Assembly (NCBI RefSeq): GCF_030408775.1
Contig: NZ_CP047210.1
Span: 744,001 to 808,000 of the forward strand
Direction of reading: 5' to 3'
Length of the DNA stretch: 64,000 nt
Origin: Corynebacterium fournieri
Lineage (GTDB): Bacteria; Actinomycetota; Actinomycetes; Mycobacteriales; Mycobacteriaceae
Shown here piece after piece: positions 1-64,000 of this stretch; the stretch's first letter is position 1, and each line of letters starts with the position of its first letter. The notes beneath the pieces were generated by a model that was not told where the DNA came from, did no database searches, and saw only the letters and a list, made by a program, of their open reading frames with translations. Position numbers and translations under genes: made by a program.

Positions 1-113
1 TGCTACGCCCGCTTGCCGACGCACCTCCGGTAACCGTACGTTCATCCCATTTTGCAGGCGTTATAGGTGCGACTAGCGTCAGAAGTAGTACAACCGAATC
101 GAGGAGGCGCACC

Positions 114-1619
114 GTGACCACGGCAGTCACACCCGCAGCAAAACCAACCGAGCAACCCGTTGAAAAGGAACGCAAGACAGGCAAGGTTGTCGCGTTCATT
201 TTGTCGTTTGCCGCACTCGCCGCAGTGCTGCTTATCCCGATTGCGGGGCTGGCCATGCCTGCGAAGATCGCTCTGGGGATGTTGGCTTTCGCGGTGATCA
301 TGTGGGTGACCGAGGCGGTGTCGTACCCGGTCAGTGCGGTGATGATCGTCGGCCTGATCGCGATCATGCTCACCTTCGCCACGGATCCTGAAACAGGCCA
401 GACCATCGGCGCCTCGAAGGGCTTGAGCATTGCGATGAGCGGGTTCTCCTCGTCCGCTGTGGCGCTGGTCGGCGCGGCGCTCGCGCTGGCAACCGCCATG
501 CAGGCGACGGGGCTGCACCGCAGGCTCGCACTCTACGTGCTCAAGTTTGCAGGTGAGAAGGTCTCCCACATTGTTGTCGGTGCCATTGTCATCTCCATCA
601 TCCTGGCGTTTTTCGTCCCGTCCGCGACCGCTCGCGCGGGTGCTGTTGTGCCGATCCTGATGGGCATGGTTGCCGCGTTCGGTCTGGCGAAAGAATCGAA
701 GCTGGCTGCCCTGCTGGTGATCACCGCAACACAGGCGGTGTCCATCTGGAACGTGGGTATCAAGACCGCTGCCGCGCAAAACCTGGTGGCCGTCGGCTTC
801 ATCGAGGACCAAATGGGGCAGTCTGTCTCCTGGGGTCAGTGGTTTGTCTGGGCCGCCCCGTGGTCGGTGTTGATGTCGATTGCGCTGTACTTCATCATGC
901 GTTGGACCGTCAAGCCGGAGGCTGAGGCCATTGAGGGCGGGCGGGAGCTCGTCGAAAAGCAGCTGGCTGAAATGGGGCCCATGACCGCCGCGGAAAAGCG
1001 GCTCACCGCAATTGCTGTCACGTTGTTGCTGTTCTGGGCGACGGAGGGCATCGTGCACCCGATCAGTTCCGCCACCATCACCATCGTGGCAGTGGGCATC
1101 ATGCTCACGCCGGTCATTGGCGTGATGGATTGGAAATACGCCCAGGAGCACATCAACTGGGGCACGCTGGTCGTCTTCGCTGCCGGTATTTCGCTGGGTA
1201 AGTTCTTGCTGGACACCGGCGCAGCCACCTGGCTTTCCGAGTCCACCTTCGGTGCCATCGGCCTGGCATCCATGCCGATTTTGGCCACGATCGCGCTGGT
1301 GAGCCTGTTTAACATCCTTATCCACCTGGGCTTCGCATCCGCGACCTCGTTGGCCTCCGCGCTCATCCCGGTGTTCATCGCGCTGGCGTCGACGCTGGAT
1401 GTGCCGAGCGGCGGCATCGGCTTCGTCATCATCCAGCAGTTCGTGATCTGCTTCGGCTTCCTGCTGCCGGTCTCGGCGCCGCAGAACATGCTCGCCTACG
1501 GCACGGGCGCGTTCACCTCGAAGCAGTTCCTGCGCACGGGTGTCCCGCTGACCATCGTGGGCTACATGCTCATCCTGCTGTTGTCGGCGACGTACTGGAA
1601 CTGGATCGGTCTGGTCTAG
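114..1619 (+). CDS. SLC13/DASS-family anion transporter
   Basis: A 501-residue inner-membrane protein with about a dozen hydrophobic segments after a charged cytoplasmic N-terminus (residues 1-24). Two family-typical substrate/sodium loops are visible in each half: PSATARA at 169-175 and ASATS at 408-412, standing where the SNT motifs of divalent-anion symporters lie. The family moves di- and tricarboxylates or sulfate with sodium, or exchanges them; closest in style to the tartrate/2-oxoglutarate type, but the substrate cannot be read from sequence. The GTG start is chosen because GAGGAGG lies 7 nt upstream. The first 113 bases carry TATAGG (62-67) as a possible -10. It meets the next gene tail to tail with no gap. 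Confidence 0.85.
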   Translation: MTTAVTPAAKPTEQPVEKERKTGKVVAFILSFAALAAVLLIPIAGLAMPAKIALGMLAFAVIMWVTEAVSYPVSAVMIVGLIAIMLTFATDPETGQTIGASKGLSIAMSGFSSSAVALVGAALALATAMQATGLHRRLALYVLKFAGEKVSHIVVGAIVISIILAFFVPSATARAGAVVPILMGMVAAFGLAKESKLAALLVITATQAVSIWNVGIKTAAAQNLVAVGFIEDQMGQSVSWGQWFVWAAPWSVLMSIALYFIMRWTVKPEAEAIEGGRELVEKQLAEMGPMTAAEKRLTAIAVTLLLFWATEGIVHPISSATITIVAVGIMLTPVIGVMDWKYAQEHINWGTLVVFAAGISLGKFLLDTGAATWLSESTFGAIGLASMPILATIALVSLFNILIHLGFASATSLASALIPVFIALASTLDVPSGGIGFVIIQQFVICFGFLLPVSAPQNMLAYGTGAFTSKQFLRTGVPLTIVGYMLILLLSATYWNWIGLV

Positions 1620-2012
1620 TCACTGCAGAACAAGGCCCAGGTGCAGCGAGCTCAGCTCGTGCTCGCCTGGGCCTTTTGGCAAGGCGGCCAGTTCGGCGGC
1701 GGTCTCTGCGGTGACGGGGATGATCCAGCCCAGATTTGGATCGAGCACAGGCACCGCTTCTCGGTGCACGGGCACGAAAGTGACGTCTCGCTCGCCCGGG
1801 TGGTTGAGTTGCACCGCGCCGCCTGCCGCAATGCGCTCCAACGCGGATGAGGAGGTGGTCACAATCACCATCTTCTCCTCGGTCTCGGGGGACAGTTTCG
1901 CGGTGTGCACATGCAGCCTATCGACGTCCACAGGCTCAAACCGCTCCGGAAAATCCACCAGCGGTGTTGGCCCGAGGCCCAGAAGTTGACGTGCGCGGCT
2001 GAGAAGTCCCAT
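1620..2012 (-). CDS. hypothetical protein, 130 aa
   Basis: A soluble 130-residue protein that I do not recognise. It has no signal peptide or membrane segment; the N-terminal 20 residues are basic and the remainder is mixed alpha/beta with a Pro-Gly-rich C-terminus. Codon use (high GC at third positions) is that of the chromosome, so it is likely real. No ribosome binding site precedes ATG 2012, but a TACACT hexamer lies 8 nt upstream (2021-2026 on the complement), consistent with a leaderless transcript. Its stop directly abuts that of the convergent SLC13 gene. Confidence 0.6.
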   Translation of the reverse strand: MGLLSRARQLLGLGPTPLVDFPERFEPVDVDRLHVHTAKLSPETEEKMVIVTTSSSALERIAAGGAVQLNHPGERDVTFVPVHREAVPVLDPNLGWIIPVTAETAAELAALPKGPGEHELSSLHLGLVLQ

Positions 2013-2197
2013 GCCAGCCGAGTGTAAGTGGCGAGCTGAAAGGCAGCCTCATCGCCCCGAACTGGCGGCACGGGTTGGGCACACCGCAATGCATTGCAAA
2101 CGAAATCTGAGGATAACCCTGCGGCCCGCGGCGAGTTGTCCACAGATTTGCGGCACCAGGGAACCGGACCGCCACCCCCGCCGATTACAGTGGCCTT

Positions 2198-3307
2198 ATG
2201 ACAGAAAAGGGCACCACGTACCGCGCTGAGCTGGTCATGCCGTACGGCACCGGCGACGTGGTGGTCTCCCCGCACGACTACGAATCGCCCTTGGGGCGGG
2301 GGAACCGGCTGACCCGCGCCGGCTGGCGTTCGGTGCTGCGCCGCATTGTCACGGACTTCTCCAACGACGCTGTGGTCGATCGGGCCGCGGCGATGACGTA
2401 CTACACGATGCTTTCCGTCGCACCGATGCTGTTGGCGGCCTATTCCATCTTCAGCCTGCTCATGCCGCGCGAAGAAGACGCGCCCGATTCATTGCTCGCG
2501 GAACTGATCGAAAGCTACGTGCCGGCGGAATTGCAGGAAGACGCGCTGAATGTGCTGCTCACGATTGTCGGGACGCCGTCGCAAAGCACAATTGCGTTGG
2601 TGGTCTCGGTGGTGATCTCGCTGCTGTCGGCATCCGGGTACGTGCGGTCGTTCTCCCGCAACGCCAACCTCATGTACGGGCGAACCGAGGGACGCCCCAT
2701 CGCCGTGACGTGGACGACGATGTGGCTGGTCACCCTGGTTCTCGTGGTCGGTGCGGTGGTGATCATCCTGGGCGCGCTGCTTACCGACGGCATCGTCACC
2801 GCTGTCCTCGGCCCGGTGGCGCGACCGTTGCAGCTCAACGACGAGTTGGAGTACCTCACCTCGATCTTTTTGCCGGTGTGGGACTACCTGCGCGGGCCTG
2901 TGATCGCGGTGGTCGCAGTGGCGCTCGTCAGCGTGCTGTACCACTTCACGCCGAATGTACGGCCGGGAAGGTTCCGCGTGCTCACGTTAGGCTCGGCGCT
3001 TGCGCTCGCGGTGGTCAGCGGACTGTGGGTCGGCTTTGGCTGGTACGTGCGCATTGTGGGGGTGCGCACCACCTACGGGGCGTTCGGGACGGTGCTGGCG
3101 GTGCTGGTACTGGTCTGGACAATGAATGTGGTGCTGCTGATGGGGGTGAAAATCGACGCGGAGATGCTGCGGGCTAAAGAACTGCAGGCGGGCATGGATT
3201 CACGTCGCTGTATTCAGGCCCCGCCCCGCTCGTCGGACGGTGCAGCGTGGCGCCTGCAGCTGCGCCGCTGGAACGACCGCGCCGCCGAAGAAATTCTAAA
3301 CGGCTGA
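2198..3307 (+). CDS. YihY/BrkB family membrane protein
   Basis: A 369-residue integral membrane protein of the YihY/BrkB (formerly RNase BN) family, function unproven in general. The family hallmark follows a basic N-terminal helix: DRAAAMTYYTMLSVAPMLL at about residues 61-79, then five more hydrophobic helices, with a GAFGTVLAVLVLVW-type segment near residue 290. The last 50 residues are cytoplasmic and arginine-rich. TACAGT ends 6 nt before ATG 2198 and there is no Shine-Dalgarno sequence, so the mRNA is probably leaderless. It is divergent from the 130-aa gene and followed after 27 nt by an SDR gene with its own promoter. Confidence 0.85.
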   Translation: MTEKGTTYRAELVMPYGTGDVVVSPHDYESPLGRGNRLTRAGWRSVLRRIVTDFSNDAVVDRAAAMTYYTMLSVAPMLLAAYSIFSLLMPREEDAPDSLLAELIESYVPAELQEDALNVLLTIVGTPSQSTIALVVSVVISLLSASGYVRSFSRNANLMYGRTEGRPIAVTWTTMWLVTLVLVVGAVVIILGALLTDGIVTAVLGPVARPLQLNDELEYLTSIFLPVWDYLRGPVIAVVAVALVSVLYHFTPNVRPGRFRVLTLGSALALAVVSGLWVGFGWYVRIVGVRTTYGAFGTVLAVLVLVWTMNVVLLMGVKIDAEMLRAKELQAGMDSRRCIQAPPRSSDGAAWRLQLRRWNDRAAEEILNG

Positions 3308-3334
3308 TTACAACTGTTCCGCTAGTGTGTCGCC

Positions 3335-4219
3335 ATGGCACTCATTGATCCCCGCACGAAATACCAGTCCGAATTTCCCTCCGAGCCGCGCCAGGATAAT
3401 CCCGGCCTGGACACGGAGATGACCACCGAGCCGGATCTTGGTCAGGATTCCTACGTCGGCTCCGGCAAGCTTGAGGGACGTCGCGCCCTTATTACCGGAG
3501 GCGATTCCGGCATCGGCGCAGCGACCGCCATCGCCTTTGCCCGCGAGGGCGCAGACGTCGCTATTGCCTACCTGCCGGCGGAGCAGAAGGACGCGGACCG
3601 CATTGTGAAGCTCATTGAGGACGCCGGGCGAAACGCCGTTGCCATCCCGGGCGATCTGCGGGAGCGTGAAAACTGCGTCGCGGCAGTGCAGAAAACCGTC
3701 GACGGCCTCGGTGGCATTGACATTTTGGTCAACAACGCTTCGCGGCAGGTGTGGAACGACGGCCTGCTGAACATCTCCGATGAGGACTTCGACGCCACGA
3801 TGAAGACCAACATCTACTCCGCGTTCCGCGTGACCAAAGAGGCGGTCAAGCACATGGAACCAGGGTCTTCCATCATCTTCTCCACGTCTGTCCAGGCCTA
3901 CAGCCCGTCCAAAGAACTGCTGGATTACGCCATGACCAAGGCCGCCTTCAACAACCTTGCCAAGGGCCTTTCCCGCGAACTGCTGCCGTCTCAGGGCATT
4001 CGTGTCAACGCTGTCGCGCCGGGCCCGATCTGGACAGTGATCCAGCCAGCGGAGGGCCAGCCCAAAGAGGTGGTGGACAACTTCGCGCAGGATTCCGACA
4101 TCGGCCGCCCGGGCCAGCCAGCGGAGCTCGCCGGCGCGTACGTGTTCCTCGCTTCCGAGGCCGCGTCCTACATCTCGGGCGAGACTCTCGCGGTGACTGG
4201 AGGTGCACTCACCCCGTAA
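3335..4219 (+). CDS. SDR family oxidoreductase (YhdF/YghA-like)
   Basis: A 294-residue classical short-chain dehydrogenase with the 40-residue N-terminal extension seen in the YhdF/YghA stress-associated group (proline- and charge-rich, containing PRTKYQ). The NAD(P)-binding TGGDSGIG is at 54-61, NNAS near 133, the catalytic Ser of STSVQ near 183 and YAMTK (Tyr-X3-Lys) near 197. The substrate is unknown; relatives are often called glucose 1-dehydrogenase-like. TAGTGT ends 6 nt before ATG 3335, indicating a leaderless start. A BioQ-like operator begins 3 nt after its stop, so it is transcriptionally separate from the biotin genes. Confidence 0.85.
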   Translation: MALIDPRTKYQSEFPSEPRQDNPGLDTEMTTEPDLGQDSYVGSGKLEGRRALITGGDSGIGAATAIAFAREGADVAIAYLPAEQKDADRIVKLIEDAGRNAVAIPGDLRERENCVAAVQKTVDGLGGIDILVNNASRQVWNDGLLNISDEDFDATMKTNIYSAFRVTKEAVKHMEPGSSIIFSTSVQAYSPSKELLDYAMTKAAFNNLAKGLSRELLPSQGIRVNAVAPGPIWTVIQPAEGQPKEVVDNFAQDSDIGRPGQPAELAGAYVFLASEAASYISGETLAVTGGALTP

Positions 4220-4221
4220 GC

Positions 4222-4236
4222 TTGAACACCGTTCAA
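4222..4236. promoter_or_regulatory. BioQ-like operator and promoter of bioA
   Basis: A perfect inverted repeat, TTGAAC-ACC-GTTCAA. It contains TGAAC-N3-GTT, close to the published C. glutamicum BioQ consensus TGAAC-N3-GTTAC. It overlaps the -35 position of a probable promoter whose -10 is TAACGT (4254-4259), 9 nt before bioA ATG. A repressor here would block transcription of bioA-bioD-patatin when biotin is abundant. The palindrome is seen directly; assignment to BioQ is inference, and bioQ itself is not in the window. Confidence 0.65.
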
Positions 4237-4268
4237 AAGGTGGCGTGAGCTGCTAACGTCCATAAACT

Positions 4269-5534
4269 ATGGACCAACGCGAGATCGCCGCAATCGACGC
4301 CGCCCACATCTGGCACCCGTACGCGGAACCCGGCCAGTTCACGTACCCCGTCGCTAGCGCTTCTGGGCCGCGCATCACGCTTCACGACGGGCGCGTGCTG
4401 ATCGATGCCATGTCATCCTGGTGGGCGGCCATCCACGGGCACTCCAACCCTCGGTTGGTCGCGGCCGCTGAAACACAGATCGCCACAATGAGCCACGTCA
4501 TGTTCGGCGGGCTCACCCACGAGCCCGCGGCACAGCTCACGCAACGCCTCCTCGATCTCACCGGCGGGGCGTTTTCCCAGGTGTTCTACTCCGACTCCGG
4601 ATCAGTGTCGGTGGAGGTGGCGATGAAGATGGCGCTGCAGTACGCCATCGGCCAAGGCCACCCTGAGCGCACCACGTTTTTGACCTGGCGTTCCGGGTAC
4701 CACGGCGACACATTCGCCACCATGAGCGTGTGCGACCCTGACGGCGGCATGCACGCCATGTGGGGCGACGCTCTCAAACCGCAGGTGTTTGCGCCAGCCC
4801 CGCCGATCCGCGGCGCGTCGGAGAGCGAGCGGGCCGCCTACCTCGAGCAATTCGCCCGCCTGATCACCCCCGACATCGCCGGCGTGATTGTCGAACCGGT
4901 TGTCCAAGGCGCGGGCGGAATGCGCTTTCACGACGCCGAGCTACTTTCCGGCCTTCGCACGCTTTGCGACGCCTCCGGTATCCCCCTCATCGCCGACGAA
5001 ATCGCCACCGGATTTGGCCGCACCGGCCAGTTGTTCACCACCCTCGACAACAGCGTCGTACCGGACATCATGTGCGTGGGCAAGGCGATGACCGGCGGGT
5101 TCATGACGCTGGCGGCGACTTTGGCCACCGAGAAGATCGCCTCCGGGATGCAGCCACGAGCGCTCATGCACGGGCCGACGTTCATGGCGAACCCGCTGGC
5201 CTGCGCCGTCGCTGCAGAGTCTGTCGCGATGGTGGCGGAGGGAGACTGGCGTGACCAAGTCGCCCGGATTGAAACGGAACTCGAGCGCGGCCTATCCCCG
5301 CTGGCGGATCTACCGGGCGTAGCCGATGTGCGCGTGCTCGGCGCCATCGGAGTGGTGGAGATGGAAGCTGACGTGCCGATGCGTGAAGCCACCGAGGCCG
5401 CCATGGCCGAAGGCGTGTGGATCCGCCCATTCGGCCGGTTGATCTACACCATGCCGCCCTACATCTGCTCGGATGAGGACACCGCCCAGATCTGCCGGGG
5501 CATTGCGGCAGCAGTCAAGGAGGCCACGAAATGA
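4269..5534 (+). CDS. bioA: adenosylmethionine-8-amino-7-oxononanoate aminotransferase
   Basis: A 421-residue class III PLP aminotransferase that makes 7,8-diaminopelargonate from KAPA using S-adenosylmethionine, the antepenultimate step of biotin synthesis. N-terminal HIWHPY (13-18) and SSWWAAIHGH (49-58) are BioA signatures, Asp243 of IADEIATGFGRTG holds the PLP ring nitrogen and Lys272 of VGKAMTGG is the Schiff-base lysine. Length is normal. The ATG lies just after a TAACGT -10 box without a ribosome binding site. Its stop overlaps bioD by 4 nt (ATGA), so translation is coupled. Confidence 0.96.
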   Translation: MDQREIAAIDAAHIWHPYAEPGQFTYPVASASGPRITLHDGRVLIDAMSSWWAAIHGHSNPRLVAAAETQIATMSHVMFGGLTHEPAAQLTQRLLDLTGGAFSQVFYSDSGSVSVEVAMKMALQYAIGQGHPERTTFLTWRSGYHGDTFATMSVCDPDGGMHAMWGDALKPQVFAPAPPIRGASESERAAYLEQFARLITPDIAGVIVEPVVQGAGGMRFHDAELLSGLRTLCDASGIPLIADEIATGFGRTGQLFTTLDNSVVPDIMCVGKAMTGGFMTLAATLATEKIASGMQPRALMHGPTFMANPLACAVAAESVAMVAEGDWRDQVARIETELERGLSPLADLPGVADVRVLGAIGVVEMEADVPMREATEAAMAEGVWIRPFGRLIYTMPPYICSDEDTAQICRGIAAAVKEATK

Positions 5535-6208
5535 TCATCGCCATAACCGGCACCAACACCGACGTGGGCAAGACGGTGGCCACCGCTGCCATCGCCGCCG
5601 TGCTCAAGCGGCGCGGCTTCGACGTGGTGGCCGCCAAGCCGATTCAGACGGGGGAGGCGCCGGGGCAGGGGGATGCGTCAGCCGTCGAGAAGCTTGCTGG
5701 CATCGAGACGTTCGAGCGGTGGCGCTACCCGGAACCCCTCGCACCGAACCTCGCCGCGCGGCGGGCCGGGATCCAGATGCCGAGCCTGGACGAAGTCACC
5801 GAGTGGATCCGCAGCCTCGACGCCCCCGAGCGCGTGGTGCTGGTGGAAGGCGCCGGCGGGCTTTTGGTGCGGCTGGCGGACGACTACACAGTCGCCGACA
5901 TCGCGAGCGCTCTCGGTGCGCCACTGGTGGTGGTTACCTCGCTGGGGTTGGGCAGCCTGAACCTTGCCGAGCTCACCTGCGAGCAAGCCCGCGCGAGGGG
6001 CCTGGACGTGCTCGGGATCATCGGCGGCGCCATGCCTGAGGTCCCCGACCTGCCCACCCGCTTAAACGTCGAGGAGCTGCCCGAGGTCACCGGCGCCGAG
6101 TACTGGGGGCACATGCCCGAGGGCTGCGGGAGCCTCGACGCGGCCGATTTTGCGGAGGTCGCCTGGAACGCGATTGGAGAGGCTGTGCGCGTAGGCTCGC
6201 ACGCATGA
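5531..6208 (+). CDS. bioD: dethiobiotin synthase
   Basis: A 225-residue P-loop ATPase that closes the ureido ring of diaminopelargonate with CO2 and ATP, forming dethiobiotin. The P-loop GTNTDVGKT is at residues 7-15, AAKPIQTG (Lys37 region) binds substrate and VEGAGGLLV near 105-113 is the second BioD signature. It follows bioA with a 4-nt overlap and in turn overlaps the patatin-like gene by 4 nt, forming a compact operon. No bioB is present, as in corynebacteria where bioB lies elsewhere. Confidence 0.95.
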   Translation: MIIAITGTNTDVGKTVATAAIAAVLKRRGFDVVAAKPIQTGEAPGQGDASAVEKLAGIETFERWRYPEPLAPNLAARRAGIQMPSLDEVTEWIRSLDAPERVVLVEGAGGLLVRLADDYTVADIASALGAPLVVVTSLGLGSLNLAELTCEQARARGLDVLGIIGGAMPEVPDLPTRLNVEELPEVTGAEYWGHMPEGCGSLDAADFAEVAWNAIGEAVRVGSHA

Positions 6209-7077
6209 TTGACGCCCGCGACACCGCCCTCATCTTCGAAGGCGGAGGTACCCGCAACTCCTACACCGCCCCCGTGGTGGAAAAGCTCATCGCGGAAGAG
6301 GTCCAGTTCGGCTGGGTCGGCGGCATTTCCGCAGGTTCTGTCCACGCGCTTAACTTCGCCTCCCGCGACACGTGGCGCTCTGAGAACGCGTTCACGGAGT
6401 TCGTGGGCAACCCCAAGTTCGGCGGCTGGCGCTCTGTGGTGCGTGGAAAGGGCCTGATCAACGGCGAGTGGGCCTACGAACAATCCGAGGATGTTCTGCC
6501 GTTCGACTTCGACGCGTTTGCCCGGACCACCGAGGAGGTCCACGTCGAGGCGGTGCGCGCCGACACGGGGGAGACGGTGGCGTTCAACCGCGACGACCTG
6601 CGCACCTTGGAGGACGTCGCCCTTGCAGCCCGAACGTCGTCGACGCTGCCAATCCTGATGAAAATGCGCGAAATCGACGGCGTGCCCTACGTCGACGGCG
6701 CGCTGGGAACCTCGGGCGGTTTGCTCATCGACGCCGCCCGCGCCGCAGGCTACACCCGTTTCCTCGCGGTGCTCACCCGACCGCGCGACTACGTCAAGGG
6801 GCCGCAGAAACGCGAGCGCGCCGTGCGCCGCATCCTGCGCAATACGCCCAAGGTCGCCGACGCGATGGTTGCCCGGCCGGGCATTTATAACGCCGCGAAA
6901 CAGTCGCTTATCGAAGAAGCCGACGCCGGCAACGCCTACATCTTCTTTCCCGACGCGATGGGAGTGGAGTCCACCGAGCTCAACGCGGAGAAACTGTGGG
7001 CGAACTACGCGGCCGGCCAGGCGCAGGTGGAGCGCGACTGGCCCGCGATGCACGAGTTCCTCACCGCGAAGCGCTAG
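6205..7077 (+). CDS. patatin-like phospholipase family protein
   Basis: A 290-residue patatin/RssA-type serine acyl hydrolase. The oxyanion loop EGGGTRNSY is at 12-20, the nucleophile is Ser42 in GISAG (40-44), and the dyad aspartate is Asp164 in DGALGTSGG. There is no signal peptide, so it should act in the cytoplasm or at the inner face of the membrane; the acyl substrate is unknown. It overlaps bioD by 4 nt and should be co-transcribed with biotin genes, which is unexplained. Its TAG shares the palindromic CTAG with the stop of convergent prfC. Confidence 0.88.
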   Translation: MIDARDTALIFEGGGTRNSYTAPVVEKLIAEEVQFGWVGGISAGSVHALNFASRDTWRSENAFTEFVGNPKFGGWRSVVRGKGLINGEWAYEQSEDVLPFDFDAFARTTEEVHVEAVRADTGETVAFNRDDLRTLEDVALAARTSSTLPILMKMREIDGVPYVDGALGTSGGLLIDAARAAGYTRFLAVLTRPRDYVKGPQKRERAVRRILRNTPKVADAMVARPGIYNAAKQSLIEEADAGNAYIFFPDAMGVESTELNAEKLWANYAAGQAQVERDWPAMHEFLTAKR

Positions 7078-8705
7078 TCCGCGATCATCGGCTCGATGGT
7101 CAGCTCCGGGTGCTCCTTCTCCACGAAGGCGAGCTTCCACTTGTCTCCGAACAGTGCGATGAGTTCGCCGTCGGTGCGGGTGAAGATCTCCACGCCGCGC
7201 TGCCGGCCCAGCTCCGGGGCGGAATCGGCATCGGTGCGCCGCGCCACGGAGTAAGGGATTGGCTCGGTGACGGTCTCCACGTTGTACTCGTTTTCCATGC
7301 GGGCTTGCATGACCTCGAACTGCATCGGGCCAACCGCGGCCATCACCGGGGCGGCGTCGCCGCGCAGGTCGTTGCGCAGAATCTGCACGACGCCTTCGGC
7401 ATCGAGCTGGTCGAGCGCCTTGCGGAACTGCTTGTACTTGCCCAGCGACTTCGCGCGCAGCGTACGGAAGTGCTCGGGCGCGAACTGCGGCATGGGCGGG
7501 AACTGGACCTTCTTGCCGGCGTAGATCGTGTCGCCGGGCGCGAGCGAACCTGCGTTGACCAGGCCGATGATGTCGCCCGGGTAAGCCGTCTCCACCGTGT
7601 CGCGGGTGCGGCCGAACACTGTCAGAGCGTACTTCGTGGAGAAGGAACGGCCGGACTGGGCGTGCGTGACCTGCATGCCGCGGTCGAACTCGCCGGAGAC
7701 CACGCGCATGAACGCGAGGGTGTCCCGGTGATTTTTGTCCATGCCCGCCTGCACCTTGAACACGACGCCGGAAAAGTCGTCGCCCACCTCGCGCTTTTCA
7801 TCCATTGCGGTGGTGGACGCCTCGATCGCCTTCGGATCGGACTCGCGGCCCTCAGGCGCCGGAGCGATCGCGCACAGGGTGTCCAGAATTTGGTGCACGC
7901 CGAAGTTCAGCATCGCGGAGGCGAAGATGATGGGGGAGGTGATGCACTGCTCGAACAACTGCTGGTCGTGCACCGCTCCATCTTCGAGCAGCAGGGAAGC
8001 TTCTTCGATGGCGGTGTCCCACACGTCGCCCTCTTTCACCGCGGCCTCGTCCACGCTGTAGTGCTCTTCCGGCGCGATGGTGGAACCGCCGGCGGTGCGG
8101 GTGAAGTGGACGTAGCCGTCAACCTCTCCGTCGCGGGAGACGTGCGCCAGGCCGCGGAAGTCGCCCGCTTCGCCCACCGGCCAGTACAGCGGGGTGGGCT
8201 GCAGGTCGATTTCGGAGACGATCTCGTCGACAAGCTCGAGCGGCTCGCGGCCCACGCGGTCCCACTTGTTAATCACCGTGACGATGGGCAAGCCTCGGGC
8301 CTTGCACACGCGGAACAGCTTCAGGGTTTGCGGCTCCAAGCCTTTCGCAGCGTCGATAAGCATGACCGCGGCATCGACGGCGGACAGCACGCGGTAGGTG
8401 TCCTCGGAGAAGTCCGCGTGGCCCGGCGTGTCCACCAGGTTGACCACATAGGGCTCGCCTGTGTGCTCGTCGGGGGCGTACTCGAACTGCAGCGCCGAGG
8501 ACGCGACGGAAATACCGCGGTCCTTTTCCATCTCCATCCAGTCCGACACGGTGGACTTGCGGTTGCCCTTGCCGTGCACCGCTCCGGCCTCCGAAATCAC
8601 GTGCGCGTGCAGCGCAAGCGCCTCCGTGATCGTCGATTTACCGGCGTCCGGGTGGGCGATGACGGCGAATGTGCGGCGGCGCGCGGCCTCGGAAACGGTA
8701 CTCAT
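7074..8705 (-). CDS. prfC: peptide chain release factor 3
   Basis: A 543-residue translational GTPase that recycles class I release factors from the ribosome. GTPase motifs are clear: HPDAGKST at 18-25 (G1), a DTPGH switch II motif near residue 93 and NKWDR near 146 (G4), followed by the RF3-specific domains II and III to the C-terminus. Length fits the family. The ATG at 8705 has TAAGCT 8 nt upstream (8714-8719 on the complement) and no ribosome binding site. It is divergent from the flavin reductase gene 47 nt away. Confidence 0.95.
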   Translation of the reverse strand: MSTVSEAARRRTFAVIAHPDAGKSTITEALALHAHVISEAGAVHGKGNRKSTVSDWMEMEKDRGISVASSALQFEYAPDEHTGEPYVVNLVDTPGHADFSEDTYRVLSAVDAAVMLIDAAKGLEPQTLKLFRVCKARGLPIVTVINKWDRVGREPLELVDEIVSEIDLQPTPLYWPVGEAGDFRGLAHVSRDGEVDGYVHFTRTAGGSTIAPEEHYSVDEAAVKEGDVWDTAIEEASLLLEDGAVHDQQLFEQCITSPIIFASAMLNFGVHQILDTLCAIAPAPEGRESDPKAIEASTTAMDEKREVGDDFSGVVFKVQAGMDKNHRDTLAFMRVVSGEFDRGMQVTHAQSGRSFSTKYALTVFGRTRDTVETAYPGDIIGLVNAGSLAPGDTIYAGKKVQFPPMPQFAPEHFRTLRAKSLGKYKQFRKALDQLDAEGVVQILRNDLRGDAAPVMAAVGPMQFEVMQARMENEYNVETVTEPIPYSVARRTDADSAPELGRQRGVEIFTRTDGELIALFGDKWKLAFVEKEHPELTIEPMIAD

Positions 8706-8752
8706 AAGCAGCTAGCTTATCGACGCACCTTCGGCCAAGTACAGTCGTGCCC

Positions 8753-9292
8753 ATGACAACAATCGGAGTGTTTCTTGGATCTGTACGCTCTGGCCGCATC
8801 GGCGAGCATATCGGCGCCTGGGTGATGGACGCCGCCGCCGAGCGCGACGCCGAGTACCGCCTGCTCGACTTGGCCGATTTCGACGTGCCGCACATGGTTG
8901 CGGAGGTCGTGCCTGGTGCGGCGAACAAGCAGTACGACGACCCGGTGGTAACCCGCTGGTCTAAGGCGGTGGACGCCTGCGACGGGTTCGTCTTTGTCAC
9001 GCCCGAGTACAACCACTCGGTGCCGGGCACGATGAAAAACGCCTTTGACTCGCTGTTCGGCGAATGGTCAGGCAAGCCGGTGGCGTTCGTCGGCTACGGC
9101 GCGGACGGCGGCGTGCGCGCGGTGGAGCATTGGCGCCAGATCGTGGCGAACCTGTCCATGCGCGGCATCCGCAACCAGGTGGCGCTGCACATCTTCGGCG
9201 AGGACGTCGAAGACGGCGAACTCGCCCCGCGCGAGCAAAAGCAGGCGGCGCTCACGCGCGCGCTGGATGACCTGGAGGCCGAGCTGGGCTAG
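8753..9292 (+). CDS. NADPH-dependent FMN reductase family protein
   Basis: A flavodoxin-like NAD(P)H:FMN/quinone reductase of 179 residues. GSVRSGRIG (about 7-15) binds the FMN phosphate and TPEYNHSVPGTMKNAFD (about 83-99) is the second family signature. It is a cytosolic enzyme whose physiological electron acceptor is unknown. ATG 8753 is preferred because TACAGT (8740-8745) lies exactly 7 nt upstream, as for other leaderless genes here; GTG 8747 would add two residues. The stop overlaps that of the next gene in a CTAG. Confidence 0.88.
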   Translation: MTTIGVFLGSVRSGRIGEHIGAWVMDAAAERDAEYRLLDLADFDVPHMVAEVVPGAANKQYDDPVVTRWSKAVDACDGFVFVTPEYNHSVPGTMKNAFDSLFGEWSGKPVAFVGYGADGGVRAVEHWRQIVANLSMRGIRNQVALHIFGEDVEDGELAPREQKQAALTRALDDLEAELG

Positions 9293-9858
9293 TCCGCCAG
9301 CGGGAGCTCGAACTTCAGGCCCTCGCATGTGATGCGGCCGGTCTGTTTGCCGTTCCACTCAGGCGTGAAGCCGACCTCCTCGAGTGCCTCGACGACCGCC
9401 TGGCCGATTTCGGCGTCGGACTCGTCGCCGGGATTGTCCAGGGAACTGAAGCCGAAATAGATCAGCCCGGTGTGGATCACGCAGTCCACGTCCTGCATGG
9501 TGCAGTAGGCGTAGCCCTTGCGGCCTTCTTCGCGGGCGAGGTCGGCGCCGTCTTCGGCGGCCTCGCCCTTGTCGTAGCCCTCGTCGAAGGAGAAGGCGAG
9601 ATCGCGCTTCGCCAGCGCCCCGCGCAGCGCGTCGATGCGTTTGGCGTCCTCGGACGCTTCGGGGACGAGGCGGGCGTATTCGTCCCGGACCTCCTCGAAG
9701 ACGGACACGGGGATGTCATCGTCCTCGAGTCCGCTGATGATCATGGCTGAGCCCCAGCCGTGGCAAAGCTGGAGGGAGATTTCGCTGGTGGTTTCGTCGG
9801 GTTCGTAAAGGCCCTCTGCGGGCGGGTATTTACTGTTGAGCATGGCGTGGTGTGTCAT
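9289..9858 (-). CDS. DUF6891-like hypothetical protein
   Basis: A 189-residue acidic cytosolic protein of unknown function. The order RIDALRGAL, a GYAYCTMQD segment, GLIYFGFSS and a C-terminal GFTPEWNG-RI motif resembles the uncharacterised DUF6891 family of actinobacteria; this match is from memory of the family pattern. No membrane segment or signal is present. TAGGTT stands 8 nt before ATG 9858 (9867-9872 on the complement), suggesting a leaderless start; an in-frame ATG at 9843 is an alternative. Confidence 0.65.
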   Translation of the reverse strand: MTHHAMLNSKYPPAEGLYEPDETTSEISLQLCHGWGSAMIISGLEDDDIPVSVFEEVRDEYARLVPEASEDAKRIDALRGALAKRDLAFSFDEGYDKGEAAEDGADLAREEGRKGYAYCTMQDVDCVIHTGLIYFGFSSLDNPGDESDAEIGQAVVEALEEVGFTPEWNGKQTGRITCEGLKFELPLAD

Positions 9859-9869
9859 ACCCCCACAAC

Positions 9870-10448
9870 CTACCGTGTCGCATGGATCACATTCTGAGCT
9901 TTTGCTAGTCCTTCGCTGGTAATCAACTGCACGGCTTGCGCGGCGAGGGCGACCTGGTCAGCGACGTCGACCTCGATTGGGGAGAGCACCCAGTCCGGCA
10001 CCGTCGTACCCGCCGGCGGCCGCCCGATGCCCATGCGCACGCGCAGGTAGTCGCGTGTGCCCAGGTGCTCGGTGATCGACTTCAGCCCGTTGTGGCCGTT
10101 TTCGTTGCCGCCGAGTTTCACGCGCACTTTCCCGGCGGGTAGGTCCAGCTCGTCGTGCATCACGATCACGTGCTCCGGTGCCACCCCCAGCGCCGCCGCC
10201 AGCGGGCCGACTGCCTCGCCGGTTGTGTTCATATAAGTCGTCGACCTCGCGTACGCCACCCCGTTTCGCACCTGTACCAGCGCCTTGATCCCGGGTACCG
10301 GCTGTAAGTCGCCCGCCAGCTCATCGAGCGCCATGTAGCCCACATTGTGGCGCGTTGCGGCATACTCCGCGCCTGGGTTGCCCAGCCCCACCACCAGCCA
10401 CTCCGCTTCAAGGTCGGGGGTGCGTTTGCGCCTGAAGAATCCGAACAT
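9870..10448 (-). CDS. pth2: peptidyl-tRNA hydrolase, second copy
   Basis: A 192-residue bacterial Pth-type enzyme that hydrolyses peptidyl-tRNA released from stalled ribosomes. GLGNPG is at 21-26 with Asn24, the catalytic His is His34 in ATRHNVG, and HDELDLPAGKVR and GGNENGHNGLKSI are intact. It begins with an unusual basic MFGFFRRKR extension absent from the copy at 12460-13020. I start it at ATG 10448, since TAGAGT lies 7 nt upstream. The two paralogues are 2 kb apart on the same strand. The symbol follows the C. glutamicum pth1/pth2 usage; which copy is which is uncertain. Confidence 0.9.
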   Translation of the reverse strand: MFGFFRRKRTPDLEAEWLVVGLGNPGAEYAATRHNVGYMALDELAGDLQPVPGIKALVQVRNGVAYARSTTYMNTTGEAVGPLAAALGVAPEHVIVMHDELDLPAGKVRVKLGGNENGHNGLKSITEHLGTRDYLRVRMGIGRPPAGTTVPDWVLSPIEVDVADQVALAAQAVQLITSEGLAKAQNVIHATR

Positions 10449-10464
10449 GCGCCATACTCTAGCT
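10449..10464. promoter_or_regulatory. overlapping divergent leaderless promoters
   Basis: Only 16 bp separate the start codons of the pth copy and the NMO-like gene. A TAGAGT -10 for pth (10456-10461, complement) overlaps CATACT/TACTCT (10453-10460) that can serve the rightward gene. Two polymerases could not occupy this site together, so the genes should be mutually exclusive at initiation. Boxes are seen; promoter activity is inferred. Confidence 0.5.
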
Positions 10465-11364
10465 ATGGACTTTCCACGCGTGATCGCTGCACCTATGGCG
10501 GGCGGGCCGTCCACACCCGCGCTCGTCAACGCTGTCGAGTTCGGCTTCATCGCGCTCGGCACCTGCTCCGTGGACCAGGCTCGCGAATGGCTCGCCGAGT
10601 GCGAGCCGCCGTTCGGAGCCAATCTTTTTGTGCCGCAGCCGAAGCCTTTGCCTGACGACGTCCTCACGGTCGCGGGCCACCTCGGCAAGGAGGTTCCGGA
10701 CGTCGCATCCGACTATGCCGAAAAGTTCGCCCTCGTCTTAGACGCGGCACCTGCCGTGGTGTCGTCCACGTTCGGATGCTTTACCGAGGAAGAGATCGCG
10801 CAACTGCACGCCGCTGGCTCGGAAGCCTGGGCGACGGTGACCAACCCGGCAGAGATCGCCGAAGCCGAGCGCAGGGGAGTCGACGGCGTGATCGTCCAGG
10901 GGCCGCGTGCGGGTGGCCACCGCGGCAGCTGGAGCCAGCACGATGAGCCGGATCAGCGTGCGTTGGAAGAACTGCTTGCGCTCGTGGACGGGCCTGCGAT
11001 CGCGGCGGGAGGAGTGCGGGGACCGGAGGACGTCGCCAAGCTAGGCGTCCCCGTCGCCTGCGGTACCGCGTTTTTGCTCGCGGACGAGGCCGGCACCAGC
11101 GAGCACAACCGCGAACTGCTGCGCTCCGACGCGCCCGCGGTGGTCTCCCGGGCCTTTTCTGGACGGTGGGCGAGCGGTGTCGAAACCGCATTCACTCGCG
11201 CTCACCCGGACCTGCCGCCGACCTACCCGTATTTGCGACCGATGACCAAGGACAACGACTACTGCCTCGTCGGTGCAGACCGCGGCGAGCTCATGGCTGC
11301 TCCGGCACGCGAAATTGAACAGATGTTAACGTCCTCGCCGAGCGAGGCGATGTTTGAGGCGTGA
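10465..11364 (+). CDS. nitronate monooxygenase family protein
   Basis: A 299-residue FMN-dependent TIM-barrel protein of the nitronate monooxygenase/2-nitropropane dioxygenase family, which oxidises toxic alkyl nitronates. PRVIAAPMAGG (4-14) is the FMN-binding start of the barrel; GADGVIVQG-type VDGVIVQGPRAGGH and the AAGGVRGPEDV phosphate loop follow in order. ATG 10465 is used because it sits directly after a -10-like element; an in-frame ATG at 10447 would overlap pth. Its TGA overlaps the GTG of the downstream secreted protein by 4 nt. Confidence 0.82.
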   Translation: MDFPRVIAAPMAGGPSTPALVNAVEFGFIALGTCSVDQAREWLAECEPPFGANLFVPQPKPLPDDVLTVAGHLGKEVPDVASDYAEKFALVLDAAPAVVSSTFGCFTEEEIAQLHAAGSEAWATVTNPAEIAEAERRGVDGVIVQGPRAGGHRGSWSQHDEPDQRALEELLALVDGPAIAAGGVRGPEDVAKLGVPVACGTAFLLADEAGTSEHNRELLRSDAPAVVSRAFSGRWASGVETAFTRAHPDLPPTYPYLRPMTKDNDYCLVGADRGELMAAPAREIEQMLTSSPSEAMFEA

Positions 11365-11672
11365 AGGTTTCCAGGATCGTCATTGCCACTGCAACCACCG
11401 GCGCGCTTGCGGTGGGCGCGCTCGCCCCAGCCGCGCCCGCTGCGCCAGCTGAAAGCAACCGCGCGTACAGCGGCAGCTCGTGGGGGTTGTACAGCTTCCT
11501 CATGACCAACATCATGAACGGGCTCGACCAGCTCAACGGGGGCGCGAACAAGCACCCGTCCGAAAAGTTCCCCGCCGTGATGCTCAGCGCAGCGCCCTTC
11601 GCGATCCTGCTGTTCCCGCTGCAGCTGATCGCCGAGGCAGAGGTCCGCGTGCTGGACCAGCTTGGCGTCTAG
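11361..11672 (+). CDS. small secreted hypothetical protein
   Basis: A 103-residue protein with a clear Sec signal peptide: basic start (MKVSR), hydrophobic core and Ala-Pro-rich cleavage zone around residues 26-31. The mature part of about 70 residues has no cysteine and a hydrophobic segment near residues 73-90. It starts at GTG within the stop of the NMO-like gene (GTGA overlap), so it is translationally coupled to it. No family is recognised. Its stop shares CTAG with the convergent hydrolase. Confidence 0.65.
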   Translation: MKVSRIVIATATTGALAVGALAPAAPAAPAESNRAYSGSSWGLYSFLMTNIMNGLDQLNGGANKHPSEKFPAVMLSAAPFAILLFPLQLIAEAEVRVLDQLGV

Positions 11673-12463
11673 TACACGCGCGTGGTGTTCTCGATCGCGC
11701 CGAGGCCCTCGATTTCAACGCGTACGGTGTCGCCGTCACCCAGGTAACGCTTCGGCTCGCGCGCATGCCCCACGCCGGCAGGCGTTCCGGTGGCGATCAC
11801 ATCGCCCGGCTCGAGCGGGTAGAGGTGCGAGATGAACTCCACCAGCTTCGCTGGCGTAAAGACCAGGTCGTCGGTGGCGGCTTGCTGCATCACCTCGCCG
11901 TTGAGCGTGGTGGTGATTGTCGGGCCAGGCTGCCACTCGGTGTCCAGCCACGGGCCGAAGCCTGCGGTCTTCTCCAACGATTTGCCCTGGTGCCACTGCT
12001 GCGTGCGCTTTTGAAAATGACGCTGCGTGTAATCGTTGATGACGGCATAGCCCGCGATGTGCGCAACCCCGTCGGTGGCGTGGCGGGCGCGCGATCCGAT
12101 AATCACGGCCAGCTCGCCTTCAAAGTCCAAGGTCTCTGCGTTGAAGCTCGGCACCTCGGCGTCGTCGTAGGCGCCGATGAGCGCCTCGGGGTACTTGATA
12201 AACAAGGTGGGCACGTCCGGCTGCTCGTGGCCCATCTCCGCGATGTGCTTCGCGTAATTCAACCCGACGCAGATGATCTTGCCGGGGCGCGGGATCACCG
12301 GCGCGAGATCGGCAGGGGAGTAGTTGAACTCCTCGCCTTCGTCGAAAGAGCCGCCGCGCAACAGTTCCCCGACGTCGGGTGCTCCGAGCGCGACCGCCCT
12401 GTGGTCGTCGATAATGCGGGCTGCGGTAGTGGTCTTTCCGGTCCTGATCGTTGCAAGCTTCAT
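11669..12463 (-). CDS. fumarylacetoacetate hydrolase family protein
   Basis: A 264-residue FAH-superfamily enzyme that cleaves C-C bonds of acylpyruvates or isomerises related ring-cleavage products with a divalent metal. CVGLNYAKHIAEMG, the metal-binding DFEGELAVIIG (Glu-X-Glu), NDYTQRHFQ and GDVIATGTPAGVG are all present. Substrate is uncertain; oxaloacetate decarboxylation or acylpyruvate hydrolysis are the usual alternatives. Its ATG overlaps the stop of the upstream pth gene by 4 nt, so the two form a unit. Confidence 0.88.
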   Translation of the reverse strand: MKLATIRTGKTTTAARIIDDHRAVALGAPDVGELLRGGSFDEGEEFNYSPADLAPVIPRPGKIICVGLNYAKHIAEMGHEQPDVPTLFIKYPEALIGAYDDAEVPSFNAETLDFEGELAVIIGSRARHATDGVAHIAGYAVINDYTQRHFQKRTQQWHQGKSLEKTAGFGPWLDTEWQPGPTITTTLNGEVMQQAATDDLVFTPAKLVEFISHLYPLEPGDVIATGTPAGVGHAREPKRYLGDGDTVRVEIEGLGAIENTTRVY

Positions 12464-13020
12464 GGGCGTGAGCTTATCGCGCGCAGGATCTCATCCGCCG
12501 CGTCCGCCGCAGCGATAGCCAGATCCACCTGCTCCTTCGCGCTGAATGGTTTGAGCACGTAGTCCGCCGGCGCCATCCTCCCGGGCGGGCGGCCAATGCC
12601 CATCGCCACCTTGTTGTACGGCTTGCCGCCTAAGGATTTCGTGACGGACTTCAACCCGTTGTGCCCGTGGTCGCCTCCGCCGAGGCGCAGCTTGACCTCG
12701 CCGAGCTCCAAATCCAACTCGTCGTGCACCACATACAGGTCTTCCGGCTTCACGCTGAAGTAGTCCATCAGCGCCTTAACCGGACCGCCGGAGACGTTCA
12801 TGAACGACCGGGTGCGGGCGAGGACCGCTTGGTCGTCGTCAAGCAAACGCCCCTTCGCAAGCTCCGCGATCTCGGTGTTCGTGCGCTTGTGCACAGCCAG
12901 CTGTGCGGGCATGGGCGTCGCGCGGCCCAAAAGCTCCTCGACGACAAACACACCCGCGTTATGCCGCGTGGCTGCGTACTGCGGGCCGGGGTTGCCCAGG
13001 CCGACGATCAAGATAGTCAC
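12460..13020 (-). CDS. pth: peptidyl-tRNA hydrolase
   Basis: A 186-residue Pth with GLGNPG at 7-12 (Asn10), catalytic His20 in ATRHNAG, HDELDLELGEVK and GGGDHGHNGLKS. It releases tRNA from peptidyl-tRNA drop-off products. GTG 13020 is chosen because TATCCT (13027-13032, complement) is 6 nt upstream and conserved homology begins there. It lies downstream of rplY, the usual actinobacterial rplY-pth order, but a terminator separates them. A shorter divergent paralogue lies at 9870-10448. Confidence 0.93.
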   Translation of the reverse strand: MTILIVGLGNPGPQYAATRHNAGVFVVEELLGRATPMPAQLAVHKRTNTEIAELAKGRLLDDDQAVLARTRSFMNVSGGPVKALMDYFSVKPEDLYVVHDELDLELGEVKLRLGGGDHGHNGLKSVTKSLGGKPYNKVAMGIGRPPGRMAPADYVLKPFSAKEQVDLAIAAADAADEILRAISSRP

Positions 13021-13050
13021 GCAATGAGGATAGCCCACCCCAAAATGCGG

Positions 13051-13082
13051 AAAACCCGCTACCGCGACGATGCGGTAGCGGG
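13051..13082 (-). terminator. rho-independent terminator after rplY
   Basis: An 11-bp perfect inverted repeat (CCCGCTACCGC at 13055-13065, GCGGTAGCGGG at 13072-13082, loop of 6) followed on the minus strand by TTTT. It ends the rplY transcript just before the pth promoter. Confidence 0.85.
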
Positions 13083-13096
13083 CAGGGAAGCGACGA

Positions 13097-13744
13097 TTAC
13101 TCGCTGTCTTCCTCCTCAGCCGGAGCCTCGGACTCGGCGCCAGCCTCAGCGCCGCCTTCCTCAGCAGCCTCGGCCTCAGCCTCGAGGTCCTCGTCAACCT
13201 GCTCGTAGGTGACGTTGACCAGCAGGGTCTCCGGATCGGAGATGAGCTCTGCGCCCTCCGGCAGCTTCACGTCGGAAGCGTACAGGGCGTCGCCGATCTC
13301 CTTGCCCTCGATGGAGACGGTCAGCTCGTCCGGGATGGACAGCGCGTCGATCTCGATCTCCACAACGTCGGTTTCCTGCAGCACAACTGCGCCCGGAGCG
13401 GCCTCGCCCTCGGTGACGACCGGGACCTCGACGGTGACCTTCTCGCCGCGCTTGATGCCGAACAGGTCGATGTGGTCGATGTCCAGGGTGAGCACGTTCT
13501 GGTCGACGTGCTTGACCATGGCCAGCAGCTTCTCACCGTCGAGCTCGAGCTCGACGATGGCGTTGACGCCGTCGTTACGCACGATTGCGGTCATCTCGAG
13601 CAGGTCGACTGCGAAGTGGATGTTGTCGATGCCCTTTTCGTACAGGACACCCGGGATCTTGCCCTCGCGGCGCAGGCGGCGAGCGGAGCCCTTGCCGAAC
13701 TCCTCGCGGCGCTCACCCTTGATAACGGTGGGGGTAATAGCCAT
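13097..13744 (-). CDS. rplY: 50S ribosomal protein L25/general stress protein Ctc
   Basis: A 215-residue long-form (CTC) L25 that binds 5S rRNA. Residues 1-95 form the L25 domain with GKGSARRLRREGKIPGVLYEKG, residues 96-190 the TL5/CTC beta domain, and the last 25 residues are an acidic Ala-Glu tail common in actinobacteria. AGAAGGAG stands 7 nt before ATG 13744. The leader of about 130 nt is long compared with its leaderless neighbours, as expected for a highly expressed ribosomal gene. Confidence 0.95.
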   Translation of the reverse strand: MAITPTVIKGERREEFGKGSARRLRREGKIPGVLYEKGIDNIHFAVDLLEMTAIVRNDGVNAIVELELDGEKLLAMVKHVDQNVLTLDIDHIDLFGIKRGEKVTVEVPVVTEGEAAPGAVVLQETDVVEIEIDALSIPDELTVSIEGKEIGDALYASDVKLPEGAELISDPETLLVNVTYEQVDEDLEAEAEAAEEGGAEAGAESEAPAEEEDSE

Positions 13745-13875
13745 GTTGTACTCCTTCTGGTGTGAAGGGCCACAGGCCTTGCCTGCGACCACTGAACGGA
13801 AATGTGCTCGTCGAGTGATCGCAAAAGGATCTCAAAATCGCGTCGATAACGGCCCGTAGGCCCTCGCCGAGACTG

Positions 13876-15210
13876 CTATAGGGTAGCAGTCTGTTTTTGC
13901 CACACAAAATGTCCGCTCGCCTGGAGTTGTTCGTGCTCGTGGCCGAGGGGGATGCCGCGTCGATCGCGCATGAGCAGCGTGACGACGAGACCGACAAGCG
14001 TCGCAGCCATCAAGTAGGCGGTAATCGCCGCCGTGCCGTCTGTGGCCTCGCGCAAAGCCGCAGCGATGGTGGGAGCGAAGGCGCCGCCCAAGATCGCGCC
14101 GATGGCGTAGGAAATCGACGCGCCGGATGCGCGCACCGAGGCGGGGAACAGTTCGGCGTAAAACGCGCCGATTTCGCCGTAGGTCAACCCGAGGCCGACG
14201 GTGAGGAAGATCAGCGCCACGGTGATCTTCGCCAGCGACCCGGTGTTGACCAGCGGGAAGAGTGTCGCCACTCCCGCAGCCTGCACCACGAAGCCGATCG
14301 CGAGCGTGCGTTGGCGCCCGATGTAGTCCGACACCCAGCCCGCGAACGCGGTGGTGCACAGCCACATGGCGGCGGATGCTGTGACCGCCCAGAGGATGTC
14401 CTCGCGCTCGAGCGCGAGACCGGCCGGGTCGGTGACATAGTTTTGGATGTAACCGCCGGTGGTCATATAGCCCACCGTTCCGTTCGCGGCGAAGATCAGC
14501 GCGGCTGCGAGCACAAGGCCGGCGTGGCGCGCGAAGAGCGAACCGATCGGGTTGCGCGCGCCCACTTCGCGCATTTCCTCGACCACCGGGGATTCTTCGA
14601 CGCCGTTGCGGATCCACCAGCCCAGGAAGGTCAGCGCGACGGAGAGCAGAAATGGCACGCGCCACCCCCACTGCAAAAACGCCTCGCCCGGGGCAATCAT
14701 GCTCATCAGCGCCAGCACGCCCGAGGACAGTAATAGACCTGCCGGTACACCCACCTGCGGACCTGCGCCGTACAGGCCGCGCTTGTCGGTCGGGGCGTGC
14801 TCGACGGCCAACAGCACCGCGGAGCCCCATTCGCCGCCGGCGGATGTGCCCTGCAGGATGCGCAGGATTACCAGCGCGGCGGGCGCGAGCCAGCCAGCGG
14901 TGTCGTAGGTGGGCAGCAGACCGATCAATGCGGTGGCGGTGCCCATCGTGAACAGAGTGACCATGAGCACGCCGCGCCGGCCCAGCCGGTCGCCGAAATG
15001 GCCGGCCAGCACCGCACCGAGCGGCCTGAACAGGAAGGACAGTCCGACGGTGAGGAAGCTTGCGATCGTCGCCGCGGCGGGCCCCAGCGGGCCGAACATC
15101 ACCTTGTTAAACACCAAGCCCGCGACGGCGGCGTAGAGGAAGTAGTCGTACCACTCGATGGCGGTGCCGATGGTGGTTGCCGCGATGACGCGGCGTCGCT
15201 CATTGCGCAC
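13876..15210 (-). CDS. MFS transporter, metabolite:H+ symporter (MHS) type
   Basis: A 444-residue, 12-helix major facilitator of the MHS family (ProP, KgtP, shikimate and benzoate-type carriers). Signatures are AIEWYDYFLYAAVAG at about 17-31, the GDRLGRRG loop between helices 2 and 3, and RILQGTSAGGEWGSAV. Substrate is unknown but probably an organic or amino acid. It overlaps the aminotransferase by 11 nt and is the last gene of a four-gene minus-strand operon. A small hairpin covers its stop codon (about 13872-13890). Confidence 0.88.
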   Translation of the reverse strand: MRNERRRVIAATTIGTAIEWYDYFLYAAVAGLVFNKVMFGPLGPAAATIASFLTVGLSFLFRPLGAVLAGHFGDRLGRRGVLMVTLFTMGTATALIGLLPTYDTAGWLAPAALVILRILQGTSAGGEWGSAVLLAVEHAPTDKRGLYGAGPQVGVPAGLLLSSGVLALMSMIAPGEAFLQWGWRVPFLLSVALTFLGWWIRNGVEESPVVEEMREVGARNPIGSLFARHAGLVLAAALIFAANGTVGYMTTGGYIQNYVTDPAGLALEREDILWAVTASAAMWLCTTAFAGWVSDYIGRQRTLAIGFVVQAAGVATLFPLVNTGSLAKITVALIFLTVGLGLTYGEIGAFYAELFPASVRASGASISYAIGAILGGAFAPTIAAALREATDGTAAITAYLMAATLVGLVVTLLMRDRRGIPLGHEHEQLQASGHFVWQKQTATL

Positions 15211-16216
15211 GATCCCATGCCTCCAGCAGCGCGTCGGTCTCGTCGGCGTTGGTCACCGTCACGCGGATGCCTTCCGGGAAGGCGCGCACGAGCACGCCTT
15301 CTGCCGCCAACCGTTCCGCCAGCTCTGGTCCGGCCCCGGGCAGCCACACGAAGTTTGCTTGGGACTCTGCGAGCCCCAGCTTTGCCACGACACGTGCCCG
15401 CTCAGCCACCGTGACGTCGATACGCTCGCGCAACTCGTCTTGCGCGGCGAGGGAGGCGCACGCCGCAACCTGCGCCAACGAGCTGACGGAAAACGGCACC
15501 GCGACCTTGTTCAGCGCCTCGATCACGGCTTGGGGGCCGAACGCGTAGCCCACGCGGGCCCCGGCGAGACCGTACGCCTTGGAAAACGTGCGCAGCACCA
15601 CCACGTTGGGGTAGCGGGCGATGACTTCGGTGGCGATCGGGGAGTCGGCGGCGCGGTTGTATTCGAAGTAAGCCTCGTCGAGTGCCACCAGCACGTCCTC
15701 CGGGACCGATTCCATGAACGCAGCGAATTCGGCATCGGTGACCGTCGTGGCCGTCGGGTTGTTCGGGTTGCACACGAAAACGAGCTTGGTGCGCTCCGTG
15801 ACAGCGGCCGCGAGCGCCGACAGGTCCACGCGTTGATCCGCGGTCAGCGGCACCGGCACCGGGGTGGCGCCGGCGACCTGGGCGAAGATGGGGTAGGCCT
15901 CGAAGCTGCGCCAGGGAAAGGCGACCTCGTCGCCTGGGCCGGCCGTGGCGGTAACCAGCTGCTGGCACAAGGCGGAGGAACCGGTGCCCACTGCAATCTG
16001 CTCCGGGGCAACTCCGAGGTGTTCCGCCAGCGCTGCACGCAGCTGCACAGCGCCCATGTCCGGGTAGCGGTTCACGCCGCTGAGCGCCTCGCGCATGGCA
16101 TCGATCACGCTCGGCAACGGTGCTTCGGCGCACTCGTTGGAGGACAGCTTGATGGCGCGTTCATCGCGCACACCCGGTACGTAGGCGGGCAGCGATGCGA
16201 GGTCCGGGCGGATCAT
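15200..16216 (-). CDS. HisC/Pat-type aromatic amino acid aminotransferase
   Basis: A 338-residue class I/II PLP aminotransferase of the histidinol-phosphate/phenylalanine type. The start MIRPDLASLPAYVPG, NECAEAPLP, FVCNPNNPT, ALDEAYFEY and the PLP-lysine motif TFSKAYGLAG are all present. In corynebacteria a second hisC-like gene, often named pat, transaminates aromatic amino acids; position beside an aromatic/basic amino acid permease favours this over histidine synthesis. ATG 16216 overlaps the permease stop by 4 nt. Confidence 0.85.
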   Translation of the reverse strand: MIRPDLASLPAYVPGVRDERAIKLSSNECAEAPLPSVIDAMREALSGVNRYPDMGAVQLRAALAEHLGVAPEQIAVGTGSSALCQQLVTATAGPGDEVAFPWRSFEAYPIFAQVAGATPVPVPLTADQRVDLSALAAAVTERTKLVFVCNPNNPTATTVTDAEFAAFMESVPEDVLVALDEAYFEYNRAADSPIATEVIARYPNVVVLRTFSKAYGLAGARVGYAFGPQAVIEALNKVAVPFSVSSLAQVAACASLAAQDELRERIDVTVAERARVVAKLGLAESQANFVWLPGAGPELAERLAAEGVLVRAFPEGIRVTVTNADETDALLEAWDRAQ

Positions 16217-17568
16217 GCGCGGCTCCTGCGTTGCGTGGTCAAAGAGATGAGGCCGAGGGCAATGATCCAGCCTGTGAGGGTGGCAAGTCCCATGCGGTAT
16301 TCCGGAAGAATACCCATCAGGACAAGCACGAGGACGAAAAATCCGATGCAAATCCAGTTGGCCAGCGGGTACAGCGGGGCGGGGAAGGACTTGCTGGTTT
16401 CGTGCTTGCGAAAGTTCAGGTGGGAAACGCAAATGCCGGCCCAGGTGATCAACTCCGTGCCCACGATGATGGCGAGCAGGACCGCGAAGATTTTGCCCTC
16501 GAAAAAGAAGTTGAGAATCACCACGACGCCCATGAGCGTGGCGTCGAACAACAGGGCCTTGGTGGGCAGTCCGTTGGAACTCGTTGCTGCGAATATGCGC
16601 GGCGCCTGGCCGTTTCGTGCGAGGTCGCGCAGCATGCGCGCACCGGAGTAGGTCATGGTGTTGAGCACGGAGAACACCGCCACCACGATGACGATGTTGA
16701 GCACGGTGGCCGCGGGCCCAAAACCGACGCCACTGAGCACGCGGATGAACGGGCTTTCATTGGCTTCCTGCTCATTCCACGGTGCGAGCAGCAAGATTGT
16801 GCCAATGCCACCGAGGTAGAACACGAGGATGCGCCACACCACCGAGTTCACGGCGCGTGGGATAGCGGTCTCCGGGTCGTCTGCCTCGCCGGCTGCGGTG
16901 CCGATGGACATGATCCCGCCGAAGGTGAATGTCACCGCCACCAGCGCGAAGAGCACGCCGGAGATACCGTTGGGCATGAACCCGCCGTGGTCTGTGATGT
17001 GCTGCAGCCCGATTGCAGGCTCTGGCCCAATGCCCACCACCAGCGCAATGCCGAGAAGGATCATGAGCACCAGCGCGGAGACCTTGATCAACGACAGCCA
17101 GTATTCCGTCGCCGCGAACACCCGCACGTTGAGCAGATTCAGCGCGGCGACCACCAAAAGCGTCACCAGCGCGGTGACCCAGTGCGGCAAGCCGGGGAAC
17201 CAGTAATCCAGGAACGTGCCCATTGCGGTCAGCTCCAGCATGCCCACCACGACGGTGGTGAACCACCAGTTCCAGCCAGTGATAAAGCCCGCGGCCGGCC
17301 CGATGTAGGCGCGAGAGTACGCGGCGAAGGAGCCGGAGACGGGGTGTTTGACCGCCATTTCGCCGAGCATGCGCATGAGGAAGTACACGATCACCCCGAC
17401 GAGGGCGAAGGAGATGAGTACCGCCGGTCCCGCGTACTGGATCGATCCGGCGGAGCCCAAAAACAGGCCCGTGCCTATCGACGAGCCAAAGGCAATCATC
17501 ATCAACTGCCGGCTTTTGACGCTTCTGTTGAGGCCTTGTTCTTGCAGGCCCTGGTGTTGAGGGCTCAC
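16213..17568 (-). CDS. amino acid permease (AAT/AroP-like)
   Basis: A 451-residue APC-superfamily permease with 12 predicted helices. MIAFGSSIGTGLFLGS near residues 24-39 is the unwound helix 1 that binds the amino-acid backbone, and GEMAVKHPVSGSFAAYSR is the family loop. The GTG start (17568) is preceded by AGGA and lies 1 nt from the thioesterase stop, so translation is coupled. Aromatic, GABA or proline uptake are all possible. Operon partners suggest an amino acid that is then transaminated. Confidence 0.87.
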   Translation of the reverse strand: MSPQHQGLQEQGLNRSVKSRQLMMIAFGSSIGTGLFLGSAGSIQYAGPAVLISFALVGVIVYFLMRMLGEMAVKHPVSGSFAAYSRAYIGPAAGFITGWNWWFTTVVVGMLELTAMGTFLDYWFPGLPHWVTALVTLLVVAALNLLNVRVFAATEYWLSLIKVSALVLMILLGIALVVGIGPEPAIGLQHITDHGGFMPNGISGVLFALVAVTFTFGGIMSIGTAAGEADDPETAIPRAVNSVVWRILVFYLGGIGTILLLAPWNEQEANESPFIRVLSGVGFGPAATVLNIVIVVAVFSVLNTMTYSGARMLRDLARNGQAPRIFAATSSNGLPTKALLFDATLMGVVVILNFFFEGKIFAVLLAIIVGTELITWAGICVSHLNFRKHETSKSFPAPLYPLANWICIGFFVLVLVLMGILPEYRMGLATLTGWIIALGLISLTTQRRSRA

Positions 17569-17569
17569 G

Positions 17570-18016
17570 TTAATTTCCTGTCGGTGGTCGTTTGGTGGTG
17601 CGGGACATGCCGCGGAACTCGGCGACGACGGTATCGCCGTCGTAAAGCGTGACGTCCGAAAGGCCGTTGCGGCCCCACGTGTGGCGCTCGCGAGCGACGC
17701 CGCGAATGGTGCGGCCCATCTTCGCTGGCGCCAAGTAGATCATCTCGGACTGGGCACTGACCGTCGGCTCGCTGCGGCGCGAGTTGCAGGCACCGCCGAA
17801 AAGCGCGTCGGCAAAGGTGAACAACACGCCGCCCTGACACACGCCGAAGCCGTTGGCGTGGCGCGACTCTACGGTGAACTCGCCTTCGGCAAGCCCGGGC
17901 TCCAGACGCGTAATCGTGGCGCCGAGATACTCCAGTGTGGCGTCGTTGTCGAACATGGATTTCGCGTGCTCGAGGTCTGGGGTGAAATCCACCGACGGGG
18001 CGTAGCGGTCGTACAT
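17570..18016 (-). CDS. PaaI-family acyl-CoA thioesterase
   Basis: A 148-residue hotdog-fold thioesterase. The family motif HANGFGVCQGGVLFTFADALFGGA (residues about 53-76, read in parts) and the late region RTIRGVARERHTWGRNG match phenylacetyl-CoA thioesterase PaaI, which removes stalled CoA intermediates during aromatic acid degradation. No other paa gene is in the window, so the substrate remains open. AAGGGAAGGAA precedes ATG 18016. It heads a four-gene operon with a permease, an aminotransferase and an MHS transporter. Confidence 0.85.
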   Translation of the reverse strand: MYDRYAPSVDFTPDLEHAKSMFDNDATLEYLGATITRLEPGLAEGEFTVESRHANGFGVCQGGVLFTFADALFGGACNSRRSEPTVSAQSEMIYLAPAKMGRTIRGVARERHTWGRNGLSDVTLYDGDTVVAEFRGMSRTTKRPPTGN

Positions 18017-18039
18017 GCGTTTCCTTCCCTTAAGCGTGA

Positions 18040-18067
18040 AGCCGGGGCAGCGTGCGCTGCCCCGGCT
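18040..18067. terminator. strong hairpin after prs
   Basis: A perfect 12-bp GC-rich stem (AGCCGGGGCAGC / GCTGCCCCGGCT, loop GTGC). On the minus strand it follows the prs stop by 16 nt and is trailed by TTCACGCTT, a weak T-tract. Probably terminates prs, perhaps partially, before the thioesterase operon. Confidence 0.65.
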
Positions 18068-18083
18068 ATTGCAGTCCGGCTGA

Positions 18084-19061
18084 TTACGCCTGGCCCTCGA
18101 AGAGGGTGGTCACGGAGCCGTTTTCGAAGATCTCGTGGATCGTCTTGGCCAGCAACGGCGCGATGGAAAGCACCGTGAGGTTGTTCCAGCCCTCGGTGTC
18201 CTGCGGCAGGGTGTCGGTGGTGATGACTTCCTCCGCGCCGCATGCGTTGAGACGCTCGCGAGCTGGGTCGGAGAACACGCCGTGGGTGCAGGCGATGACC
18301 ACGGACTTCGCGCCGGCTGCCTTGAGCACACCGACCGCGCCGGCGATGGTGCCGCCGGTGTCGATCATGTCGTCCATCAGGATGCAGTCCTTGCCGTCGA
18401 CCTCACCGACGACGCGGTTGGACACGACCTTGTTGGCGGCGTCGATGTCGCGGGTCTTGTGCACGAACGCCATCGGGGCGTCGCCGAGCATGTTCGCCCA
18501 CTTCTCGGCCGTCTTCACACGGCCGGCGTCGGGGGAGACCACCACAAGGTTATCCATGGGGTACTTGGACTTGATGTAGTCCACCAGGATCGGCTGGGCG
18601 TGCATGTGGTCGACCGGGCCGTCGAAGAAGCCCTGGATCTGGTCGGTGTGCAGGTCCACGGAGACGATGCGGTCCGCGCCGGCGGCGGTGAGCAGGTCCG
18701 CGATCAGACGCGCGGAGATCGGCTCGCGGCCGCGGTGCTTCTTGTCCTGGCGCGCGTACGGGTAGAACGGCAGGATCGCGGTGATGCGCTTGGCGGAGCC
18801 GCGCTTGAGCGCGTCGATCATGATCAGCTGCTCAACCAGCCACTTGTTCAGTGGCTGGGCGTGGGACTGCATGACAAAGCAGTCGGCGCCGCGGACGGAT
18901 TCCTCGAAGCGGATGAAGATCTCGCCGTTGGCGAAGTCGCGGGCGGTGGTGGGCACGAGCTCGATGCCGAGCTCCTTGGCCACTGCCTCCGCGAGTTCCG
19001 GGTGGGCGCGTCCGGTAAAGACCTTGAGGTCTTTGTGGTTTTCGGTGGAGTAACCAGTCAT
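18084..19061 (-). CDS. prs: ribose-phosphate pyrophosphokinase
   Basis: A 325-residue PRPP synthase, converting ribose 5-phosphate and ATP to PRPP for nucleotides, histidine and, in this group, arabinan precursors. Conserved segments FTGRAHPELA, GRAHP-type start, FYPYARQDKKHRGREPISARL, the SVDLHTDQIQGFF metal site and the PRPP loop ILMDDMIDTGGTI are intact. It follows glmU by 3 nt; this glmU-prs order is standard in actinobacteria. A weak GAGAGGG precedes the ATG. Confidence 0.96.
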   Translation of the reverse strand: MTGYSTENHKDLKVFTGRAHPELAEAVAKELGIELVPTTARDFANGEIFIRFEESVRGADCFVMQSHAQPLNKWLVEQLIMIDALKRGSAKRITAILPFYPYARQDKKHRGREPISARLIADLLTAAGADRIVSVDLHTDQIQGFFDGPVDHMHAQPILVDYIKSKYPMDNLVVVSPDAGRVKTAEKWANMLGDAPMAFVHKTRDIDAANKVVSNRVVGEVDGKDCILMDDMIDTGGTIAGAVGVLKAAGAKSVVIACTHGVFSDPARERLNACGAEEVITTDTLPQDTEGWNNLTVLSIAPLLAKTIHEIFENGSVTTLFEGQA

Positions 19062-19064
19062 GTA

Positions 19065-20516
19065 CTAACCCTCTCGCTTCGCGTTCTTCGCGGCCTTTGC
19101 TGCTTCAGCCGCCTCGGTGCCAGGGCGGCGATTCTCCACCCAGCCTTCAATGTTGCGCTGGCGGCCTTCCTTGATGGCGAGTGCACCAGCGGGCACATCT
19201 TCTGTGACCACTGTACCCGCGCCGGTGTAAGCGCCATCACCGATGTTGACCGGGGCGACAAACATGGTGTCGGAGCCGGTGCGGCAGTAGTCGCCGATGG
19301 TGGTGTGGTGCTTGTTAATGCCGTCGTAGTTGGCGAACACCGAGCTTGCGCCGATGTTGGAGTGCTTGCCCACGGTCGCATCACCGATGTAGGTCAGGTG
19401 CGGCACCTTGGAGCCCTCACCGATCTTGGCGTTCTTGGATTCGACGAAGCCGCCGAGCTTGCCACGCGCGCCGAGCTCGGTGCCCGGGCGGATGTAGGTG
19501 AACGGGCCGACGGTGGCTTCCTCGCCGATGACACCGAGTTCGCCCTGGGTGCGCACGACCTTGGCGCGCGCACCGACTTCCATGTCGGTCAGGGTGGTGT
19601 CGGGGCCGATCTCGGCGCCGTCGCCGATGACGGTGGAGCCCCACAGCTGCGTGTTCGGGTAAATAACCACGTCGCGGCCGATTTCGACCTCCACGCCGAT
19701 CCAGGTGGTGGCGGGGTCGATCACGGTGGCGCCGGCGCGCATCGCCTTCTCGACGAGCCTGCGGTTGAGCTCCTTGCCGGCCTCCGCCAGCTGCACCCGG
19801 TCGTTGACGCCGGCCAGCTCGCGGGCGTCGGGGGCGGTAAACGCGGTGACGCGGAGGCCGTCGTTACGCGCGATGCCGAGCACATCGGTGATGTAGAACT
19901 CGCCCTGGGCGTTGTCGGGGGTGACGCGCTCGAGCGCATCACGCAGCACGGCGCCGTCGAAAGCGAACACGCCCGAGTTGACCTCGCGCACCTTGCGCTG
20001 CTCGTCGGTGGCGTCCTTTTCCTCCACGATCTCGAGGACGTCGCCAGCTTCGCCACGGATGATGCGGCCGTAGCCGGTGGGGTTGTCGAACTCGAGGGAG
20101 AGCACCGTCACCGCGGCACGCTCAGCTTCGTGCTTTTCCACGAGTGCCTGCAGGGTCTCGGGGGTCAGCAGCGGGACGTCGCCGTTGGTGACCACGACGG
20201 TGCCGTCGAAGTCCGGGATCGCGGACAGGCCCACCTGGACGGCGTGGCCGGTGCCGTTTTGCTCCTCCTGGACGGCTTGGCGGATCTCCACATGCATCTG
20301 CTCGGCGATCTGCTCGACCGCTGGGGCGACCTGGTCGCGCTGGTGGCCGACCACGGCAACCAGATGCTCCGGGTGCACACCGGCTGCTGCGTGCAGGGAG
20401 TGGGACAGCAGGCTGCGCCCGCCGATCTCGTGCAGCGTCTTCTGGCGGTCAGACTTCATGCGGGTTCCCGCGCCGGCCGCAAGCACGACAACGGCACGTT
20501 CGAAGTGGTTAGGCAC
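19065..20516 (-). CDS. glmU: bifunctional GlmU uridyltransferase/acetyltransferase
   Basis: A 483-residue enzyme making UDP-GlcNAc from glucosamine 1-phosphate, needed for peptidoglycan and arabinogalactan. The N-terminal pyrophosphorylase carries [11 protein letters not shown] (about 12-22) and VTNGDVPLL; the C-terminal half is a left-handed beta-helix of hexapeptide repeats with the acetyl-CoA site near [16 protein letters not shown] 20516 is preceded by AAGGAG. Co-transcribed with prs. Confidence 0.96.
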
Positions 20517-20564
20517 TCGAATGCTCCTTGGTTATAGCGGGTTTGTCGGCCATAAGCATAACGC

Positions 20565-21791
20565 CTAGGCGGCGCCTGCCGAGACTTCTTTCAGGTTGCG
20601 CGCGCCGATCACACCGGCGTAGCCCACCACGGCGAGGAAGAGCAGCGCCGCCTGCGGCCCGAGCACCGAAACCGCCGAGGAGATCGCGCCGACAACCAGC
20701 AGCACAACTCCCATAACGGTGTTGGAGGCGCCGGTGATCATGGTGCGCTTATCGCCGTCGGCCATATCCACCAGGTAGGTCTTGCGGCTCACGCGCACCG
20801 CGGTGTGGGCGAGATTGACCAGGAAAAAGCCCAGCGGCATCACCCACGCGTTCACACCGGCAGGCGTCAGGCGCGCGCTGAGCACCAGCAACACGATGAC
20901 CGTGGAGGCGATGCCCGCCGCCCACGCCATCGTGCTTTTCGACGACCTATCGGACAACCTGCCCGAAATCCGCCCACCCAGCAACGACGCTCCTCCGGAG
21001 GCGATGATGAACGCGCCCAGCCCGGTCAGGTTCGCCCCCTCATCGCCTGCCATGACCACGATGAACGGGGTAGACAGGGCGGTGACCAACATCAGCGAGC
21101 GCACGACGAGGAAGCGTTGCAGGTCGCGGTCGCCCTTGATCAGCGCCCACATCTGGCCCAGACTCTGCCCGTCTTTCGCTTCCGGTTCCGCCTCCGGCTC
21201 GTCGATGCCGCGGAACACCAGTGCTGCCAGCGCCCACGTGGTGGCACCCACTGCGAGCAGCGTGACGAGCGCCCATTGCGGCAAGTCGTTGGGCAGCACC
21301 GAGAGAATCAGGCCAATCGCCAGGGTAAACGCGCCGGCGAGAGCGGTGGCGCGGCCGGTGATGTCGCCGCGGCGTCCCTTTGAAATGGTGCGGCCCTGCA
21401 CGTCCTTACCCGCCAACGAGCACAGGGAGCGAAACAGCGCATGCGCGGCCAAGAGCATGAGGACGGCGGCGCCGAGCGGAGCTCCGTCGAGAAGCAAGGC
21501 GCTGAGCGCAATAAGCCCCGCGGCGAGGGCTTGGCCCCACGAGCCGATGAGCCACACGCGCTTGCGGGAGCGTTGCGAGGTCACCCACGGGCTGAGAAAG
21601 GCCTGCGGCAACATCGACCCGGACTCGCGGATGGGCACCAGAAAGGACGTGAGCACCGCGGGCACTCCAGCGGCGTGAAACAGCCACGGCAGCACCGTCT
21701 TCGGGGCGACGACTTGATCGCCGATGTTTTGCAGGCCGTTCGACCACACGAAGCGGCGGGCGTTGAGTTCCTCGCGTTGCTGGGTATGCAT
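20565..21791 (-). CDS. MFS transporter
   Basis: A 408-residue membrane protein with about 12 helices and weak major-facilitator signatures (GRISGRLSDRSSKST as the loop 2-3-like motif in the second half). Substrate unknown; the gene often sits between glmU and the tRNA-Gln/mfd region in corynebacteria. ATG 21791 is chosen because homology-like sequence begins there and TACTAT (21799-21804, complement) is 7 nt upstream, a leaderless start. Divergent from the multicopper oxidase. Confidence 0.75.
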   Translation of the reverse strand: MHTQQREELNARRFVWSNGLQNIGDQVVAPKTVLPWLFHAAGVPAVLTSFLVPIRESGSMLPQAFLSPWVTSQRSRKRVWLIGSWGQALAAGLIALSALLLDGAPLGAAVLMLLAAHALFRSLCSLAGKDVQGRTISKGRRGDITGRATALAGAFTLAIGLILSVLPNDLPQWALVTLLAVGATTWALAALVFRGIDEPEAEPEAKDGQSLGQMWALIKGDRDLQRFLVVRSLMLVTALSTPFIVVMAGDEGANLTGLGAFIIASGGASLLGGRISGRLSDRSSKSTMAWAAGIASTVIVLLVLSARLTPAGVNAWVMPLGFFLVNLAHTAVRVSRKTYLVDMADGDKRTMITGASNTVMGVVLLVVGAISSAVSVLGPQAALLFLAVVGYAGVIGARNLKEVSAGAA

Positions 21792-21843
21792 AGTGGGGAT
21801 AGTAGGATCATTGGCGCAAAACCGGCGAACTAGGAGGCGCAAT

Positions 21844-23331
21844 ATGGCACTGAGTAGGCGGACATTTTTCAAGGGCGTGGTGCTGGCAACAGCGGCGGCA
21901 GCCTCCGCCTCCGTGGTTGCGGGGTGTTCCACCTCCTCGCAACCCGAGCCTGCCGGCGCCGACTTCGACGCCCGCCCGCTGCCCATCCCGCCGTTGTACG
22001 AAGGCGAACTCGACGGCAACACGCGCCGCTTCGAGCTGACCGCGCAGGAGGGCGAATACGAGATCGTCCCCGGTACAAAGACCAAGACCTGGGGATTCAA
22101 CGGCCCGTGGCTCGGCCCCACCCTGTATATGCGCCGCGGCGAGAACATCGACATGACCGTGCGCAACGAACTGCCGGAGCCGACCGTCGTGCACTGGCAC
22201 GGTCTGCACTTGCCGGCCACCGCCGACGGCGGCCCAGCGCTCATGTTCGACCCGGGCGAGTCCTGGTCGCCGTCGTGGACCGTCGACCAGGCCGCCGCGA
22301 CCTGCTGGTACCACCCGCACCCGCACGAAAAATCCGCACTGCACGCCTACCGCGGCCTCGCCGGTGCGCTCGTGCTTGACGACGACGATTCCGTCTTCCC
22401 CGGCCTGCCCAACGACTACGGCGTGGACGACATCCCCGTCATCATCGGCGACGCGAACTTCACCGAGGACGGCCAGCTCGACGAGGACAGCGGTTGGGTC
22501 GGAGACACCCCGCTGATCAACGGCATCACCAAACCCCGCTTCCAGGCCACCACCCGTCGTGTGCGCCTGCGTGTGCTCAACGGTGCGGTGTTGCGTTTCC
22601 GCTACATCACCCTCGGCGTGCCGTTCAAGGTTGTGGCCACCGACCAGGGCTTCCTAGACGCCCCGGTCGAAGTCGACGGCGTGATGCTCAGCCCCGGCGA
22701 ACGCGTGGAGATCGTGGTCGACCTCGAGCCGGGCAAGAACCTCAAGCTGCGCGATGAGAAGCTGCCCGACTGGGGCGGCCTGCCCGACAAAGAGACCGCC
22801 GAGATGTTCGGCGCCACCGACGTGTTCGACCTGCTCGAGATCGTCGGCCCGCCGGAAGACGCCCCGGCCTCGCCCGCGTTGGCGAGCGAACTCGTGCCGA
22901 TTGAGCTGCCCGAGCCGTCTGGCGTGGAGCGCGAATTCCGCATGAAGAACATGGAGATCAACGGCAAAACCATGGACATGACGCGCGTGGACTTCGCCGT
23001 CGACCACCGGGGACCGGAGGTCTGGCACGTGACCAACGAGAACGAGGACATGCTGCACAACTTCCACGTCCACAACGCCCGCTTTGCGGTGCAAGGCGTG
23101 GACAACGGTGAGGTCGAATTCACCACCGGCTGGCACGACACCATCGAGGTGCCGCCACTTGCGACGGTGACCCTGTTGGTGGATATCGGCTACTACCCGG
23201 ACCCGACACTGGCGTACATGTACCACTGCCACATGCTCAACCACGAGGACTCGGGCATGATGGGCCAGTTCGTGGTGGTCGAGCCGGGCCAGGAACCCAA
23301 CCTGAAGGTGCCGCACGGCCGCGAGCACTAG
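21844..23331 (+). CDS. multicopper oxidase, Tat-exported
   Basis: A 495-residue three-cupredoxin-domain oxidase (CueO/SufI-like) that probably oxidises Cu(I) or metals at the cell surface. The twin-arginine motif SRRTFF is at 4-9 and a lipobox VVAGC ends at Cys28, so it may be a Tat-exported lipoprotein. All copper sites are visible: HWHG 117-120, HPHPH 157-161, HNFHVH in domain 3 and HCH (461-463) with a distal Met for type 1 copper. AGGAGGCGC stands before ATG 21844. Confidence 0.92.
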   Translation: MALSRRTFFKGVVLATAAAASASVVAGCSTSSQPEPAGADFDARPLPIPPLYEGELDGNTRRFELTAQEGEYEIVPGTKTKTWGFNGPWLGPTLYMRRGENIDMTVRNELPEPTVVHWHGLHLPATADGGPALMFDPGESWSPSWTVDQAAATCWYHPHPHEKSALHAYRGLAGALVLDDDDSVFPGLPNDYGVDDIPVIIGDANFTEDGQLDEDSGWVGDTPLINGITKPRFQATTRRVRLRVLNGAVLRFRYITLGVPFKVVATDQGFLDAPVEVDGVMLSPGERVEIVVDLEPGKNLKLRDEKLPDWGGLPDKETAEMFGATDVFDLLEIVGPPEDAPASPALASELVPIELPEPSGVEREFRMKNMEINGKTMDMTRVDFAVDHRGPEVWHVTNENEDMLHNFHVHNARFAVQGVDNGEVEFTTGWHDTIEVPPLATVTLLVDIGYYPDPTLAYMYHCHMLNHEDSGMMGQFVVVEPGQEPNLKVPHGREH

Positions 23332-23340
23332 ACGCATGAA

Positions 23341-23383
23341 TCGACGCCTCGGAGGAGTTCACCTCCGAGGCGTCGATCTTTTT
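23341..23383 (+). terminator. rho-independent terminator after the multicopper oxidase
   Basis: A 15-bp perfect stem (23341-23355 with 23362-23376, loop of 6) followed by TCTTTTT on the plus strand. Confidence 0.93.
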
Positions 23384-23391
23384 GAGGGGCG

Positions 23392-25260
23392 CTAGCGGCG
23401 CACGTTGTGGCCGATGATGTCGGGCAGGAGCAGAGGGGCGTCGCCGAGCAAGGCCTTCAGGTTGCCGTCGCGTTCGACCGCGCTGGTGACCGTGCCGATC
23501 TTCCCGCCCGATTTCTCCCGTCCGCGCCCGCGGTTAGCCCCGGCTGCGCCCATTGGGCCGGCGGCGAACGCTGCGCCGCGGGCAGCGTGCGCGCCGTTGG
23601 CATGCTGCGCGCCTGCCCCAGTGGCACCGGTGGCCGTGGAAGAACCGCCGGCACCGTGGGCGCCCGAGCTGTTGCCGAGACCGTGCCCGGAACCAGGTCC
23701 AGTGCCGTGCCCAGCGCCCGGGGAAGCAGTAGTGCTGTAGTTCGCGCCCGATCCTGCGCCGAAACCCGCACCGCCTGCGCCTGGGCGCATCGCGTGCATT
23801 CCTGCCCCGGCGAGCGCGCCACGGTGCCCGCCGAGACCTGTGCCTGCTCCACCCGCGCGTGAGGTACCTGCCGCTCCTGCCGCTCCGCCGGGTCCCGCAA
23901 CTGGGCCCAGCCCGTTGTTTCCGACTGCACCGGCGCGGGCCGACCTGTTTGCCCCTGTGCTAGTGCCTTGACCGGCTGCTGCACCTGCGCCAGGGCCACC
24001 GAGGAAAGCGCTGGCTGGTCCGGCGCTGTGCGTGGAGGCAGTGCCGGTGCCTCCAACGCTGTGGCCAGCGCCGCCGATGGCAACAGGGGCCGGGGAGAGG
24101 TTGGGGGAGGCGGTACCGTTCGTCGTCAAGCTTCCTGCAGATGAGGGCGCTGGCGGCGCCATGACTGCGGACGCGGACTGCGTGGGCGCGGCTCCCGCGG
24201 CGATGCGCTCGAAGGTCTCCGGGGTGGGGCGGCCGTACTGCTCAATGATTTCCGTCGGAGTGCTCGCGTGAGCCAGGTCAGTGAGGCCGCGCTGCGAAAA
24301 CGCCTCGCGCAGTCCCTGCGGCAGCGGCGTCGGCTCGAACGAAGTATCCGCGGGGGCAGGGATATCGGTACTGCTGTACGGCGCGCTGGGAAGCGCCCCC
24401 GCCTCTGGAAGCAAACGGTTGAAGCTCGGGATGACGGTGCTGAGACCGCTCGTCATGCGGGTTTCGTAAGAGCTGAGGTAGTCCGACTCAATGAGCGCCT
24501 TCATCTTCGGGTCTTCGGCGGCAAGGTACGCCGACACTGCGGCGGACGAAATCATGCTTTCCGCATCCGCCGCCTCTGCAAGCGCCTGAGTGTGGTTTGC
24601 CAACGAGCGCGAGTTGGACACGTACTCCAGGCCAGCGTTTTGAATCTGCGTGACCTTTTTCATCGCTTCCGCGATCCAAACGGTATCCGCCGACGAACTC
24701 AGCGCATGGTGCACCCCGTTGAGTTCTTCCACCGCATCCTCGATGAGTGTGGCGTTGGCAGTCCAAAAATCAGAGGCTGCGTAAGCCAAATCTGTGTTTG
24801 TGAAAGTGAGCTTTTGGTCTGCGAACATCAGCGACGATTCCGACGCGCCGGATACCGCAGCGTTGTCGAAGGTATTGGTTTTCGGGTCCGCCGCCTTGAG
24901 CTGCTGGAACGCCTCGGAGTACATCTGTGGGACCTCCGCCGAGGAATTGCGGAGCGGCGCAAGCATCGACCCCAAAAGCCCAGAAAAGGACTCGTCCGTC
25001 TGCATCGTGTTTGTCAGCGCGAGCCAGAGATTATCCGCCGTGTGCTTGAGATAAAGCGCGATCGCCTGGTTCGCTTCCGGTGCCCGCTCGTCGCCGATCG
25101 GGCTGAGCCGCTCACCCGCTTCGTCCAGGCCGCTGGCGGTGGAGAAGGAAGCGAGTGATGCAATGCTGCTGAAGTGGCGTTGTGTTTTCAGCGCAAGTGC
25201 TTGTTTCCTTAGCTGTTCGATTGCGCTCTCAACTCCGTCTACATCGAGTTGGATCAGCAT
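23392..25260 (-). CDS. large Gly/Ala-rich protein with helical N-terminus
   Basis: A 622-residue protein of unknown function with no signal peptide or membrane helix. Residues 1-250 are predicted helical and contain a FWTAN and a VWIAEAMKK segment set in helices, reminiscent of WXG/PPE-type helical hairpins. Residues 250-370 are a Pro/Ser linker, 370-575 a low-complexity Gly-Ala-Ser-His tract, and the last 45 are a distinct basic then hydrophobic tail (GRGREKSGGK, then LLLPDIIGH). The layout recalls actinobacterial type VII secretion substrates such as EspB/PPE, an inference only. It follows a DUF3558-type lipoprotein gene after 93 nt containing a strong hairpin. ATG 25260 has AGGGGG upstream. 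Confidence 0.7.
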   Translation of the reverse strand: MLIQLDVDGVESAIEQLRKQALALKTQRHFSSIASLASFSTASGLDEAGERLSPIGDERAPEANQAIALYLKHTADNLWLALTNTMQTDESFSGLLGSMLAPLRNSSAEVPQMYSEAFQQLKAADPKTNTFDNAAVSGASESSLMFADQKLTFTNTDLAYAASDFWTANATLIEDAVEELNGVHHALSSSADTVWIAEAMKKVTQIQNAGLEYVSNSRSLANHTQALAEAADAESMISSAAVSAYLAAEDPKMKALIESDYLSSYETRMTSGLSTVIPSFNRLLPEAGALPSAPYSSTDIPAPADTSFEPTPLPQGLREAFSQRGLTDLAHASTPTEIIEQYGRPTPETFERIAAGAAPTQSASAVMAPPAPSSAGSLTTNGTASPNLSPAPVAIGGAGHSVGGTGTASTHSAGPASAFLGGPGAGAAAGQGTSTGANRSARAGAVGNNGLGPVAGPGGAAGAAGTSRAGGAGTGLGGHRGALAGAGMHAMRPGAGGAGFGAGSGANYSTTASPGAGHGTGPGSGHGLGNSSGAHGAGGSSTATGATGAGAQHANGAHAARGAAFAAGPMGAAGANRGRGREKSGGKIGTVTSAVERDGNLKALLGDAPLLLPDIIGHNVRR

Positions 25261-25320
25261 GTATACCCCCTGTTTCTGTTACATAAACACTGAGAATGCT
25301 AAGAGGGGGAAAGCCATTCG

Positions 25321-25356
25321 TAAATGGGTTGTCCATTGAAATGGACAACCCATTTA
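25321..25356. terminator. 16-bp perfect hairpin
   Basis: A perfect inverted repeat (25321-25336 with 25341-25356, loop TGAA) overlapping the stop codon of the lipoprotein gene. No long T-run follows on the minus strand (TTTACG), so it may act as an attenuator or mRNA-stabilising stem between the two genes rather than a full terminator. Confidence 0.55.
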
Positions 25357-25956
25357 ATCAGCATTTTCGAACAACGATTCAAGGGAAGCTATTGCCACAT
25401 TGCACGATTCCTCAAAACTGCCTAGCCCAGGCGGCTGAGTGACCGAGACAGTCAAGCCACCTCGTTTCGTATCGACTTGTGCGTAGCAATCTGAATCGTC
25501 GGGTAAGCCTGTGCCGTAGACGAATAATGGTGGCAGAGACTGTGAGTGGAATCGCGCGGGAATCTTCCGCTTCGATTCGACGATTTTGCGATTGGCATTG
25601 GTGCTAGAAAGGCTCATTACATAATTCTTTAGCTCAGAGTCGAAAAAGCAGGCTTTGATCTCGCTATTTAAGTTGCGGTACTCCTCCGGGATCGGCTCCA
25701 CGTTGTCGAAGCCGGCGGCTGCGAACTCTTCGGGGGAGATCTCGGTGCAGGGGTCGAAGATGTCGTCGCCGAGGGTGTAGGGGTCGAAGTCGCCGATCTC
25801 CAGGGTGCCGCTTTTGAAGTGGAAGGCGGCAGGCGATGGCTGTTCGCTTGTGTTGGGGGTGGTGGGGAGGGCCGAAGGTTCGTCGATAGGCGGGGGCGAT
25901 GTGGCGCACCCCGCTAGCAGTCCGCACGACAGAAGCGAAACGACGTGGCGTTTCAT
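25354..25956 (-). CDS. DUF3558-like lipoprotein
   Basis: A 200-residue lipoprotein: MKRHVVSLLSCGLLAGC gives a lipobox with Cys17. The mature part has a Pro/Ser spacer then FDPCTEISPEEFAAAGF, the start typical of DUF3558 (mycobacterial LprB/LprC type), with further cysteines near ACFFDS, DCYAQV and ESCNVA that could form disulfides. Function unknown. GGAGGGG precedes ATG 25956. It lies directly downstream of tRNA-Gln on the same strand and upstream of the Gly/Ala-rich protein. Confidence 0.78.
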   Translation of the reverse strand: MKRHVVSLLSCGLLAGCATSPPPIDEPSALPTTPNTSEQPSPAAFHFKSGTLEIGDFDPYTLGDDIFDPCTEISPEEFAAAGFDNVEPIPEEYRNLNSEIKACFFDSELKNYVMSLSSTNANRKIVESKRKIPARFHSQSLPPLFVYGTGLPDDSDCYAQVDTKRGGLTVSVTQPPGLGSFEESCNVAIASLESLFENAD

Positions 25957-25975
25957 GTACCCCTCCAATAAAAAG

Positions 25976-26047
25976 CTTCCCCACCAGGACTCGAACCTAG
26001 AATGACGGTACCAAAAACCGTAGTGTTGCCGATTACACCATGGGGAA
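25976..26047 (-). tRNA. tRNA-Gln (UUG)
   Basis: The minus strand folds into a full cloverleaf: acceptor TTCCCCA/TGGGGAA, anticodon stem ACGGT/ACCGT with loop TTTTGGT (anticodon TTG), and the T-arm motif TTCGAGT. The 3' CCA is not encoded. It lies 77 nt before the divergent tetR gene. Confidence 0.95.
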
Positions 26048-26124
26048 TAGCAACGATGATTGTAGACCAGACCCGCCAACTGCCAAAGACGGGGGCCTGG
26101 GGGTGACGCTCTAAGCTAGGGCGC

Positions 26125-26781
26125 ATGGCTCGAAGGCGTATGACAGCACCCCAGCGCAGGGATCAACTGATCGGTGTTGGGCGTAAGGCATTCGCCGAGC
26201 GCGGGCTCGACGGCATTTCCATGGAGGAGATCGCGGCGCGCGCCGGAGTGTCCAAGCCTGTCGTGTACGAGCATTTCGGCAGCAAAGAGGGCCTGTACCA
26301 GGAAGTCGTCAGGCTGGAGATGGCGCGGCTGGAACAGACTATTACCTCCTCAATCCAGGCGGGGCGATGGCGCGAGCGCATTGAGCGTGGCGTGTTGGCG
26401 CTGCTCACGTACGTTGAGGACGAGACGGATGGTTTTGTCATCCTCGCCCACGGGCAGTTGCCGGGGGAGGGGCGGACGTATTCGACCATCCTCAACCGTG
26501 TCACCGCTGAGGTGAGCCACTTGTTGGCGGAGGCGTTCCAGCACCGCGGGCTCGACGAGGCCATGGCCGGGCTGTACGGTCAGGCGCTTGTGGGCACTGT
26601 CTCCAACTCGGCGTTGTGGTGGCTGGACGAGCGCACGCCGGACAAGGAAACGGTGGCGGCGCACATTTCCAACCTGTGCTGGAACGGGCTGCGGGGGATG
26701 GAAGCGCAGCCGCGGGTGTACGGGGCAGGAAGCGATACGGCGGCAGTTGCAGCGGCGGAAACCGCAGAAAAGGAAGTGTAA
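26125..26781 (+). CDS. TetR family transcriptional regulator
   Basis: A 218-residue TetR-type repressor. The N-terminal HTH includes GLDGISMEEIAARAGVSK and VVYEHFGSKEGLYQEV (about 28-60); the C-terminal ligand domain ends in an Ala/Glu-rich tail. TAAGCT stands 7 nt before ATG 26125, indicating a leaderless mRNA. It is 3 nt upstream of mfd and probably co-transcribed; this tetR-mfd pairing is common in corynebacteria. No clear operator is seen nearby. Confidence 0.9.
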   Translation: MARRRMTAPQRRDQLIGVGRKAFAERGLDGISMEEIAARAGVSKPVVYEHFGSKEGLYQEVVRLEMARLEQTITSSIQAGRWRERIERGVLALLTYVEDETDGFVILAHGQLPGEGRTYSTILNRVTAEVSHLLAEAFQHRGLDEAMAGLYGQALVGTVSNSALWWLDERTPDKETVAAHISNLCWNGLRGMEAQPRVYGAGSDTAAVAAAETAEKEV

Positions 26782-26784
26782 GAC

Positions 26785-29700
26785 ATGACTGATACCACCC
26801 CTGCAGTGCTCGGCGGGTTGCTGACGGCAGCGTTGACAGACCCGAAACTGAAGGGCCTTGTCACGCACGTCGGCGAGGATTCGCTGCACGTAACGGGCAT
26901 TGACCAGGCTCGTTCCTGGGCTGCTGGCGCGATTGCCCGGGAGATACCGCTGCTGTTGGTCACGGCTACGGGCCACGAGGCTGAGGATCTCGCGGCTGAG
27001 CTCAAGGCGATCTTGGGCGAGGAAGAGGTGGCGCAGTTCCCGGCGTATGAGACGTTGCCGCACGAGCGACTCTCGCCGGCGGCGGATATCGTGGGCCGCC
27101 GCTCGAAGGTGCTGTGGGACATGCCGCGCGTGATTGTCGCGGCGGCGCGTGCGGTGTGCCAGCCGGTGCTGCCGGCCGTGGAGCCGATCCGCATCGCGGT
27201 GGACCAGGAGTGCGATTTTGAGGAGCTGACTCAACAGCTGGTGCACTTCGCGTACGACCATGTGGACATGGTGGCCTCCAGGGGCGAGTTCGCCACCCGC
27301 GGCGGCATTATCGACGTGTTTCCGACCACCGCTCAAAACCCCGTGCGCATCGAGTTCTGGGGCGATGAAGTCACCGACATCCGCTCCTTCGCCGTCGCCG
27401 ACCAGCGCACCATCGAGGAGGTGCGTTCGGTGGAGCTGCACCCCGCGAGGCAGTTGCTTATCGACGACTCCGTGGCCGCCAAAGCCGATGAGCTGGCGCG
27501 GAAATTCCCCTCGAACCCCACGCTTTCCTCACTGCTTTCCCGCATCTCCGAAAAGCAGCCGGCGGACGGCATGGAGGCGCTGATCCCGGCGTTGACGGAC
27601 GAGCAGTACGCGGTGCTGCCAGAGCTCATGCCCGCCGGTTCTCTGGTGCTGGTGACCAACCCGGAGAAGGTCCGCGCCCGCATCGCCGATTTGGAGGCGA
27701 CGGACCGCGAGTTCCTCGAAGCGGGCTGGGAGGCCGCCGCCATGGGCGCCGAAGGCCCCGTGGTGGTGGAGGGTCTGGACGTCTCCGCGTCGTCCTACCG
27801 CTCGTACGAATCCCTGGAGATCTCTGCGCGCAAGGCGGGCAACGCCTGGTGGACGTTCGCCCCGCCGGGCATGTTCGCCGCGGACGACGCGGAAACGCTG
27901 CCGCTGGAATTCGAGCCCGCCCCCGCGCCGAAAGGCGACCCGAAGGCGATTGAGCAGCTTTACGCCACCTTGAAGCTGCACGTCGGGAACAACCACGGCA
28001 AGGCGGCGTATGTCGCGCCGGCGAAGGGCTCGATCGACCGCATGGCGGAGCGCCTGCGCGAGCACGGGATTTCCGCCCGGGTAGCCACGCCGGGCCTGGA
28101 GCCTGTGGAGGGCGCTGTAACCCTCTACCAGGCCCTGTCCCATGCCGGCCTGGTGTTTTCCGGGCCAAACCTTGTGGTGGTCACCGAAACGGATGTCACC
28201 GGCAACCGCGTCGGCGACATCGCAGGCGCTAAACGGCGGGCCCCGCGCCGCCGCAACCGCGTTGATCCGCTGGCCCTGCAGCCGGGCGATTTCGTGGTGC
28301 ACGACACCCACGGCATCGGCAAGTTCGTGAAGATGGCGGAGCGCACCGTCAAAGCCGGCGACGAGGATTCTCGCCGCGAATACATCGTGTTGGAGTACCA
28401 GCCCGCCAAGCGCGGCCAGCCCGGCGACCAGCTGTGGGTGCCCATGGAGTCGTTGGACCTGCTGAGTAAGTACACCGGGGGCGAGAAGCCGTCGCTTAGC
28501 AAAATGGGCGGCTCCGACTGGAAATCCACCAAGCGCAAGGCGCGCGCGGCGGTGCGCGAGATCGCCGGCGAGCTGGTGGAGCTCTACGCCAAGCGCCAAG
28601 CCGCGCCGGGGCACGCGTTCGCGCCGGACACGCCGTGGCAGCACGAGATGGAAGACGCCTTCCCGTTTATGGAGACCGAAGACCAGCTCACCGCCATCGA
28701 GGCCGTGAAGGCGGACATGGAAAAGCCCACCCCGATGGACCGCGTGATCGTCGGCGACGTCGGCTTCGGCAAAACCGAGGTGGCTGTACGTGCCGCGTTC
28801 AAGGCGGTGCAGGACGGCAAGCAGGTCGCGGTGCTGGTACCGACCACGCTTTTGGCGCAGCAGCACTTCTCCACGTTCAACCAGCGCATGGACGGCTTCG
28901 GCGTGACGGTGCGGGAGCTGTCGCGCTTTACTACCGCCGCGGATTCGAAGAAGATCATCTCGGGGCTTGCGGATGGCTCGGTGGACATCGTCATCGGTAC
29001 CCACCGCCTGCTGCAGACGGGCGTGCAGTGGAAGAACCTCGGTTTGATCATCGTGGACGAGGAGCAACGCTTCGGCGTGGAGCACAAGGAACACATCAAG
29101 GCCTTGAAGTCGCATGTGGACGTGCTGACCATGACCGCAACGCCGATCCCGCGCACCCTGGAGATGTCGCTGACCGGCATCCGCGAGATGACCTCCATTA
29201 CCACCGCGCCCGAGGACCGCCACCCGGTGCTGACCTATGTGGGACCGCAGGAAGACAAGCAGGTCGCCGCAGCGATCCGGCGCGAGCTGCTGCGCGACGG
29301 CCAGGTCTTCTACATCCACAACAAGGTCTCCGACATTGAAAAGACCGCCCGCCAGCTGCGCGAGCTGGTCCCGGAGGCGCGCATCGTGGTCGCGCACGGC
29401 CAGATGAGCGAGCAGGTGCTCGAGCAGACCGTGCAAGGATTCTGGAACCGTGATTATGACGTCATGGTCTGCACCACGATTGTGGAAACCGGCCTGGACA
29501 TCGCCAACGCCAACACCCTGATCGTGGAAAACGCCCAGAACATGGGCCTCAGCCAGCTGCACCAGCTGCGCGGGCGCGTGGGGCGCTCCCGCGAGCGCGC
29601 ATACGCGTACTTTTTGTACCCGAAGGACAAGACGCTCACGGAGACCTCCTACGACCGGCTTGCCACCATCGCCCAGAACAACGACTTGGGCTCCGGCATC

Positions 29701-30417
29701 GCAGTGGCGCAAAAGGACTTGGAGATGCGCGGCGCCGGTAACGTGTTGGGGGCGGAGCAATCCGGCCACATCGCTGGCGTGGGCTTTGACATGTACGTGC
29801 GCCTGGTCAGCGAGGCGGTGGAGACGTTCAAGGGGCTGATGAGCGGCGAGCCGGTCGACGCGACAGACAAAGGCCCGAAGGAAATCCGCGTGGACCTGCC
29901 GGTGGACGCCCACATCCCGGAGACCTACATCAACTCCGAACGCCTGCGCTTGGAGGTCTACCGCAAGCTCGCGGAGGCGCGTGACGACGACGCGCTGCGT
30001 GCCGCCGCCGACGACATGATCGACCGCTTCGGTGCCCTGCCCGCGGAGGTCGAGCACCTCATGGCTGTGGCGCGGCTGCGCAACCAGGCCCGCGAGGTGG
30101 GGGTTTCCGACATCCTCACCCAGGGCAGCCGCATCAAGCTGCACCCGGTGGAGCTGCCGGACTCCAAGCAGGTGCGCCTGAAGCGCCTGTACCCGGGCGC
30201 GAACTTCCGCGCCGCGGCCAAGGCGCTGCAGGTGCCGATGCCGCGCGAAGGTGGAGCGAAGCGCGCCCTGAACGCGCCGAACTTGCGCGATACGGAGCTG
30301 CTGCAGTGGGTGGCCGACTTCATGACGGAGATGCTGGACGCGCCGAAGATCTCGGTCGCCGGGGCCGCCAAGACGGAGGAGAAGCCGAAGAAGAAGGTGT
30401 TCTCCGTCAGCGAGTAG
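26785..30417 (+). CDS. mfd: transcription-repair coupling factor
   Basis: A 1210-residue SF2 translocase that strips stalled RNA polymerase from damaged DNA and recruits UvrA. Order: UvrB-like N-terminal domains (1-480), an RNA polymerase interaction domain around FVVHDTHGIGKFV, then the RecG-like motor with GDVGFGKTEVAVRA (Walker A), VDEEQRFGV (DEEQ box), TATPIPRT and the QLRGRVGRS motif VI, and a C-terminal TRCF domain ending near residue 1150. Full length for the family. Confidence 0.97.
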   Translation: MTDTTPAVLGGLLTAALTDPKLKGLVTHVGEDSLHVTGIDQARSWAAGAIAREIPLLLVTATGHEAEDLAAELKAILGEEEVAQFPAYETLPHERLSPAADIVGRRSKVLWDMPRVIVAAARAVCQPVLPAVEPIRIAVDQECDFEELTQQLVHFAYDHVDMVASRGEFATRGGIIDVFPTTAQNPVRIEFWGDEVTDIRSFAVADQRTIEEVRSVELHPARQLLIDDSVAAKADELARKFPSNPTLSSLLSRISEKQPADGMEALIPALTDEQYAVLPELMPAGSLVLVTNPEKVRARIADLEATDREFLEAGWEAAAMGAEGPVVVEGLDVSASSYRSYESLEISARKAGNAWWTFAPPGMFAADDAETLPLEFEPAPAPKGDPKAIEQLYATLKLHVGNNHGKAAYVAPAKGSIDRMAERLREHGISARVATPGLEPVEGAVTLYQALSHAGLVFSGPNLVVVTETDVTGNRVGDIAGAKRRAPRRRNRVDPLALQPGDFVVHDTHGIGKFVKMAERTVKAGDEDSRREYIVLEYQPAKRGQPGDQLWVPMESLDLLSKYTGGEKPSLSKMGGSDWKSTKRKARAAVREIAGELVELYAKRQAAPGHAFAPDTPWQHEMEDAFPFMETEDQLTAIEAVKADMEKPTPMDRVIVGDVGFGKTEVAVRAAFKAVQDGKQVAVLVPTTLLAQQHFSTFNQRMDGFGVTVRELSRFTTAADSKKIISGLADGSVDIVIGTHRLLQTGVQWKNLGLIIVDEEQRFGVEHKEHIKALKSHVDVLTMTATPIPRTLEMSLTGIREMTSITTAPEDRHPVLTYVGPQEDKQVAAAIRRELLRDGQVFYIHNKVSDIEKTARQLRELVPEARIVVAHGQMSEQVLEQTVQGFWNRDYDVMVCTTIVETGLDIANANTLIVENAQNMGLSQLHQLRGRVGRSRERAYAYFLYPKDKTLTETSYDRLATIAQNNDLGSGIAVAQKDLEMRGAGNVLGAEQSGHIAGVGFDMYVRLVSEAVETFKGLMSGEPVDATDKGPKEIRVDLPVDAHIPETYINSERLRLEVYRKLAEARDDDALRAAADDMIDRFGALPAEVEHLMAVARLRNQAREVGVSDILTQGSRIKLHPVELPDSKQVRLKRLYPGANFRAAAKALQVPMPREGGAKRALNAPNLRDTELLQWVADFMTEMLDAPKISVAGAAKTEEKPKKKVFSVSE

Positions 30418-30436
30418 GCAGGTCAAGACCTGCCTA
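30415..30436. terminator. palindrome covering both stops of mfd and CPBP gene
   Basis: A 10-bp perfect inverted repeat (TAGGCAGGTC/GACCTGCCTA with 2-nt centre) that contains both convergent stop codons. It has no T-tract; it may act as a bidirectional terminator or simply block read-through. Confidence 0.45.
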
Positions 30437-31054
30437 GAAGAACTGGGGCAGGATCAAAAGCATCCCGATGCTCCAGGTCAGGTGCGCTGCAATCGGAGAG
30501 TAGAGCCGGCCGGTTTTCGCCGCTTCGAAGTAGGCCACCGCTCCCAGCACGCCGGCGGCGAAGACCAACAGCGGCACGCCCATCACGCACGTGACCAGGC
30601 AGTAGGCGAGGGTGGACCACACGCCGGCCTGCGCCAACGACTGGCCCATCGCGCGCAGCTGCCGCGGTACCACGTCGCGGAAGACCAACTCCTCGCCAGC
30701 TCCGTTAACCACCAGCACCAGCAGCGTCAGGGCGTAGCCGCCCTTGTCAGGCGTGTCCAGCAGCTCCGCCGCGGGGCCAGCGAGGAACGGGATGTGCTGC
30801 ACCACCAGCGCCCCGAGGACGAACACGAGCGCCAGTGCGGCGCCGATGAGGGCGCCCCGGAGGACGTCGAAAAGCTTGCGCGGCCCCGCGAACGCCGTGC
30901 GGCTGCCCCACAGCCACCACGCGGCCGCGTACACCACGGCGGTAAAGGCGGTGGCCCAGTAGAAGCCCGCGGTGCCGTCGCCGGCGCGGCGTGCGAGAAA
31001 CAGGCCGAGTGCGCCGAGGGAGCAGGGGACGACAAACAGCCACTGCCTGGTCAC
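30434..31054 (-). CDS. CPBP family intramembrane glutamic endopeptidase
   Basis: A 206-residue membrane protein with seven or eight hydrophobic segments. Motif 1 GEELVFRDV (EExxxR, about 117-125), with a later HLTWS histidine near residue 191, defines the CPBP/Abi protease family related to Rce1. Its substrates are unknown; members process prenylated or bacteriocin-related peptides. GTG 31054 follows GGAGG by 6 nt. Convergent with mfd. Confidence 0.82.
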   Translation of the reverse strand: MTRQWLFVVPCSLGALGLFLARRAGDGTAGFYWATAFTAVVYAAAWWLWGSRTAFAGPRKLFDVLRGALIGAALALVFVLGALVVQHIPFLAGPAAELLDTPDKGGYALTLLVLVVNGAGEELVFRDVVPRQLRAMGQSLAQAGVWSTLAYCLVTCVMGVPLLVFAAGVLGAVAYFEAAKTGRLYSPIAAHLTWSIGMLLILPQFF

Positions 31055-31170
31055 GTGTGCCTCCGTCTAAATATCTGCGGCGATTCTGGTCCAAGATTAC
31101 GGCATGGCTGGCGCGCGAAAATCCTCGCCCGTTCGAGGGGAGCGGACTTGCGTGGTAGCTGCTGCACTAC

Positions 31171-31353
31171 ATGGACGACGGCGCCCGTTCGCCCAATAGG
31201 AAACCGACATGGCGTTCGGTAGATTCTGCCGAAGCTGAAAAGGATGCTTACCGTTATGGGAGCAAACTCGGGGATGCGCACAAGAGGCATTGTTACCCTC
31301 AAAAGAAATACCGGCCTTCAGGAGCCATTGACACGGATTGGAACCCTAAATGA
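31171..31353 (+). CDS. short orphan ORF, 60 aa
   Basis: A 60-codon frame, basic and rich in Lys, Tyr and Asp, ending in ATGA overlap with the following ORF. No family is recognised. Its base composition falls below that of the surrounding core genes, which suggests acquired DNA or a remnant of a longer gene. No ribosome binding site is evident, so the start is doubtful. The preceding 116 nt (31055-31170) carry no recognised signal beyond the CPBP ribosome binding site. Confidence 0.3.
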   Translation: MDDGARSPNRKPTWRSVDSAEAEKDAYRYGSKLGDAHKRHCYPQKKYRPSGAIDTDWNPK

Positions 31354-31745
31354 AACCCGGTGAAATCACGCTGACTCGAACCTACTTTCTAGCCAAGGAG
31401 GACGAGCTACCCCGGTGTTATCAGCGCTATCTTGAACGGGTCGAGCGCGTCAAACAGTTCACGACCGTCTACCTGGTCGCTGATATGGAGTTTTACGAGA
31501 CTAATCCTGTTGTGAAGGAAAATCTGCTCGTGAAACTTGGTTATCAGAGTGCTGAACCGCCAAATGAAGATGAATGGAATCTCTATAGTTATTCCACCGC
31601 TCTTGGGACTCTCGAGGAGCCGATCGAACCCGGCGCATCAGTATCCCGGTTATGGGAAGATATGCTTCTCGCTGACGAAGATGAGTTTCCCCGGTCTTTT
31701 ATCAGCTCAGTCAGTTTCTCGTCTTTGATGTCACGACCAACATAG
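31350..31745 (+). CDS. orphan ORF, 131 aa
   Basis: A 131-residue acidic cytosolic protein without recognisable family. Two internal segments resemble each other, FLAKEDELPRC (about 13-23) and LLADEDEFPRS (about 105-115), hinting at an internal duplication. The C-terminus is Ser-rich. Composition is clearly lower in GC than the flanking mfd and phytase genes. It overlaps the 60-aa ORF by 4 nt, so a coupled pair such as toxin-immunity is conceivable but unsupported by any motif. Confidence 0.4.
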   Translation: MKPGEITLTRTYFLAKEDELPRCYQRYLERVERVKQFTTVYLVADMEFYETNPVVKENLLVKLGYQSAEPPNEDEWNLYSYSTALGTLEEPIEPGASVSRLWEDMLLADEDEFPRSFISSVSFSSLMSRPT

Positions 31746-31833
31746 TGAGCCCGAAGCGGTTTGGCCTGAAGCCGGAATTTTAGATTCGGCGGGGTTAGTA
31801 CCTACTGTTTCTGTTCATCAGGTTGCCCCGGGC

Positions 31834-31989
31834 TAAAGCGGGTCGGCTGGCTCCGCACGGTGAAAAAGCTGACCGATTCCCGCCCGGAGGCGCCGGGAAC
31901 TACGATGTTTCCCGTCGCCCCTATAGCCCGATTGGCAGAGGCAGCGGACTAAAATCCGCCCAGTGTCGGTTCGAGCCCGACTGGGGGCA
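31834..31989. repeat. decayed copy of the tRNA-Leu promoter and gene
   Basis: This 156-bp stretch repeats 34503-34662 with a few substitutions and short indels, in the same orientation, 2.67 kb away. In the other copy an 11-bp perfect stem lies upstream of the tRNA; here that stem is interrupted, so this looks like the degenerate copy. The preceding 31746-31833 shows no gene. Confidence 0.85.
31917..31989 (+). pseudogene. tRNA-Leu pseudogene with 6-nt anticodon loop
   Basis: Identical to the tRNA at 34589-34662 except for one A-to-G change in the D-loop and loss of one T in the anticodon loop (CTAAAA instead of CTTAAAA). Acceptor, anticodon stem and T-arm are intact. A six-base anticodon loop should not decode normally, so I call it a pseudogene; an error in sequencing of a T run would be the alternative. 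Confidence 0.7.
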
Positions 31990-31992
31990 CTG

Positions 31993-32196
31993 TCACCAAT
32001 TGGGGCCTCGTCTGATTCGGATGGGGCCCTTCACCGTTTCCAGATCCACGGTGTCGGACCCCTGAGTAACAATCACGGTCCCGGAGTGTGCAAGATCCTG
32101 TGTTGCGTCGCGCACGGGCTGAATGAGCTTGCGCCAGTCGTCGCCCCCGAGGTCGCACGCGACCTCGGACGGACAAATGGAAGAGGAAGCATCGCG
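31993..32196 (-). pseudogene. possible asparaginase gene fragment
   Basis: The minus-strand frame reads DDWRKLIQPVRDATQ and then GTVIVTQGSDTVDLE, resembling the second active-site region (VVTHGTDT) of L-asparaginases, with Gln in place of the His. Both ends are lost: it is fused to a DoxX-like piece on one side and to the tRNA copy on the other. Short match; low confidence. Confidence 0.4.
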
Positions 32197-32307
32197 GGCA
32201 GCGAACTTCCCGCCGGTAGCCCGCGCTTTCGGGTTTGCCAGCAGAGCAGCGGCGGCGAGCTCGGCCGCGCCGGAGACGTACGTGTAGGCGCGTGCGGAGC
32301 CGGGGTG
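32197..32307 (-). pseudogene. DoxX gene fragment
   Basis: Encodes about 37 residues (including RAYTYVSGAAELAAAALL and KFAA) nearly identical to residues 29-70 of the intact DoxX protein at 45607-45963, in the same orientation. Nucleotide identity is high over about 110 bp and then stops abruptly at both sides. It is a duplicated gene fragment within a mosaic of remnants. Confidence 0.75.
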
Positions 32308-33135
32308 GGCCGGATCGTGTACCTGGGCGGGCTGCACCCGCAGGGCGAGGAAATGTCCGTGCATCTCGCCTCGCGCGTCAGGGGCGGGGAGATCCTAATG
32401 GATTCGGGCGTGCCCACTGCGGTGCTGCAGGCGGGCGTGGTCATCGGTGACGGCTCGCTGTCGTTCCAGCTGCTGCGGCACGTCACCGAACGCGTGCCCG
32501 CGTTCGTCGCACCGGAGTGGATCACCAACGAGATCACCCCGATCGGCGCCCGCGACATCGCCTTCTACCTAGTAGCGGCGGCCGATCTCCCGGCGGAGAT
32601 GAACCGCACCTTCGACGTGGGCGGGCTGGACTCGATGCCGTACGTGGAGATGATGCAGCGCTACGCCGAGGCGGTGGGGTTGCACCGCCGCCCGTACTTC
32701 ACCGCGCCGATCATGACCCGCGGGTTAGCCGCGTGGGGGTTGGGCGTGCTCACCCCGCTGGGCCACAAGCAGATCCTGCCGATCTTCGAATCGGTCAGCG
32801 TGGACACCGTGGTCGAGGAACACGACCTCGAAGCGCTGGTGGGAACGCCACGGGGCGGCAACCAGAAATTCGAGGACGCGGTGCGGGCGGCCGCCGAGGG
32901 CACCGAACCGGGCTGGTATGGCGGGTTGGCCACCATGTTGCATTTGGCGGCGGTGGCTGCGGGCGCGTTAAGTCGGCGGCCGTTGGTGCAGGTTCCGCTC
33001 AACCTCGCCGCGGCGGTGGCGGGCACCATCGCCGCGGGTAACGCACGAGAGGCTGGGCGCTCGCCGTGGCCCGCGGTTGTGGCGAGCGGGCTCGGCGTCG
33101 CCGCGATGTCGGAAGTTACTTCACCGAGAAGGTGA
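32308..33135 (+). pseudogene. N-terminally truncated NAD(P)H-binding SDR-like gene
   Basis: Recognisable coding begins at GRIVYLGGLHPQGEE, a mid-protein motif of atypical (NDUFA9-like) SDR proteins, and continues through AGVVIGDGSLSFQLL and FDVGGLDSMPYVEMM. The N-terminal Rossmann fold of roughly 100 residues is missing, replaced by the reverse complement of a DoxX fragment, so NAD(P) binding should be lost. An open frame runs through the junction from 31963 by chance. The C-terminus overlaps the convergent phytase-like gene by 20 nt. Confidence 0.65.
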
Positions 33136-34429
33136 TCATCTCGGTGTCGTCCGGCTTGCCGCGGTAGCGGCCATCGTCGCCGGGGAAGTTGTTGTCCAGC
33201 GCGGTGAGGTAGCGGCCGTCTTCCAGCTGGATGATGGTTTCGACACTGAGCAGCGCGAATTGGAACGGATCGCCGACGCCGTAAGCGCGGGCGTCGGAGA
33301 CCATGCCGATTTTGCCCGGGTTGGCAATGCTAAGCAGGTCCGCCATCAGGTCCTTCTTCAGCGTGGAGCCAGCCTTGGCGTCCGCGAAGTCCTTCACCTC
33401 GAAGACCTTCTTAAGCTGGGCCTCCGAGCCGCGGAAATCGTCGCGCTCGAGCATGAGCAGGCGGCCGTCCTTGGTCAAGAATGCGTCGCCAATCAGCGCG
33501 TCTTCGTCTTCTGCAAGGTAATCCCAGGTCTTTCCGGTGTACTTTCCGGTTTCGGTGTCGAACTGGGAGATCACGCGCACGCGCTTGTCGGTGGCTTCGT
33601 CGAGGTAGCCCTCGAAGATCGGGTAGAGGTAGCGGCCGTCGGTGGCCATGGCTTCGAAGCCCTTGGAGTTGCGCAGGTTCGGCTTTTCTTCAGCGCCCAG
33701 CGTCGGGTTGGACGGGCTCTTGACATCCGGGTAGGCAAACGGGGCGTCGAGAAGTGTGCCGTCCTTGTCCACGTGGAGGATGTAGGGGCCGAACTCTTCG
33801 CCAACCCAAAAGGTGCCGTCCGCGGCCTGCACGAAGGACTCAGGGTCGAAATCCGCGCCGGTGAGCAGGCGGTCCTCGGTGTCGTTGTTGACGATGTCCC
33901 AGGAAATTTTGTTGTTCGGGTCCTTCAGCGAAACGTAGTCCAGCACTTCGATGCCGCCGGTGTCCTTCGGGTCCTTCGCGGTGCCCGCGGTCTCCCAGTT
34001 CGGCTTCACCGTGTAGATGCGCAGTAGGAAGTCGGAGGAGTTCTTCTTCGAGCCGAAGCCGTTGTCGGGAAGCGCGTAGAACTGGCCATCGCCCTTCTCA
34101 ACAATTCCGGAAAAGCCTGGGATGACCTGGCCCTTGAACGGGTGGGTCTGCCCGTTGCCGTCGAAGGCATCCTTGCCGGAATCCGGGCCAGGCGCCTGGT
34201 AGAGCGCCGAGAGCTTCGCGCGACCGTCCAGGACGGGGCCTTGTGCCGTGGACGGGGCAGCTGCCTGGTTGCTTGATCCTGTCCCCTCGGAGCTTCCGCC
34301 CGCAGCGGCTCCGATGGCGCCGCCGACGAGACCGCCGACGACGAAGGCGCCTGCGACGGCGGCGATGATCTGCTCGAAGTTCAGGTCCTTGATCAGCTGG
34401 TCAAGCGGGGGAGGGAGCTGGATGTTCAC
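33116..34429 (-). CDS. phytase-like esterase domain protein, exported
   Basis: A 437-residue protein with an N-terminal hydrophobic segment (about 20-45, AAVAGAFVVGGLVGG) followed by a low-complexity Ser/Gly/Ala linker and then a beta-propeller-like esterase-like-phytase domain (about 75-437). Typical pieces are GFSGIVEKGDGQFYALPDNGF, DPESFVQAADGTFWVGEEFGPYI and KGFEAMATDGRYLYP. Likely a surface-anchored phosphoesterase; substrate unknown. GTG 34429 follows a weak GGTAGA. It sits between two copies of the tRNA-Leu locus. Confidence 0.82.
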   Translation of the reverse strand: MNIQLPPPLDQLIKDLNFEQIIAAVAGAFVVGGLVGGAIGAAAGGSSEGTGSSNQAAAPSTAQGPVLDGRAKLSALYQAPGPDSGKDAFDGNGQTHPFKGQVIPGFSGIVEKGDGQFYALPDNGFGSKKNSSDFLLRIYTVKPNWETAGTAKDPKDTGGIEVLDYVSLKDPNNKISWDIVNNDTEDRLLTGADFDPESFVQAADGTFWVGEEFGPYILHVDKDGTLLDAPFAYPDVKSPSNPTLGAEEKPNLRNSKGFEAMATDGRYLYPIFEGYLDEATDKRVRVISQFDTETGKYTGKTWDYLAEDEDALIGDAFLTKDGRLLMLERDDFRGSEAQLKKVFEVKDFADAKAGSTLKKDLMADLLSIANPGKIGMVSDARAYGVGDPFQFALLSVETIIQLEDGRYLTALDNNFPGDDGRYRGKPDDTEMITFSVK

Positions 34430-34502
34430 GTGCTTCTACCTTTGCAGTGTCCGGGAACCTGAGCGTCAGCTCAGGTAGAATTTAGTATTTGCACGGAGAG
34501 TG

Positions 34503-34662
34503 TAAGGCGGGTCGGTCGGCTCCGCACGGCGAAAACGAGCCGACCGATTCCCGCCCGGAGGCGCCGGGGAAGTACGATGTTTCCCGTCGCCCCTATAGCC
34601 CAATTGGCAGAGGCAGCGGACTTAAAATCCGCCCAGTGTCGGTTCGAGCCCGACTGGGGGCA
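34503..34662. repeat. tRNA-Leu promoter and gene, intact copy
   Basis: Partner of 31834-31989. Contains an 11-bp perfect stem (34512-34522 with 34537-34547), a TACGAT -10-like box about 10 nt before the tRNA, and the tRNA. The stem just upstream of the promoter could terminate incoming transcripts. Confidence 0.8.
34589..34662 (+). tRNA. tRNA-Leu (UAA)
   Basis: A 74-nt cloverleaf: acceptor GCCCCTA/TGGGGGC, anticodon stem GCGGA/TCCGC with loop CTTAAAA (anticodon TAA, codon UUA), T-arm GTCGG-TTCGAGC-CCGAC. The variable loop is only 5 nt (CCAGT), unlike the long arm usual for bacterial tRNA-Leu. CCA is not encoded here. The 3' half is the attachment site of the integrated element. Confidence 0.88.
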
Positions 34663-34663
34663 C
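34629..34663 (+). other. attL
   Basis: 35 bp identical to 44727-44761, covering the 3' side of the tRNA anticodon stem, the T-arm and the acceptor end. Crossover within it leaves the tRNA functional but replaces the native 3' flank, so the CCA seen at attR is not encoded at this copy. Confidence 0.88.
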
Positions 34664-34708
34664 GTTTATCAGGCGAAACGAGTGCCGAAGCTGTCGATCG
34701 CCGGTTGA

Positions 34709-34727
34709 GGTGTCCGAAAAATGTCCA
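34709..34727. repeat. putative integrase arm-type repeats near attL
   Basis: GGTGTCCGAAAAATGTCC, i.e. two TGTCC units 10 bp apart separated by an A-run. The same arrangement occurs beside attR at 44591-44608, as expected of arm-binding sites for a tyrosine integrase. Confidence 0.45.
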
Positions 34728-34843
34728 TTTAAAAACGGGCCGCCATCGCGCGCGCGTGTTGTCGGCCGTGCACGTCAATTCGGCCGAAAGGCCTGATACC
34801 TCTATAACGCGCGCGACCCCCCCTTTGACCGGGGAGAGAGAAA

Positions 34844-34959
34844 CCTGACTCGGGTCGCGCGGTGCTCAGTCAGGGGCGGGATGTGCCGATGAATATGGCC
34901 ACCGGGGTAATCTCCGGCACTATGCCCACCTGACTGAGCACCGCGCCCCCCGAGTCAGG
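34844..34959. other. large nested inverted repeat in the 34,664-34,999 gap
   Basis: The 337-bp stretch between attL and the first element gene holds no gene. Its core is an almost perfect 31-bp inverted repeat (34844-34874 with 34929-34959, one small internal bulge) enclosing a second one (GTGCCG 34883-34888 with CGGCAC 34915-34920). On the plus strand it is followed by ATTTTTT (34961-34967). It could be a terminator for rightward transcription, a structured RNA, or the packaging (cos-like) site of the element. Confidence 0.7.
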
Positions 34960-34999
34960 GATTTTTTACGCGGGGTCAAAAAGTTTGCCGTAGCTTGGC

Positions 35000-35515
35000 T
35001 TATCGCACCCAGTTACCGCCCTTATTTTCCTTCGCGTCATCTTCGTTTCCGATGCGGCCGACTTCATTGAGGTTGACGGCACCGGCCGAGAGTGCCAGTA
35101 GTTCGCGTTTGGTCTTGTCGTAGTCTTCGGTCGCGGCGTCGACCCACTTTTCTCGCTGCCAGCCGAGCAAGCGACCGGCCTTGATGCCTTCGCGCTCTAC
35201 GAGCTCGGCAGCGCGTTTGCGGCCTTCGGCCCGGTCAACCTCGTCGACGCGGTTCGCCCGTGTGAGCAGATCATCGTAGACGTCTTTGTCGAGCACGACG
35301 GTTGAGTCGGCCGCTGCTGCCGCTACGTCGTCGGCTTCTTCGCGGGCGGCGACTACTGCGGCGACGAGCTCGTCGAAGGTGACGATCTCTTCCGGGTCGA
35401 GACCGAGTGATTCGACGAGCAGCGCAAGCTGTTCCGCTGTGATAGTCATGGTTTCCGGCGCTTCGGCGGCGAAGGTGACGGCCTGGTTACGGCCACGGTT
35501 GAGGAATTCGAACAT
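35000..35515 (-). CDS. scaffold-like phage head protein
   Basis: A 171-residue acidic, helix-rich protein. Its middle (VVLDKDVYDDLLTRAN...) and end (ELVEREGIKAGRLLGWQREKW, then GAVNLNEVG) resemble the C-terminal scaffold part of Mu-gpI-like prohead proteases of actinophages, here encoded separately from the protease domain at 37128-37529. The assignment rests on pattern memory. Last gene of the leftward operon; GTAGGAGAG precedes ATG 35515 and overlaps the cement gene stop region. Confidence 0.5.
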   Translation of the reverse strand: MFEFLNRGRNQAVTFAAEAPETMTITAEQLALLVESLGLDPEEIVTFDELVAAVVAAREEADDVAAAAADSTVVLDKDVYDDLLTRANRVDEVDRAEGRKRAAELVEREGIKAGRLLGWQREKWVDAATEDYDKTKRELLALSAGAVNLNEVGRIGNEDDAKENKGGNWVR

Positions 35516-35523
35516 CGTCTCTC

Positions 35524-35907
35524 CTACTGGTTCAGGCTGACGAGCACGTCGCTGTCGGCGTCAGCGTTGTCGACGGCGTAGCCAACTGCGATGCCGTCGC
35601 TGGTGTTGGTTGCTTTGCCGTCGTTGCCGACGTAGATCGTCTCGCCGGCGGTGATCTTGACTTCTGCGGTGACGGTGAGGATGCGGGATGCGCCGCGTGC
35701 GACTCCGACGAGCTCGTCGGCTGCTGCGTCGTACTTGAATACGCCGGCGGCGAGTGCGCCGGGCTTAGCAGTGGTGGTGGATAGCAGGTTACGTGTACGC
35801 GGGCCTGCTATCGCGGCGAAGGTCTTGCCCCTTACTGGCGTGGTTGCCACGGTGGTGAGGTCGGTGCCCGGGTTGTAGTAGTCGCGGGCCTGGTTGATGA
35901 AGCTCAC
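35524..35907 (-). CDS. capsid cement/decoration-like protein
   Basis: A 127-residue small beta-rich protein. The order GVFKYDAAADELVGVARGAS, KITAGETIYVGNDGKAT and DGIAVGYAVDNADADS fits the DUF2190-type capsid cement proteins that stud HK97-fold shells. It lies directly downstream of the major capsid gene (9-nt gap), the usual phage position. GTG 35907 is preceded by AGGAGA. Confidence 0.65.
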   Translation of the reverse strand: MSFINQARDYYNPGTDLTTVATTPVRGKTFAAIAGPRTRNLLSTTTAKPGALAAGVFKYDAAADELVGVARGASRILTVTAEVKITAGETIYVGNDGKATNTSDGIAVGYAVDNADADSDVLVSLNQ

Positions 35908-35916
35908 TTTGTTCTC

Positions 35917-36816
35917 CTATTCGTTTGTGCCTGTGATCACTGCGATGGCGGAGGGCTTCGTCACGCCCATGACTGGCATGCAGAAGCCTTGCACCCAGGT
36001 CTGGCGGTGGTGTTCGTCGCGCCATGTAGTCACGGTGAGCGATTCTTCGTAGTTGACAAAGCCGATTTCGCCGGCGTCGACGAGGTAGGCGTGCCCCGCC
36101 GGTACGTGGTTGGAGACCACGGCGGTGAGGTTGTAATCGTCGAGCATGGGCTTGAGGTCGGTGCCGTACATGATTCTCAGCGCCGAGTAGTCCTTCGGGG
36201 TCACGATTAGGTGGTCGAATTCGACGCCGAGGTCTTGTTCGGCGGCGTTCGCAAAGATGTCAGCGAAGTTTGCAGACGGCAGCGCGAAGGGGTCGGTGAG
36301 GTTCGCAGGGTTGCCTTGTGCCTGCATCTGTGTCCACGGTTCGGAGGATGCGATCTCGAAGACGTCTTCGGAACCTTGAACTGCGGCGGTGATGGTCTCG
36401 ACGGCTCGCTGGTTGATCTTGCGGGTGATCGTGTTTGTCAAGGCGGTGACGTCGTTGTCGAAGTCGACGGTGAGGTTGCGACGGCGGGCTTCGTCGGTGA
36501 CGGCGAACTTGCCGCCGAAGTCCTGGACACGGGCGACCTGCATTTCTGGACGTGTCGAGTAGAGCACCGGGTACTCGTCGCCGGGGTTGCGGTCGGCGAC
36601 GTCTTCGGCGGTGTAGAGGTGCGCCTTCGTTACCGGCGAATAGAACACTGCGCCGCCGTTGACCGGTGCGGAGTGCTGGGTGAATAATGTGTCGAGAAGC
36701 TTGCTGCCACTTGCGATTTCGGCGATGCGCTGCTCGATGGTCTCGGGCTGGTCGAGTGCCTGGTCGATGGTGATCTTACCGTCTTGATAGTCGACGGCTC
36801 CGGGATAGAACGACAT
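35917..36816 (-). CDS. major capsid protein (HK97-fold type)
   Basis: A 299-residue protein with the major capsid protein features of actinophages: an N-terminal arm after MSFYPGAVDYQDGKITIDQAL, the central VQDFGGKFAVTDEARRRN segment, and a C-terminal TWRDEHHRQTWVQGFCMPV strand near the end. Ile/Val-rich beta strands alternate with short helices. It would form the shell of a small satellite capsid. ATG 36816 follows GGGAG; an upstream in-frame ATG at 36879 lacks a ribosome binding site. Confidence 0.75.
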   Translation of the reverse strand: MSFYPGAVDYQDGKITIDQALDQPETIEQRIAEIASGSKLLDTLFTQHSAPVNGGAVFYSPVTKAHLYTAEDVADRNPGDEYPVLYSTRPEMQVARVQDFGGKFAVTDEARRRNLTVDFDNDVTALTNTITRKINQRAVETITAAVQGSEDVFEIASSEPWTQMQAQGNPANLTDPFALPSANFADIFANAAEQDLGVEFDHLIVTPKDYSALRIMYGTDLKPMLDDYNLTAVVSNHVPAGHAYLVDAGEIGFVNYEESLTVTTWRDEHHRQTWVQGFCMPVMGVTKPSAIAVITGTNE

Positions 36817-36836
36817 GTGAAATCTCCCTTCGTGGT

Positions 36837-37115
36837 TTATCGTGCGGCGCGTTTGCCGGCGTAGTAGCCCTTGAGCCAAGCGCCGAGGTTTTCGGGGTTT
36901 TCGTATTCGGGTACGTGGTCGACGCCGAGGGCATCTTCGTCGAGGGTCACGCCGATGACTGCGGGGCGCTGCGGTTGCATCTTGAGGTCGACCGGCTCAA
37001 AGACACATGCGTCGATCTTGTCGAGGGTGAGCGCGATTCCGGCGTTCGACTGGAATCGGGTTACCGTTGTTGGCTCGAAAATGCGGTCGCGTTTCTGCTG
37101 CGGGTGAATGGCCAT
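36837..37115 (-). CDS. 92-aa capsid-module protein
   Basis: A 92-residue soluble protein between the protease and major capsid genes, with no recognised domain. It starts with a basic stretch (HPQQKRDR) and ends with GAWLKGYYAGKRAAR; the middle is beta-rich. Position suggests a head-assembly role, perhaps a size-determining or accessory head protein. AAAGGAG, located within the stop region of the protease gene, precedes ATG 37115. Confidence 0.6.
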   Translation of the reverse strand: MAIHPQQKRDRIFEPTTVTRFQSNAGIALTLDKIDACVFEPVDLKMQPQRPAVIGVTLDEDALGVDHVPEYENPENLGAWLKGYYAGKRAAR

Positions 37116-37127
37116 GTGTAGCTCCTT

Positions 37128-37529
37128 TTACGTGTAGAGGTCTCGAAGGTCGGCGAGCGTTGATACTGCGGGCCATTGAGCGCCGAGTAGTGCTACGGCG
37201 GTAAGCGCCATGCGGTAGGTGCGGCCGTTGTCTTCGAGGTTGAACGTTGCTTCGATGCTGCGCTGTGGGTAGCTGTCGGGCAGCATCTTGTAGACCCAAT
37301 CGGGCATGTCTACGAAGTCGCCGAGCAGTGTGTGGCCGGCGTCTGCGAGACGAAGATTTTTCACTCGGCCGACACTGGGGTCTGCGTCGAAACGCGGGTC
37401 AGTGTGGCCGAGTTTTAAAGGAGGAAACGGAAGCATCCGGGCCGATGCAACGGCCGATGCAAGGTCGGCGCGTGTCAGTGTCACGGTGCCGGTGGATGCG
37501 TTCCACGTGCCGGTGCGAACGAGGGGCAC
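37128..37529 (-). CDS. prohead protease-like protein, Mu-gpI type
   Basis: About 133 residues matching the N-terminal protease domain of Mu-gpI-like actinophage proteins: VPLVRTGTWN, TGTVTLTRADLASAV, PPLKLGHTDPRFDADPSVGRV, PQRSIEATFNL and LTAVALLGAQWPAVSTL. His of KLGHTD and Ser of RSIE are candidate catalytic residues. No ATG is available, so GTG 37529 is proposed, 14 nt after the HTH gene; the frame continues upstream but there it overlaps another gene. The scaffold part usually fused to this domain is missing and may be the 35000-35515 product. Confidence 0.68.
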   Translation of the reverse strand: MPLVRTGTWNASTGTVTLTRADLASAVASARMLPFPPLKLGHTDPRFDADPSVGRVKNLRLADAGHTLLGDFVDMPDWVYKMLPDSYPQRSIEATFNLEDNGRTYRMALTAVALLGAQWPAVSTLADLRDLYT

Positions 37530-37542
37530 ACCGATGTATGAG

Positions 37543-37914
37543 TTATCTGCCGCCGAAGTCGCGAAGCTGCTCGACTTCGGCGCGAAGGAATTGCCAGCGG
37601 CCGGCGAGTTTGCGGCCTGGCAGTCTCCCCCGTGTAGCGAGGTCACGCACGTTGCGCGGTGAGCAGCTGAGGATGTGCGCTGCTTCTTCGACGTCGATGA
37701 ACTCATGCCGCACACATTCGTCGGTGGCCTGCTCGATGTGTGCCGAGTTGCCGAAGTTGGCAGCGATCTCTTCCATAATCTCCCGTAGCGCGGGCGCGAG
37801 AGCGCCGCCGGCGCGTCGTTGTGTGCGGTCGAGGTATGCAAGAGCGCGGCCAACGTTGATGGCGTCTTCCTGGTCGAGGATGAGTGCGCTTCGGATTACT
37901 CGGCTGGACATCAT
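37543..37914 (-). CDS. excisionase-type HTH protein
   Basis: A 123-residue DNA-binding protein. The first 65 residues are helical and unrecognised; residues about 72-118 form a MerR/Xis-type winged helix (FIDVEEAAHILSCSPRNVRDL, then LPGRKLAGRWQF). ATG 37914 overlaps the stop of the WhiB-like gene (ATGA). Lying between the replication genes and the capsid genes, it may control the capsid operon; that is inference. Confidence 0.72.
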   Translation of the reverse strand: MMSSRVIRSALILDQEDAINVGRALAYLDRTQRRAGGALAPALREIMEEIAANFGNSAHIEQATDECVRHEFIDVEEAAHILSCSPRNVRDLATRGRLPGRKLAGRWQFLRAEVEQLRDFGGR

Positions 37915-38255
37915 GCCGCCTTCGGCTTCGGTGGACGGCCGAAGTAGCGGGCTTCGCCGGCCCATACCCCATCGGCGTTTCGGGGTATGCGTATGCCGCA
38001 CTTGGCGAGAATCGGGCAAGTGTTGCATTGCCGCTGTGCCCACTCGATGCGCTCTTTGTAGTCTTCGTGCGTTTCGCCTTCGAGTCGGTCGGTATCGAAG
38101 CGTGGCGCTTGCCCAACACACCGGCCTTTGCGTAGGTCGTAGGCCGGTTGAATGTTCTTGACGAATCGCAGTAGCGCGGGCCCAGGCAGTCGCACCGGGG
38201 CGGCGGCGACTTCGGCGCGTGTTGGTAGCGGCGGGCGTGCCGGCTCGTCTTTCAT
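37911..38255 (-). CDS. WhiB-like [4Fe-4S] transcription factor
   Basis: A 114-residue WhiB-family protein with the four cluster cysteines Cys46, Cys77, Cys80 and Cys86 (C-Xn-C-X2-C-X5-C) and the turn GVWAG at 96-100 followed by a basic tail (GRPPKPK). Such proteins bind the sigma factor region 4 to redirect transcription; phage-borne copies interfere with host WhiB proteins. It overlaps both neighbours by 4 nt, so it is translated as part of the operon. Confidence 0.85.
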   Translation of the reverse strand: MKDEPARPPLPTRAEVAAAPVRLPGPALLRFVKNIQPAYDLRKGRCVGQAPRFDTDRLEGETHEDYKERIEWAQRQCNTCPILAKCGIRIPRNADGVWAGEARYFGRPPKPKAA

Positions 38256-38566
38256 GCTGCACCGCTTTCCATCGTGTCGACGATGCGGTTAGCGAGCTCA
38301 AAGGCGTGACGAGCTTCGAGTTCTAGCGTGATGTAGAGCCCATTTGTCATGTGGGCTCGAATGGAGACTCGTCGTTTTCTTTTGCTGTTTAGGTGCCTGG
38401 CGACGGTGATTTCGGTCGTTTTCCAGCCGTGGACGGGTTGACTAAGGCGGGCGCGGATGGGTTCGGCGGCAGGCTGGTTGTTTTCTGTGGGGAGTTTTGT
38501 GCTCGGAACATGTTCCGGGCGTTCCTGCTGGTCAAGGGTGTTTTGGGTTGTGTTCCGAACATTCAT
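38252..38566 (-). CDS. element protein of unknown function, 104 aa
   Basis: A 104-residue protein with a polar Asn/Gln-rich N-terminal third and a basic middle (HLNSKRKRRVSIRAH) followed by an amphipathic C-terminal helix. No domain is recognised. Its first 25 codons lie within the TGTTCC/GGAACA array, so coding and array are superimposed. AGGAAC precedes ATG 38566. Confidence 0.55.
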   Translation of the reverse strand: MNVRNTTQNTLDQQERPEHVPSTKLPTENNQPAAEPIRARLSQPVHGWKTTEITVARHLNSKRKRRVSIRAHMTNGLYITLELEARHAFELANRIVDTMESGAA

Positions 38567-38659
38567 GGTTTTGTTCCTATTCTGTTCTGCGTGTTCCTTT
38601 GTTCCTGGGAACAAGGCGAAAAGTTGGGTTGAGCTGGTGGAACATTTGGAACATGTTCC
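38505..38659. repeat. iteron-like TGTTCC/GGAACA array, candidate replication origin
   Basis: Ten exact TGTTCC or GGAACA hexamers and two near matches lie within 155 bp. They include two perfect GGAACATGTTCC palindromes, one at each end (38505-38516 and 38648-38659), and a GTTCCTGGGAAC. The array directly follows the primase/helicase gene, where satellite origins usually lie. Strong clustering is seen; origin function is inferred. Confidence 0.7.
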
Positions 38660-40071
38660 TAGGCGGTTTTCTGTGCGAATTGCCATGCGTGGGGGTTTTT
38701 GACGTGTTTGACGCCGAAGATGCGGCGCGCCTTCGGGTGGCCGTCGACTGCGGTGTTCTTGTATTCGATGCGCGGGTCGGTGGCCTTGAGCGCTTGGGCG
38801 AATGAGGATTGTTTGACAGCTCCGACTCCGACTTCTTCGCACCACGTCTTGTAATCGCCGTGAATGTCGCGGAGTAGAACGTGATCGTCTGGGTTGCCGG
38901 TGAGGGTGTAGTTGTCGTGATCGTCGAGGAAGGTTGCGACGGGTTGTGAGACGTCGGCGAGCATCTCGGTTAGTCCGGCCATCGTGCGCGGGGTGGTGAA
39001 CGTGCCGGCGGCTTCGAGGTCGCGAAGGCCTTCGAGTGCCCAAAGGAAGATGCCGGGGAGTTCTGCGGCGAGTTTGGCTCCGAGCTCCGGGTCGGGGTTG
39101 TCGGCGTGGGAGCGTTTGAGCTCGATGGAGACGAAGCGGTTGACCAGCGCGCCGGATGCGTCGGTGAGTCGAGGTATCTCGTTGGAAACGAGCATGAAAC
39201 GGGTGTCGAGCCGGCCGTTCCACGCTTCGTGGTACTTGCGGTCGATGGTCTGTGCGTCGCCGCCGGTGATGCCGATAATGCGTTCGACGGTTTGGCCGAT
39301 GTTGCGGTCGCGGTCGTTGCGGGTGTCTTCGAACACTGCGAAGGTCTTGCCGATAAGGACTTGTGCGCCGAAGTTGGTGTCGAGCGTGCCGAAGCTTGGG
39401 GATACGGAGTTTTGCGTTCCAACGAGCTGTTGGAGCACTCGCGAGATGGTGCCTTTACCCGAGCGGGGCGGGCCGATAAGCATGAGTGCCTTATGCAGGT
39501 CGGTGCGGCCGCTAATGAGGTAGCCGGCCCACTGTTGGAGTGCGCGGGCGGCGTCCGGGTCGTGAGCGAAGGTCTGTTTGAGAAACGCCTTCCACTGCGA
39601 GCATGTCGCCTTCGGGTCGTATGGGAACGGCAGGTGCCACAACGTGAACAGAGCTGGGGTGTGTCCTTCGGTGAAGGTGCCGGTGCGGAAGTTGAGCACT
39701 CCGTTGTCGAGGGCGATAAGTGCTTTCGGGTTGTCGTTGGTGCGGCCGTCGAGCCAGATCGGCGGTTCGGCGGTGTCTGCGAGACGGTTGAGCCACTGTA
39801 ACGGCTCGATCGTGTTGGCAACCTTCGCTGGTGTCGGCGAGAAGTCGACCATTCCCTTGTCGGTTTCGAACTGCGTTTGCTCTAAGCGTTCCCAGATCGG
39901 GCCTTTGATTTCGAGCTCGTCGGCCGGCGACCAAGACCGGCCGTTGTAGCGATACCAGCCGTGTTTGAGCCAGTAACGAAGCGTAGGAATACCGTTGCGG
40001 CTGAACACGTCGGCATTGAGTGCGTGGGCGACAGCGAACGGCTTCGAGGGCGGCGGATAGATCGAGTCCAA
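38659..40071 (-). CDS. P4/D5-family primase-helicase
   Basis: A 470-residue replication protein. A D5-like N-terminal region (1-190) precedes an SF3 helicase with Walker A GPPRSGKGT at 200-208, Walker B-like AVFEDT at 245-250, and a sensor region FMLVSNEIPRLTDAS (about 293-307). The C-terminal 100 residues form a winged-helix-like DNA-binding region. No separate primase catalytic motif is evident, so priming may be supplied otherwise. TTG 40071 is the only start near the upstream stop. Confidence 0.85.
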   Translation of the reverse strand: MDSIYPPPSKPFAVAHALNADVFSRNGIPTLRYWLKHGWYRYNGRSWSPADELEIKGPIWERLEQTQFETDKGMVDFSPTPAKVANTIEPLQWLNRLADTAEPPIWLDGRTNDNPKALIALDNGVLNFRTGTFTEGHTPALFTLWHLPFPYDPKATCSQWKAFLKQTFAHDPDAARALQQWAGYLISGRTDLHKALMLIGPPRSGKGTISRVLQQLVGTQNSVSPSFGTLDTNFGAQVLIGKTFAVFEDTRNDRDRNIGQTVERIIGITGGDAQTIDRKYHEAWNGRLDTRFMLVSNEIPRLTDASGALVNRFVSIELKRSHADNPDPELGAKLAAELPGIFLWALEGLRDLEAAGTFTTPRTMAGLTEMLADVSQPVATFLDDHDNYTLTGNPDDHVLLRDIHGDYKTWCEEVGVGAVKQSSFAQALKATDPRIEYKNTAVDGHPKARRIFGVKHVKNPHAWQFAQKTA

Positions 40072-40074
40072 ACC

Positions 40075-40599
40075 TTATGCACCTTCTTTCGATACGACGT
40101 GCAGGTGCGGTGTGTGGCCGGTGCGGGCGTGAATGTTGAGCATGATTTGGCGGTCGCGGGACATGCGATCGATTAGCTCGTCGAGGGGTGCGGTGTCGTG
40201 GTCGCCGTAGGTGTAGACGTCTCCGATTTTCTGGCGAAGGTGGTCTTCGGCGATTCGGCGAGCAAGTGCTTTCAGCCGGTGCTTCGCGGGGGTGTGGGCG
40301 ACGGCCGGGGCGACGAGGTCGTGCCAGTAGCGGCGCATCGGTTCTTCGTCGAGGTGGCCTTCGTCGCGAAGGTGGTCGTGTACGTCGGTTGGGGCGATTG
40401 GTTTGAGGGCAAAACCGGAGTCGATGCCGGCGCGGGCGACGGTGGTGATCGCGGCGAGTACGGTTCGGGCTTGCCAGTGGGGGAGATCGTCGGAGTGGAT
40501 GAAGCGGGTGCCGTCGTAGGCTTCGCGGTTGGTTGATTCGAAGAGAAGCGCGGCGAGGTATTCGAGTGTGTGCGCTTCGCGGGGGTGAAGGTGTTTCAA
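40075..40599 (-). CDS. DnaB N-terminal-like protein, 174 aa
   Basis: A 174-residue helical protein. The arrangement HWQARTVLAAITTVARAGID, a TDVHDHLRDEGHL segment and later ALARRIAEDHLRQKIG is reminiscent of the DnaB helicase N-terminal domain that contacts primase, but the ATPase domain is absent. It is followed after 3 nt by the primase-helicase, suggesting an accessory replication role. Start is TTG 40599 with TTAGGAA upstream; alternatives cannot be excluded. Confidence 0.5.
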   Translation of the reverse strand: MKHLHPREAHTLEYLAALLFESTNREAYDGTRFIHSDDLPHWQARTVLAAITTVARAGIDSGFALKPIAPTDVHDHLRDEGHLDEEPMRRYWHDLVAPAVAHTPAKHRLKALARRIAEDHLRQKIGDVYTYGDHDTAPLDELIDRMSRDRQIMLNIHARTGHTPHLHVVSKEGA

Positions 40600-40716
40600 C
40601 TGACTGTTCCTAACGTGAGGTAGGTGTCTGCGGCATATTGCGTTGTGTGGGTGACGGCTACCCGGTGGCCGCCGGGGACTTGCACTCCCGGTGTCTGCTA
40701 GTCGGCCTGTTTTACG

Positions 40717-40818
40717 TCACTTGACGTTTGTGAGTAGGTGGTTGAGGTCGAGAGCTTCGAGCAGTAACGCGGCTTCGGCTTCGAGAATCTGGTCTGCCTG
40801 GTCGAGAAGGTCATTCAT
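40717..40818 (-). CDS. acidic small ORF, 33 aa
   Basis: A 33-codon frame beginning MNDLLDQADQILEAEA, leucine-rich and acidic, with GC-rich third positions typical of the element's coding sequence. Its ATG overlaps the end of the 171/148-aa gene by 8 nt. The remaining 40600-40716 shows no gene. Small element proteins of this type can be phage-interaction factors, but nothing identifies one here. Confidence 0.4.
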   Translation of the reverse strand: MNDLLDQADQILEAEAALLLEALDLNHLLTNVK

Positions 40819-41257
40819 CGTCGTTCACCTCGCCCCATGACGAGATGCCGAGTTTGGCGAGTGCGGCATCGTCTTCGGCGAGAAGTGCGTCGAGCAACTT
40901 CGTCACTGTTTCGGTGTCGCCTGCGCGGTGAGCTTCGATAAGTTCGTAGTGCATATCTGCTTCGCGCATGCGACGTTGTTGAGCTTCTTCGTTGGCCTGT
41001 TGTCGGCGAAGCTGCTCTTCTTTCTTTCGTCGCTCTTCTTCGGCGTGGGCGACTGCGGCGTCAACGCAAACCGGGCAAAGGTGCGCGGGGCGAATGTTGT
41101 CGGCGAGGTCGAGGTAGTCGGCGGCGTTGACAAACACCGTTCGACGGCGCTCGTCGGGAATGTCGCACTCTCCCCAGGTGCCTAAGCGCCCGTTCGTGCG
41201 GTGCGGTAGGTGGAGTTCAACCGACCGTGAGGTATTGTTCTGGTTGAGGTTCGGCAT
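40811..41257 (-). CDS. element protein with zinc-like CxxC and coiled coil
   Basis: A 148-residue protein if started at ATG 41257, which has a strong AAAGGAG 9 nt upstream; an in-frame ATG at 41326, directly after the preceding stop, would add 23 residues. It contains a HLCPVCVDAAV knuckle-like CxxC near residue 60 and then a long charged Glu/Arg/Gln helix (about 70-105). It is acidic overall. No known family is recognised. Confidence 0.6.
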   Translation of the reverse strand: MPNLNQNNTSRSVELHLPHRTNGRLGTWGECDIPDERRRTVFVNAADYLDLADNIRPAHLCPVCVDAAVAHAEEERRKKEEQLRRQQANEEAQQRRMREADMHYELIEAHRAGDTETVTKLLDALLAEDDAALAKLGISSWGEVNDDE

Positions 41258-41326
41258 ATCTACTTGCTCCTTTGCCCCGGTAGTCGTTGGCGCGGTTGCC
41301 GGGGTTTTCTCGTTGATTGGGGACAT

Positions 41327-41707
41327 TTAGGACACCAGCCCTTCAAGGTGGAACGGGCTTCCAGCGCGGGGGCATCCGAGCAATCGTTCGGCGATTACGG
41401 CGGCGACATTGACGGTGCGTGTCTTGTCGAAGACTTCGGGGGACTTCTCAAACATCATGTTGAGCCCGTCGAGAAGTTTCTGTGAGTAATCGCAGAAGCG
41501 TTTGCGCACACTGCCTTCCGGGTCTTGACCAGTTCCGAGCGCTAGGGCTTCTTCCAAGTCTTCAATTGCCGACTGAACACCGGCTGCGAAAGTCACGTTT
41601 TCCTCTGTCTTGGTGCGTTCGATCGCGTGCGCTGCTTCATACATGGCCGCGGCGTGAGTTATAGCTGCGGACTTCAGGAAGTACTCGAGCTGCTTCTGGT
41701 TGAGCAT
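41327..41707 (-). CDS. element protein, 126 aa
   Basis: A 126-residue, mainly alpha-helical soluble protein of unknown function, beginning MLNQKQLEYFLKSAAITHAA. No cysteine motif, membrane segment or nucleotide-binding motif is visible apart from one CDY and one GCP. GAGAGGAAAAC precedes the ATG, and the stop abuts the next gene, consistent with the leftward operon. Confidence 0.6.
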   Translation of the reverse strand: MLNQKQLEYFLKSAAITHAAAMYEAAHAIERTKTEENVTFAAGVQSAIEDLEEALALGTGQDPEGSVRKRFCDYSQKLLDGLNMMFEKSPEVFDKTRTVNVAAVIAERLLGCPRAGSPFHLEGLVS

Positions 41708-41725
41708 GTTTTCCTCTCTAGGGAA

Positions 41726-42448
41726 TTACGCGACGTAGCCGTCTTCTAGGCCGTCGAAGTAGCGGTCGGCATCCGCCGAGCGGGTCAAAAGTCGGAAGCC
41801 TTCGCCGGGGTGGTTGATGTGCTGCGCAGGCGAGACGAAGGCCTGCTTGCCGTCGTTGGCGATGTGCGGCACGACGGTCGACACTGGCATGCCGTTCGAG
41901 TAGGCGGCCGGGTCTTCGTTCGCTTCGCGGTGGTGCATGTATTCGCGGCGAATCTGTGCGATCGCTTGCTCGATTACGGCACGAACTTCGCCGAGCTCGT
42001 CGGTTTCAGGGCGCTCGGCGAGCACGTTGAGAGCAACGTCGAGCGGGTTGCCGTGATGGAGGAATCGCAGGGAATCAACCGGCGAGTAGTCCATACGTGG
42101 CGAGTGCGCGGTGCCGAAGGGGCCGGAGGGTTCCCGTTCGTGTGAGTGGGAATCTTCGGCACCTTCGAGGGAATCTTCCGGGGCGAGATCGGCCGAGCGT
42201 TGAGCTACGGCATCGAGGGCGTCGGTCCACGATTCGACCTTCACGGTCTCGATGCACTCTTCGTTGGCGTAGATCATGACGATGTAGCCGGCGTTGTCCT
42301 TGATCGCGTAGATCTCGAAGCGGTCGGAGAGCGCGTTTGCGATTTCGCGCGCGGCGTCCAGGTCGAGACCTTCGGCGAAGGTGCGGGGCTCGTCGAGAAG
42401 GACTGCGGCAGTGTTGCCGCGCTTCTCGACCGTAGGGATAAACAACAT
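41726..42448 (-). CDS. element protein, 240 aa
   Basis: A 240-residue acidic protein that I do not recognise. The N-terminal 80 residues look like a compact alpha/beta unit (RFEIYAIKDNAGYIVMIYANEE read in parts), the middle is disordered and His/Ser/Glu-rich, and the C-terminal half is helical. Second gene of the leftward operon after the excisionase, where PICIs carry regulatory or phage-interference genes. AAAGGAA precedes ATG 42448. Confidence 0.58.
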   Translation of the reverse strand: MLFIPTVEKRGNTAAVLLDEPRTFAEGLDLDAAREIANALSDRFEIYAIKDNAGYIVMIYANEECIETVKVESWTDALDAVAQRSADLAPEDSLEGAEDSHSHEREPSGPFGTAHSPRMDYSPVDSLRFLHHGNPLDVALNVLAERPETDELGEVRAVIEQAIAQIRREYMHHREANEDPAAYSNGMPVSTVVPHIANDGKQAFVSPAQHINHPGEGFRLLTRSADADRYFDGLEDGYVA

Positions 42449-42463
42449 GAGGGTTCCTTTCGG

Positions 42464-42652
42464 TTAGGCGGTCGCGGGCAGCTCGTCCAGACCGAGCGCG
42501 TCGAGAAGCGGCTTCGTCGGTACGACGTAGCGGCCGTTGATCTTTAGGACTGGCGACGGAAAATTGCCGGTGCGGGCCGCTTCATATGCGCTGCTCCGGC
42601 TGATTCCGAGCAGGGCTGCGGCGACTGGGATGGAAACTGTGGGGGTGGTCAT
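42464..42652 (-). CDS. xis: excisionase-like HTH protein
   Basis: A 62-residue DNA-binding protein of the HTH_17/AlpA type (VSIPVAAALLGISRSSAYEAA, then FPSPVLKINGRYVVP). It is first in the leftward operon and is placed opposite the repressor, as xis is in SaPI-type islands; it may assist excision or activate genes. ATG 42652 with AGGAGG just upstream is preferred over a longer frame. Confidence 0.75.
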   Translation of the reverse strand: MTTPTVSIPVAAALLGISRSSAYEAARTGNFPSPVLKINGRYVVPTKPLLDALGLDELPATA

Positions 42653-42786
42653 CACCCCTCCTTTCGACTGAAAGAAGGACAAGTTCTCACTTGAATCGAG
42701 GTTTTATGACTCGATAACAGTCAAACTAGTTGTAATTGACTGGACTGTCAAGACATACCCGTATCCGATGGCATAAACTGACTGGC
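42653..42786. promoter_or_regulatory. divergent repressor/excisionase control region
   Basis: Contains several TTGAC half-sites: CAGTCAA (about 42718), TTGACTG (42736), TGTCAAG (42746) and GTCAA just inside the repressor gene, including the inverted pair TTGAC-N6-GTCAA at 42736-42751. Leftward, TTGACA-N17-TAGTTT forms a plausible promoter for xis; rightward, TAAACT (42774-42779) lies 7 nt before the repressor ATG. A lysogeny-type switch is inferred. Confidence 0.6.
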
Positions 42787-43494
42787 ATGGAGTCAATTGA
42801 ATGGGTGGAAAACTTCACTCGCCAAATGGGACGTGCTATCGACATTGCCCGCGAGAAACATTCCGACCAGTGGATATCCGACAAAACCCAGTTGCATGGG
42901 CATCCAATCTCTCGGACGGCCATCTCCGAATACCGTCGCGGAGTTCGCAAGACGATGCCGGTGACTGACTGGCTCGTCATCGCCGCAGCACTTGAGGTGC
43001 CGCCCGTCTCGCTTTTGTTCCCGGAGGTGCCTAACGGGCTCGTTACACTTCTCCCCAATCATCTGGAGGTCGCCGCGTTCGATGCGGTCGAATGGGTTAG
43101 CGGCGAGCGACAAACTGTGCCTGTTGGAGCCGACGTGCTCATTGGCATGGAGGATGGCGACCTGTTGGCGATGCATACGAAGATTGAATATCTCCAGGGG
43201 AGAGTTGAATACCCTGATCCCCAATTCGACTTAAGCGAAAACGATCCGTCGAAGCAGGTCAAGATTCTTAAACTCGCGCGCGAGGCGGCGGCACTGTCGG
43301 ATCGCCTGTCCGGACAACTTTCAGAATTGTGGGCAGCGTTGACTCAAGGACAAAACCGGATTGATGACCTAACTCCGCTGATAGAAACGCTCCAACGACA
43401 AATTGACAACTGCATGAGCCAAATCGCCGAATTAGGTGGGAACGTTGAAAAGCCCGATCCTGTTGAACTGAGCGATGGCGATGGCGAGGGGTAG
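42787..43494 (+). CDS. phage-type repressor with HTH and coiled coil
   Basis: A 235-residue regulator. The N-terminal third holds an HTH (PISRTAISEYRRGVRK with following PVTDWLVIAAALEVPP); the C-terminal third is a predicted coiled coil (from about 168, ALSDRLSGQLSELWAAL onward), useful for dimerisation or for being bound by a phage antirepressor. There is no LexA/CI peptidase motif. Start at ATG 42787, leaderless. It probably maintains the element silent, like Stl. Overlaps int by 20 nt. Confidence 0.72.
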   Translation: MESIEWVENFTRQMGRAIDIAREKHSDQWISDKTQLHGHPISRTAISEYRRGVRKTMPVTDWLVIAAALEVPPVSLLFPEVPNGLVTLLPNHLEVAAFDAVEWVSGERQTVPVGADVLIGMEDGDLLAMHTKIEYLQGRVEYPDPQFDLSENDPSKQVKILKLAREAAALSDRLSGQLSELWAALTQGQNRIDDLTPLIETLQRQIDNCMSQIAELGGNVEKPDPVELSDGDGEG

Positions 43495-44617
43495 GCCGGC
43501 GACGCCGCTCGGAACGTGGGGCGAGATCCACGTTAAGGAGTTAGCGAGCGGCAAGTTAGAAGCATCTACACGCCTTCGCCTATGGAACGGCGAAACGGTA
43601 CGCCTTCGAGCGCGGGGGAAGTCCGCTACCGCCGCTCAAAACAACCTCAAAGCACGATGCACTGAACGCTTAGGCACAACTGACACGCAAGACCTCACCA
43701 CTACGAGCACTGTGGGGCAATTGCTCGAATTCTGGCTCGACGGCAAAACCGATATCCGGCCGCAGTCACGCGACCGCTACCGCCGGATAATCGACCTCCA
43801 CCTTGAGCCGGCCTTCGGGAAACTGCGCATCCGAGAAGTCTCACCCGCGCTTCTCGATGCTTGGCTAAGGGGTCAAACGAGCGGTGTCGCAGCTACCTCA
43901 CGGACAGTTCTTTCCGGTGCTTTCAGTATGGCCGCCCGCTTCGGCCTGGTCGTGAGTAACCCGATGCTTGCAGTCGAGCCGGTGAATAGGCCGCGAAAAG
44001 AAGTTCGAGCTCTAACGCGGGACGAGATTCCACGTTTCCGGGCGGCGATCGCGAAGTCGGAAAACGAGACGCTTATCGACGTTGTCGATGTAGCGCTGGC
44101 GACCGGCCTACGGGCGGGGGAGCTGCTTGCACTCCGTTGGGAAGACCTTCACCTCGACGAAGCGAGTCCACGATTGGAAGTATCCGGCACGCTCGTTTAC
44201 TCGAAAGAGCTCGGGCACCGGCGGCAAGAAGAAGGCAAAACATCACAAGCGCGCCGGCCGGTGCAACTCTCCGAATCGTGCGCAACAACCCTCCGGCGAC
44301 GTCGCGAAAAATACGGGACGCTACCGATGGTGTTCCCGAGTGGCGCTGGAAGTTACGTATGGGAGAACAACTTCAACCGCTGGTTAAGAGAGTGGCGCGG
44401 CGAAGAATTCAAGTGGGTAACGATTCACTCTTTACGTAAAACGCTCGGGTCGCTGGTCTACGAAGAGCTCGGGCCACACCGGGCAGCCGAAGTGCTCGGA
44501 CACTCGAATTCGACCCTCACTGAAACGGTCTACGTTCAGCGCAATAGCGCGGGCGTAGCGATCGGCGACCTGGTCGACAACATGCTCGACGGTGTCCAAA
44601 AAATGTCCGAAAAATAA
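43475..44617 (+). CDS. int: tyrosine recombinase/integrase
   Basis: A 380-residue phage integrase. An AP2-like arm-binding N-terminus (1-70) and a SAM-like core-binding domain (about 75-165) precede the catalytic domain with Arg213 (TGLRAGE), His318-X2-Arg321 (HSLRK), His343 (LGHS) and nucleophile Tyr353. It integrates at the tRNA-Leu 3' end; attR is 110 bp downstream. Starts at ATG 43475 or 43481 inside the repressor gene, so expression is linked to it. Confidence 0.93.
   Translation: MAMARGRPATPLGTWGEIHVKELASGKLEASTRLRLWNGETVRLRARGKSATAAQNNLKARCTERLGTTDTQDLTTTSTVGQLLEFWLDGKTDIRPQSRDRYRRIIDLHLEPAFGKLRIREVSPALLDAWLRGQTSGVAATSRTVLSGAFSMAARFGLVVSNPMLAVEPVNRPRKEVRALTRDEIPRFRAAIAKSENETLIDVVDVALATGLRAGELLALRWEDLHLDEASPRLEVSGTLVYSKELGHRRQEEGKTSQARRPVQLSESCATTLRRRREKYGTLPMVFPSGAGSYVWENNFNRWLREWRGEEFKWVTIHSLRKTLGSLVYEELGPHRAAEVLGHSNSTLTETVYVQRNSAGVAIGDLVDNMLDGVQKMSEK
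44591..44608. repeat. putative integrase arm-type repeats near attR
   Basis: GGTGTCCAAAAAATGTCC followed by GAAAAA, within the last codons of int, matching the motif at 34709-34727. The 109 nt between int and attR show no gene. Confidence 0.45.
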
Positions 44618-44726
44618 GCGTCATAGCCCGGAATGAGTGGCACTGGTCGCAGTCGGTGGAGCTGGCGACCAGCGTAAACGGAACTAATCGGACTCCCTGC
44701 TATGGAACACTTGTTTCAATCAACAA

Positions 44727-44761
44727 CCGCCCAGTGTCGGTTCGAGCCCGACTGGGGGCAC
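44727..44761 (+). other. attR
   Basis: 35-bp copy of the tRNA-Leu 3' half (identical to 34629-34663), here followed by CACTA so that the discriminator A is followed by an encoded CCA. This is probably the original chromosomal 3' end of the tRNA gene. Confidence 0.88.
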
Positions 44762-44763
44762 CA

Positions 44764-45522
44764 CTACACGGCGGTGTAACCGCCGTCGACGAGGTGGTAG
44801 GAGCCGTTGACAAACGACGCGTCGCTTGAAAGCAAGAAGCTCACCATCGCCGCGACCTCTTCCGGCTCGCCCAGGCGGCCAGCAGGATGCTTATCGACGA
44901 GCGCCTGACGGACCTCACCCTGCGCCCTTTGAATCAGCGGCGTGTCGATGTATGCCGGACCCACGGAGTTGACCCGGATGCCGGTGGCGGCGTAGTCCGC
45001 GGCCAGCGACTTAGTCAGCCCCACCACGCCGTGCTTCGCGGCGGTATAGGCCTCGATGCCGCCGGCGCGTCCCACGGAGCCGTGGATGGAAGACATGTTC
45101 ACAATCGCGCACTGCTCCGCGTCGCCCTGCGCGAGGAATTGCTTGAGCTGGTAGTGGCAGCCGTAGGCCACGCCGGAGAGGTTGATAGAGATGACCTTGT
45201 CCCAATCGGCAAGATCCTTATCTGCCAGCGGGGTGTGATCGCCTACGCCCGCGTTGTTGACGGCGAGGTGGAGGGCACCGTAGGTGTCCACGGCGAACTT
45301 CACGGCCGCCTCGTTGTCCTCTTTGCTCGCCACGTCCTGGCGGAACGCGGCCGCCACACCACCATTCGCCTCGATCGCGGCCGCGACCTCTTTGGCGGCG
45401 TCCTCGTTGAGGTCGGCGACGACGACTTTCGCGCCTTCGCCGGCGAGACGCTCCGCGATAGCCTTGCCGATGCCGGAGGCGCCGCCGGTGACCAGCGCAA
45501 CCTTGTTGTCGAACTTGCCCAT
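44764..45522 (-). CDS. SDR family oxidoreductase
   Basis: A 252-residue classical SDR. TGGASGIG at about 13-20 binds NAD(P), NNAGVG follows near 89, the catalytic Ser lies in NMSSIHG and YTAAKHG carries the Tyr-X3-Lys. 3-hydroxyacyl, acetoin or sugar-alcohol oxidation are all possible for this group. ATG 45522 with GAAGGAC upstream is chosen. The gene ends 2 nt after attR, so before integration the tRNA gene directly faced it. Confidence 0.85.
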   Translation of the reverse strand: MGKFDNKVALVTGGASGIGKAIAERLAGEGAKVVVADLNEDAAKEVAAAIEANGGVAAAFRQDVASKEDNEAAVKFAVDTYGALHLAVNNAGVGDHTPLADKDLADWDKVISINLSGVAYGCHYQLKQFLAQGDAEQCAIVNMSSIHGSVGRAGGIEAYTAAKHGVVGLTKSLAADYAATGIRVNSVGPAYIDTPLIQRAQGEVRQALVDKHPAGRLGEPEEVAAMVSFLLSSDASFVNGSYHLVDGGYTAV

Positions 45523-45606
45523 GACTGCTTCATGTCCTTCCGTCGGGGAATAGGTGCAGCCAAAGTGTAAGCAGCCATCAACCGGCGCAGGGCCGGAATT
45601 GGGCAA

Positions 45607-45963
45607 CTACTTCTTCGCCGCGCCGAGCGCCGCTTTGATCAGCGGGATCTGCAGCGGCAGGCGCCCGATAGAGATGATCTGCTTCTGCCACGGTTCGTCG
45701 CGCCATTGCCACGCCATGTTGAAGTTGGCCGGCCACACTGCCGTCAAAAGGGCCGCGGCGAACTTGCCGCCAGCAGCCCGCGTTTTCGGGTTGGCCAGCA
45801 GGCCCGCGGCGGCGAGCTCCGCCACGCCGGAGACGTACGTGTAGGTGCGAGCGTCGCCGGGCAGGGCGTCGGGCACGATGCCGTCGAAAGGCTCGGGCTT
45901 TGCAAAGTGGAGCACGCCCGCGCCAGCGAACAGGGGGATGAGAAATTTCTGAAACTTGGTCAC
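45607..45963 (-). CDS. DoxX family membrane protein
   Basis: A 118-residue small membrane protein with three or four hydrophobic segments, including LIPLFAGAGVLHF at the N-terminus and VSGVAELAAAGLLANPKTR in the middle, typical of short DoxX-like proteins. Function unproven; relatives associate with oxidative stress. GTG 45963 has TACCCT 7 nt upstream and no ribosome binding site. A piece of this gene is duplicated at 32197-32307. Confidence 0.78.
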   Translation of the reverse strand: MTKFQKFLIPLFAGAGVLHFAKPEPFDGIVPDALPGDARTYTYVSGVAELAAAGLLANPKTRAAGGKFAAALLTAVWPANFNMAWQWRDEPWQKQIISIGRLPLQIPLIKAALGAAKK

Positions 45964-45980
45964 CCCGCCGAGGGTACGCC

Positions 45981-46835
45981 TCACACTGCCAGCGACACCT
46001 GGTCGGCGACGAAGTCGGAGCCGCCGCGCGAGGGGTGGAAGACCATGTTGTAGTTGGCGGTTGTGGTGTCGATCAGCCCCGCCACCCAGCGCTCGCCGTC
46101 CTTGGCGCAGGTGCTGTGGCCGGTGGACTTTGCGTTGACGTCTAAAAATGACGCACCGATCTGCCCGGCCGCCTCCCGTTGGTTGTCGCGGTGATGCCGC
46201 TCCCATCCGTTGATCGTGGGCGCAGGCATGCCGAGGGGGAGGTTGGGCACCACGTTGATCGCGCAGAGTCTCGCGTCGCCGCCGGTGATCGAGAGCATGC
46301 CGGGGACGACGATTGTCGCGCCCGGCGCGACAGCGCGCACCTTCGCGGCGGCGGCGCGCATGTTGGAGAGGTACTGCTCGCGCACGCGGGCGGCGTCGTA
46401 GCGTGTGCCGGGCGCATCCAGTAGCGGCCGCCAGTGGTCGTTGAACCCCGCGTCGAGCGTGACTGCGCGCGTGCCGCGGTTGAGCGCGCCGGTGCGGATC
46501 GCCTCGTCGATGCGGCCCAGCTGCTCTGCGGAGGTGATGCCTGCGCAGGACCAGTCTTCAACCGCCGCGCCGGTGCGGGCGCGTAGTTGGCTGGGCCAGT
46601 TGTCCGGGCCTTGCAGGCAGCCGGATTGGCTGGGGTAGGCGTCGAGGACCCGCGCCGACGACGTGCTTGAGCCGTGAGTCAGTCGCAGCACGGTGTTGAG
46701 GTATTGGTCCGGGTTGGCGGCGAAGGAATCTCCGAAGACCACGACGTTGCCCGCGGGGTTCGCGGCGGCGGGAGACGCGACTGCGCCAAGGGCAACCGCG
46801 GCGGCCAGAATGACGTTACGGATCTGCGCTTTCAC
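45981..46835 (-). CDS. secreted SGNH/GDSL hydrolase
   Basis: A 284-residue secreted lipase/esterase with a signal peptide cleaved near ASPAAA-NP (about 25). Block I is VVFGDSFAANP with the catalytic Ser, block III LDAGFNDHW, and the Asp/His pair is likely in the C-terminal FHPSRGGSD. Mature cysteines (SGCL, WSCAG, LCAI, STCAK) suggest two disulfides. Similar proteins act on cell-envelope lipids. GTG 46835 has TAGGCT 7 nt upstream, inside the end of the photolyase gene. Confidence 0.87.
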   Translation of the reverse strand: MKAQIRNVILAAAVALGAVASPAAANPAGNVVVFGDSFAANPDQYLNTVLRLTHGSSTSSARVLDAYPSQSGCLQGPDNWPSQLRARTGAAVEDWSCAGITSAEQLGRIDEAIRTGALNRGTRAVTLDAGFNDHWRPLLDAPGTRYDAARVREQYLSNMRAAAAKVRAVAPGATIVVPGMLSITGGDARLCAINVVPNLPLGMPAPTINGWERHHRDNQREAAGQIGASFLDVNAKSTGHSTCAKDGERWVAGLIDTTTANYNMVFHPSRGGSDFVADQVSLAV

Positions 46836-46845
46836 AGCGCCGAGC

Positions 46846-48216
46846 CTACTTGTCGTTTTTGATGTCGTCGTAGGCGAGAAGCGCAGTTTTGCGTGACGCT
46901 TTGATATCCACCATCGGCTCCGGGTAGCCGGGAAGCAGCGCCTGCGGCGCCCACCGCGAAACATACGCGCCGGAGGGGTCGAACTTCTCCTGCTGGGTTA
47001 GCGGGTTGAAGACGCGGAAGTACGGTGCGGCATCGTCACCCGAGCCTGCCACCCACTGCCAGTTGAACGGGTTGGAGGCGGCGTCCGCGTCCACCAGGGT
47101 GTCCCAGAACCACTCCTCGCCGTGGCGCCAGTGGATGCCCAGGTTCTTTGTCAGCCAGGATCCGGCGACCATGCGCACCCGGTTATGCATGGTGCCGGTT
47201 TCCCAAAGCTCGCGCATGCCGGCGTCCACCAGCGGCACGCCGGTCTCGCCGCGTTGCCATTGCGCCAGCTGGCTCAGGTGTTGCGCGGCTTCGGGGTCCG
47301 GTTCCATAGCGGGATCCGCAAACGCCTGCGCGTGCTTCCACGGTGCTGCGTTGCCGCTCCACGCCCACTCGAACCGGTCGAATTGGCTGCGCACGTTGTG
47401 CACCGCCAGGTCTGGCAGGTGGTAGAAGCGGTGCCAGGCGAACTCCCGCCACGCCACCTGGCGCAGAAACGCCCACGCATGAGGCGCGGCCGCCGGGTGC
47501 TCGTCGGCAAAGGCGGCCGTTTCCGCCCACACGTAGCCGGGGGAGAGCTCGCCGAACCGCAGGTGGGCGCTAAGCCGGGAGGTCGCGCCGGGACGCAAGT
47601 CGTTGTTGTCGTAGCCGTGGCCGTCGGCCAGCCCCTCCAAAAACGCGTGGAAACGGGCGAGCGCGGCGTCTTCTCCCGGTATGTTGTGCTGTGCCAGACC
47701 GTTCGCCCAGACGGGGGAGTCCGGGACCGCAAGCGGCGTGCCGCCGGGCAGGGTGGGTGCTGCCGTCGGTTGTGGCGGGTGCGCGATCAGGTGCTGCTGC
47801 AGCGCCTTGTAAAAGGGGGTGAACACCCGGTAGGGCGTGCCAGCGCCGGAGTTGATTTCCCACGGCTCCGCGAGTAAGAAACCGGGAAATGTCCGCGCCC
47901 CTGTCGCAGACTTGACCTCCGCGTCGAGCTCGGGCGCGTCGTAGCGGCGGTTCCACGCCACCTCCGCGCCGAGTTCGCGGGCCAGGCGGGGGACAATCTC
48001 GCGCGGATCGCCGGTTTTGCGGATCAACGGCACCTTCGTGCTCAGCTCGGCTGCGCTGCGGTCGCGCCACCAGGCGGCAGCGCGTCCGAGGGGGCGGGGG
48101 CCGGAGGTGTCGTCGATAAGCAGCCCTGTGACTTCGCCGCGCGATGCGGCCCATGAAAGCGCGGGGTTGTCAGCGACGCGAAGATCGTCACGGAACCAAA
48201 CAAGGGTGGTGGGCAC
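46846..48216 (-). CDS. phrB: deoxyribodipyrimidine photolyase (cryptochrome/photolyase family)
   Basis: A 456-residue flavoprotein that splits cyclobutane pyrimidine dimers using blue light. N-terminal antenna-domain motif [17 protein letters not shown]-terminal FAD domain with [43 protein letters not shown] and NWQWVAGSG, the tryptophan-rich flavin pocket. Class I CPD photolyase length. GTG 48216 follows GGGAGG. Divergent from luxS. Confidence 0.92.
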
Positions 48217-48245
48217 TTCAGCCTCCCTTCAGTACAGTCGAGACC

Positions 48246-48710
48246 ATGACTGATCGCATGAATGTGGAATCTTTCAACCTCGACCACACCAAGGTAGCCG
48301 CCCCCTTCATCCGCCTCGCAGACCGCAAGGAGCTGCCGGCCGGGGACACGCTGGTCAAGTACGACATCCGCTTCAAGCAGCCCAACGTCGAGCACCTGGA
48401 AATGCCCGCGGTGCACTCCTTGGAGCACATGTTTGCCGAGCACGCCCGCAACCACGCCGACAACGTGATCGACTTCGGCCCGATGGGCTGCCAGACCGGC
48501 TTCTACCTCATGCTCTCCGGCGACCCTGCTGAGGCCGAGGTGGCGGAGCTGGTGGAAAAGACGCTCACCGACATCACCACTGCGGATGAAGTGCCTGCTG
48601 CCAACGAGAAGCAGTGCGGGTGGGGCGCAAGCCACGACCTGGAGGCCGCCAAGCGCGAGGCCCAGGCGTTTTTGGACAAGCGCGACGAGTGGGGCGTCGT
48701 CTACAAGTAG
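48246..48710 (+). CDS. luxS: S-ribosylhomocysteine lyase
   Basis: A 154-residue LuxS converting S-ribosylhomocysteine to homocysteine and DPD, the precursor of autoinducer 2. Metal ligands are His57 and His61 in HSLEH and Cys124 in KQCGWG; Cys82 in [10 protein letters not shown] is the catalytic thiol. TACAGT (48233-48238) lies 7 nt before ATG 48246, a leaderless start. It is a single-gene unit; whether it serves signalling or only methyl-cycle detoxification cannot be told. Confidence 0.96.
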
Positions 48711-48716
48711 GCAGTG

Positions 48717-49643
48717 TTACGTGGACGGGTCCAACACCCGCAGCTTGAGCGGCGCGCTCTGCAGGCGGTAGGCGCCCGGCGCCGCGTCGAACACTGCGAG
48801 CAGTTCGTGCGCGAGCGCCTCGGGGGAGGCGACGACGATGTGGTCGTCCGCCAGATCTGTTGTGGGGGACTCGGGATCGAACAGCAGCCACGTGTCACCG
48901 TTGAGCAGGGCGAACGTCCGCCCGTGCAAGAGACGGTGGCGCGCCGCGCGGATGACTGCGCGCGCCGCAGCGGGGTCGAGGTCTACTCTCCCCGAAGCAT
49001 CAACGTCGAGGTAGCGGGCGTGCATCGCGCCTATCGACGCACCTTCGGCCCCCACCACCCGGTCCAAATACGCCCGATCCCGCGGGTCGGCGCTCAAGGG
49101 TTCGCGCCGGGTTGAGGTGATGCCCAGCGGCACCCGGTTGCAGGCCAGCTCCGCAAACTTTGCGGGGTCCCAGGACAGCATCCGCTCCAGGTCGTCGCCC
49201 GCGAGACCAACCGCGTAAGTGAAGCGAATCAGGCCGGTCGGCCCATCGACCACGCCGAGCACCGGGTCGGTGACAAAGACAAAGCCGGTCAGTGTTCCGC
49301 GGGGAGTGTCCAGGCACAAGTAGTGGCCGGGCTCGATCTCCTCGCGCGCGGCCCTGGCCAGCAGGTCGGCGGGCCACTGCTCCGGCAGCGCAGGAGAGCC
49401 CGGCAGGCGCAGCGTGAGCTCGGTCTGCGTGCCGGCGGAAGGCTGCGAGGAGTCCACCCTGGATTTGCCGTACGTGCAGTACAACACGTGGTGCACAGGC
49501 TGCGAGAGCACGTAGGCGTGGACCTCTACATGCCGGTAGGAAAACACGTACGGGTCCGTGCCGCCGGCCGTGCTGGCGATGCGGCTGCGCACCACGTCCC
49601 CGCCGGTGCGGGGGCCGCGCCGGGCGTTGTTGAACACTCCCAT
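48717..49643 (-). CDS. suppressor-of-fused (SUFU) domain protein
   Basis: A 308-residue cytosolic protein. The order VHAYVLSQPVHHVLYCTYG, ELTLRLPGSPALPEQWPADLL, PGHYLCLDTPRG, FVFVTDPVLGVVDGPTG and FTYAVGLAGDDLERML matches bacterial SUFU-domain proteins, often immunity proteins or of unknown role. A C-terminal extension (about 200-308) is not recognised. TAGTGT is 7 nt before ATG 49643. Convergent with luxS, 6 nt apart. Confidence 0.72.
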   Translation of the reverse strand: MGVFNNARRGPRTGGDVVRSRIASTAGGTDPYVFSYRHVEVHAYVLSQPVHHVLYCTYGKSRVDSSQPSAGTQTELTLRLPGSPALPEQWPADLLARAAREEIEPGHYLCLDTPRGTLTGFVFVTDPVLGVVDGPTGLIRFTYAVGLAGDDLERMLSWDPAKFAELACNRVPLGITSTRREPLSADPRDRAYLDRVVGAEGASIGAMHARYLDVDASGRVDLDPAAARAVIRAARHRLLHGRTFALLNGDTWLLFDPESPTTDLADDHIVVASPEALAHELLAVFDAAPGAYRLQSAPLKLRVLDPST

Positions 49644-49805
49644 GCAGACCACACTATCGCCCGGTGCCGGGCAGCAACTCTGGCGCGGGAACCTTTTTGG
49701 TATGTGTGGCGTTGTACACAATGAACACCATGAACACTGTGGACCTTGGTCCGAGATCAGGTCCGAAATGAAACTACGAAACTTTGTGGAAAGGAGTCGT
49801 GCGAC

Positions 49806-50615
49806 GTGAGAAGCACTAACCCCGTTCTGCGCAACCTTCCTGAGAAGGTGGCCAACAACGGTTACGAGGGCGGCCAGACCGCCACGCTGCCGGGGCGCGC
49901 GCCCGAGATCGATCGAAACCGCCCGATGACGGTGGACGATGTGGTGACCAAGACCAGCATCACCCTGGGCGTCATCGTTGCGTTTGCGGCGGTGAACTTC
50001 GTTATCTTCCTGTCCGGCAACGTGGGCCTGGGCAGCATCCTCACCTTTGTCGGCGCCATCGGCGGATTCATCACCACCTTGGTGCACGCCTTCCGCCGCG
50101 AGTTCGGCTCCAAGACGGTGACGCTGATCTACGCCGCGTTCGAGGGCTTGTTCCTCGGCGGCTTTTCCCTCGTGGTCTCCGGCTGGTTCACGGCAGGCGG
50201 TGCGGACGCGGGGCTGATGATTTTCCAGGCGATCCTGGGCACCATCGGCGTGTTCATTGGCATGCTCGTGATATACCGCCGCGGCGCAATCCGCGTGACA
50301 CCGCGGTTTAACCGCATCCTGACCGGCCTCATTTTCGGCGTGGCCATCATGGCGCTCGGAAACCTGCTGCTGGCCGTGTTCACCGGCGTTTCCCCGCTGC
50401 GCGACGGTGGCACGATGTCCATCATCTTCGGCGTGGTCTGCATCGTGCTGGCAGCTCTGTCCTTCCTGCAGGACTTCGACTTGGCTGACAAGCTCGTGCG
50501 CACCGGCGCACCGGAGAATGCGGCCTGGGGCGTCGCCCTCGGCCTGGCTGTGACCCTGGTGTGGCTCTACACCGAGATTCTGCGCCTGCTGTCGTACTTC
50601 TCCGACGACCGCTAG
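49806..50615 (+). CDS. Bax inhibitor-1/YccA-like membrane protein
   Basis: A 269-residue protein with seven membrane helices after a 45-residue cytoplasmic tail (NRPMTVDDVVTKTS). The pattern AFEGLFLGGFS near helix 3 and the C-terminal AWGVALGLAVTLVWLYTEILRLL fit the BI-1/YccA-like family (actinobacterial TMBIM type), with an acidic Asp pair (FLQDFD) as in calcium-leak channels. GTG 49806 follows AAGGAG by about 10 nt. A promoter probably lies in the 162-nt gap (TACACAAT at 49715-49722). Confidence 0.85.
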   Translation: MRSTNPVLRNLPEKVANNGYEGGQTATLPGRAPEIDRNRPMTVDDVVTKTSITLGVIVAFAAVNFVIFLSGNVGLGSILTFVGAIGGFITTLVHAFRREFGSKTVTLIYAAFEGLFLGGFSLVVSGWFTAGGADAGLMIFQAILGTIGVFIGMLVIYRRGAIRVTPRFNRILTGLIFGVAIMALGNLLLAVFTGVSPLRDGGTMSIIFGVVCIVLAALSFLQDFDLADKLVRTGAPENAAWGVALGLAVTLVWLYTEILRLLSYFSDDR

Positions 50616-50633
50616 AGAAGCTACAACGACGAC

Positions 50634-50671
50634 AAAAGCGCCGCCCCCGAACCGTCAGGGGCGGCGCTTTT
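50634..50671. terminator. bidirectional terminator
   Basis: A 14-bp stem AAAAGCGCCGCCCC/GGGGCGGCGCTTTT with a 10-nt loop. A-run on one side and T-run on the other make it functional for both convergent genes. Confidence 0.92.
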
Positions 50672-50683
50672 GGCGTGTGCCGT

Positions 50684-51199
50684 TTAGTAGTTGTTGTCCG
50701 GCACGACCGGCTGGCCGTTGACGCTCACCGTGGTGAAGACGAGCTGGCCGTCGATGTTCTCCGGGTTGCCGAGCACAACCTTGACGTCCTCCTCGCGGTT
50801 GTCCGGGGAAACCACGACGCGGGTGGCGGTGCCCTCTGCAATATCCTCGTTCCACTGATCCCAGACGATGTTCTCGAGGTAATCGTCCTGGTTCTGGCAG
50901 TCCACCGTCAGACGGTCCGGGCGCACCAGGCCGGTGGCACCGCAGTTGTTGAAGACCGGGGCGCCGGCTGCCGCCGGAGACGAGGTTGCCTGCTCCTGAG
51001 CCTGGCGCGCCTCGGTGACGTTGGTTGCCTTCGCGGAGGTGGTCGCGCCGGCGCCCTTCAGGGAGGTCGGATCCTGGCTGGTGGCGGTGTCGATCTTCTC
51101 AGCGGAGTCGTTCTGGTGCGGCGGGGTGCAGCCTGCCAGTGCAAGGGCCGCCAGGGCGGCGACGCCGGCTACAGCTTTGCGGGAAGAGGTGGCAATCAC
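50684..51199 (-). CDS. lipoprotein of unknown function
   Basis: A 171-residue lipoprotein; the signal ends in LALAGC (Cys at about 24). A Thr/Ser/Ala-rich spacer of about 55 residues leads to a small beta domain with NNCGATGL and VDCQNQDD (a probable disulfide). GTG 51199 is used because AGAAGGA precedes it and the signal peptide starts there. Family not recognised. It lies 43 nt downstream of greA. Confidence 0.7.
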   Translation of the reverse strand: MIATSSRKAVAGVAALAALALAGCTPPHQNDSAEKIDTATSQDPTSLKGAGATTSAKATNVTEARQAQEQATSSPAAAGAPVFNNCGATGLVRPDRLTVDCQNQDDYLENIVWDQWNEDIAEGTATRVVVSPDNREEDVKVVLGNPENIDGQLVFTTVSVNGQPVVPDNNY

Positions 51200-51242
51200 A
51201 GGAATGGTCCTTCTGTTTGAGAAAAGAAAAGGGGGGTATTGG

Positions 51243-51764
51243 CTACTTCGCGCGGGGCGTGGAGGCCTTGACTGAATCATACGGCTCAGCGGAGACGATC
51301 GTGACGGAAATCTCCCGGCCGTTCGGGGCGGTGTACTTGCGGGTCTCGCCCTCTGCGGCGCCGACTACCGCGGCACCGAGCGGGGAGTGCTCCGAGTAGG
51401 TCTCCAGGTCTGCGTTGTCGGTGGAGGCGGCGCGGGTGCCGATGAGGAAGGTCTCGCGGTCGTCCTTGTCGTCGTTGTAGTAGACGTGGACGACGGAGCC
51501 GATGTGGGCGACGCCCTCGACGATGTTGTTGCGCTCGGTGGTGGAGTTGGACAGGATCTCGGAGATCTGCTTGATGCGCGCCTCCTCCTGGTCCTGCTGC
51601 TCACGGGCGGCGTCGTAGCCGGCGTTCTCCTTGAGGTCGCCCTCTTCGCGTCGCTCGTTGATCTCCGCCGCGATGACCGGGCGGTTGTCGATGAGCTGCT
51701 GCAGCTCGGCCTCGAGCTTGGCCTTCATTTCCGGGGTGATGTACTGCTGCTGGGATTCAGCCAT
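51243..51764 (-). CDS. greA: transcription elongation factor GreA
   Basis: A 173-residue Gre factor that makes RNA polymerase cleave backtracked RNA. The coiled-coil N-terminal domain (1-80) carries REEGDLKENAGYDAAREQQ, whose Asp and Glu at the tip reach the active site; the C-terminal FKBP-like domain ends with EISVTIVSAEPY. Length is slightly longer than E. coli GreA (158), as usual in actinobacteria. GGAAGG precedes the ATG. Confidence 0.95.
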   Translation of the reverse strand: MAESQQQYITPEMKAKLEAELQQLIDNRPVIAAEINERREEGDLKENAGYDAAREQQDQEEARIKQISEILSNSTTERNNIVEGVAHIGSVVHVYYNDDKDDRETFLIGTRAASTDNADLETYSEHSPLGAAVVGAAEGETRKYTAPNGREISVTIVSAEPYDSVKASTPRAK

Positions 51765-51870
51765 AGGGGTCTAAACCTTCCCTGATACGTGAAATCGGCC
51801 CGCCGCTCGCGGGCCAATGTGTGCAGATATACGGGCGAAAGATTACCACACGCGGCGGTGCCGCTTTTGC

Positions 51871-52326
51871 CTACCGTGCTGCGTAGAAGCTGCTCTGCGG
51901 GTCCATGTAGAAGGGCAGATTCTCCGAGCAGCCGTAGATGCGGCCGGACACGAGCGGCTCGCGCACCGGCACATCGACGGCAATGCGGGAATGCTCCTCG
52001 CCGCCGGCGGGCAGGATCACCTCGCGGCGGCCGACCTCGGCGTGCGAGTAGTCCACGGCGGTGACGATGCAGTACGCAGGCGTGTCCGGGTGCTTGCGGG
52101 TCACGTCGATCCAGAGTCGGCCCGTGGAGTCGTCGATGTGCTCCTGCGAAATGAACTCGGCGCGCACCGGCTCATTGAAGCGGTTCATGATCGTGCGCGC
52201 ACCGAAAAACAGCAGCGCGCCAATGAGCAGTACCGCGATGACGGCCACGACCTTGCCGCCGACAGTGCCGCCGGAGCCGTTGGCGCGGCCGTAACGGTCG
52301 GCGGGGCGGGTGGTGGTAGTGCTCAC
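51871..52326 (-). CDS. DUF4307 membrane protein
   Basis: A 151-residue protein with one transmembrane helix (about 26-44, VVAVIAVLLIGALLFFG) after a short basic cytoplasmic part containing RPADRYG, and an extracellular beta domain with one cysteine pair (AYCIV, YGCSE). This is the actinobacterial DUF4307 architecture, typically located next to greA and mca. GTG 52326 follows AAGGAG. Divergent from mca. Confidence 0.85.
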   Translation of the reverse strand: MSTTTTRPADRYGRANGSGGTVGGKVVAVIAVLLIGALLFFGARTIMNRFNEPVRAEFISQEHIDDSTGRLWIDVTRKHPDTPAYCIVTAVDYSHAEVGRREVILPAGGEEHSRIAVDVPVREPLVSGRIYGCSENLPFYMDPQSSFYAAR

Positions 52327-52423
52327 GGAAACAGCTCCTTGCAGGTGGTAAGGACTTCTGTGCTGATGGTACTAAGATGGCGCGGAGGTAGAGAACTGGC
52401 CCTACGAAAGTTGGAGTGATCGA

Positions 52424-53296
52424 GTGACCGGGTTGCGCCTCATGGCAATTCACGCCCACCCTGACGACGAATCGTCCAAGGGCGCGGCCACCATGGCCAA
52501 GTACGCCGCAGAAGGCAATCGCGTCCGCGTTGTCACGTGCACCGACGGCAGGCGCGGCGACGTGCTCAACCCGGCCATGGACCGCCCCGGAGTGTTGGAC
52601 AACATCCTGGAGGTGCGCCGTGAAGAGATGGCGCGAGCCGCGGCGGCGCTGGGCGTCGAGCACGTCTGGCTCGGCTACGAAGACTCCGGCTTGCCGGAAG
52701 GTGACCCGCTGCCGCCGCTGCCGGAAGGGTCGTTCGCGGTGAAGGATCCGGAGGACGTCGCGGTGAAGATCGTGGAGCAGATCCGCGAGCTCCGCCCCCA
52801 CGTGATCATCACCTACGACGAAAATGGTGGCTACCCCCACCCGGACCACCTGATGGTGCACGCGGTGTCCATGATCGCTTGGGAACGCGCAGGGGACGCT
52901 GAATTCGCCCCTGAGACGGGTGAGCCGTGGACTCCGTTGAAGCTGTACTACAGCCACGGGTTTATCCTGCAGCGCATGAAGCTGCTGCAGGAGCGACTCA
53001 TTCAGCGCGGCGAGCAGAGCCCCTACGAGCTGATGATCAAGCGCTGGGAAGAAAACGAAGGCGACGTCTTCGGCCGCGTGACCACCCAGGTGGAGTGCGC
53101 TGACTACTTCCAGCACCGCGCAGACGCGCTCACCGCGCACGCCACCCAGATCGACCCCGCCGGCGCGTTTTTGGCCAGCCCCGTCGAAGACCAGCAGGAC
53201 GTGTGGCCCACGGAGGAATTCGAGCTGGCCGCATCCCGAGTGGACACGACGCTGCCGGAGACAGACCTGTTTGCCGGCATCGAGGAGGAGCACTAA
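52424..53296 (+). CDS. mca: mycothiol S-conjugate amidase
   Basis: A 290-residue zinc amidase that cleaves mycothiol-toxin conjugates to mercapturic acids for export, the actinobacterial thiol detoxification pathway. The zinc motif HPDDE is at 12-16 and a second ligand lies in PHPDHL (about 141). Tyr and Ser in KLYYSHG are typical of Mca rather than MshB. TTGGAG precedes GTG 52424. Followed directly by a small membrane protein gene. Confidence 0.93.
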   Translation: MTGLRLMAIHAHPDDESSKGAATMAKYAAEGNRVRVVTCTDGRRGDVLNPAMDRPGVLDNILEVRREEMARAAAALGVEHVWLGYEDSGLPEGDPLPPLPEGSFAVKDPEDVAVKIVEQIRELRPHVIITYDENGGYPHPDHLMVHAVSMIAWERAGDAEFAPETGEPWTPLKLYYSHGFILQRMKLLQERLIQRGEQSPYELMIKRWEENEGDVFGRVTTQVECADYFQHRADALTAHATQIDPAGAFLASPVEDQQDVWPTEEFELAASRVDTTLPETDLFAGIEEEH

Positions 53297-53596
53297 ATGT
53301 CAACGTTTACAATCGCCGCCGCCAACGCGACCAGCTTTGTCCTCGCCCAGGCGCCGGGCGACACCCCGGTCGGACCGGACTTCGGCAAAGCGTCGCCGAT
53401 CGGCCTGCTGCTGCTCGTGGTTTTGGTGTTGGTGGTGGCGTTCATCGGCTGGTCCTTCCACCGCCGCTTCTCCCGCTTCAAGCGCCGCCAGGCCTTCGCG
53501 GAGGCGCACGGCATCGACCCGTTCGATGAGAAGGCCGTGGATGAGGCCATGGAGAAAGCTGGGTTGAAGGACCAGCGCAAGAAAACCGCGTTCTAG
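53297..53596 (+). CDS. small membrane protein, 99 aa
   Basis: A 99-residue protein with one hydrophobic helix (about 35-53) followed by a basic stretch (HRRFSRFKRRQ) and an acidic C-terminal part (GIDPFDEKAVDEAMEK). It begins at the base after the mca stop and shares its operon, an arrangement conserved in corynebacteria and mycobacteria. Function unknown. Confidence 0.78.
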   Translation: MSTFTIAAANATSFVLAQAPGDTPVGPDFGKASPIGLLLLVVLVLVVAFIGWSFHRRFSRFKRRQAFAEAHGIDPFDEKAVDEAMEKAGLKDQRKKTAF

Positions 53597-53614
53597 CTGT
53601 ATAGAATTTTCACC

Positions 53615-54394
53615 GTGTCTGTCCTTTCCAAGCTGCGTTACCCGCTCTACCCGCTCTACGAGGCGCGCCTGAAGCGCGAGCTGCGCGGCAAAAAGCGCCC
53701 GAAGCACATCGCCGTGATGGCCGACGGCAATCGCCGCTGGGCGCGCGAATCCGGCTTCGAGGACATCTCGCACGGCCACCGCGTCGGCGGCGCGAAGATC
53801 GGCGAGCTTGTGCGCTGGTCCGCGGAGATGGACGTGGACGTGCTCACCATTTACTTGCTGTCCACGGAGAATCTGCGGCGCACCTCCGAAGAGGTGGAGC
53901 TGCTGTTCGACATCATCTCCGAGGTGATCGAAGACCTCGCCACGGAGCACTACACCTGCCGTGTGCGGTTGGTGGGGCATTTGGATTTGCTGCCGGAGGA
54001 CGTCGCTAAGCGAATGCGCGAGGGGGCGGCCGCCACCGACGAAAAACCCGGCCTAACCGTGAACATCGCCGTGGGCTACGGCGGTCGGCAGGAGATCGTG
54101 GACGCGGTGCGATCGCTTATCGACGACAAAGCTCACGCAGGAGTCACCGCCACGGACATGGCCGGCGAAATTACCGTCGACTCCATCTCGGAGCACCTCT
54201 ACACCTCGGGCCAGCCAGACCCGGACTTGGTCATCCGCACCTCCGGCGAGCAGCGGCTGTCCGGCTTTCTGCTCTGGCAGGCGGCGTACTCGGAGATCTG
54301 GTTTACAGACACCTACTGGCCGGCGTTTCGGAAGATCGACTTTTTGCGGGCGCTGCGCGACTACTCGCAGCGCTCCCGCCGCTTTGGCAAGTAG
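53615..54394 (+). CDS. uppS: short-chain Z-isoprenyl diphosphate synthase
   Basis: A 259-residue cis-prenyltransferase making Z,E-farnesyl diphosphate or undecaprenyl/decaprenyl precursors for cell-wall assembly. HIAVMADGNRRWA (Asp37 catalytic) and the C-terminal PDLVIRTSGEQRLSGFLLWQ-type region (in parts) are intact. Placement after mca is that of the short-chain mycobacterial Rv1086-type enzyme; chain length cannot be read directly. GTG 53615 start. Confidence 0.9.
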   Translation: MSVLSKLRYPLYPLYEARLKRELRGKKRPKHIAVMADGNRRWARESGFEDISHGHRVGGAKIGELVRWSAEMDVDVLTIYLLSTENLRRTSEEVELLFDIISEVIEDLATEHYTCRVRLVGHLDLLPEDVAKRMREGAAATDEKPGLTVNIAVGYGGRQEIVDAVRSLIDDKAHAGVTATDMAGEITVDSISEHLYTSGQPDPDLVIRTSGEQRLSGFLLWQAAYSEIWFTDTYWPAFRKIDFLRALRDYSQRSRRFGK

Positions 54395-55318
54395 CTAAAT
54401 CTTGCGCATGCGCACGCGCTGGACGGTGTGGTCGTAGTCCTTGCGCAGCACCAGCGACGCGCGCACACGGGTGGGCAGGATGTTTTCCACCAGGTTGGGC
54501 AGGTTGATGGTCTGCCAAATCTCGCGGGCCTCGTAGGCGGCTTGCCTGTCGTCGATGCCGGCGAAGTGCTCGAAGTGGTTGCCTGGCTCCTGGAACGCCG
54601 TGTCGCGCAGCTTGAGAAAGCGCTCGATGTACCAGCGCTCAATGTCCTCGGTTTTCGCGTCCACGTAGATGGAAAAGTCGAACAGGTCGGACACCATCAG
54701 CGTCGGGCCGGTCTGCAGCACGTTCAACCCCTCCAGGATGAGGATGTCGGGCTGGCGGACCTCAACCCACTCGTCCGGCAGGATGTCGTACGCCTGGTGC
54801 GAGTAAATCGGCGCCTTGACCAGTGGTTGGCCGGACTTTACCTCGGTGACGAAGCGCATGAGGTTGCGGCGGTTGTAGGACTCCGGGAAGCCCTTGCGCT
54901 GCATGATCCCGCGCTCTTCCAAAACAGCCTTGGGGTGGAGGAACCCGTCCGTGGTGACCAAATCCACCCGCGGGTGCGAATCCCACCGCTGCAAAAGCAC
55001 CTGCAGCACGCGGGCGGTGGTGGACTTTCCCACAGCCACCGAGCCGGCCAGGCCGATGATGAAGGGCACGTGGCCCGGGTCGCCGCCGATGAAGGTCTCG
55101 GTGGCGTTGGTCAGTTTCTGCCGCGCGCGCACCTGCAGATGGATCAGGCGCGACAAGGGCAGGTAAATGTCCTCGACCTCCTGCAGGTCCAGGTTCTCGC
55201 CGATGCCGGAGAGCTTTTCCAGCTCCGCCTCGGTGAGCACCTGGGGCATCTTGGCGCGGCGTTTGCGCCAGTCCTCGCGATGGAAGTCGAGGTAGGGCGA
55301 GGAATCGGCTCGTGACAT
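54395..55318 (-). CDS. coaA: type I pantothenate kinase
   Basis: A kinase of 307 residues that phosphorylates pantothenate, the first step of CoA synthesis. P-loop [12 protein letters not shown], then [16 protein letters not shown] and the LEGLNVLQT motif are typical of CoaA. ATG 55318 is preferred over ATG 55327 because CACAAT stands 7 nt upstream of it, as for other leaderless genes. Stop abuts that of the prenyl synthase. Confidence 0.95.
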
Positions 55319-55433
55319 AGCCACCATTGTGGCACTCGAGCAAACAAGAGAATGAATCCGCCTTCTGCGCGCGCGGACTTTCCTATACTTCGAGGAGCCG
55401 TAACCAACGTAAAACAGAAAGGACCCGGTCGAC

Positions 55434-56726
55434 GTGTCTGAAGACCTCCGTTACCAGGATCTGGCCACCTACGACCCAGAGGTGCACGCCGCCATCGTGG
55501 ACGAGCTGGCGCGCCAACGAGACACCCTGGAGATGATCGCCTCCGAGAACTTCGTGCCGCGCTCCGTGCTGCAGGCGCAGGGCTCGGTGCTGACCAACAA
55601 GTACGCCGAGGGCTACCCGGGTCGGCGCTACTACGGCGGTTGCGAGCATGTCGACGTCATCGAGGACCTCGCCCGCGACCGCGCCAAGGCCGTGTTCGGT
55701 GCGCAGTACGCCAACGTGCAGCCGCACTCCGGTGCGCAGGCGAATGCCGCAGTGCTCATGGCGCTGGCCGAGCCGGGCGACACCATCTTGGGCCTGGATC
55801 TGGCGCACGGCGGCCACCTCACCCATGGCATGAAGATCAACTTCTCCGGCCGTCTGTACAACGTGGCGGCCTACCAGGTGGAAGAAGACACCCACCTGAT
55901 TGACATGGAGAAGCTGCGCGAGCAGGCACGCGAGGTCAAGCCGAAGGTGATCATCGCTGGCTGGTCCGCGTACCCGCGCCAGGAGGACTTTGCGGAGTTC
56001 CGCTCCATCGCCGACGAGGTCGGGGCCTACCTGTGGGTGGACATGGCTCACTTCGCCGGCCTGGTTGCAGCTGGCCTGCACCCGAACCCGGTGCCGCACG
56101 CGCACGTGGTGTCCTCCACGGTGCACAAGACGCTCGGCGGGCCGCGCTCCGGTTTCATCCTCACCAACGATCTGGAGCTGCACAAGAAGCTCAACTCTGC
56201 GGTCTTCCCGGGCCAGCAGGGCGGCCCGCTGATGCACGTCGTCGCTGCGAAGGCCACCGCGTTCAAGATCGCGGGTACGCCGGAGTTCAAGGACCGTCAG
56301 CAGCGCACCCTCGGCGGCGCGAAGGTGCTGGCGGAGCGTTTGCTTAGCGACGACGCACGCGACGCCGGCATCTCGGTCGTCTCCGGCGGCACGGATGTCC
56401 ACCTGGTGCTGGTGGACCTGCGTAACTCGCCGATGGACGGCCAGCAGGCGGAGGACCTGCTGCACTCCGTGGGCATCACCGTCAACCGCAACGCCGTGCC
56501 GTTCGACCCGCGCCCGCCGAAGGTGACCTCCGGCCTGCGCATCGGCACCTCCGCGCTGGCCACCCGCGGCTTCGGCGAGGAGGATTTCCGCGAGGTCGCC
56601 GAGATCATCGCCGAGACCCTGATCAAGGGCGAAGGCGCGGACATCGAGGCGCTGCGCGGCCGCGTTGAGGCCCTGGCGCGGAAGTTCCCGCTGTACCCGG
56701 ACCTCGAGGATTGGAAGATGCTTTAA
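55434..56726 (+). CDS. glyA: serine hydroxymethyltransferase
   Basis: A 430-residue PLP enzyme interconverting serine and glycine with tetrahydrofolate, main source of one-carbon units. [39 protein letters not shown] and the PLP lysine in [13 protein letters not shown] are intact. A TATACT -10 (55384-55389) gives a leader of about 40 nt; AGAAAGGA precedes GTG 55434. Confidence 0.97.
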
Positions 56727-57121
56727 GCGTTTTCAGCTTCCGCATCCCCGTCGGCGGCGGTTGCGCCGTCGACAGTGTGCCCGCGCTGCTCCGCGAGAGT
56801 GGCGCGGGCTTTTTGCAGCCATTCGGGCTGGTCGTCCAACAGGGCGCGGATCTCGTCGGTGGTCATCGCCTGGTCCACGCCGGCGTCTTTCAGCGCGGTC
56901 ACGGAAATGCCCAGCTTGCGCGCGACCTCGGGGCGCGGGTGCGGGCCGTTGAGGCGCAACTCCTGCAGCCACTGCGGCGGGTTGTCTTGCAGTTCGCGCA
57001 GCTCGGCGTGGGTGACAGCGCCGTCTTGGAACTCCTGCGGGGTGGCGGGAAGGTAGATGCCCAGCTTCTTTGCAGCGGTCACCGGCTTCATTGCGGTGCC
57101 GGAAGGGGTCTGTTCAGTCAT
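56723..57121 (-). CDS. DUF5997 family protein
   Basis: A 132-residue soluble protein containing [45 protein letters not shown] (in parts) and a repeated related half, the pattern of actinobacterial DUF5997. It could be a small nucleic-acid-binding HTH protein, but function is unknown. TACCGT is 7 nt before ATG 57121 (57129-57134, complement). Divergent from the LysR-like gene, a conserved pairing. Confidence 0.75.
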
Positions 57122-57146
57122 GGCCAAGACGGTAGCATTACGAGCC
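57122..57146. promoter_or_regulatory. overlapping divergent leaderless promoters
   Basis: TACCGT (minus, 57129-57134) and TAGCAT (plus, 57133-57138) share two bases, and the two start codons are 25 bp apart. Both genes would be initiated from a single interval and should compete. Boxes are seen, activity inferred. Confidence 0.5.
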
Positions 57147-57725
57147 ATGCTCACCATTGCTTTCGCCACCGGCACGGAGCCGGGGAAGTGGTTTCGCCGG
57201 TACGAGGAACTCACCGGAACACGCCTGGAGACCGTGCCAGCGGATGACCCGTTTGCGCTCGTCGGCACGCAGGCGACCGCCGCGCTCGTGCGCCTGCCCG
57301 ATCCGCGTGTGACCGAGGATTTCCACGTGGTGCGCCTCTACGAGGAGGCCGCGGGGGTCGCGGTGCCGAAAGATTCCGTCTACGCAGAGGTCGGGGAGGT
57401 CACCCGCGAGGATCTCGCGGAGGAGATCGTGAACTTCTCCGGGCAGCTGCCTATCGACGACCTCCGGTCCGCCCTCCAAGTCGTCGCCGCGAACGTCGGC
57501 ATCGCGTACGCGCCATTGCCACTTTTGAAGAACCTGGCAAGGAAACAGGTGAAGGCGCTGCCGCTCGTGGGGGAGGAATCGACGTCTGAGATTGCTTTGG
57601 TATGGCGCAAGGTTGACGATTCTGACGCTGTGCAGGACTTTGTCGGCGTAACCAAGGGGCGCACGGTGCGTTCATCACGCGGAAGATCCCACCCCCGATC
57701 GGGTGGGAAGAAGGCTCGACGTTAA
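57147..57725 (+). CDS. LysR-type substrate-binding domain protein lacking an HTH
   Basis: A 192-residue protein resembling the effector-binding half of LysR regulators (periplasmic-binding-protein fold): FATGTEPGKWFRRYEELTG at the start and YAEVGEVTREDLAEE and GIAYAPLPLLKNL later. The DNA-binding domain is absent and the C-terminus is Arg/Lys-rich (about 175-192), which might bind nucleic acid. TAGCAT is 8 nt before ATG 57147. Confidence 0.72.
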   Translation: MLTIAFATGTEPGKWFRRYEELTGTRLETVPADDPFALVGTQATAALVRLPDPRVTEDFHVVRLYEEAAGVAVPKDSVYAEVGEVTREDLAEEIVNFSGQLPIDDLRSALQVVAANVGIAYAPLPLLKNLARKQVKALPLVGEESTSEIALVWRKVDDSDAVQDFVGVTKGRTVRSSRGRSHPRSGGKKARR

Positions 57726-57778
57726 CGCCAAGTTCATAATGGACGATGGACTTACTCCAACAATGAAAGGTATTGACT

Positions 57779-58363
57779 ATGTTTTCCCGTAAAATTATCG
57801 CTTCCGCAGCTGCTCTGACCCTTGGTGCTACCGGCCTCGTTGCTTGCTCCAACGACGGCGACGGCGAGCCGACCTCCACCGAGGTTGTCTCCGAGACCGC
57901 TACCTCCACCGAGGTTGTTACCGAGGGCGCTGGCGCTGGTTCCAAAACCGCTGGCGCCGACGCTGCTGGTTCCGGCGCAGAGGCGACCGAGGAGATCACG
58001 ACCGCTGACGGTGCTACCGCGATGGTTCCGGCTGGCGTTGTTGCCGCCATGGACAAGTTCGCTCAGCCGGAGTGGGGCGAGCCGATGGCCGTTGAGGAGG
58101 TCGACGGCGGCTGGATCGTCACCTACGACGACGAGCACTACATCACCTGGAACGAGAACACCGGCGGCGCTCCGACCTGGGGCCAGATCGCTAACGAGTG
58201 GATCACCGACGTCCACCTGGACAAGAAGATGGGCTTCCCGCTGGCTCCGGAGACCGAGAACGCTGACAAGTCCGGCTGGACTCAGGAGTTCGAGAACGGC
58301 ACCATCGAGTGGACCCGCGGCGGCACCGAGGATGCCTTCACCGCAATCGTGACCGAGAAGTAA
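57779..58363 (+). CDS. LGFP-repeat-like lipoprotein
   Basis: A 194-residue lipoprotein: LVACS lipobox (Cys at about 23), a Thr/Glu/Ala/Gly-rich spacer with repeated TSTEVV units, then a domain with WGEPMAVEEVDGG, KMGFPLAPE and WTQEFENGTIEW, typical of LGFP-type cell-wall-binding repeats. Codon choice (GCT, GGT, GTT preferred) indicates high expression. GAAAGG precedes ATG 57779. Likely anchored in the membrane and contacting the envelope. Confidence 0.8.
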   Translation: MFSRKIIASAAALTLGATGLVACSNDGDGEPTSTEVVSETATSTEVVTEGAGAGSKTAGADAAGSGAEATEEITTADGATAMVPAGVVAAMDKFAQPEWGEPMAVEEVDGGWIVTYDDEHYITWNENTGGAPTWGQIANEWITDVHLDKKMGFPLAPETENADKSGWTQEFENGTIEWTRGGTEDAFTAIVTEK

Positions 58364-58379
58364 ATCGGGCCTAAGCTCT

Positions 58380-58411
58380 AGCGCCACCTCGCGGAAGTGG
58401 GTGGCGCTTTT
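58380..58411 (+). terminator. rho-independent terminator
   Basis: A 9-bp stem AGCGCCACC/GGTGGCGCT with an 11-nt loop followed by TTTT, ending the lipoprotein transcript. Confidence 0.88.
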
Positions 58412-58454
58412 GCGTTGCTTGCGCGCCCGGCCAACGTTCTGGACAATGGGGCGC

Positions 58455-58985
58455 ATGCAAAAATCGGACTTTGCCATCCGGCCCATCCGACCGGAAGACT
58501 ATCCGCAGGTAAGAGCCATTTATGAGATGGGACTGCAGACCGGTAACGCCACTTGGGAAACCAAGGGGCAAACCTGGGAGCAGTTCTCCCGCAAAAAGAT
58601 CATGGAAACGGTCTTCGTCGCCGTGGATGCTCAGGACGATGACAAGGTCCTCGGCTGGGTGGGCGCCGCGAAGGCCTCGAGCCGTATCGTGTTCCACGGT
58701 GTCGTCGAAGACTCGATCTACACCCACCCCGACGCGCGCGGCCGCGGAATCGCCGGCGCGCTGCTCGACCATCTGATCCAGACCTGCATTTCGTTGCACA
58801 AGTGGTCCATCCACTCCTGGATCTTCCCCGAAAATGAGGGATCCGCGGGGCTGCATCGCTCCCGCGGATTTGAAAAGGTGGGCACCTTCCACAACATGGC
58901 GAAGATGGCGTACGGCGAGCGCCAGGGTGAGTGGCGCGACTGCGACATCTACGAGTTGATCTTGCCTATGTCGCGTAGCTCCTAG
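58455..58985 (+). CDS. GNAT acetyltransferase (phosphinothricin N-acetyltransferase-like)
   Basis: A 176-residue acetyl-CoA-dependent acyltransferase. [19 protein letters not shown] opens the fold and [19 protein letters not shown] (about 93-111) is the acetyl-CoA pyrophosphate loop; [14 protein letters not shown] is the last conserved segment. Similar to Pat/methionine sulfoximine acetyltransferases, which acetylate small amino-acid analogues. ATG 58455 has GACAAT 7 nt upstream; ATG 58446 is the alternative. Confidence 0.87.
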
Positions 58986-60559
58986 CTCAAGTCTTCCTTC
59001 AGCTTCTCCTCGCGCACGGGCAGAAGCAGCAGGAAGGCGAGGATAGCCAGGGGGACCATCAGCAAGAACACCGGCGTCAAACCGTCGTTGTAGCTGGTCA
59101 GCACCGCCTCGCGGAGGGAATCCGGCAGCTGGGCCACCAGCTCGGGGGTGAGCCGGTTTGCCGCGCCTTCCTGGAATTTCTGCGCGTACTCCTGGCCCTC
59201 CGGTCCGAGCTTGGCCAGGGCCTCCGGCAGTCGCTGCTCCAGGTTGTCGCGCATGTTGTGGATGAACAGGGAGCCGGACAGGGATGCGCCGATGGCCGAG
59301 CCGATCTGGCGGAAGAAGTTGTTCGTCGAGGTAGCGGTGCCCACGTGCTTGAGCGGGAACGAGTTCTGCACGATGAGCACCAGCACCTGCATGACCAGGC
59401 CGAGGCCGAAGCCGAAGATGAACATGTAGATGCCCAGCGTGGTCAGGGACGTGGTGACGTCGAGGCGGGAGAACAAGAACAGGCCCAGGGTGGTCACCAG
59501 CATGCCCACCAGCGGGTAAATCTTGTAGCGGCCGGTTTTGGAGATGATGAAGCCAACGGTCATGCCGGTGGCGAGCATGCCCAGCACCATCGGCAGCATC
59601 ATCAGGCCTGCCTCGGTCGGGGTGAGCTGGTGGACCATCTGCAGGTAGGTGGGCAGGTACGCCAGGCCACTGGTCATAGCCAAGCCCAGCACAGTGCCGG
59701 CGAGGGTGGTCAGTACCATGTTGCGGTTGCGGAACAGGTCCATCGGGATCAGCGGGTTGGTGACGCGCAACTCGACGATGACGAAGACCACCGCGGCCAC
59801 GAGCGCGATCGCGCTGGTGGTCAAGATGGTGGGGGAGAACCAGTCGTACTGCGTGCCGCCCCAGGTGGTGGTCAGGATCAGTGAGGTGGTGGCCACCACC
59901 ATCAGCGTGGTGCCCAGGTAGTCGAAGTTCATGCCCTTCGCGGAGCCGCGGCGCAGCTTCAGCACGGAGGCGCACACCGACATCGCGAGCAGGCCCAGCG
60001 GGATGTTCATCCACAGCGCCCAGCGCCAGCCGGGCCCGTCCGTGAACCAGCCGCCGAGCACCGGGCCCAGCACGGAGGAAACACCGAAGACGGCGCCCAT
60101 GACGCCCATGTACTTGCCGCGCTCGCGGGCGGGCACGACCTCGGCGATGATGGACTGGGAGTTAACCATCATGCCGCCGGCGCCGAGACCCTGGATGGCG
60201 CGGCCGACAATGAGCAGCTCCATGGTGTGGGCGAAGCCGCCGATGGTCGAGCCGACCACGAACAGGGCGATGCCGGTGATGTAGAGCCACTTGCGGCCGA
60301 GGATGTCGCCGAGTTTGCCGTTGATCGGCATGGCGATGGTCATGGTGACCAGGAAGGCCGAGATGACCCAGCTCATGTGGTTGACGCCGCCGAGCTCGCC
60401 CACGATGGTGGGCAGGGCGGTGGCGAAGATCATTTGGCCCAGGGAGCTCATCAGCATGGTCAGCAGCAGCGCTGAGAACACGATGCCGACGTTGGGCGCG
60501 GTTGCGACGAGCTTCTGGGAGTCTTCCCCCGCGTCGTGCGCCTCGCGGATTTCTACCAT
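58982..60559 (-). CDS. DHA2-type MFS drug exporter
   Basis: A 525-residue major facilitator with 14 predicted helices (EmrB/QacA, DHA2 type). [13 protein letters not shown] is the loop 2-3 motif, [13 protein letters not shown] lies in helix 4 and [19 protein letters not shown] is motif C of proton antiporters. It probably exports toxic lipophilic compounds. ATG 60559 lies inside the tetR gene (7-nt overlap) with AAAGGA upstream, so the two are one operon. Confidence 0.92.
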
Positions 60560-61161
60560 GTCATGTCCTTTGCGTAGTTGGAGAGTTCGTGCGCGTTTGC
60601 AAGAAGGTGGGCGACGGGGTCGCCGTCGTCCGGAGGATGCCATAAGTAGCGGCTTACCGCGCCGTGGAACAGGACCATGGTGAAGTGTGTCTCGTCTTCG
60701 ATCGATCCTGGGTGCTTGCGGTCCTGCGGGAAGCGCTCGAAGTGGGCGTAGACTGCGCGTCCGACTTCGGTGAGAAAGCCGCGTTTGCGTGCGGCTTCCG
60801 CGTGCATGAGGCCGGGGTTGTTTTCCAGCAGTCCGCGACGGCATTGTGCCGCCGGCCCGTCGAAGCGGCCGGGTGCGACCTCGACGGAGCGAATGACCAG
60901 CTCCAGGACGTTGTCACTCGGGGTTTGCTGGATCGCGGCGAGTGCTGCGTCGCTGAATGCGAACGGGAAAGAGCCCAGGATAGCTTCGTCTTTGGAGTCG
61001 ACGTAGTTGAAAAATGTGCGCCGCGAGATGCTTGCGGCGCGGCAGATGTCGTCGACGGTGACGTTGTCGTAGCCGTGTTCCTGGACGAGGAGTGCCGCTT
61101 CGTCGCGGATGCGTTGCAGCGTCTCGCGGCGTTTCTGCTCCCGGATACCTTCATTTTGCAC
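60553..61161 (-). CDS. TetR family regulator of the adjacent exporter
   Basis: A 202-residue TetR-type repressor with [28 protein letters not shown] (in parts, about 34-58) and a helical ligand domain. GTG 61161 is favoured because TAATAT lies 8 nt upstream; TTG 61170 is an alternative. Twin palindromes cover this promoter and start, so it most likely represses itself and the exporter and is released by an exporter substrate. Confidence 0.88.
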
Positions 61162-61187
61162 GGGGTGCAATATTACACCCGGTGCAA
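61156..61187. promoter_or_regulatory. twin palindromic operator of the tetR-exporter operon
   Basis: Two 15-bp palindromes, TTGCAC-GGG-GTGCAA (61156-61170, perfect) and TTACAC-CCG-GTGCAA (61173-61187, one mismatch), centred 17 bp apart. They overlap the putative TAATAT -10 and start codon. Two TetR dimers could bind side by side. Confidence 0.75.
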
Positions 61188-61188
61188 G

Positions 61189-61692
61189 TTAAGGCAAACC
61201 GGCCGATAATTCGCCCTCTACCAGCGCAATGTCGTCTTCGAGGTACGTCAGTTTCAGCACGCCGGGCGCTTGCTTTGCGACGTCCCAACGGCCCTGCCCG
61301 CCATCGCACGCCTTCGTCAGCGGAATGGATTCGCCGCCCTGGCCAATCACGGCGGTGCAGCCGGTGAGGGGATAGGTCACGGATGCGGTGCCGCCGCCGA
61401 ACGTGGCCACCGCAGGCCACGCCTTGACCTTCGCGTCGTCGGCGAGGCTGTTGAGGGTGCCGGTGTAGGTGCCGGTGGGGGCCGAAGGATCGTCGTCAGG
61501 CAGCTGCGGCTGCGCAGTGACCGTGACAGTTTCCGGGACCTCGTTGACGGGCTCCGGGCGCGGATTGGCGTACCAGTAGGCCGCAGCGAGCGCGACGCCG
61601 ATGATGGCGACGATGAGCGCGAGCACCCCGCCGACCACCCACGGCTTGTTCGGCCCGCCAGCGGTGCGCAGTTCGGAGAAAGAATCAGGCAT
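61189..61692 (-). CDS. membrane-anchored hypothetical protein
   Basis: A 167-residue protein with a short cytoplasmic N-terminus, one membrane helix (about 18-42), a Pro/Glu/Asp-rich spacer and an extracellular beta domain with a cysteine pair (TGCTAV, KACDGG). It belongs to no family I recognise. ATG 61692 is only 2 nt past the T-run of the fumC terminator, and no clear ribosome binding site is present. Confidence 0.65.
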   Translation of the reverse strand: MPDSFSELRTAGGPNKPWVVGGVLALIVAIIGVALAAAYWYANPRPEPVNEVPETVTVTAQPQLPDDDPSAPTGTYTGTLNSLADDAKVKAWPAVATFGGGTASVTYPLTGCTAVIGQGGESIPLTKACDGGQGRWDVAKQAPGVLKLTYLEDDIALVEGELSAGLP

Positions 61693-61693
61693 G

Positions 61694-61729
61694 AAAAAGC
61701 CCCCAGCTCGATGTGCAAGTGCTGGGGGC
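61694..61729 (-). terminator. fumC terminator
   Basis: A 9-bp stem GCCCCCAGC/GCTGGGGGC with a 13-nt loop followed on the minus strand by TTTTT. The T-run ends next to the start codon of the downstream gene. Confidence 0.88.
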
Positions 61730-61756
61730 AGATTCTAGCGAGGCGCCAGCTACGGC

Positions 61757-63157
<1,401 letters not shown>

Positions 63158-63260
63158 GATTGTCCTTTACTACTGTCGCGTGCACGTCGCGCACGGTAAG
63201 GTGCACGCGTGCCTGTCCACTGGACGATTATGCATCAACCGGACATTTGGAGGAGCGGAT

Positions 63261-63953
63261 ATGCCCGAACTTGACACCACGAAAGCCCCCACTTTGAGGG
63301 ACGCGCTAGTGGCGGCGGCCGCGATGGTGTCCGTGGACGTCCTGCTTCTCGGTCAGGGTCTGCTTCTGCTGCGCGCTGACCTGCCCCGCTCGGTGGCGCT
63401 GACGGTGCTGCCGGTTGCTGTGGTTGTGGCGCTTGCGGTGCCCACGGTGATGCTCGTGCGCCACATGCGCCGCCGGGGGCTGGAGCTCGGATTCTCGCGG
63501 CTCGGGCGCCGGGGCTGGCACCTGCTGTGGCAGGCTCCAGTGGTGGTGCTCGGCTCTGCGTCAGCGACCGCTCTGGTTGCGCCGCTGTTCGGCATCGAGT
63601 CTGGCGGCGGTTCCACGGGGGAAGTCTTGGCCAGAGATTTAGATAGCGCCACACCGGTGCTGATGCTGTTGGCTGGCTACCTGCTCATCGGGCCGTGTAT
63701 TGAGGAGATCGTGTTTCGCCGCGTGCTCATGAGGTACTTCGACACGCTCATGCCGCCGGCTGCGAGCGTGGTGGCCACCTCAGCGATTTTCGGGGCGGCC
63801 CATATTGCGCCACCAGCGATCGTGTTCACCTTCTTCTCCGGCATTGGCCTGGCGCTTGTGGCGCGCTTCCACGGCAACATCACGTCCAGTTTCATTGTGC
63901 ACGTGGTGAATAATCTGCTGGCCAGCGCGGCCGTCATTGGCGCGCTGTTTTAG
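63261..63953 (+). CDS. CPBP family intramembrane metalloprotease
   Basis: A 230-residue membrane protein with about seven helices. IEEIVFRRVLMRY (EExxxR, about 157-169) and the following FGAAHIAPP histidine define the CPBP/Abi glutamic protease family. GGAGGAG stands 5 nt before ATG 63261. Divergent from fumC; role unknown. A second member lies at 30434-31054. The final 47 nt of the window contain no assignable gene. Confidence 0.85.
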   Translation: MPELDTTKAPTLRDALVAAAAMVSVDVLLLGQGLLLLRADLPRSVALTVLPVAVVVALAVPTVMLVRHMRRRGLELGFSRLGRRGWHLLWQAPVVVLGSASATALVAPLFGIESGGGSTGEVLARDLDSATPVLMLLAGYLLIGPCIEEIVFRRVLMRYFDTLMPPAASVVATSAIFGAAHIAPPAIVFTFFSGIGLALVARFHGNITSSFIVHVVNNLLASAAVIGALF

Positions 63954-64000
63954 CTGCAGGAGAAGTTCCGGTTCGTCGATTTCGCCGTCGCGCTCGCTGT

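Follow-up and report, generated by a model that had tools for sequence, protein, structure and literature searches.

Gene content and borders of the element

The window, a 64,000-nucleotide stretch of the Corynebacterium fournieri genome, contains a 10.1-kb element (34629..44761) inside the 3′ end of a tRNA-Leu gene. The element is bordered by a direct repeat (34624-34663 and 44722-44761, 38/40 identical), and in the close relative G154 the site is empty, with the two flanks meeting base to base (40060-40995 / 40996-41966). Judged by this alignment, the insertion is exact. A preliminary description of this DNA had already placed the element in tRNA-Leu, which the position of the repeat at the 3′ end of tRNA-Leu(taa) (34589-34663) and the empty site confirm. 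An Rfam scan of positions 30000-46000 gave two tRNA matches and nothing else. The features are as follows (L and G numbers denote loci and genomes).

34589..34663, +, tRNA-Leu(taa), target of the integration; one att copy is formed by its 3′ end (34624-34663) (ARAGORN, repeat D11, Rfam tRNA)
34810..34897, -, cos-like packaging site (E 5e-14 and covariance model 64.4 bits, both trained on the site itself; leave-one-out E 3.3e-8)
34906..34991, +, further cos-like copy, inverted (leave-one-out E 6.7e-9; 45.1 bits)
35000..35515, -, scaffold, corresponding to the C-terminal half of phage protease-scaffold proteins (phrog_2976 E 1.3e-14, phrog_3894; alignment)
35524..35907, -, cement/decoration protein (Phage_cement_2 E 2e-7, phrog_673)
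35917..36816, -, major capsid protein (phrog_1650 E 6e-57, Phage_capsid_4 E 4e-16)
36837..37115, -, small orphan protein, adjoining the capsid gene upstream (BLAST relatives; alignment)
37128..37529, -, head maturation protease, domain alone (phrog_3894 E 3.5e-48; alignment)
37543..37914, -, helix-turn-helix (HTH) protein with a two-helix N-terminus and a C-terminal winged HTH (HTH_17; model pLDDT 82)
37911..38255, -, WhiB-like regulator (Pfam Whib E 0.0075, under its cut-off; phrog_12112 E 1.5e-5)
38252..38566, -, small conserved protein; homologues adjoin the helicase in relatives
38502-38662, inverted repeat, candidate origin (repeat search)
38659..40071, -, D5/P4-type replicative helicase (Pfam D5_N E 4e-14, DUF5906 E 2e-13)
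40075..40599, -, helicase-adjacent protein; homologues at the same place in L039 and L042
40811..42448, -, three early genes (41326-40811, 41707-41327, 42448-41726), the first and third with homologues in L036 and L039
42464..42652, -, AlpA/HTH_17-like Xis or activator, the operon's first gene (HTH_17 26.6 bits, cut-off 27; Phage_AlpA 19.1, cut-off 21)
42736..43494, +, putative repressor (weak PHROG matches; homologues in L033, L036, L039, L042 and L048)
43475..44617, +, tyrosine integrase (Phage_integrase E 8e-15)
44722..44761, +, other att copy (38/40 identical); the element flanks abut in G154

According to the profile matches, the shell module of the element comprises protease, major capsid protein, cement and scaffold; the matches to phrog_1650, Phage_capsid_4, Phage_cement_2, phrog_3894 and phrog_2976 bear out the earlier claim that the element has its own capsid genes. 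The capsid family PF03864, which was tried first on the window genome, gave no match; the window capsid protein belongs to another family. The protease is half of the usual phage protein, and the remaining half, the scaffold, is placed after the cement gene and ends in the WVR tail typical of scaffolds of type A, the Schnabeltier-like group of elements described below. The protease residues H42 and S91 were invariant in all ten aligned sequences (nine satellites and phage Schnabeltier). The 92-aa orphan protein has BLAST relatives in 10 of the 13 type-A elements, the window element counted, and none of the ten members scanned gave a PHROG match.

The matches to D5_N and DUF5906 agree with the P4-type helicase claimed previously. 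The divergent layout, with integrase and repressor genes on the plus strand and a xis-led operon on the minus strand, was likewise found, the identity of the repressor being weak (PHROG regulator matches of E 0.04 or worse). All frames are open as had been stated, but the assertion that all have good ribosome binding sites did not hold: by the score used, the GTG start of the protease gene (37529) has none, and the genes for a 174-aa protein and the helicase start with TTG. Among 11 scanned members of the HTH protein family, ten matched phrog_66 (excisionase/regulator) and four phrog_57 (terminase small subunit), and the L036 member had no phage relative among 50,697 records. These matches suggest that the HTH protein may be a regulator or an adaptor resembling a terminase small subunit.

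Portal, terminase large subunit (TerL), connector and tail families were not found in profile scans of the 16 proteins of the window element, nor was an HNH endonuclease. The element gave no portal or TerL match in tblastn searches with 33 proteins of phages Juicebox and Schnabeltier, and none with the portal and terminase queries of phage phi16. The reported lack of terminase, portal and tail genes is thus borne out; the largest gene without an assigned family encodes 240 aa. With an integrase and att sites, a replication gene of its own and an incomplete set of virion genes, the element has the features of a phage satellite.

Related elements in Corynebacterium

The comparative search for the same gene set in other corynebacteria, proposed in the preliminary description, yielded 13 type-A elements. 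They occur in 12 of 242 Corynebacterium genomes and include the window element, whose capsid protein is 48-57% identical to those of the other 12. Two Dietzia loci and three divergent elements, termed type B (L048, L053, L056), bring the satellites to 18. The order capsid, cement, scaffold is constant in the 13 type-A elements, and an integrase was recognised in all of these except L037. Thirteen elements (ten type A, three type B) are bounded by att repeats; they measure 9.4-11.2 kb (mean 9,959 bp, SD 514) and are spread over different tRNA/tmRNA sites, the ten of type A using tRNA-Ala, Thr, Ser, Lys, Val and Leu genes. L035, L037, L041 and L075 yielded no att pair. The replication genes vary, those of L032 and L036 not being of the P4 helicase type.

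The protease is separate in nine type-A elements, and in the other four a ClpP-like protease is fused to the scaffold (Pfam CLP_protease in both of the two scanned). Across type A, these alignments and profile matches indicate, the scaffold is retained while its protease partner is swapped. In the three type-B elements capsid and cement were recognised, protease and scaffold were not, and the shell may therefore not always be autonomous. In the pair L036/L039, dN/dS was 0.06 for capsid, 0.10 for cement, 0.20 for scaffold and 0.12 for protease; in the pair L034/L035 it was 0.37 for capsid, and selection is less clear there. In the capsid tree the type-A satellites adjoin Schnabeltier with weak support (85/66) and L053 forms a long branch, so that this tree by itself shows neither a single capture nor several. 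A single 598-aa fusion of S78 protease and HK97 capsid is encoded at L092 in C. dentalis. Two pattern-based scans of the IMG/VR virus collection returned no relative of the window capsid protein, and virus surveys may thus overlook such elements.

With the same 33 tblastn queries, portal or TerL was found in none of the 18 satellites and both were found in all 18 control prophage loci. For the 17 relatives the absence is tblastn-based, the profile libraries having been run on part of their proteins. L055 was excluded from the control loci as its contig ends before the portal gene, and the Juicebox-like scaffold-cement-capsid locus without portal in G193 (L044/L068), a decayed remnant, was kept out of both counts. 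In L037, for which no bounds could be found, ORFs of 419 aa and 467 aa are without assignment, and L041 has a 415-aa ORF beside the integrase; the 419-aa ORF, the one scanned of these, gave no profile match at 0.01. Two findings had been named as ones that would speak against a satellite: terminase or portal genes among its proteins, and relatives revealing a larger prophage that had lost its middle. Neither emerged from the window element and its 17 relatives; the similar size of the 13 att-bounded elements and their different tRNA/tmRNA sites argue against a single prophage minus a middle segment.

A cos-like site and candidate helpers

The preliminary description did not mention the cos-like site at 34810-34897 (-). 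By analogy with the ends of the phi16 and Schnabeltier records, its cut is predicted at ...GACCCGA|GTCAGG. A leave-one-out search, for which the training windows had been chosen by eye beforehand, found a match in 17 of the 18 satellites (15 below 1e-4); none was detectable in L038. When a model built from 12 satellites was run against 471 kb of held-out phage and prophage DNA, its ten best matches all fell either just ahead of terminase genes or at the end of the phi16 genome. Of 54 matches in the 242 genomes, 20 preceded a Schnabeltier-type TerL gene by at most 1.5 kb. The scan recovered 15 satellite sites in Corynebacterium, 13 of which had served to train the model, and of the 46 genomes in which TerL was matched, 26 had no cos-model match beside it. 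The matches in L093 and L098, with surroundings that look like host genes, were taken as chance. BLAST of the cos regions against phages gave four weak matches in one search and none in another; the site is detectable by profile only. What is new here is a cos-like site in nearly all satellites that looks like the packaging signal of helper phages.

Two candidate satellite-helper pairs were found in sequenced genomes, one in C. hylobatis and one in Corynebacterium sp. SN15. In these, the two genomes that combine a satellite with a matching prophage, the site of that prophage was the best of 11 phage sites compared (77/87 and 80/88 aligned bases). Where they align, the capsid protein of the window element and those of the cos-matched prophages are 23-29% identical. 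No resident helper with a Schnabeltier TerL was found in the window genome, in which the cos model matched only the satellite's own two sites. Portal searches with PF04860 and PF05133, which are insensitive and missed the portal of the G076 prophage, gave nothing in the window genome and matches above the cut-off in 3 of 15 satellite genomes. Juicebox-type phages were rejected as helpers: the satellite cos models had no match in L043, L045-L047, L049, L050, L054, L055 and L057, and the Juicebox record itself was matched only at E 5.7, away from its ends.

Proposed life cycle and known systems

The element is probably a cos satellite: it would assemble a small shell of its own and depend on a helper for portal, terminase and tail. 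As an integrated satellite of cos-type siphophages, it would be excised by Int and Xis upon helper entry or induction and would then replicate with its own helicase. Its late operon would provide the shell (capsid protein, cement, scaffold and maturation protease), the helper terminase would cut the satellite's copy of the helper cos site and package satellite DNA into this shell, and the shell would be built around the helper portal and completed with helper connector and tail. The sequences show the gene content, the lack of portal and TerL matches, the exact insertion, the conserved family and the match of the cos-like site to phages and co-resident prophages; shell assembly, helper portal use, a small head, cos cutting and induction are inferred. 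The narrow range of 9.4-11.2 kb fits one genome unit per small head. We know of no satellite that has been shown to seat its own shell on a helper portal.

Descent from a larger prophage through loss of portal, terminase and tail could draw on the relation of the shell proteins to phages such as Schnabeltier and on the portal-less Juicebox-like remnant in G193. It is scarcely credible in view of ten similar-sized type-A elements with att repeats at six kinds of tRNA gene, a gene order unlike that of phages, the exact empty site, open frames and the low dN/dS in L036/L039; a degraded prophage was rejected on these grounds, as the preliminary description had done. A different possibility is that the capsid protein works like Ccm, co-assembling with that of the helper, imposing a small head size and hindering the helper, with no shell formed by the satellite alone. 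The passages on SaPIbov5 Ccm in PMC5052747 describe something similar for cos SaPIs, and type B, with only capsid and cement recognised, would suit such a role. However, the protease, scaffold and cement of type A, conserved in L036/L039, would seemingly be superfluous, and the capsids of the cos-matched prophages are distant from that of the window element, which makes remodelling of this kind rather unlikely. It is still far less probable that the capsid genes serve as an anti-phage decoy or assembly poison and that no particles containing the element are formed. The failure of the TerL and cos-model searches to find a helper in the window genome would agree with such a role, as would the interference of a capsid homologue with its helper described for SaPIbov5 (same passages of PMC5052747), but the conserved phage-type cos site and the att sites suggest that the element is under selection to be packaged and transferred.

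For the preferred reading, a cos satellite with its own shell, there is about an even chance that it extends to a recurrent class, in which each of at least three different shell modules came together with a helper-type cos site, but with neither portal nor terminase: the Schnabeltier-like module of type A, the capsid and cement of type B (L048, L053, L056) and the L092 fusion. If so, helper portals would nucleate foreign, distantly related shells, and portal-capsid pairing would be far more permissive than assumed. With these elements it can be tested whether a portal is able to initiate a shell foreign to it, and which components of a phage head need to co-evolve. To our knowledge satellites of Corynebacterium have barely been studied; the genus would gain a satellite family whose cos-like site can be read as a code for the helper.

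Known satellites use the helper head unchanged, remodel it or encode a complete head including the motor, and these elements seem to represent a further way, with their own shell and a borrowed portal, motor and tail. Schnabeltier, a Gordonia phage, has a capsid protein 39% identical to that of the window element and 50% to that of L040, the window scaffold is 43% identical to gp5 of the Corynebacterium phage phi16 over half its length, and both phages have a cos-like site related to those of the satellites. Both are, however, complete tailed phages with the order protease-cement-capsid, in contrast to protease-orphan-capsid-cement-scaffold in the satellites. P4, with a genome of about 11 kb, shares with the window element the P4-type helicase and, if the cos-like site is cut as proposed, cos packaging; the window element in contrast has its own capsid gene and no Sid family among its profile matches. 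The sections on P4 in PMC10690885 describe cos packaging by the helper terminase and reshaping of the helper capsid by the Sid scaffold. The Streptomyces satellites MulchRoom and MiniFlayer are also actinobacterial and have their own capsid genes, but as far as they are covered in the same sections (PMC10690885) they encode TerS, TerL, portal and adapter and have no obvious replicase.

The preliminary description had filed the element with the capsid-forming PICIs (cfPICIs). A phage satellite with its own shell it appears to be, and the helper-type cos-like site strengthens this; the filing as cfPICI is not supported. Like cfPICIs it is integrated, encodes its own capsid protein and maturation protease and would need helper tails, but cfPICIs as defined in those sections of PMC10690885 also encode portal, head-tail connectors, TerS, TerL and HNH. 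Searches of the window element turned up neither portal nor connectors, TerL or HNH, and for TerS the matches of the HTH protein family point both to it and to regulators. The nearest analogue is the cos SaPIs with Ccm. According to the passages on SaPIbov5 in PMC5052747, Ccm is an HK97-fold capsid homologue that is required for small heads and cannot form them alone, and one natural cos SaPI has 10.3 kb. By this description both systems combine a cos site for helper packaging, in the window element a putative one, with a homologue of the capsid protein. In SaPIbov5 this homologue does not suffice for small capsids, whereas in the window element, from Actinomycetota, it is part of a module with protease, scaffold and cement.

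Insertion site and gene order

A duplicated tRNA-Leu(taa) 3′-end bounds the element on both sides (window positions 34624-34663 and 44722-44761), the two copies being identical at 38 of 40 bases. In the closely related genome G154 the flanks of the element adjoin base to base (contig C4, 40060-40995 and 40996-41966; 85% and 89% identity to the window), and since both abut without a gap, the insertion is exact. Two genes lie on the plus strand, one for a putative repressor, the other for a tyrosine integrase. The minus-strand operon begins with an AlpA/HTH_17-like gene and three early genes of unknown function, continues with a gene for 174 aa and one for a D5_N/DUF5906 (P4-type) helicase, after which come a small gene and genes for a WhiB-like protein, an HTH protein, a protease domain and a 92-aa orphan, and ends with the genes for the major capsid protein, the cement protein and the scaffold, in this order. 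Repeat and junction bear out the tRNA-Leu insertion proposed in the preliminary description, and gene order and Pfam match confirm its reading of an integrase and a putative repressor opposite an operon that is led by a xis-like gene and includes a P4-type helicase.

A further tRNA-Leu copy, lacking one anticodon-loop base, lies at window 31917-31990 in a 161-bp stretch that is 93% identical to the intact tRNA-Leu region; it is perhaps the scar of an older insertion. An 88-bp direct repeat (78/88) also flanks the element (32201-32288 and 45758-45845).

A satellite family with shell genes

Matches to the window capsid protein were found in 33 of 242 Corynebacterium genomes. Judged by their sequences, the elements compared here (L numbers denote loci from other genomes) belong to one conserved family of integrating phage satellites; the family has shell genes of its own and cos-like sites of phage type, and no portal or terminase was recognised in it. 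Type A comprises 13 elements in 12 genomes, one of which has two; the other 12 capsid proteins are 48-57% identical to that of the window, and the order capsid-cement-scaffold is kept in all 13. An integrase and an HTH gene were each recognised in 12/13, L037 being the exception. A scan of named genomes yielded nine loci, seven in Corynebacterium (hosts include C. hylobatis, C. minutissimum, C. sputi, C. dentalis and C. marambiense) and two in Dietzia (L075, L077). The Dietzia loci have the order whiB-HTH-protease-capsid-cement, with a scaffold too in L077, and no att sites bounding them were found here. Type B (L048, L053, L056) has a divergent capsid protein (26-27%) and a cement protein; no protease or scaffold was recognised in these three loci. 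In L048, an open reading frame (13853-14185) has a Cys-rich N-terminus and 35 aa that are 60% identical to gp1 of phage Juicebox, the first gene of that phage's record.

Att repeats of at least 25 bases bound 13 elements (10 type A, 3 type B), located at tRNA-Ala, Thr, Ser, Lys, Val and Leu genes and, for L056, beside smpB, where the site looks like the tmRNA gene. These elements are 9,412-11,227 bp long (mean 9,959, SD 514). The longest, L034, contains an insertion sequence of ~1.4 kb, and L053 also contains transposase-like genes.

The window capsid protein matches phrog_1650 (E 6e-57) and Phage_capsid_4. The 133-aa protease covers the first third of the head maturation protease phrog_3894, and the 171-aa scaffold, encoded by the last operon gene, matches the C-terminal portion of such proteins; in the Gordonia phage Schnabeltier both are parts of one 480-aa protein. 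The protease residues H42 and S91, which going by this protease class are presumably catalytic, were unchanged in 10/10 aligned sequences. Nine of the 13 type-A elements have a separate protease; in the other four (L031, L033, L038, L041) a ClpP-like protease and a scaffold of this kind form one fused protein, so that type A always has a protease, of two kinds. The ClpP-like assignment is based on Pfam CLP_protease for L038 and L041, the two fusions scanned, and on similarity to gp5 of the Corynebacterium phage phi16 and visible motifs for L031 and L033. The scaffold ends in WVR in 12/13 type-A elements and in WVRS in L040. GWVR also stands at the end of the separate L040 protease (7161-7661) and near the end of that of L042 (7234-7698), as though a tag for targeting to the shell had been duplicated from the scaffold. 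The dN/dS values for the pair L036/L039 were 0.06 (capsid), 0.10 (cement), 0.20 (scaffold), 0.12 (protease), 0.15 (orphan) and 0.27 (HTH). For the closer pair L034/L035 they were 0.37, 0.40, 0.15 and 0.11 for the first four; the orphan was identical, and the HTH value of 3.5 reflects almost no synonymous change. The protease kept in two kinds, the WVR tails and the low dN/dS values of L036/L039 are signs that the shell probably works; selection is less clear in L034/L035.

The 18 satellite elements (13 type A, 3 type B, 2 Dietzia) were searched by tblastn with 33 Juicebox and Schnabeltier proteins (large terminase subunit TerL, portal, connectors, tail and others). TerL or portal was matched in 0/18, whereas both were matched in 18/18 control prophage loci (L043, L045-L047, L049, L050, L054, L057-L067), which had been picked for distant capsid matches; L055, which a contig end truncates, and L044/L068 stood outside this control. 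A search of the 13 type-A elements and L048 with the phi16 portal and terminase likewise gave nothing. Pfam and PHROGs profiles were run on each of the 16 proteins recognised in the window element, among which no portal, TerL, connector or tail family appeared, and on a selection from its relatives; one such scan of 10 relatives' proteins gave four replication proteins, one shell protein (L092) and five proteins without a match, among them the 419-aa protein of L037. Within these searches, both the capsid genes of the preliminary description and its lack of any terminase or portal gene that could be recognised hold, the former through the capsid matches together with protease, cement and scaffold. 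In genome G193, Juicebox-like scaffold, cement and capsid genes lie downstream of smpB (L044/L068); no portal or TerL was found near them, and the locus looks like a decayed remnant.

The cos-like site

In the non-coding end of the operon the elements share a site consisting of an AATCTT-G-rich lead, CTGACT, a C-rich spacer, AGTCAG and then TCTCTCTCC, which is replaced by TTTTTTACAC in L040, L041 and L075. By eye, the joined record ends of phi16 and of Schnabeltier each read as such a site. A DNA model of 12 satellite sites was searched against 471,114 bases of phages and prophages. The ten best matches (L063, E 3.6e-15; L060, 5e-9; L064, 2.6e-6; L059, 3.5e-5; L061, 1.2e-4; L062, 4.3e-4; L066, 0.01; phi16 junction, 0.014; L067, 0.058; L058, 0.25) were all located upstream of terminase genes or at a genome end. 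The next lay directly before the small-subunit gene terS of an M. abscessus prophage (0.91), followed by weaker ones, some of them elsewhere. It took a model built on all 15 sites to detect the Schnabeltier junction (0.091), and the match before the terminase of phage IME1320_01 was weak (0.21). Juicebox-type prophages had no match to the satellite model; L065, whose contig ends at that point, was outside the comparison.

In a leave-one-out test the site was found in 17/18 elements, 15 below 1e-4, L077 at 0.0014 and L048 at 0.035, and not in L038; the best L075 match was on the opposite strand. Two elements, L037 and L056, have the site upstream of their shell genes. Window 34810-34991 holds two cos-like sites, inverted to each other and a few bases apart, and inverted second copies also occur near the site in L031, L042 and both Dietzia loci.

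Fourteen satellite sites were used to build a covariance model, which found 54 matches in 42 of 242 genomes (E up to 0.01 per genome), against 2-3 expected by chance. Twenty, in 20 genomes, lay at most 1.5 kb upstream of a Schnabeltier-type TerL gene on the same strand; a TerL match was present in 46 genomes, and in 26 of these no cos match lay beside it. Eighteen matches fell in 15/16 Corynebacterium satellites, 13 of these sites being in the training set, and 16 at 11 loci that were neither TerL-adjacent nor in those satellites. Satellite and TerL-adjacent prophage site occurred together in two genomes. Among 11 phage sites (nine of the 20 TerL-adjacent sites, phi16 and Schnabeltier), the L032 site was closest to the prophage of its own genome, G076 (77/87 aligned bases), and the L041 site to that of G119 (80/88). 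Because each is closest to its own genome's prophage, the comparison suggests genuine pairs of satellite and helper, though on a sample of just two. The window site was closest to the prophage of G085 (59/80).

Tracing leftover matches led to L092, the second satellite of the C. dentalis genome, which adjoins tmRNA (att at 1877 and 10150). Its whole recognised shell is one 598-aa protein with Peptidase_S78 and Phage_capsid (7957-9753), near the cos-like site. Integrase and/or replication genes were found near cos-like sites, mostly by eye, in loci such as L088-L091, L094, L096 and L097, and no shell gene was recognised among their called genes (the profile scan covered three L096 proteins). 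All of these except L089 possibly represent a second, capsid-less satellite class in Corynebacterium. Given such loci, taking over a cos site may be more widespread than making a shell.

Possible head size and relation to known satellites

Phages with this terminase group have genomes of 40-58 kb here, four to six times the satellite length. If the DNA that a head can hold scales as T^1.5, the 40-47 kb of a T=7 head would correspond to 11-13 kb at T=3, close to the satellite's need.

For comparison we drew on PMC10690885 (definition of capsid-forming PICIs, MulchRoom, MiniFlayer) and PMC5052747 (Ccm, the capsid homologue of cos SaPIs), with further background from PMC11389934, PMC10803314, PMC10023795, PMC10187409 and PMC12324425. 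Among the literature matches listed, no title or abstract opening describes shell-only satellites or such Corynebacterium satellites; the primary paper on capsid-forming PICIs and two papers on Tycheposons and VEIMEs lie outside this scope and may describe a shell-only element. The preliminary description of a capsid-forming satellite stands as to the element's own shell genes but not as to its assignment to the capsid-forming PICIs, from which it differs in tested features: no portal, head-tail connectors, TerL or HNH endonuclease of its own was found. In its probable way of working, the family comes closest to a hybrid of the cos SaPIs and the capsid-forming PICIs.
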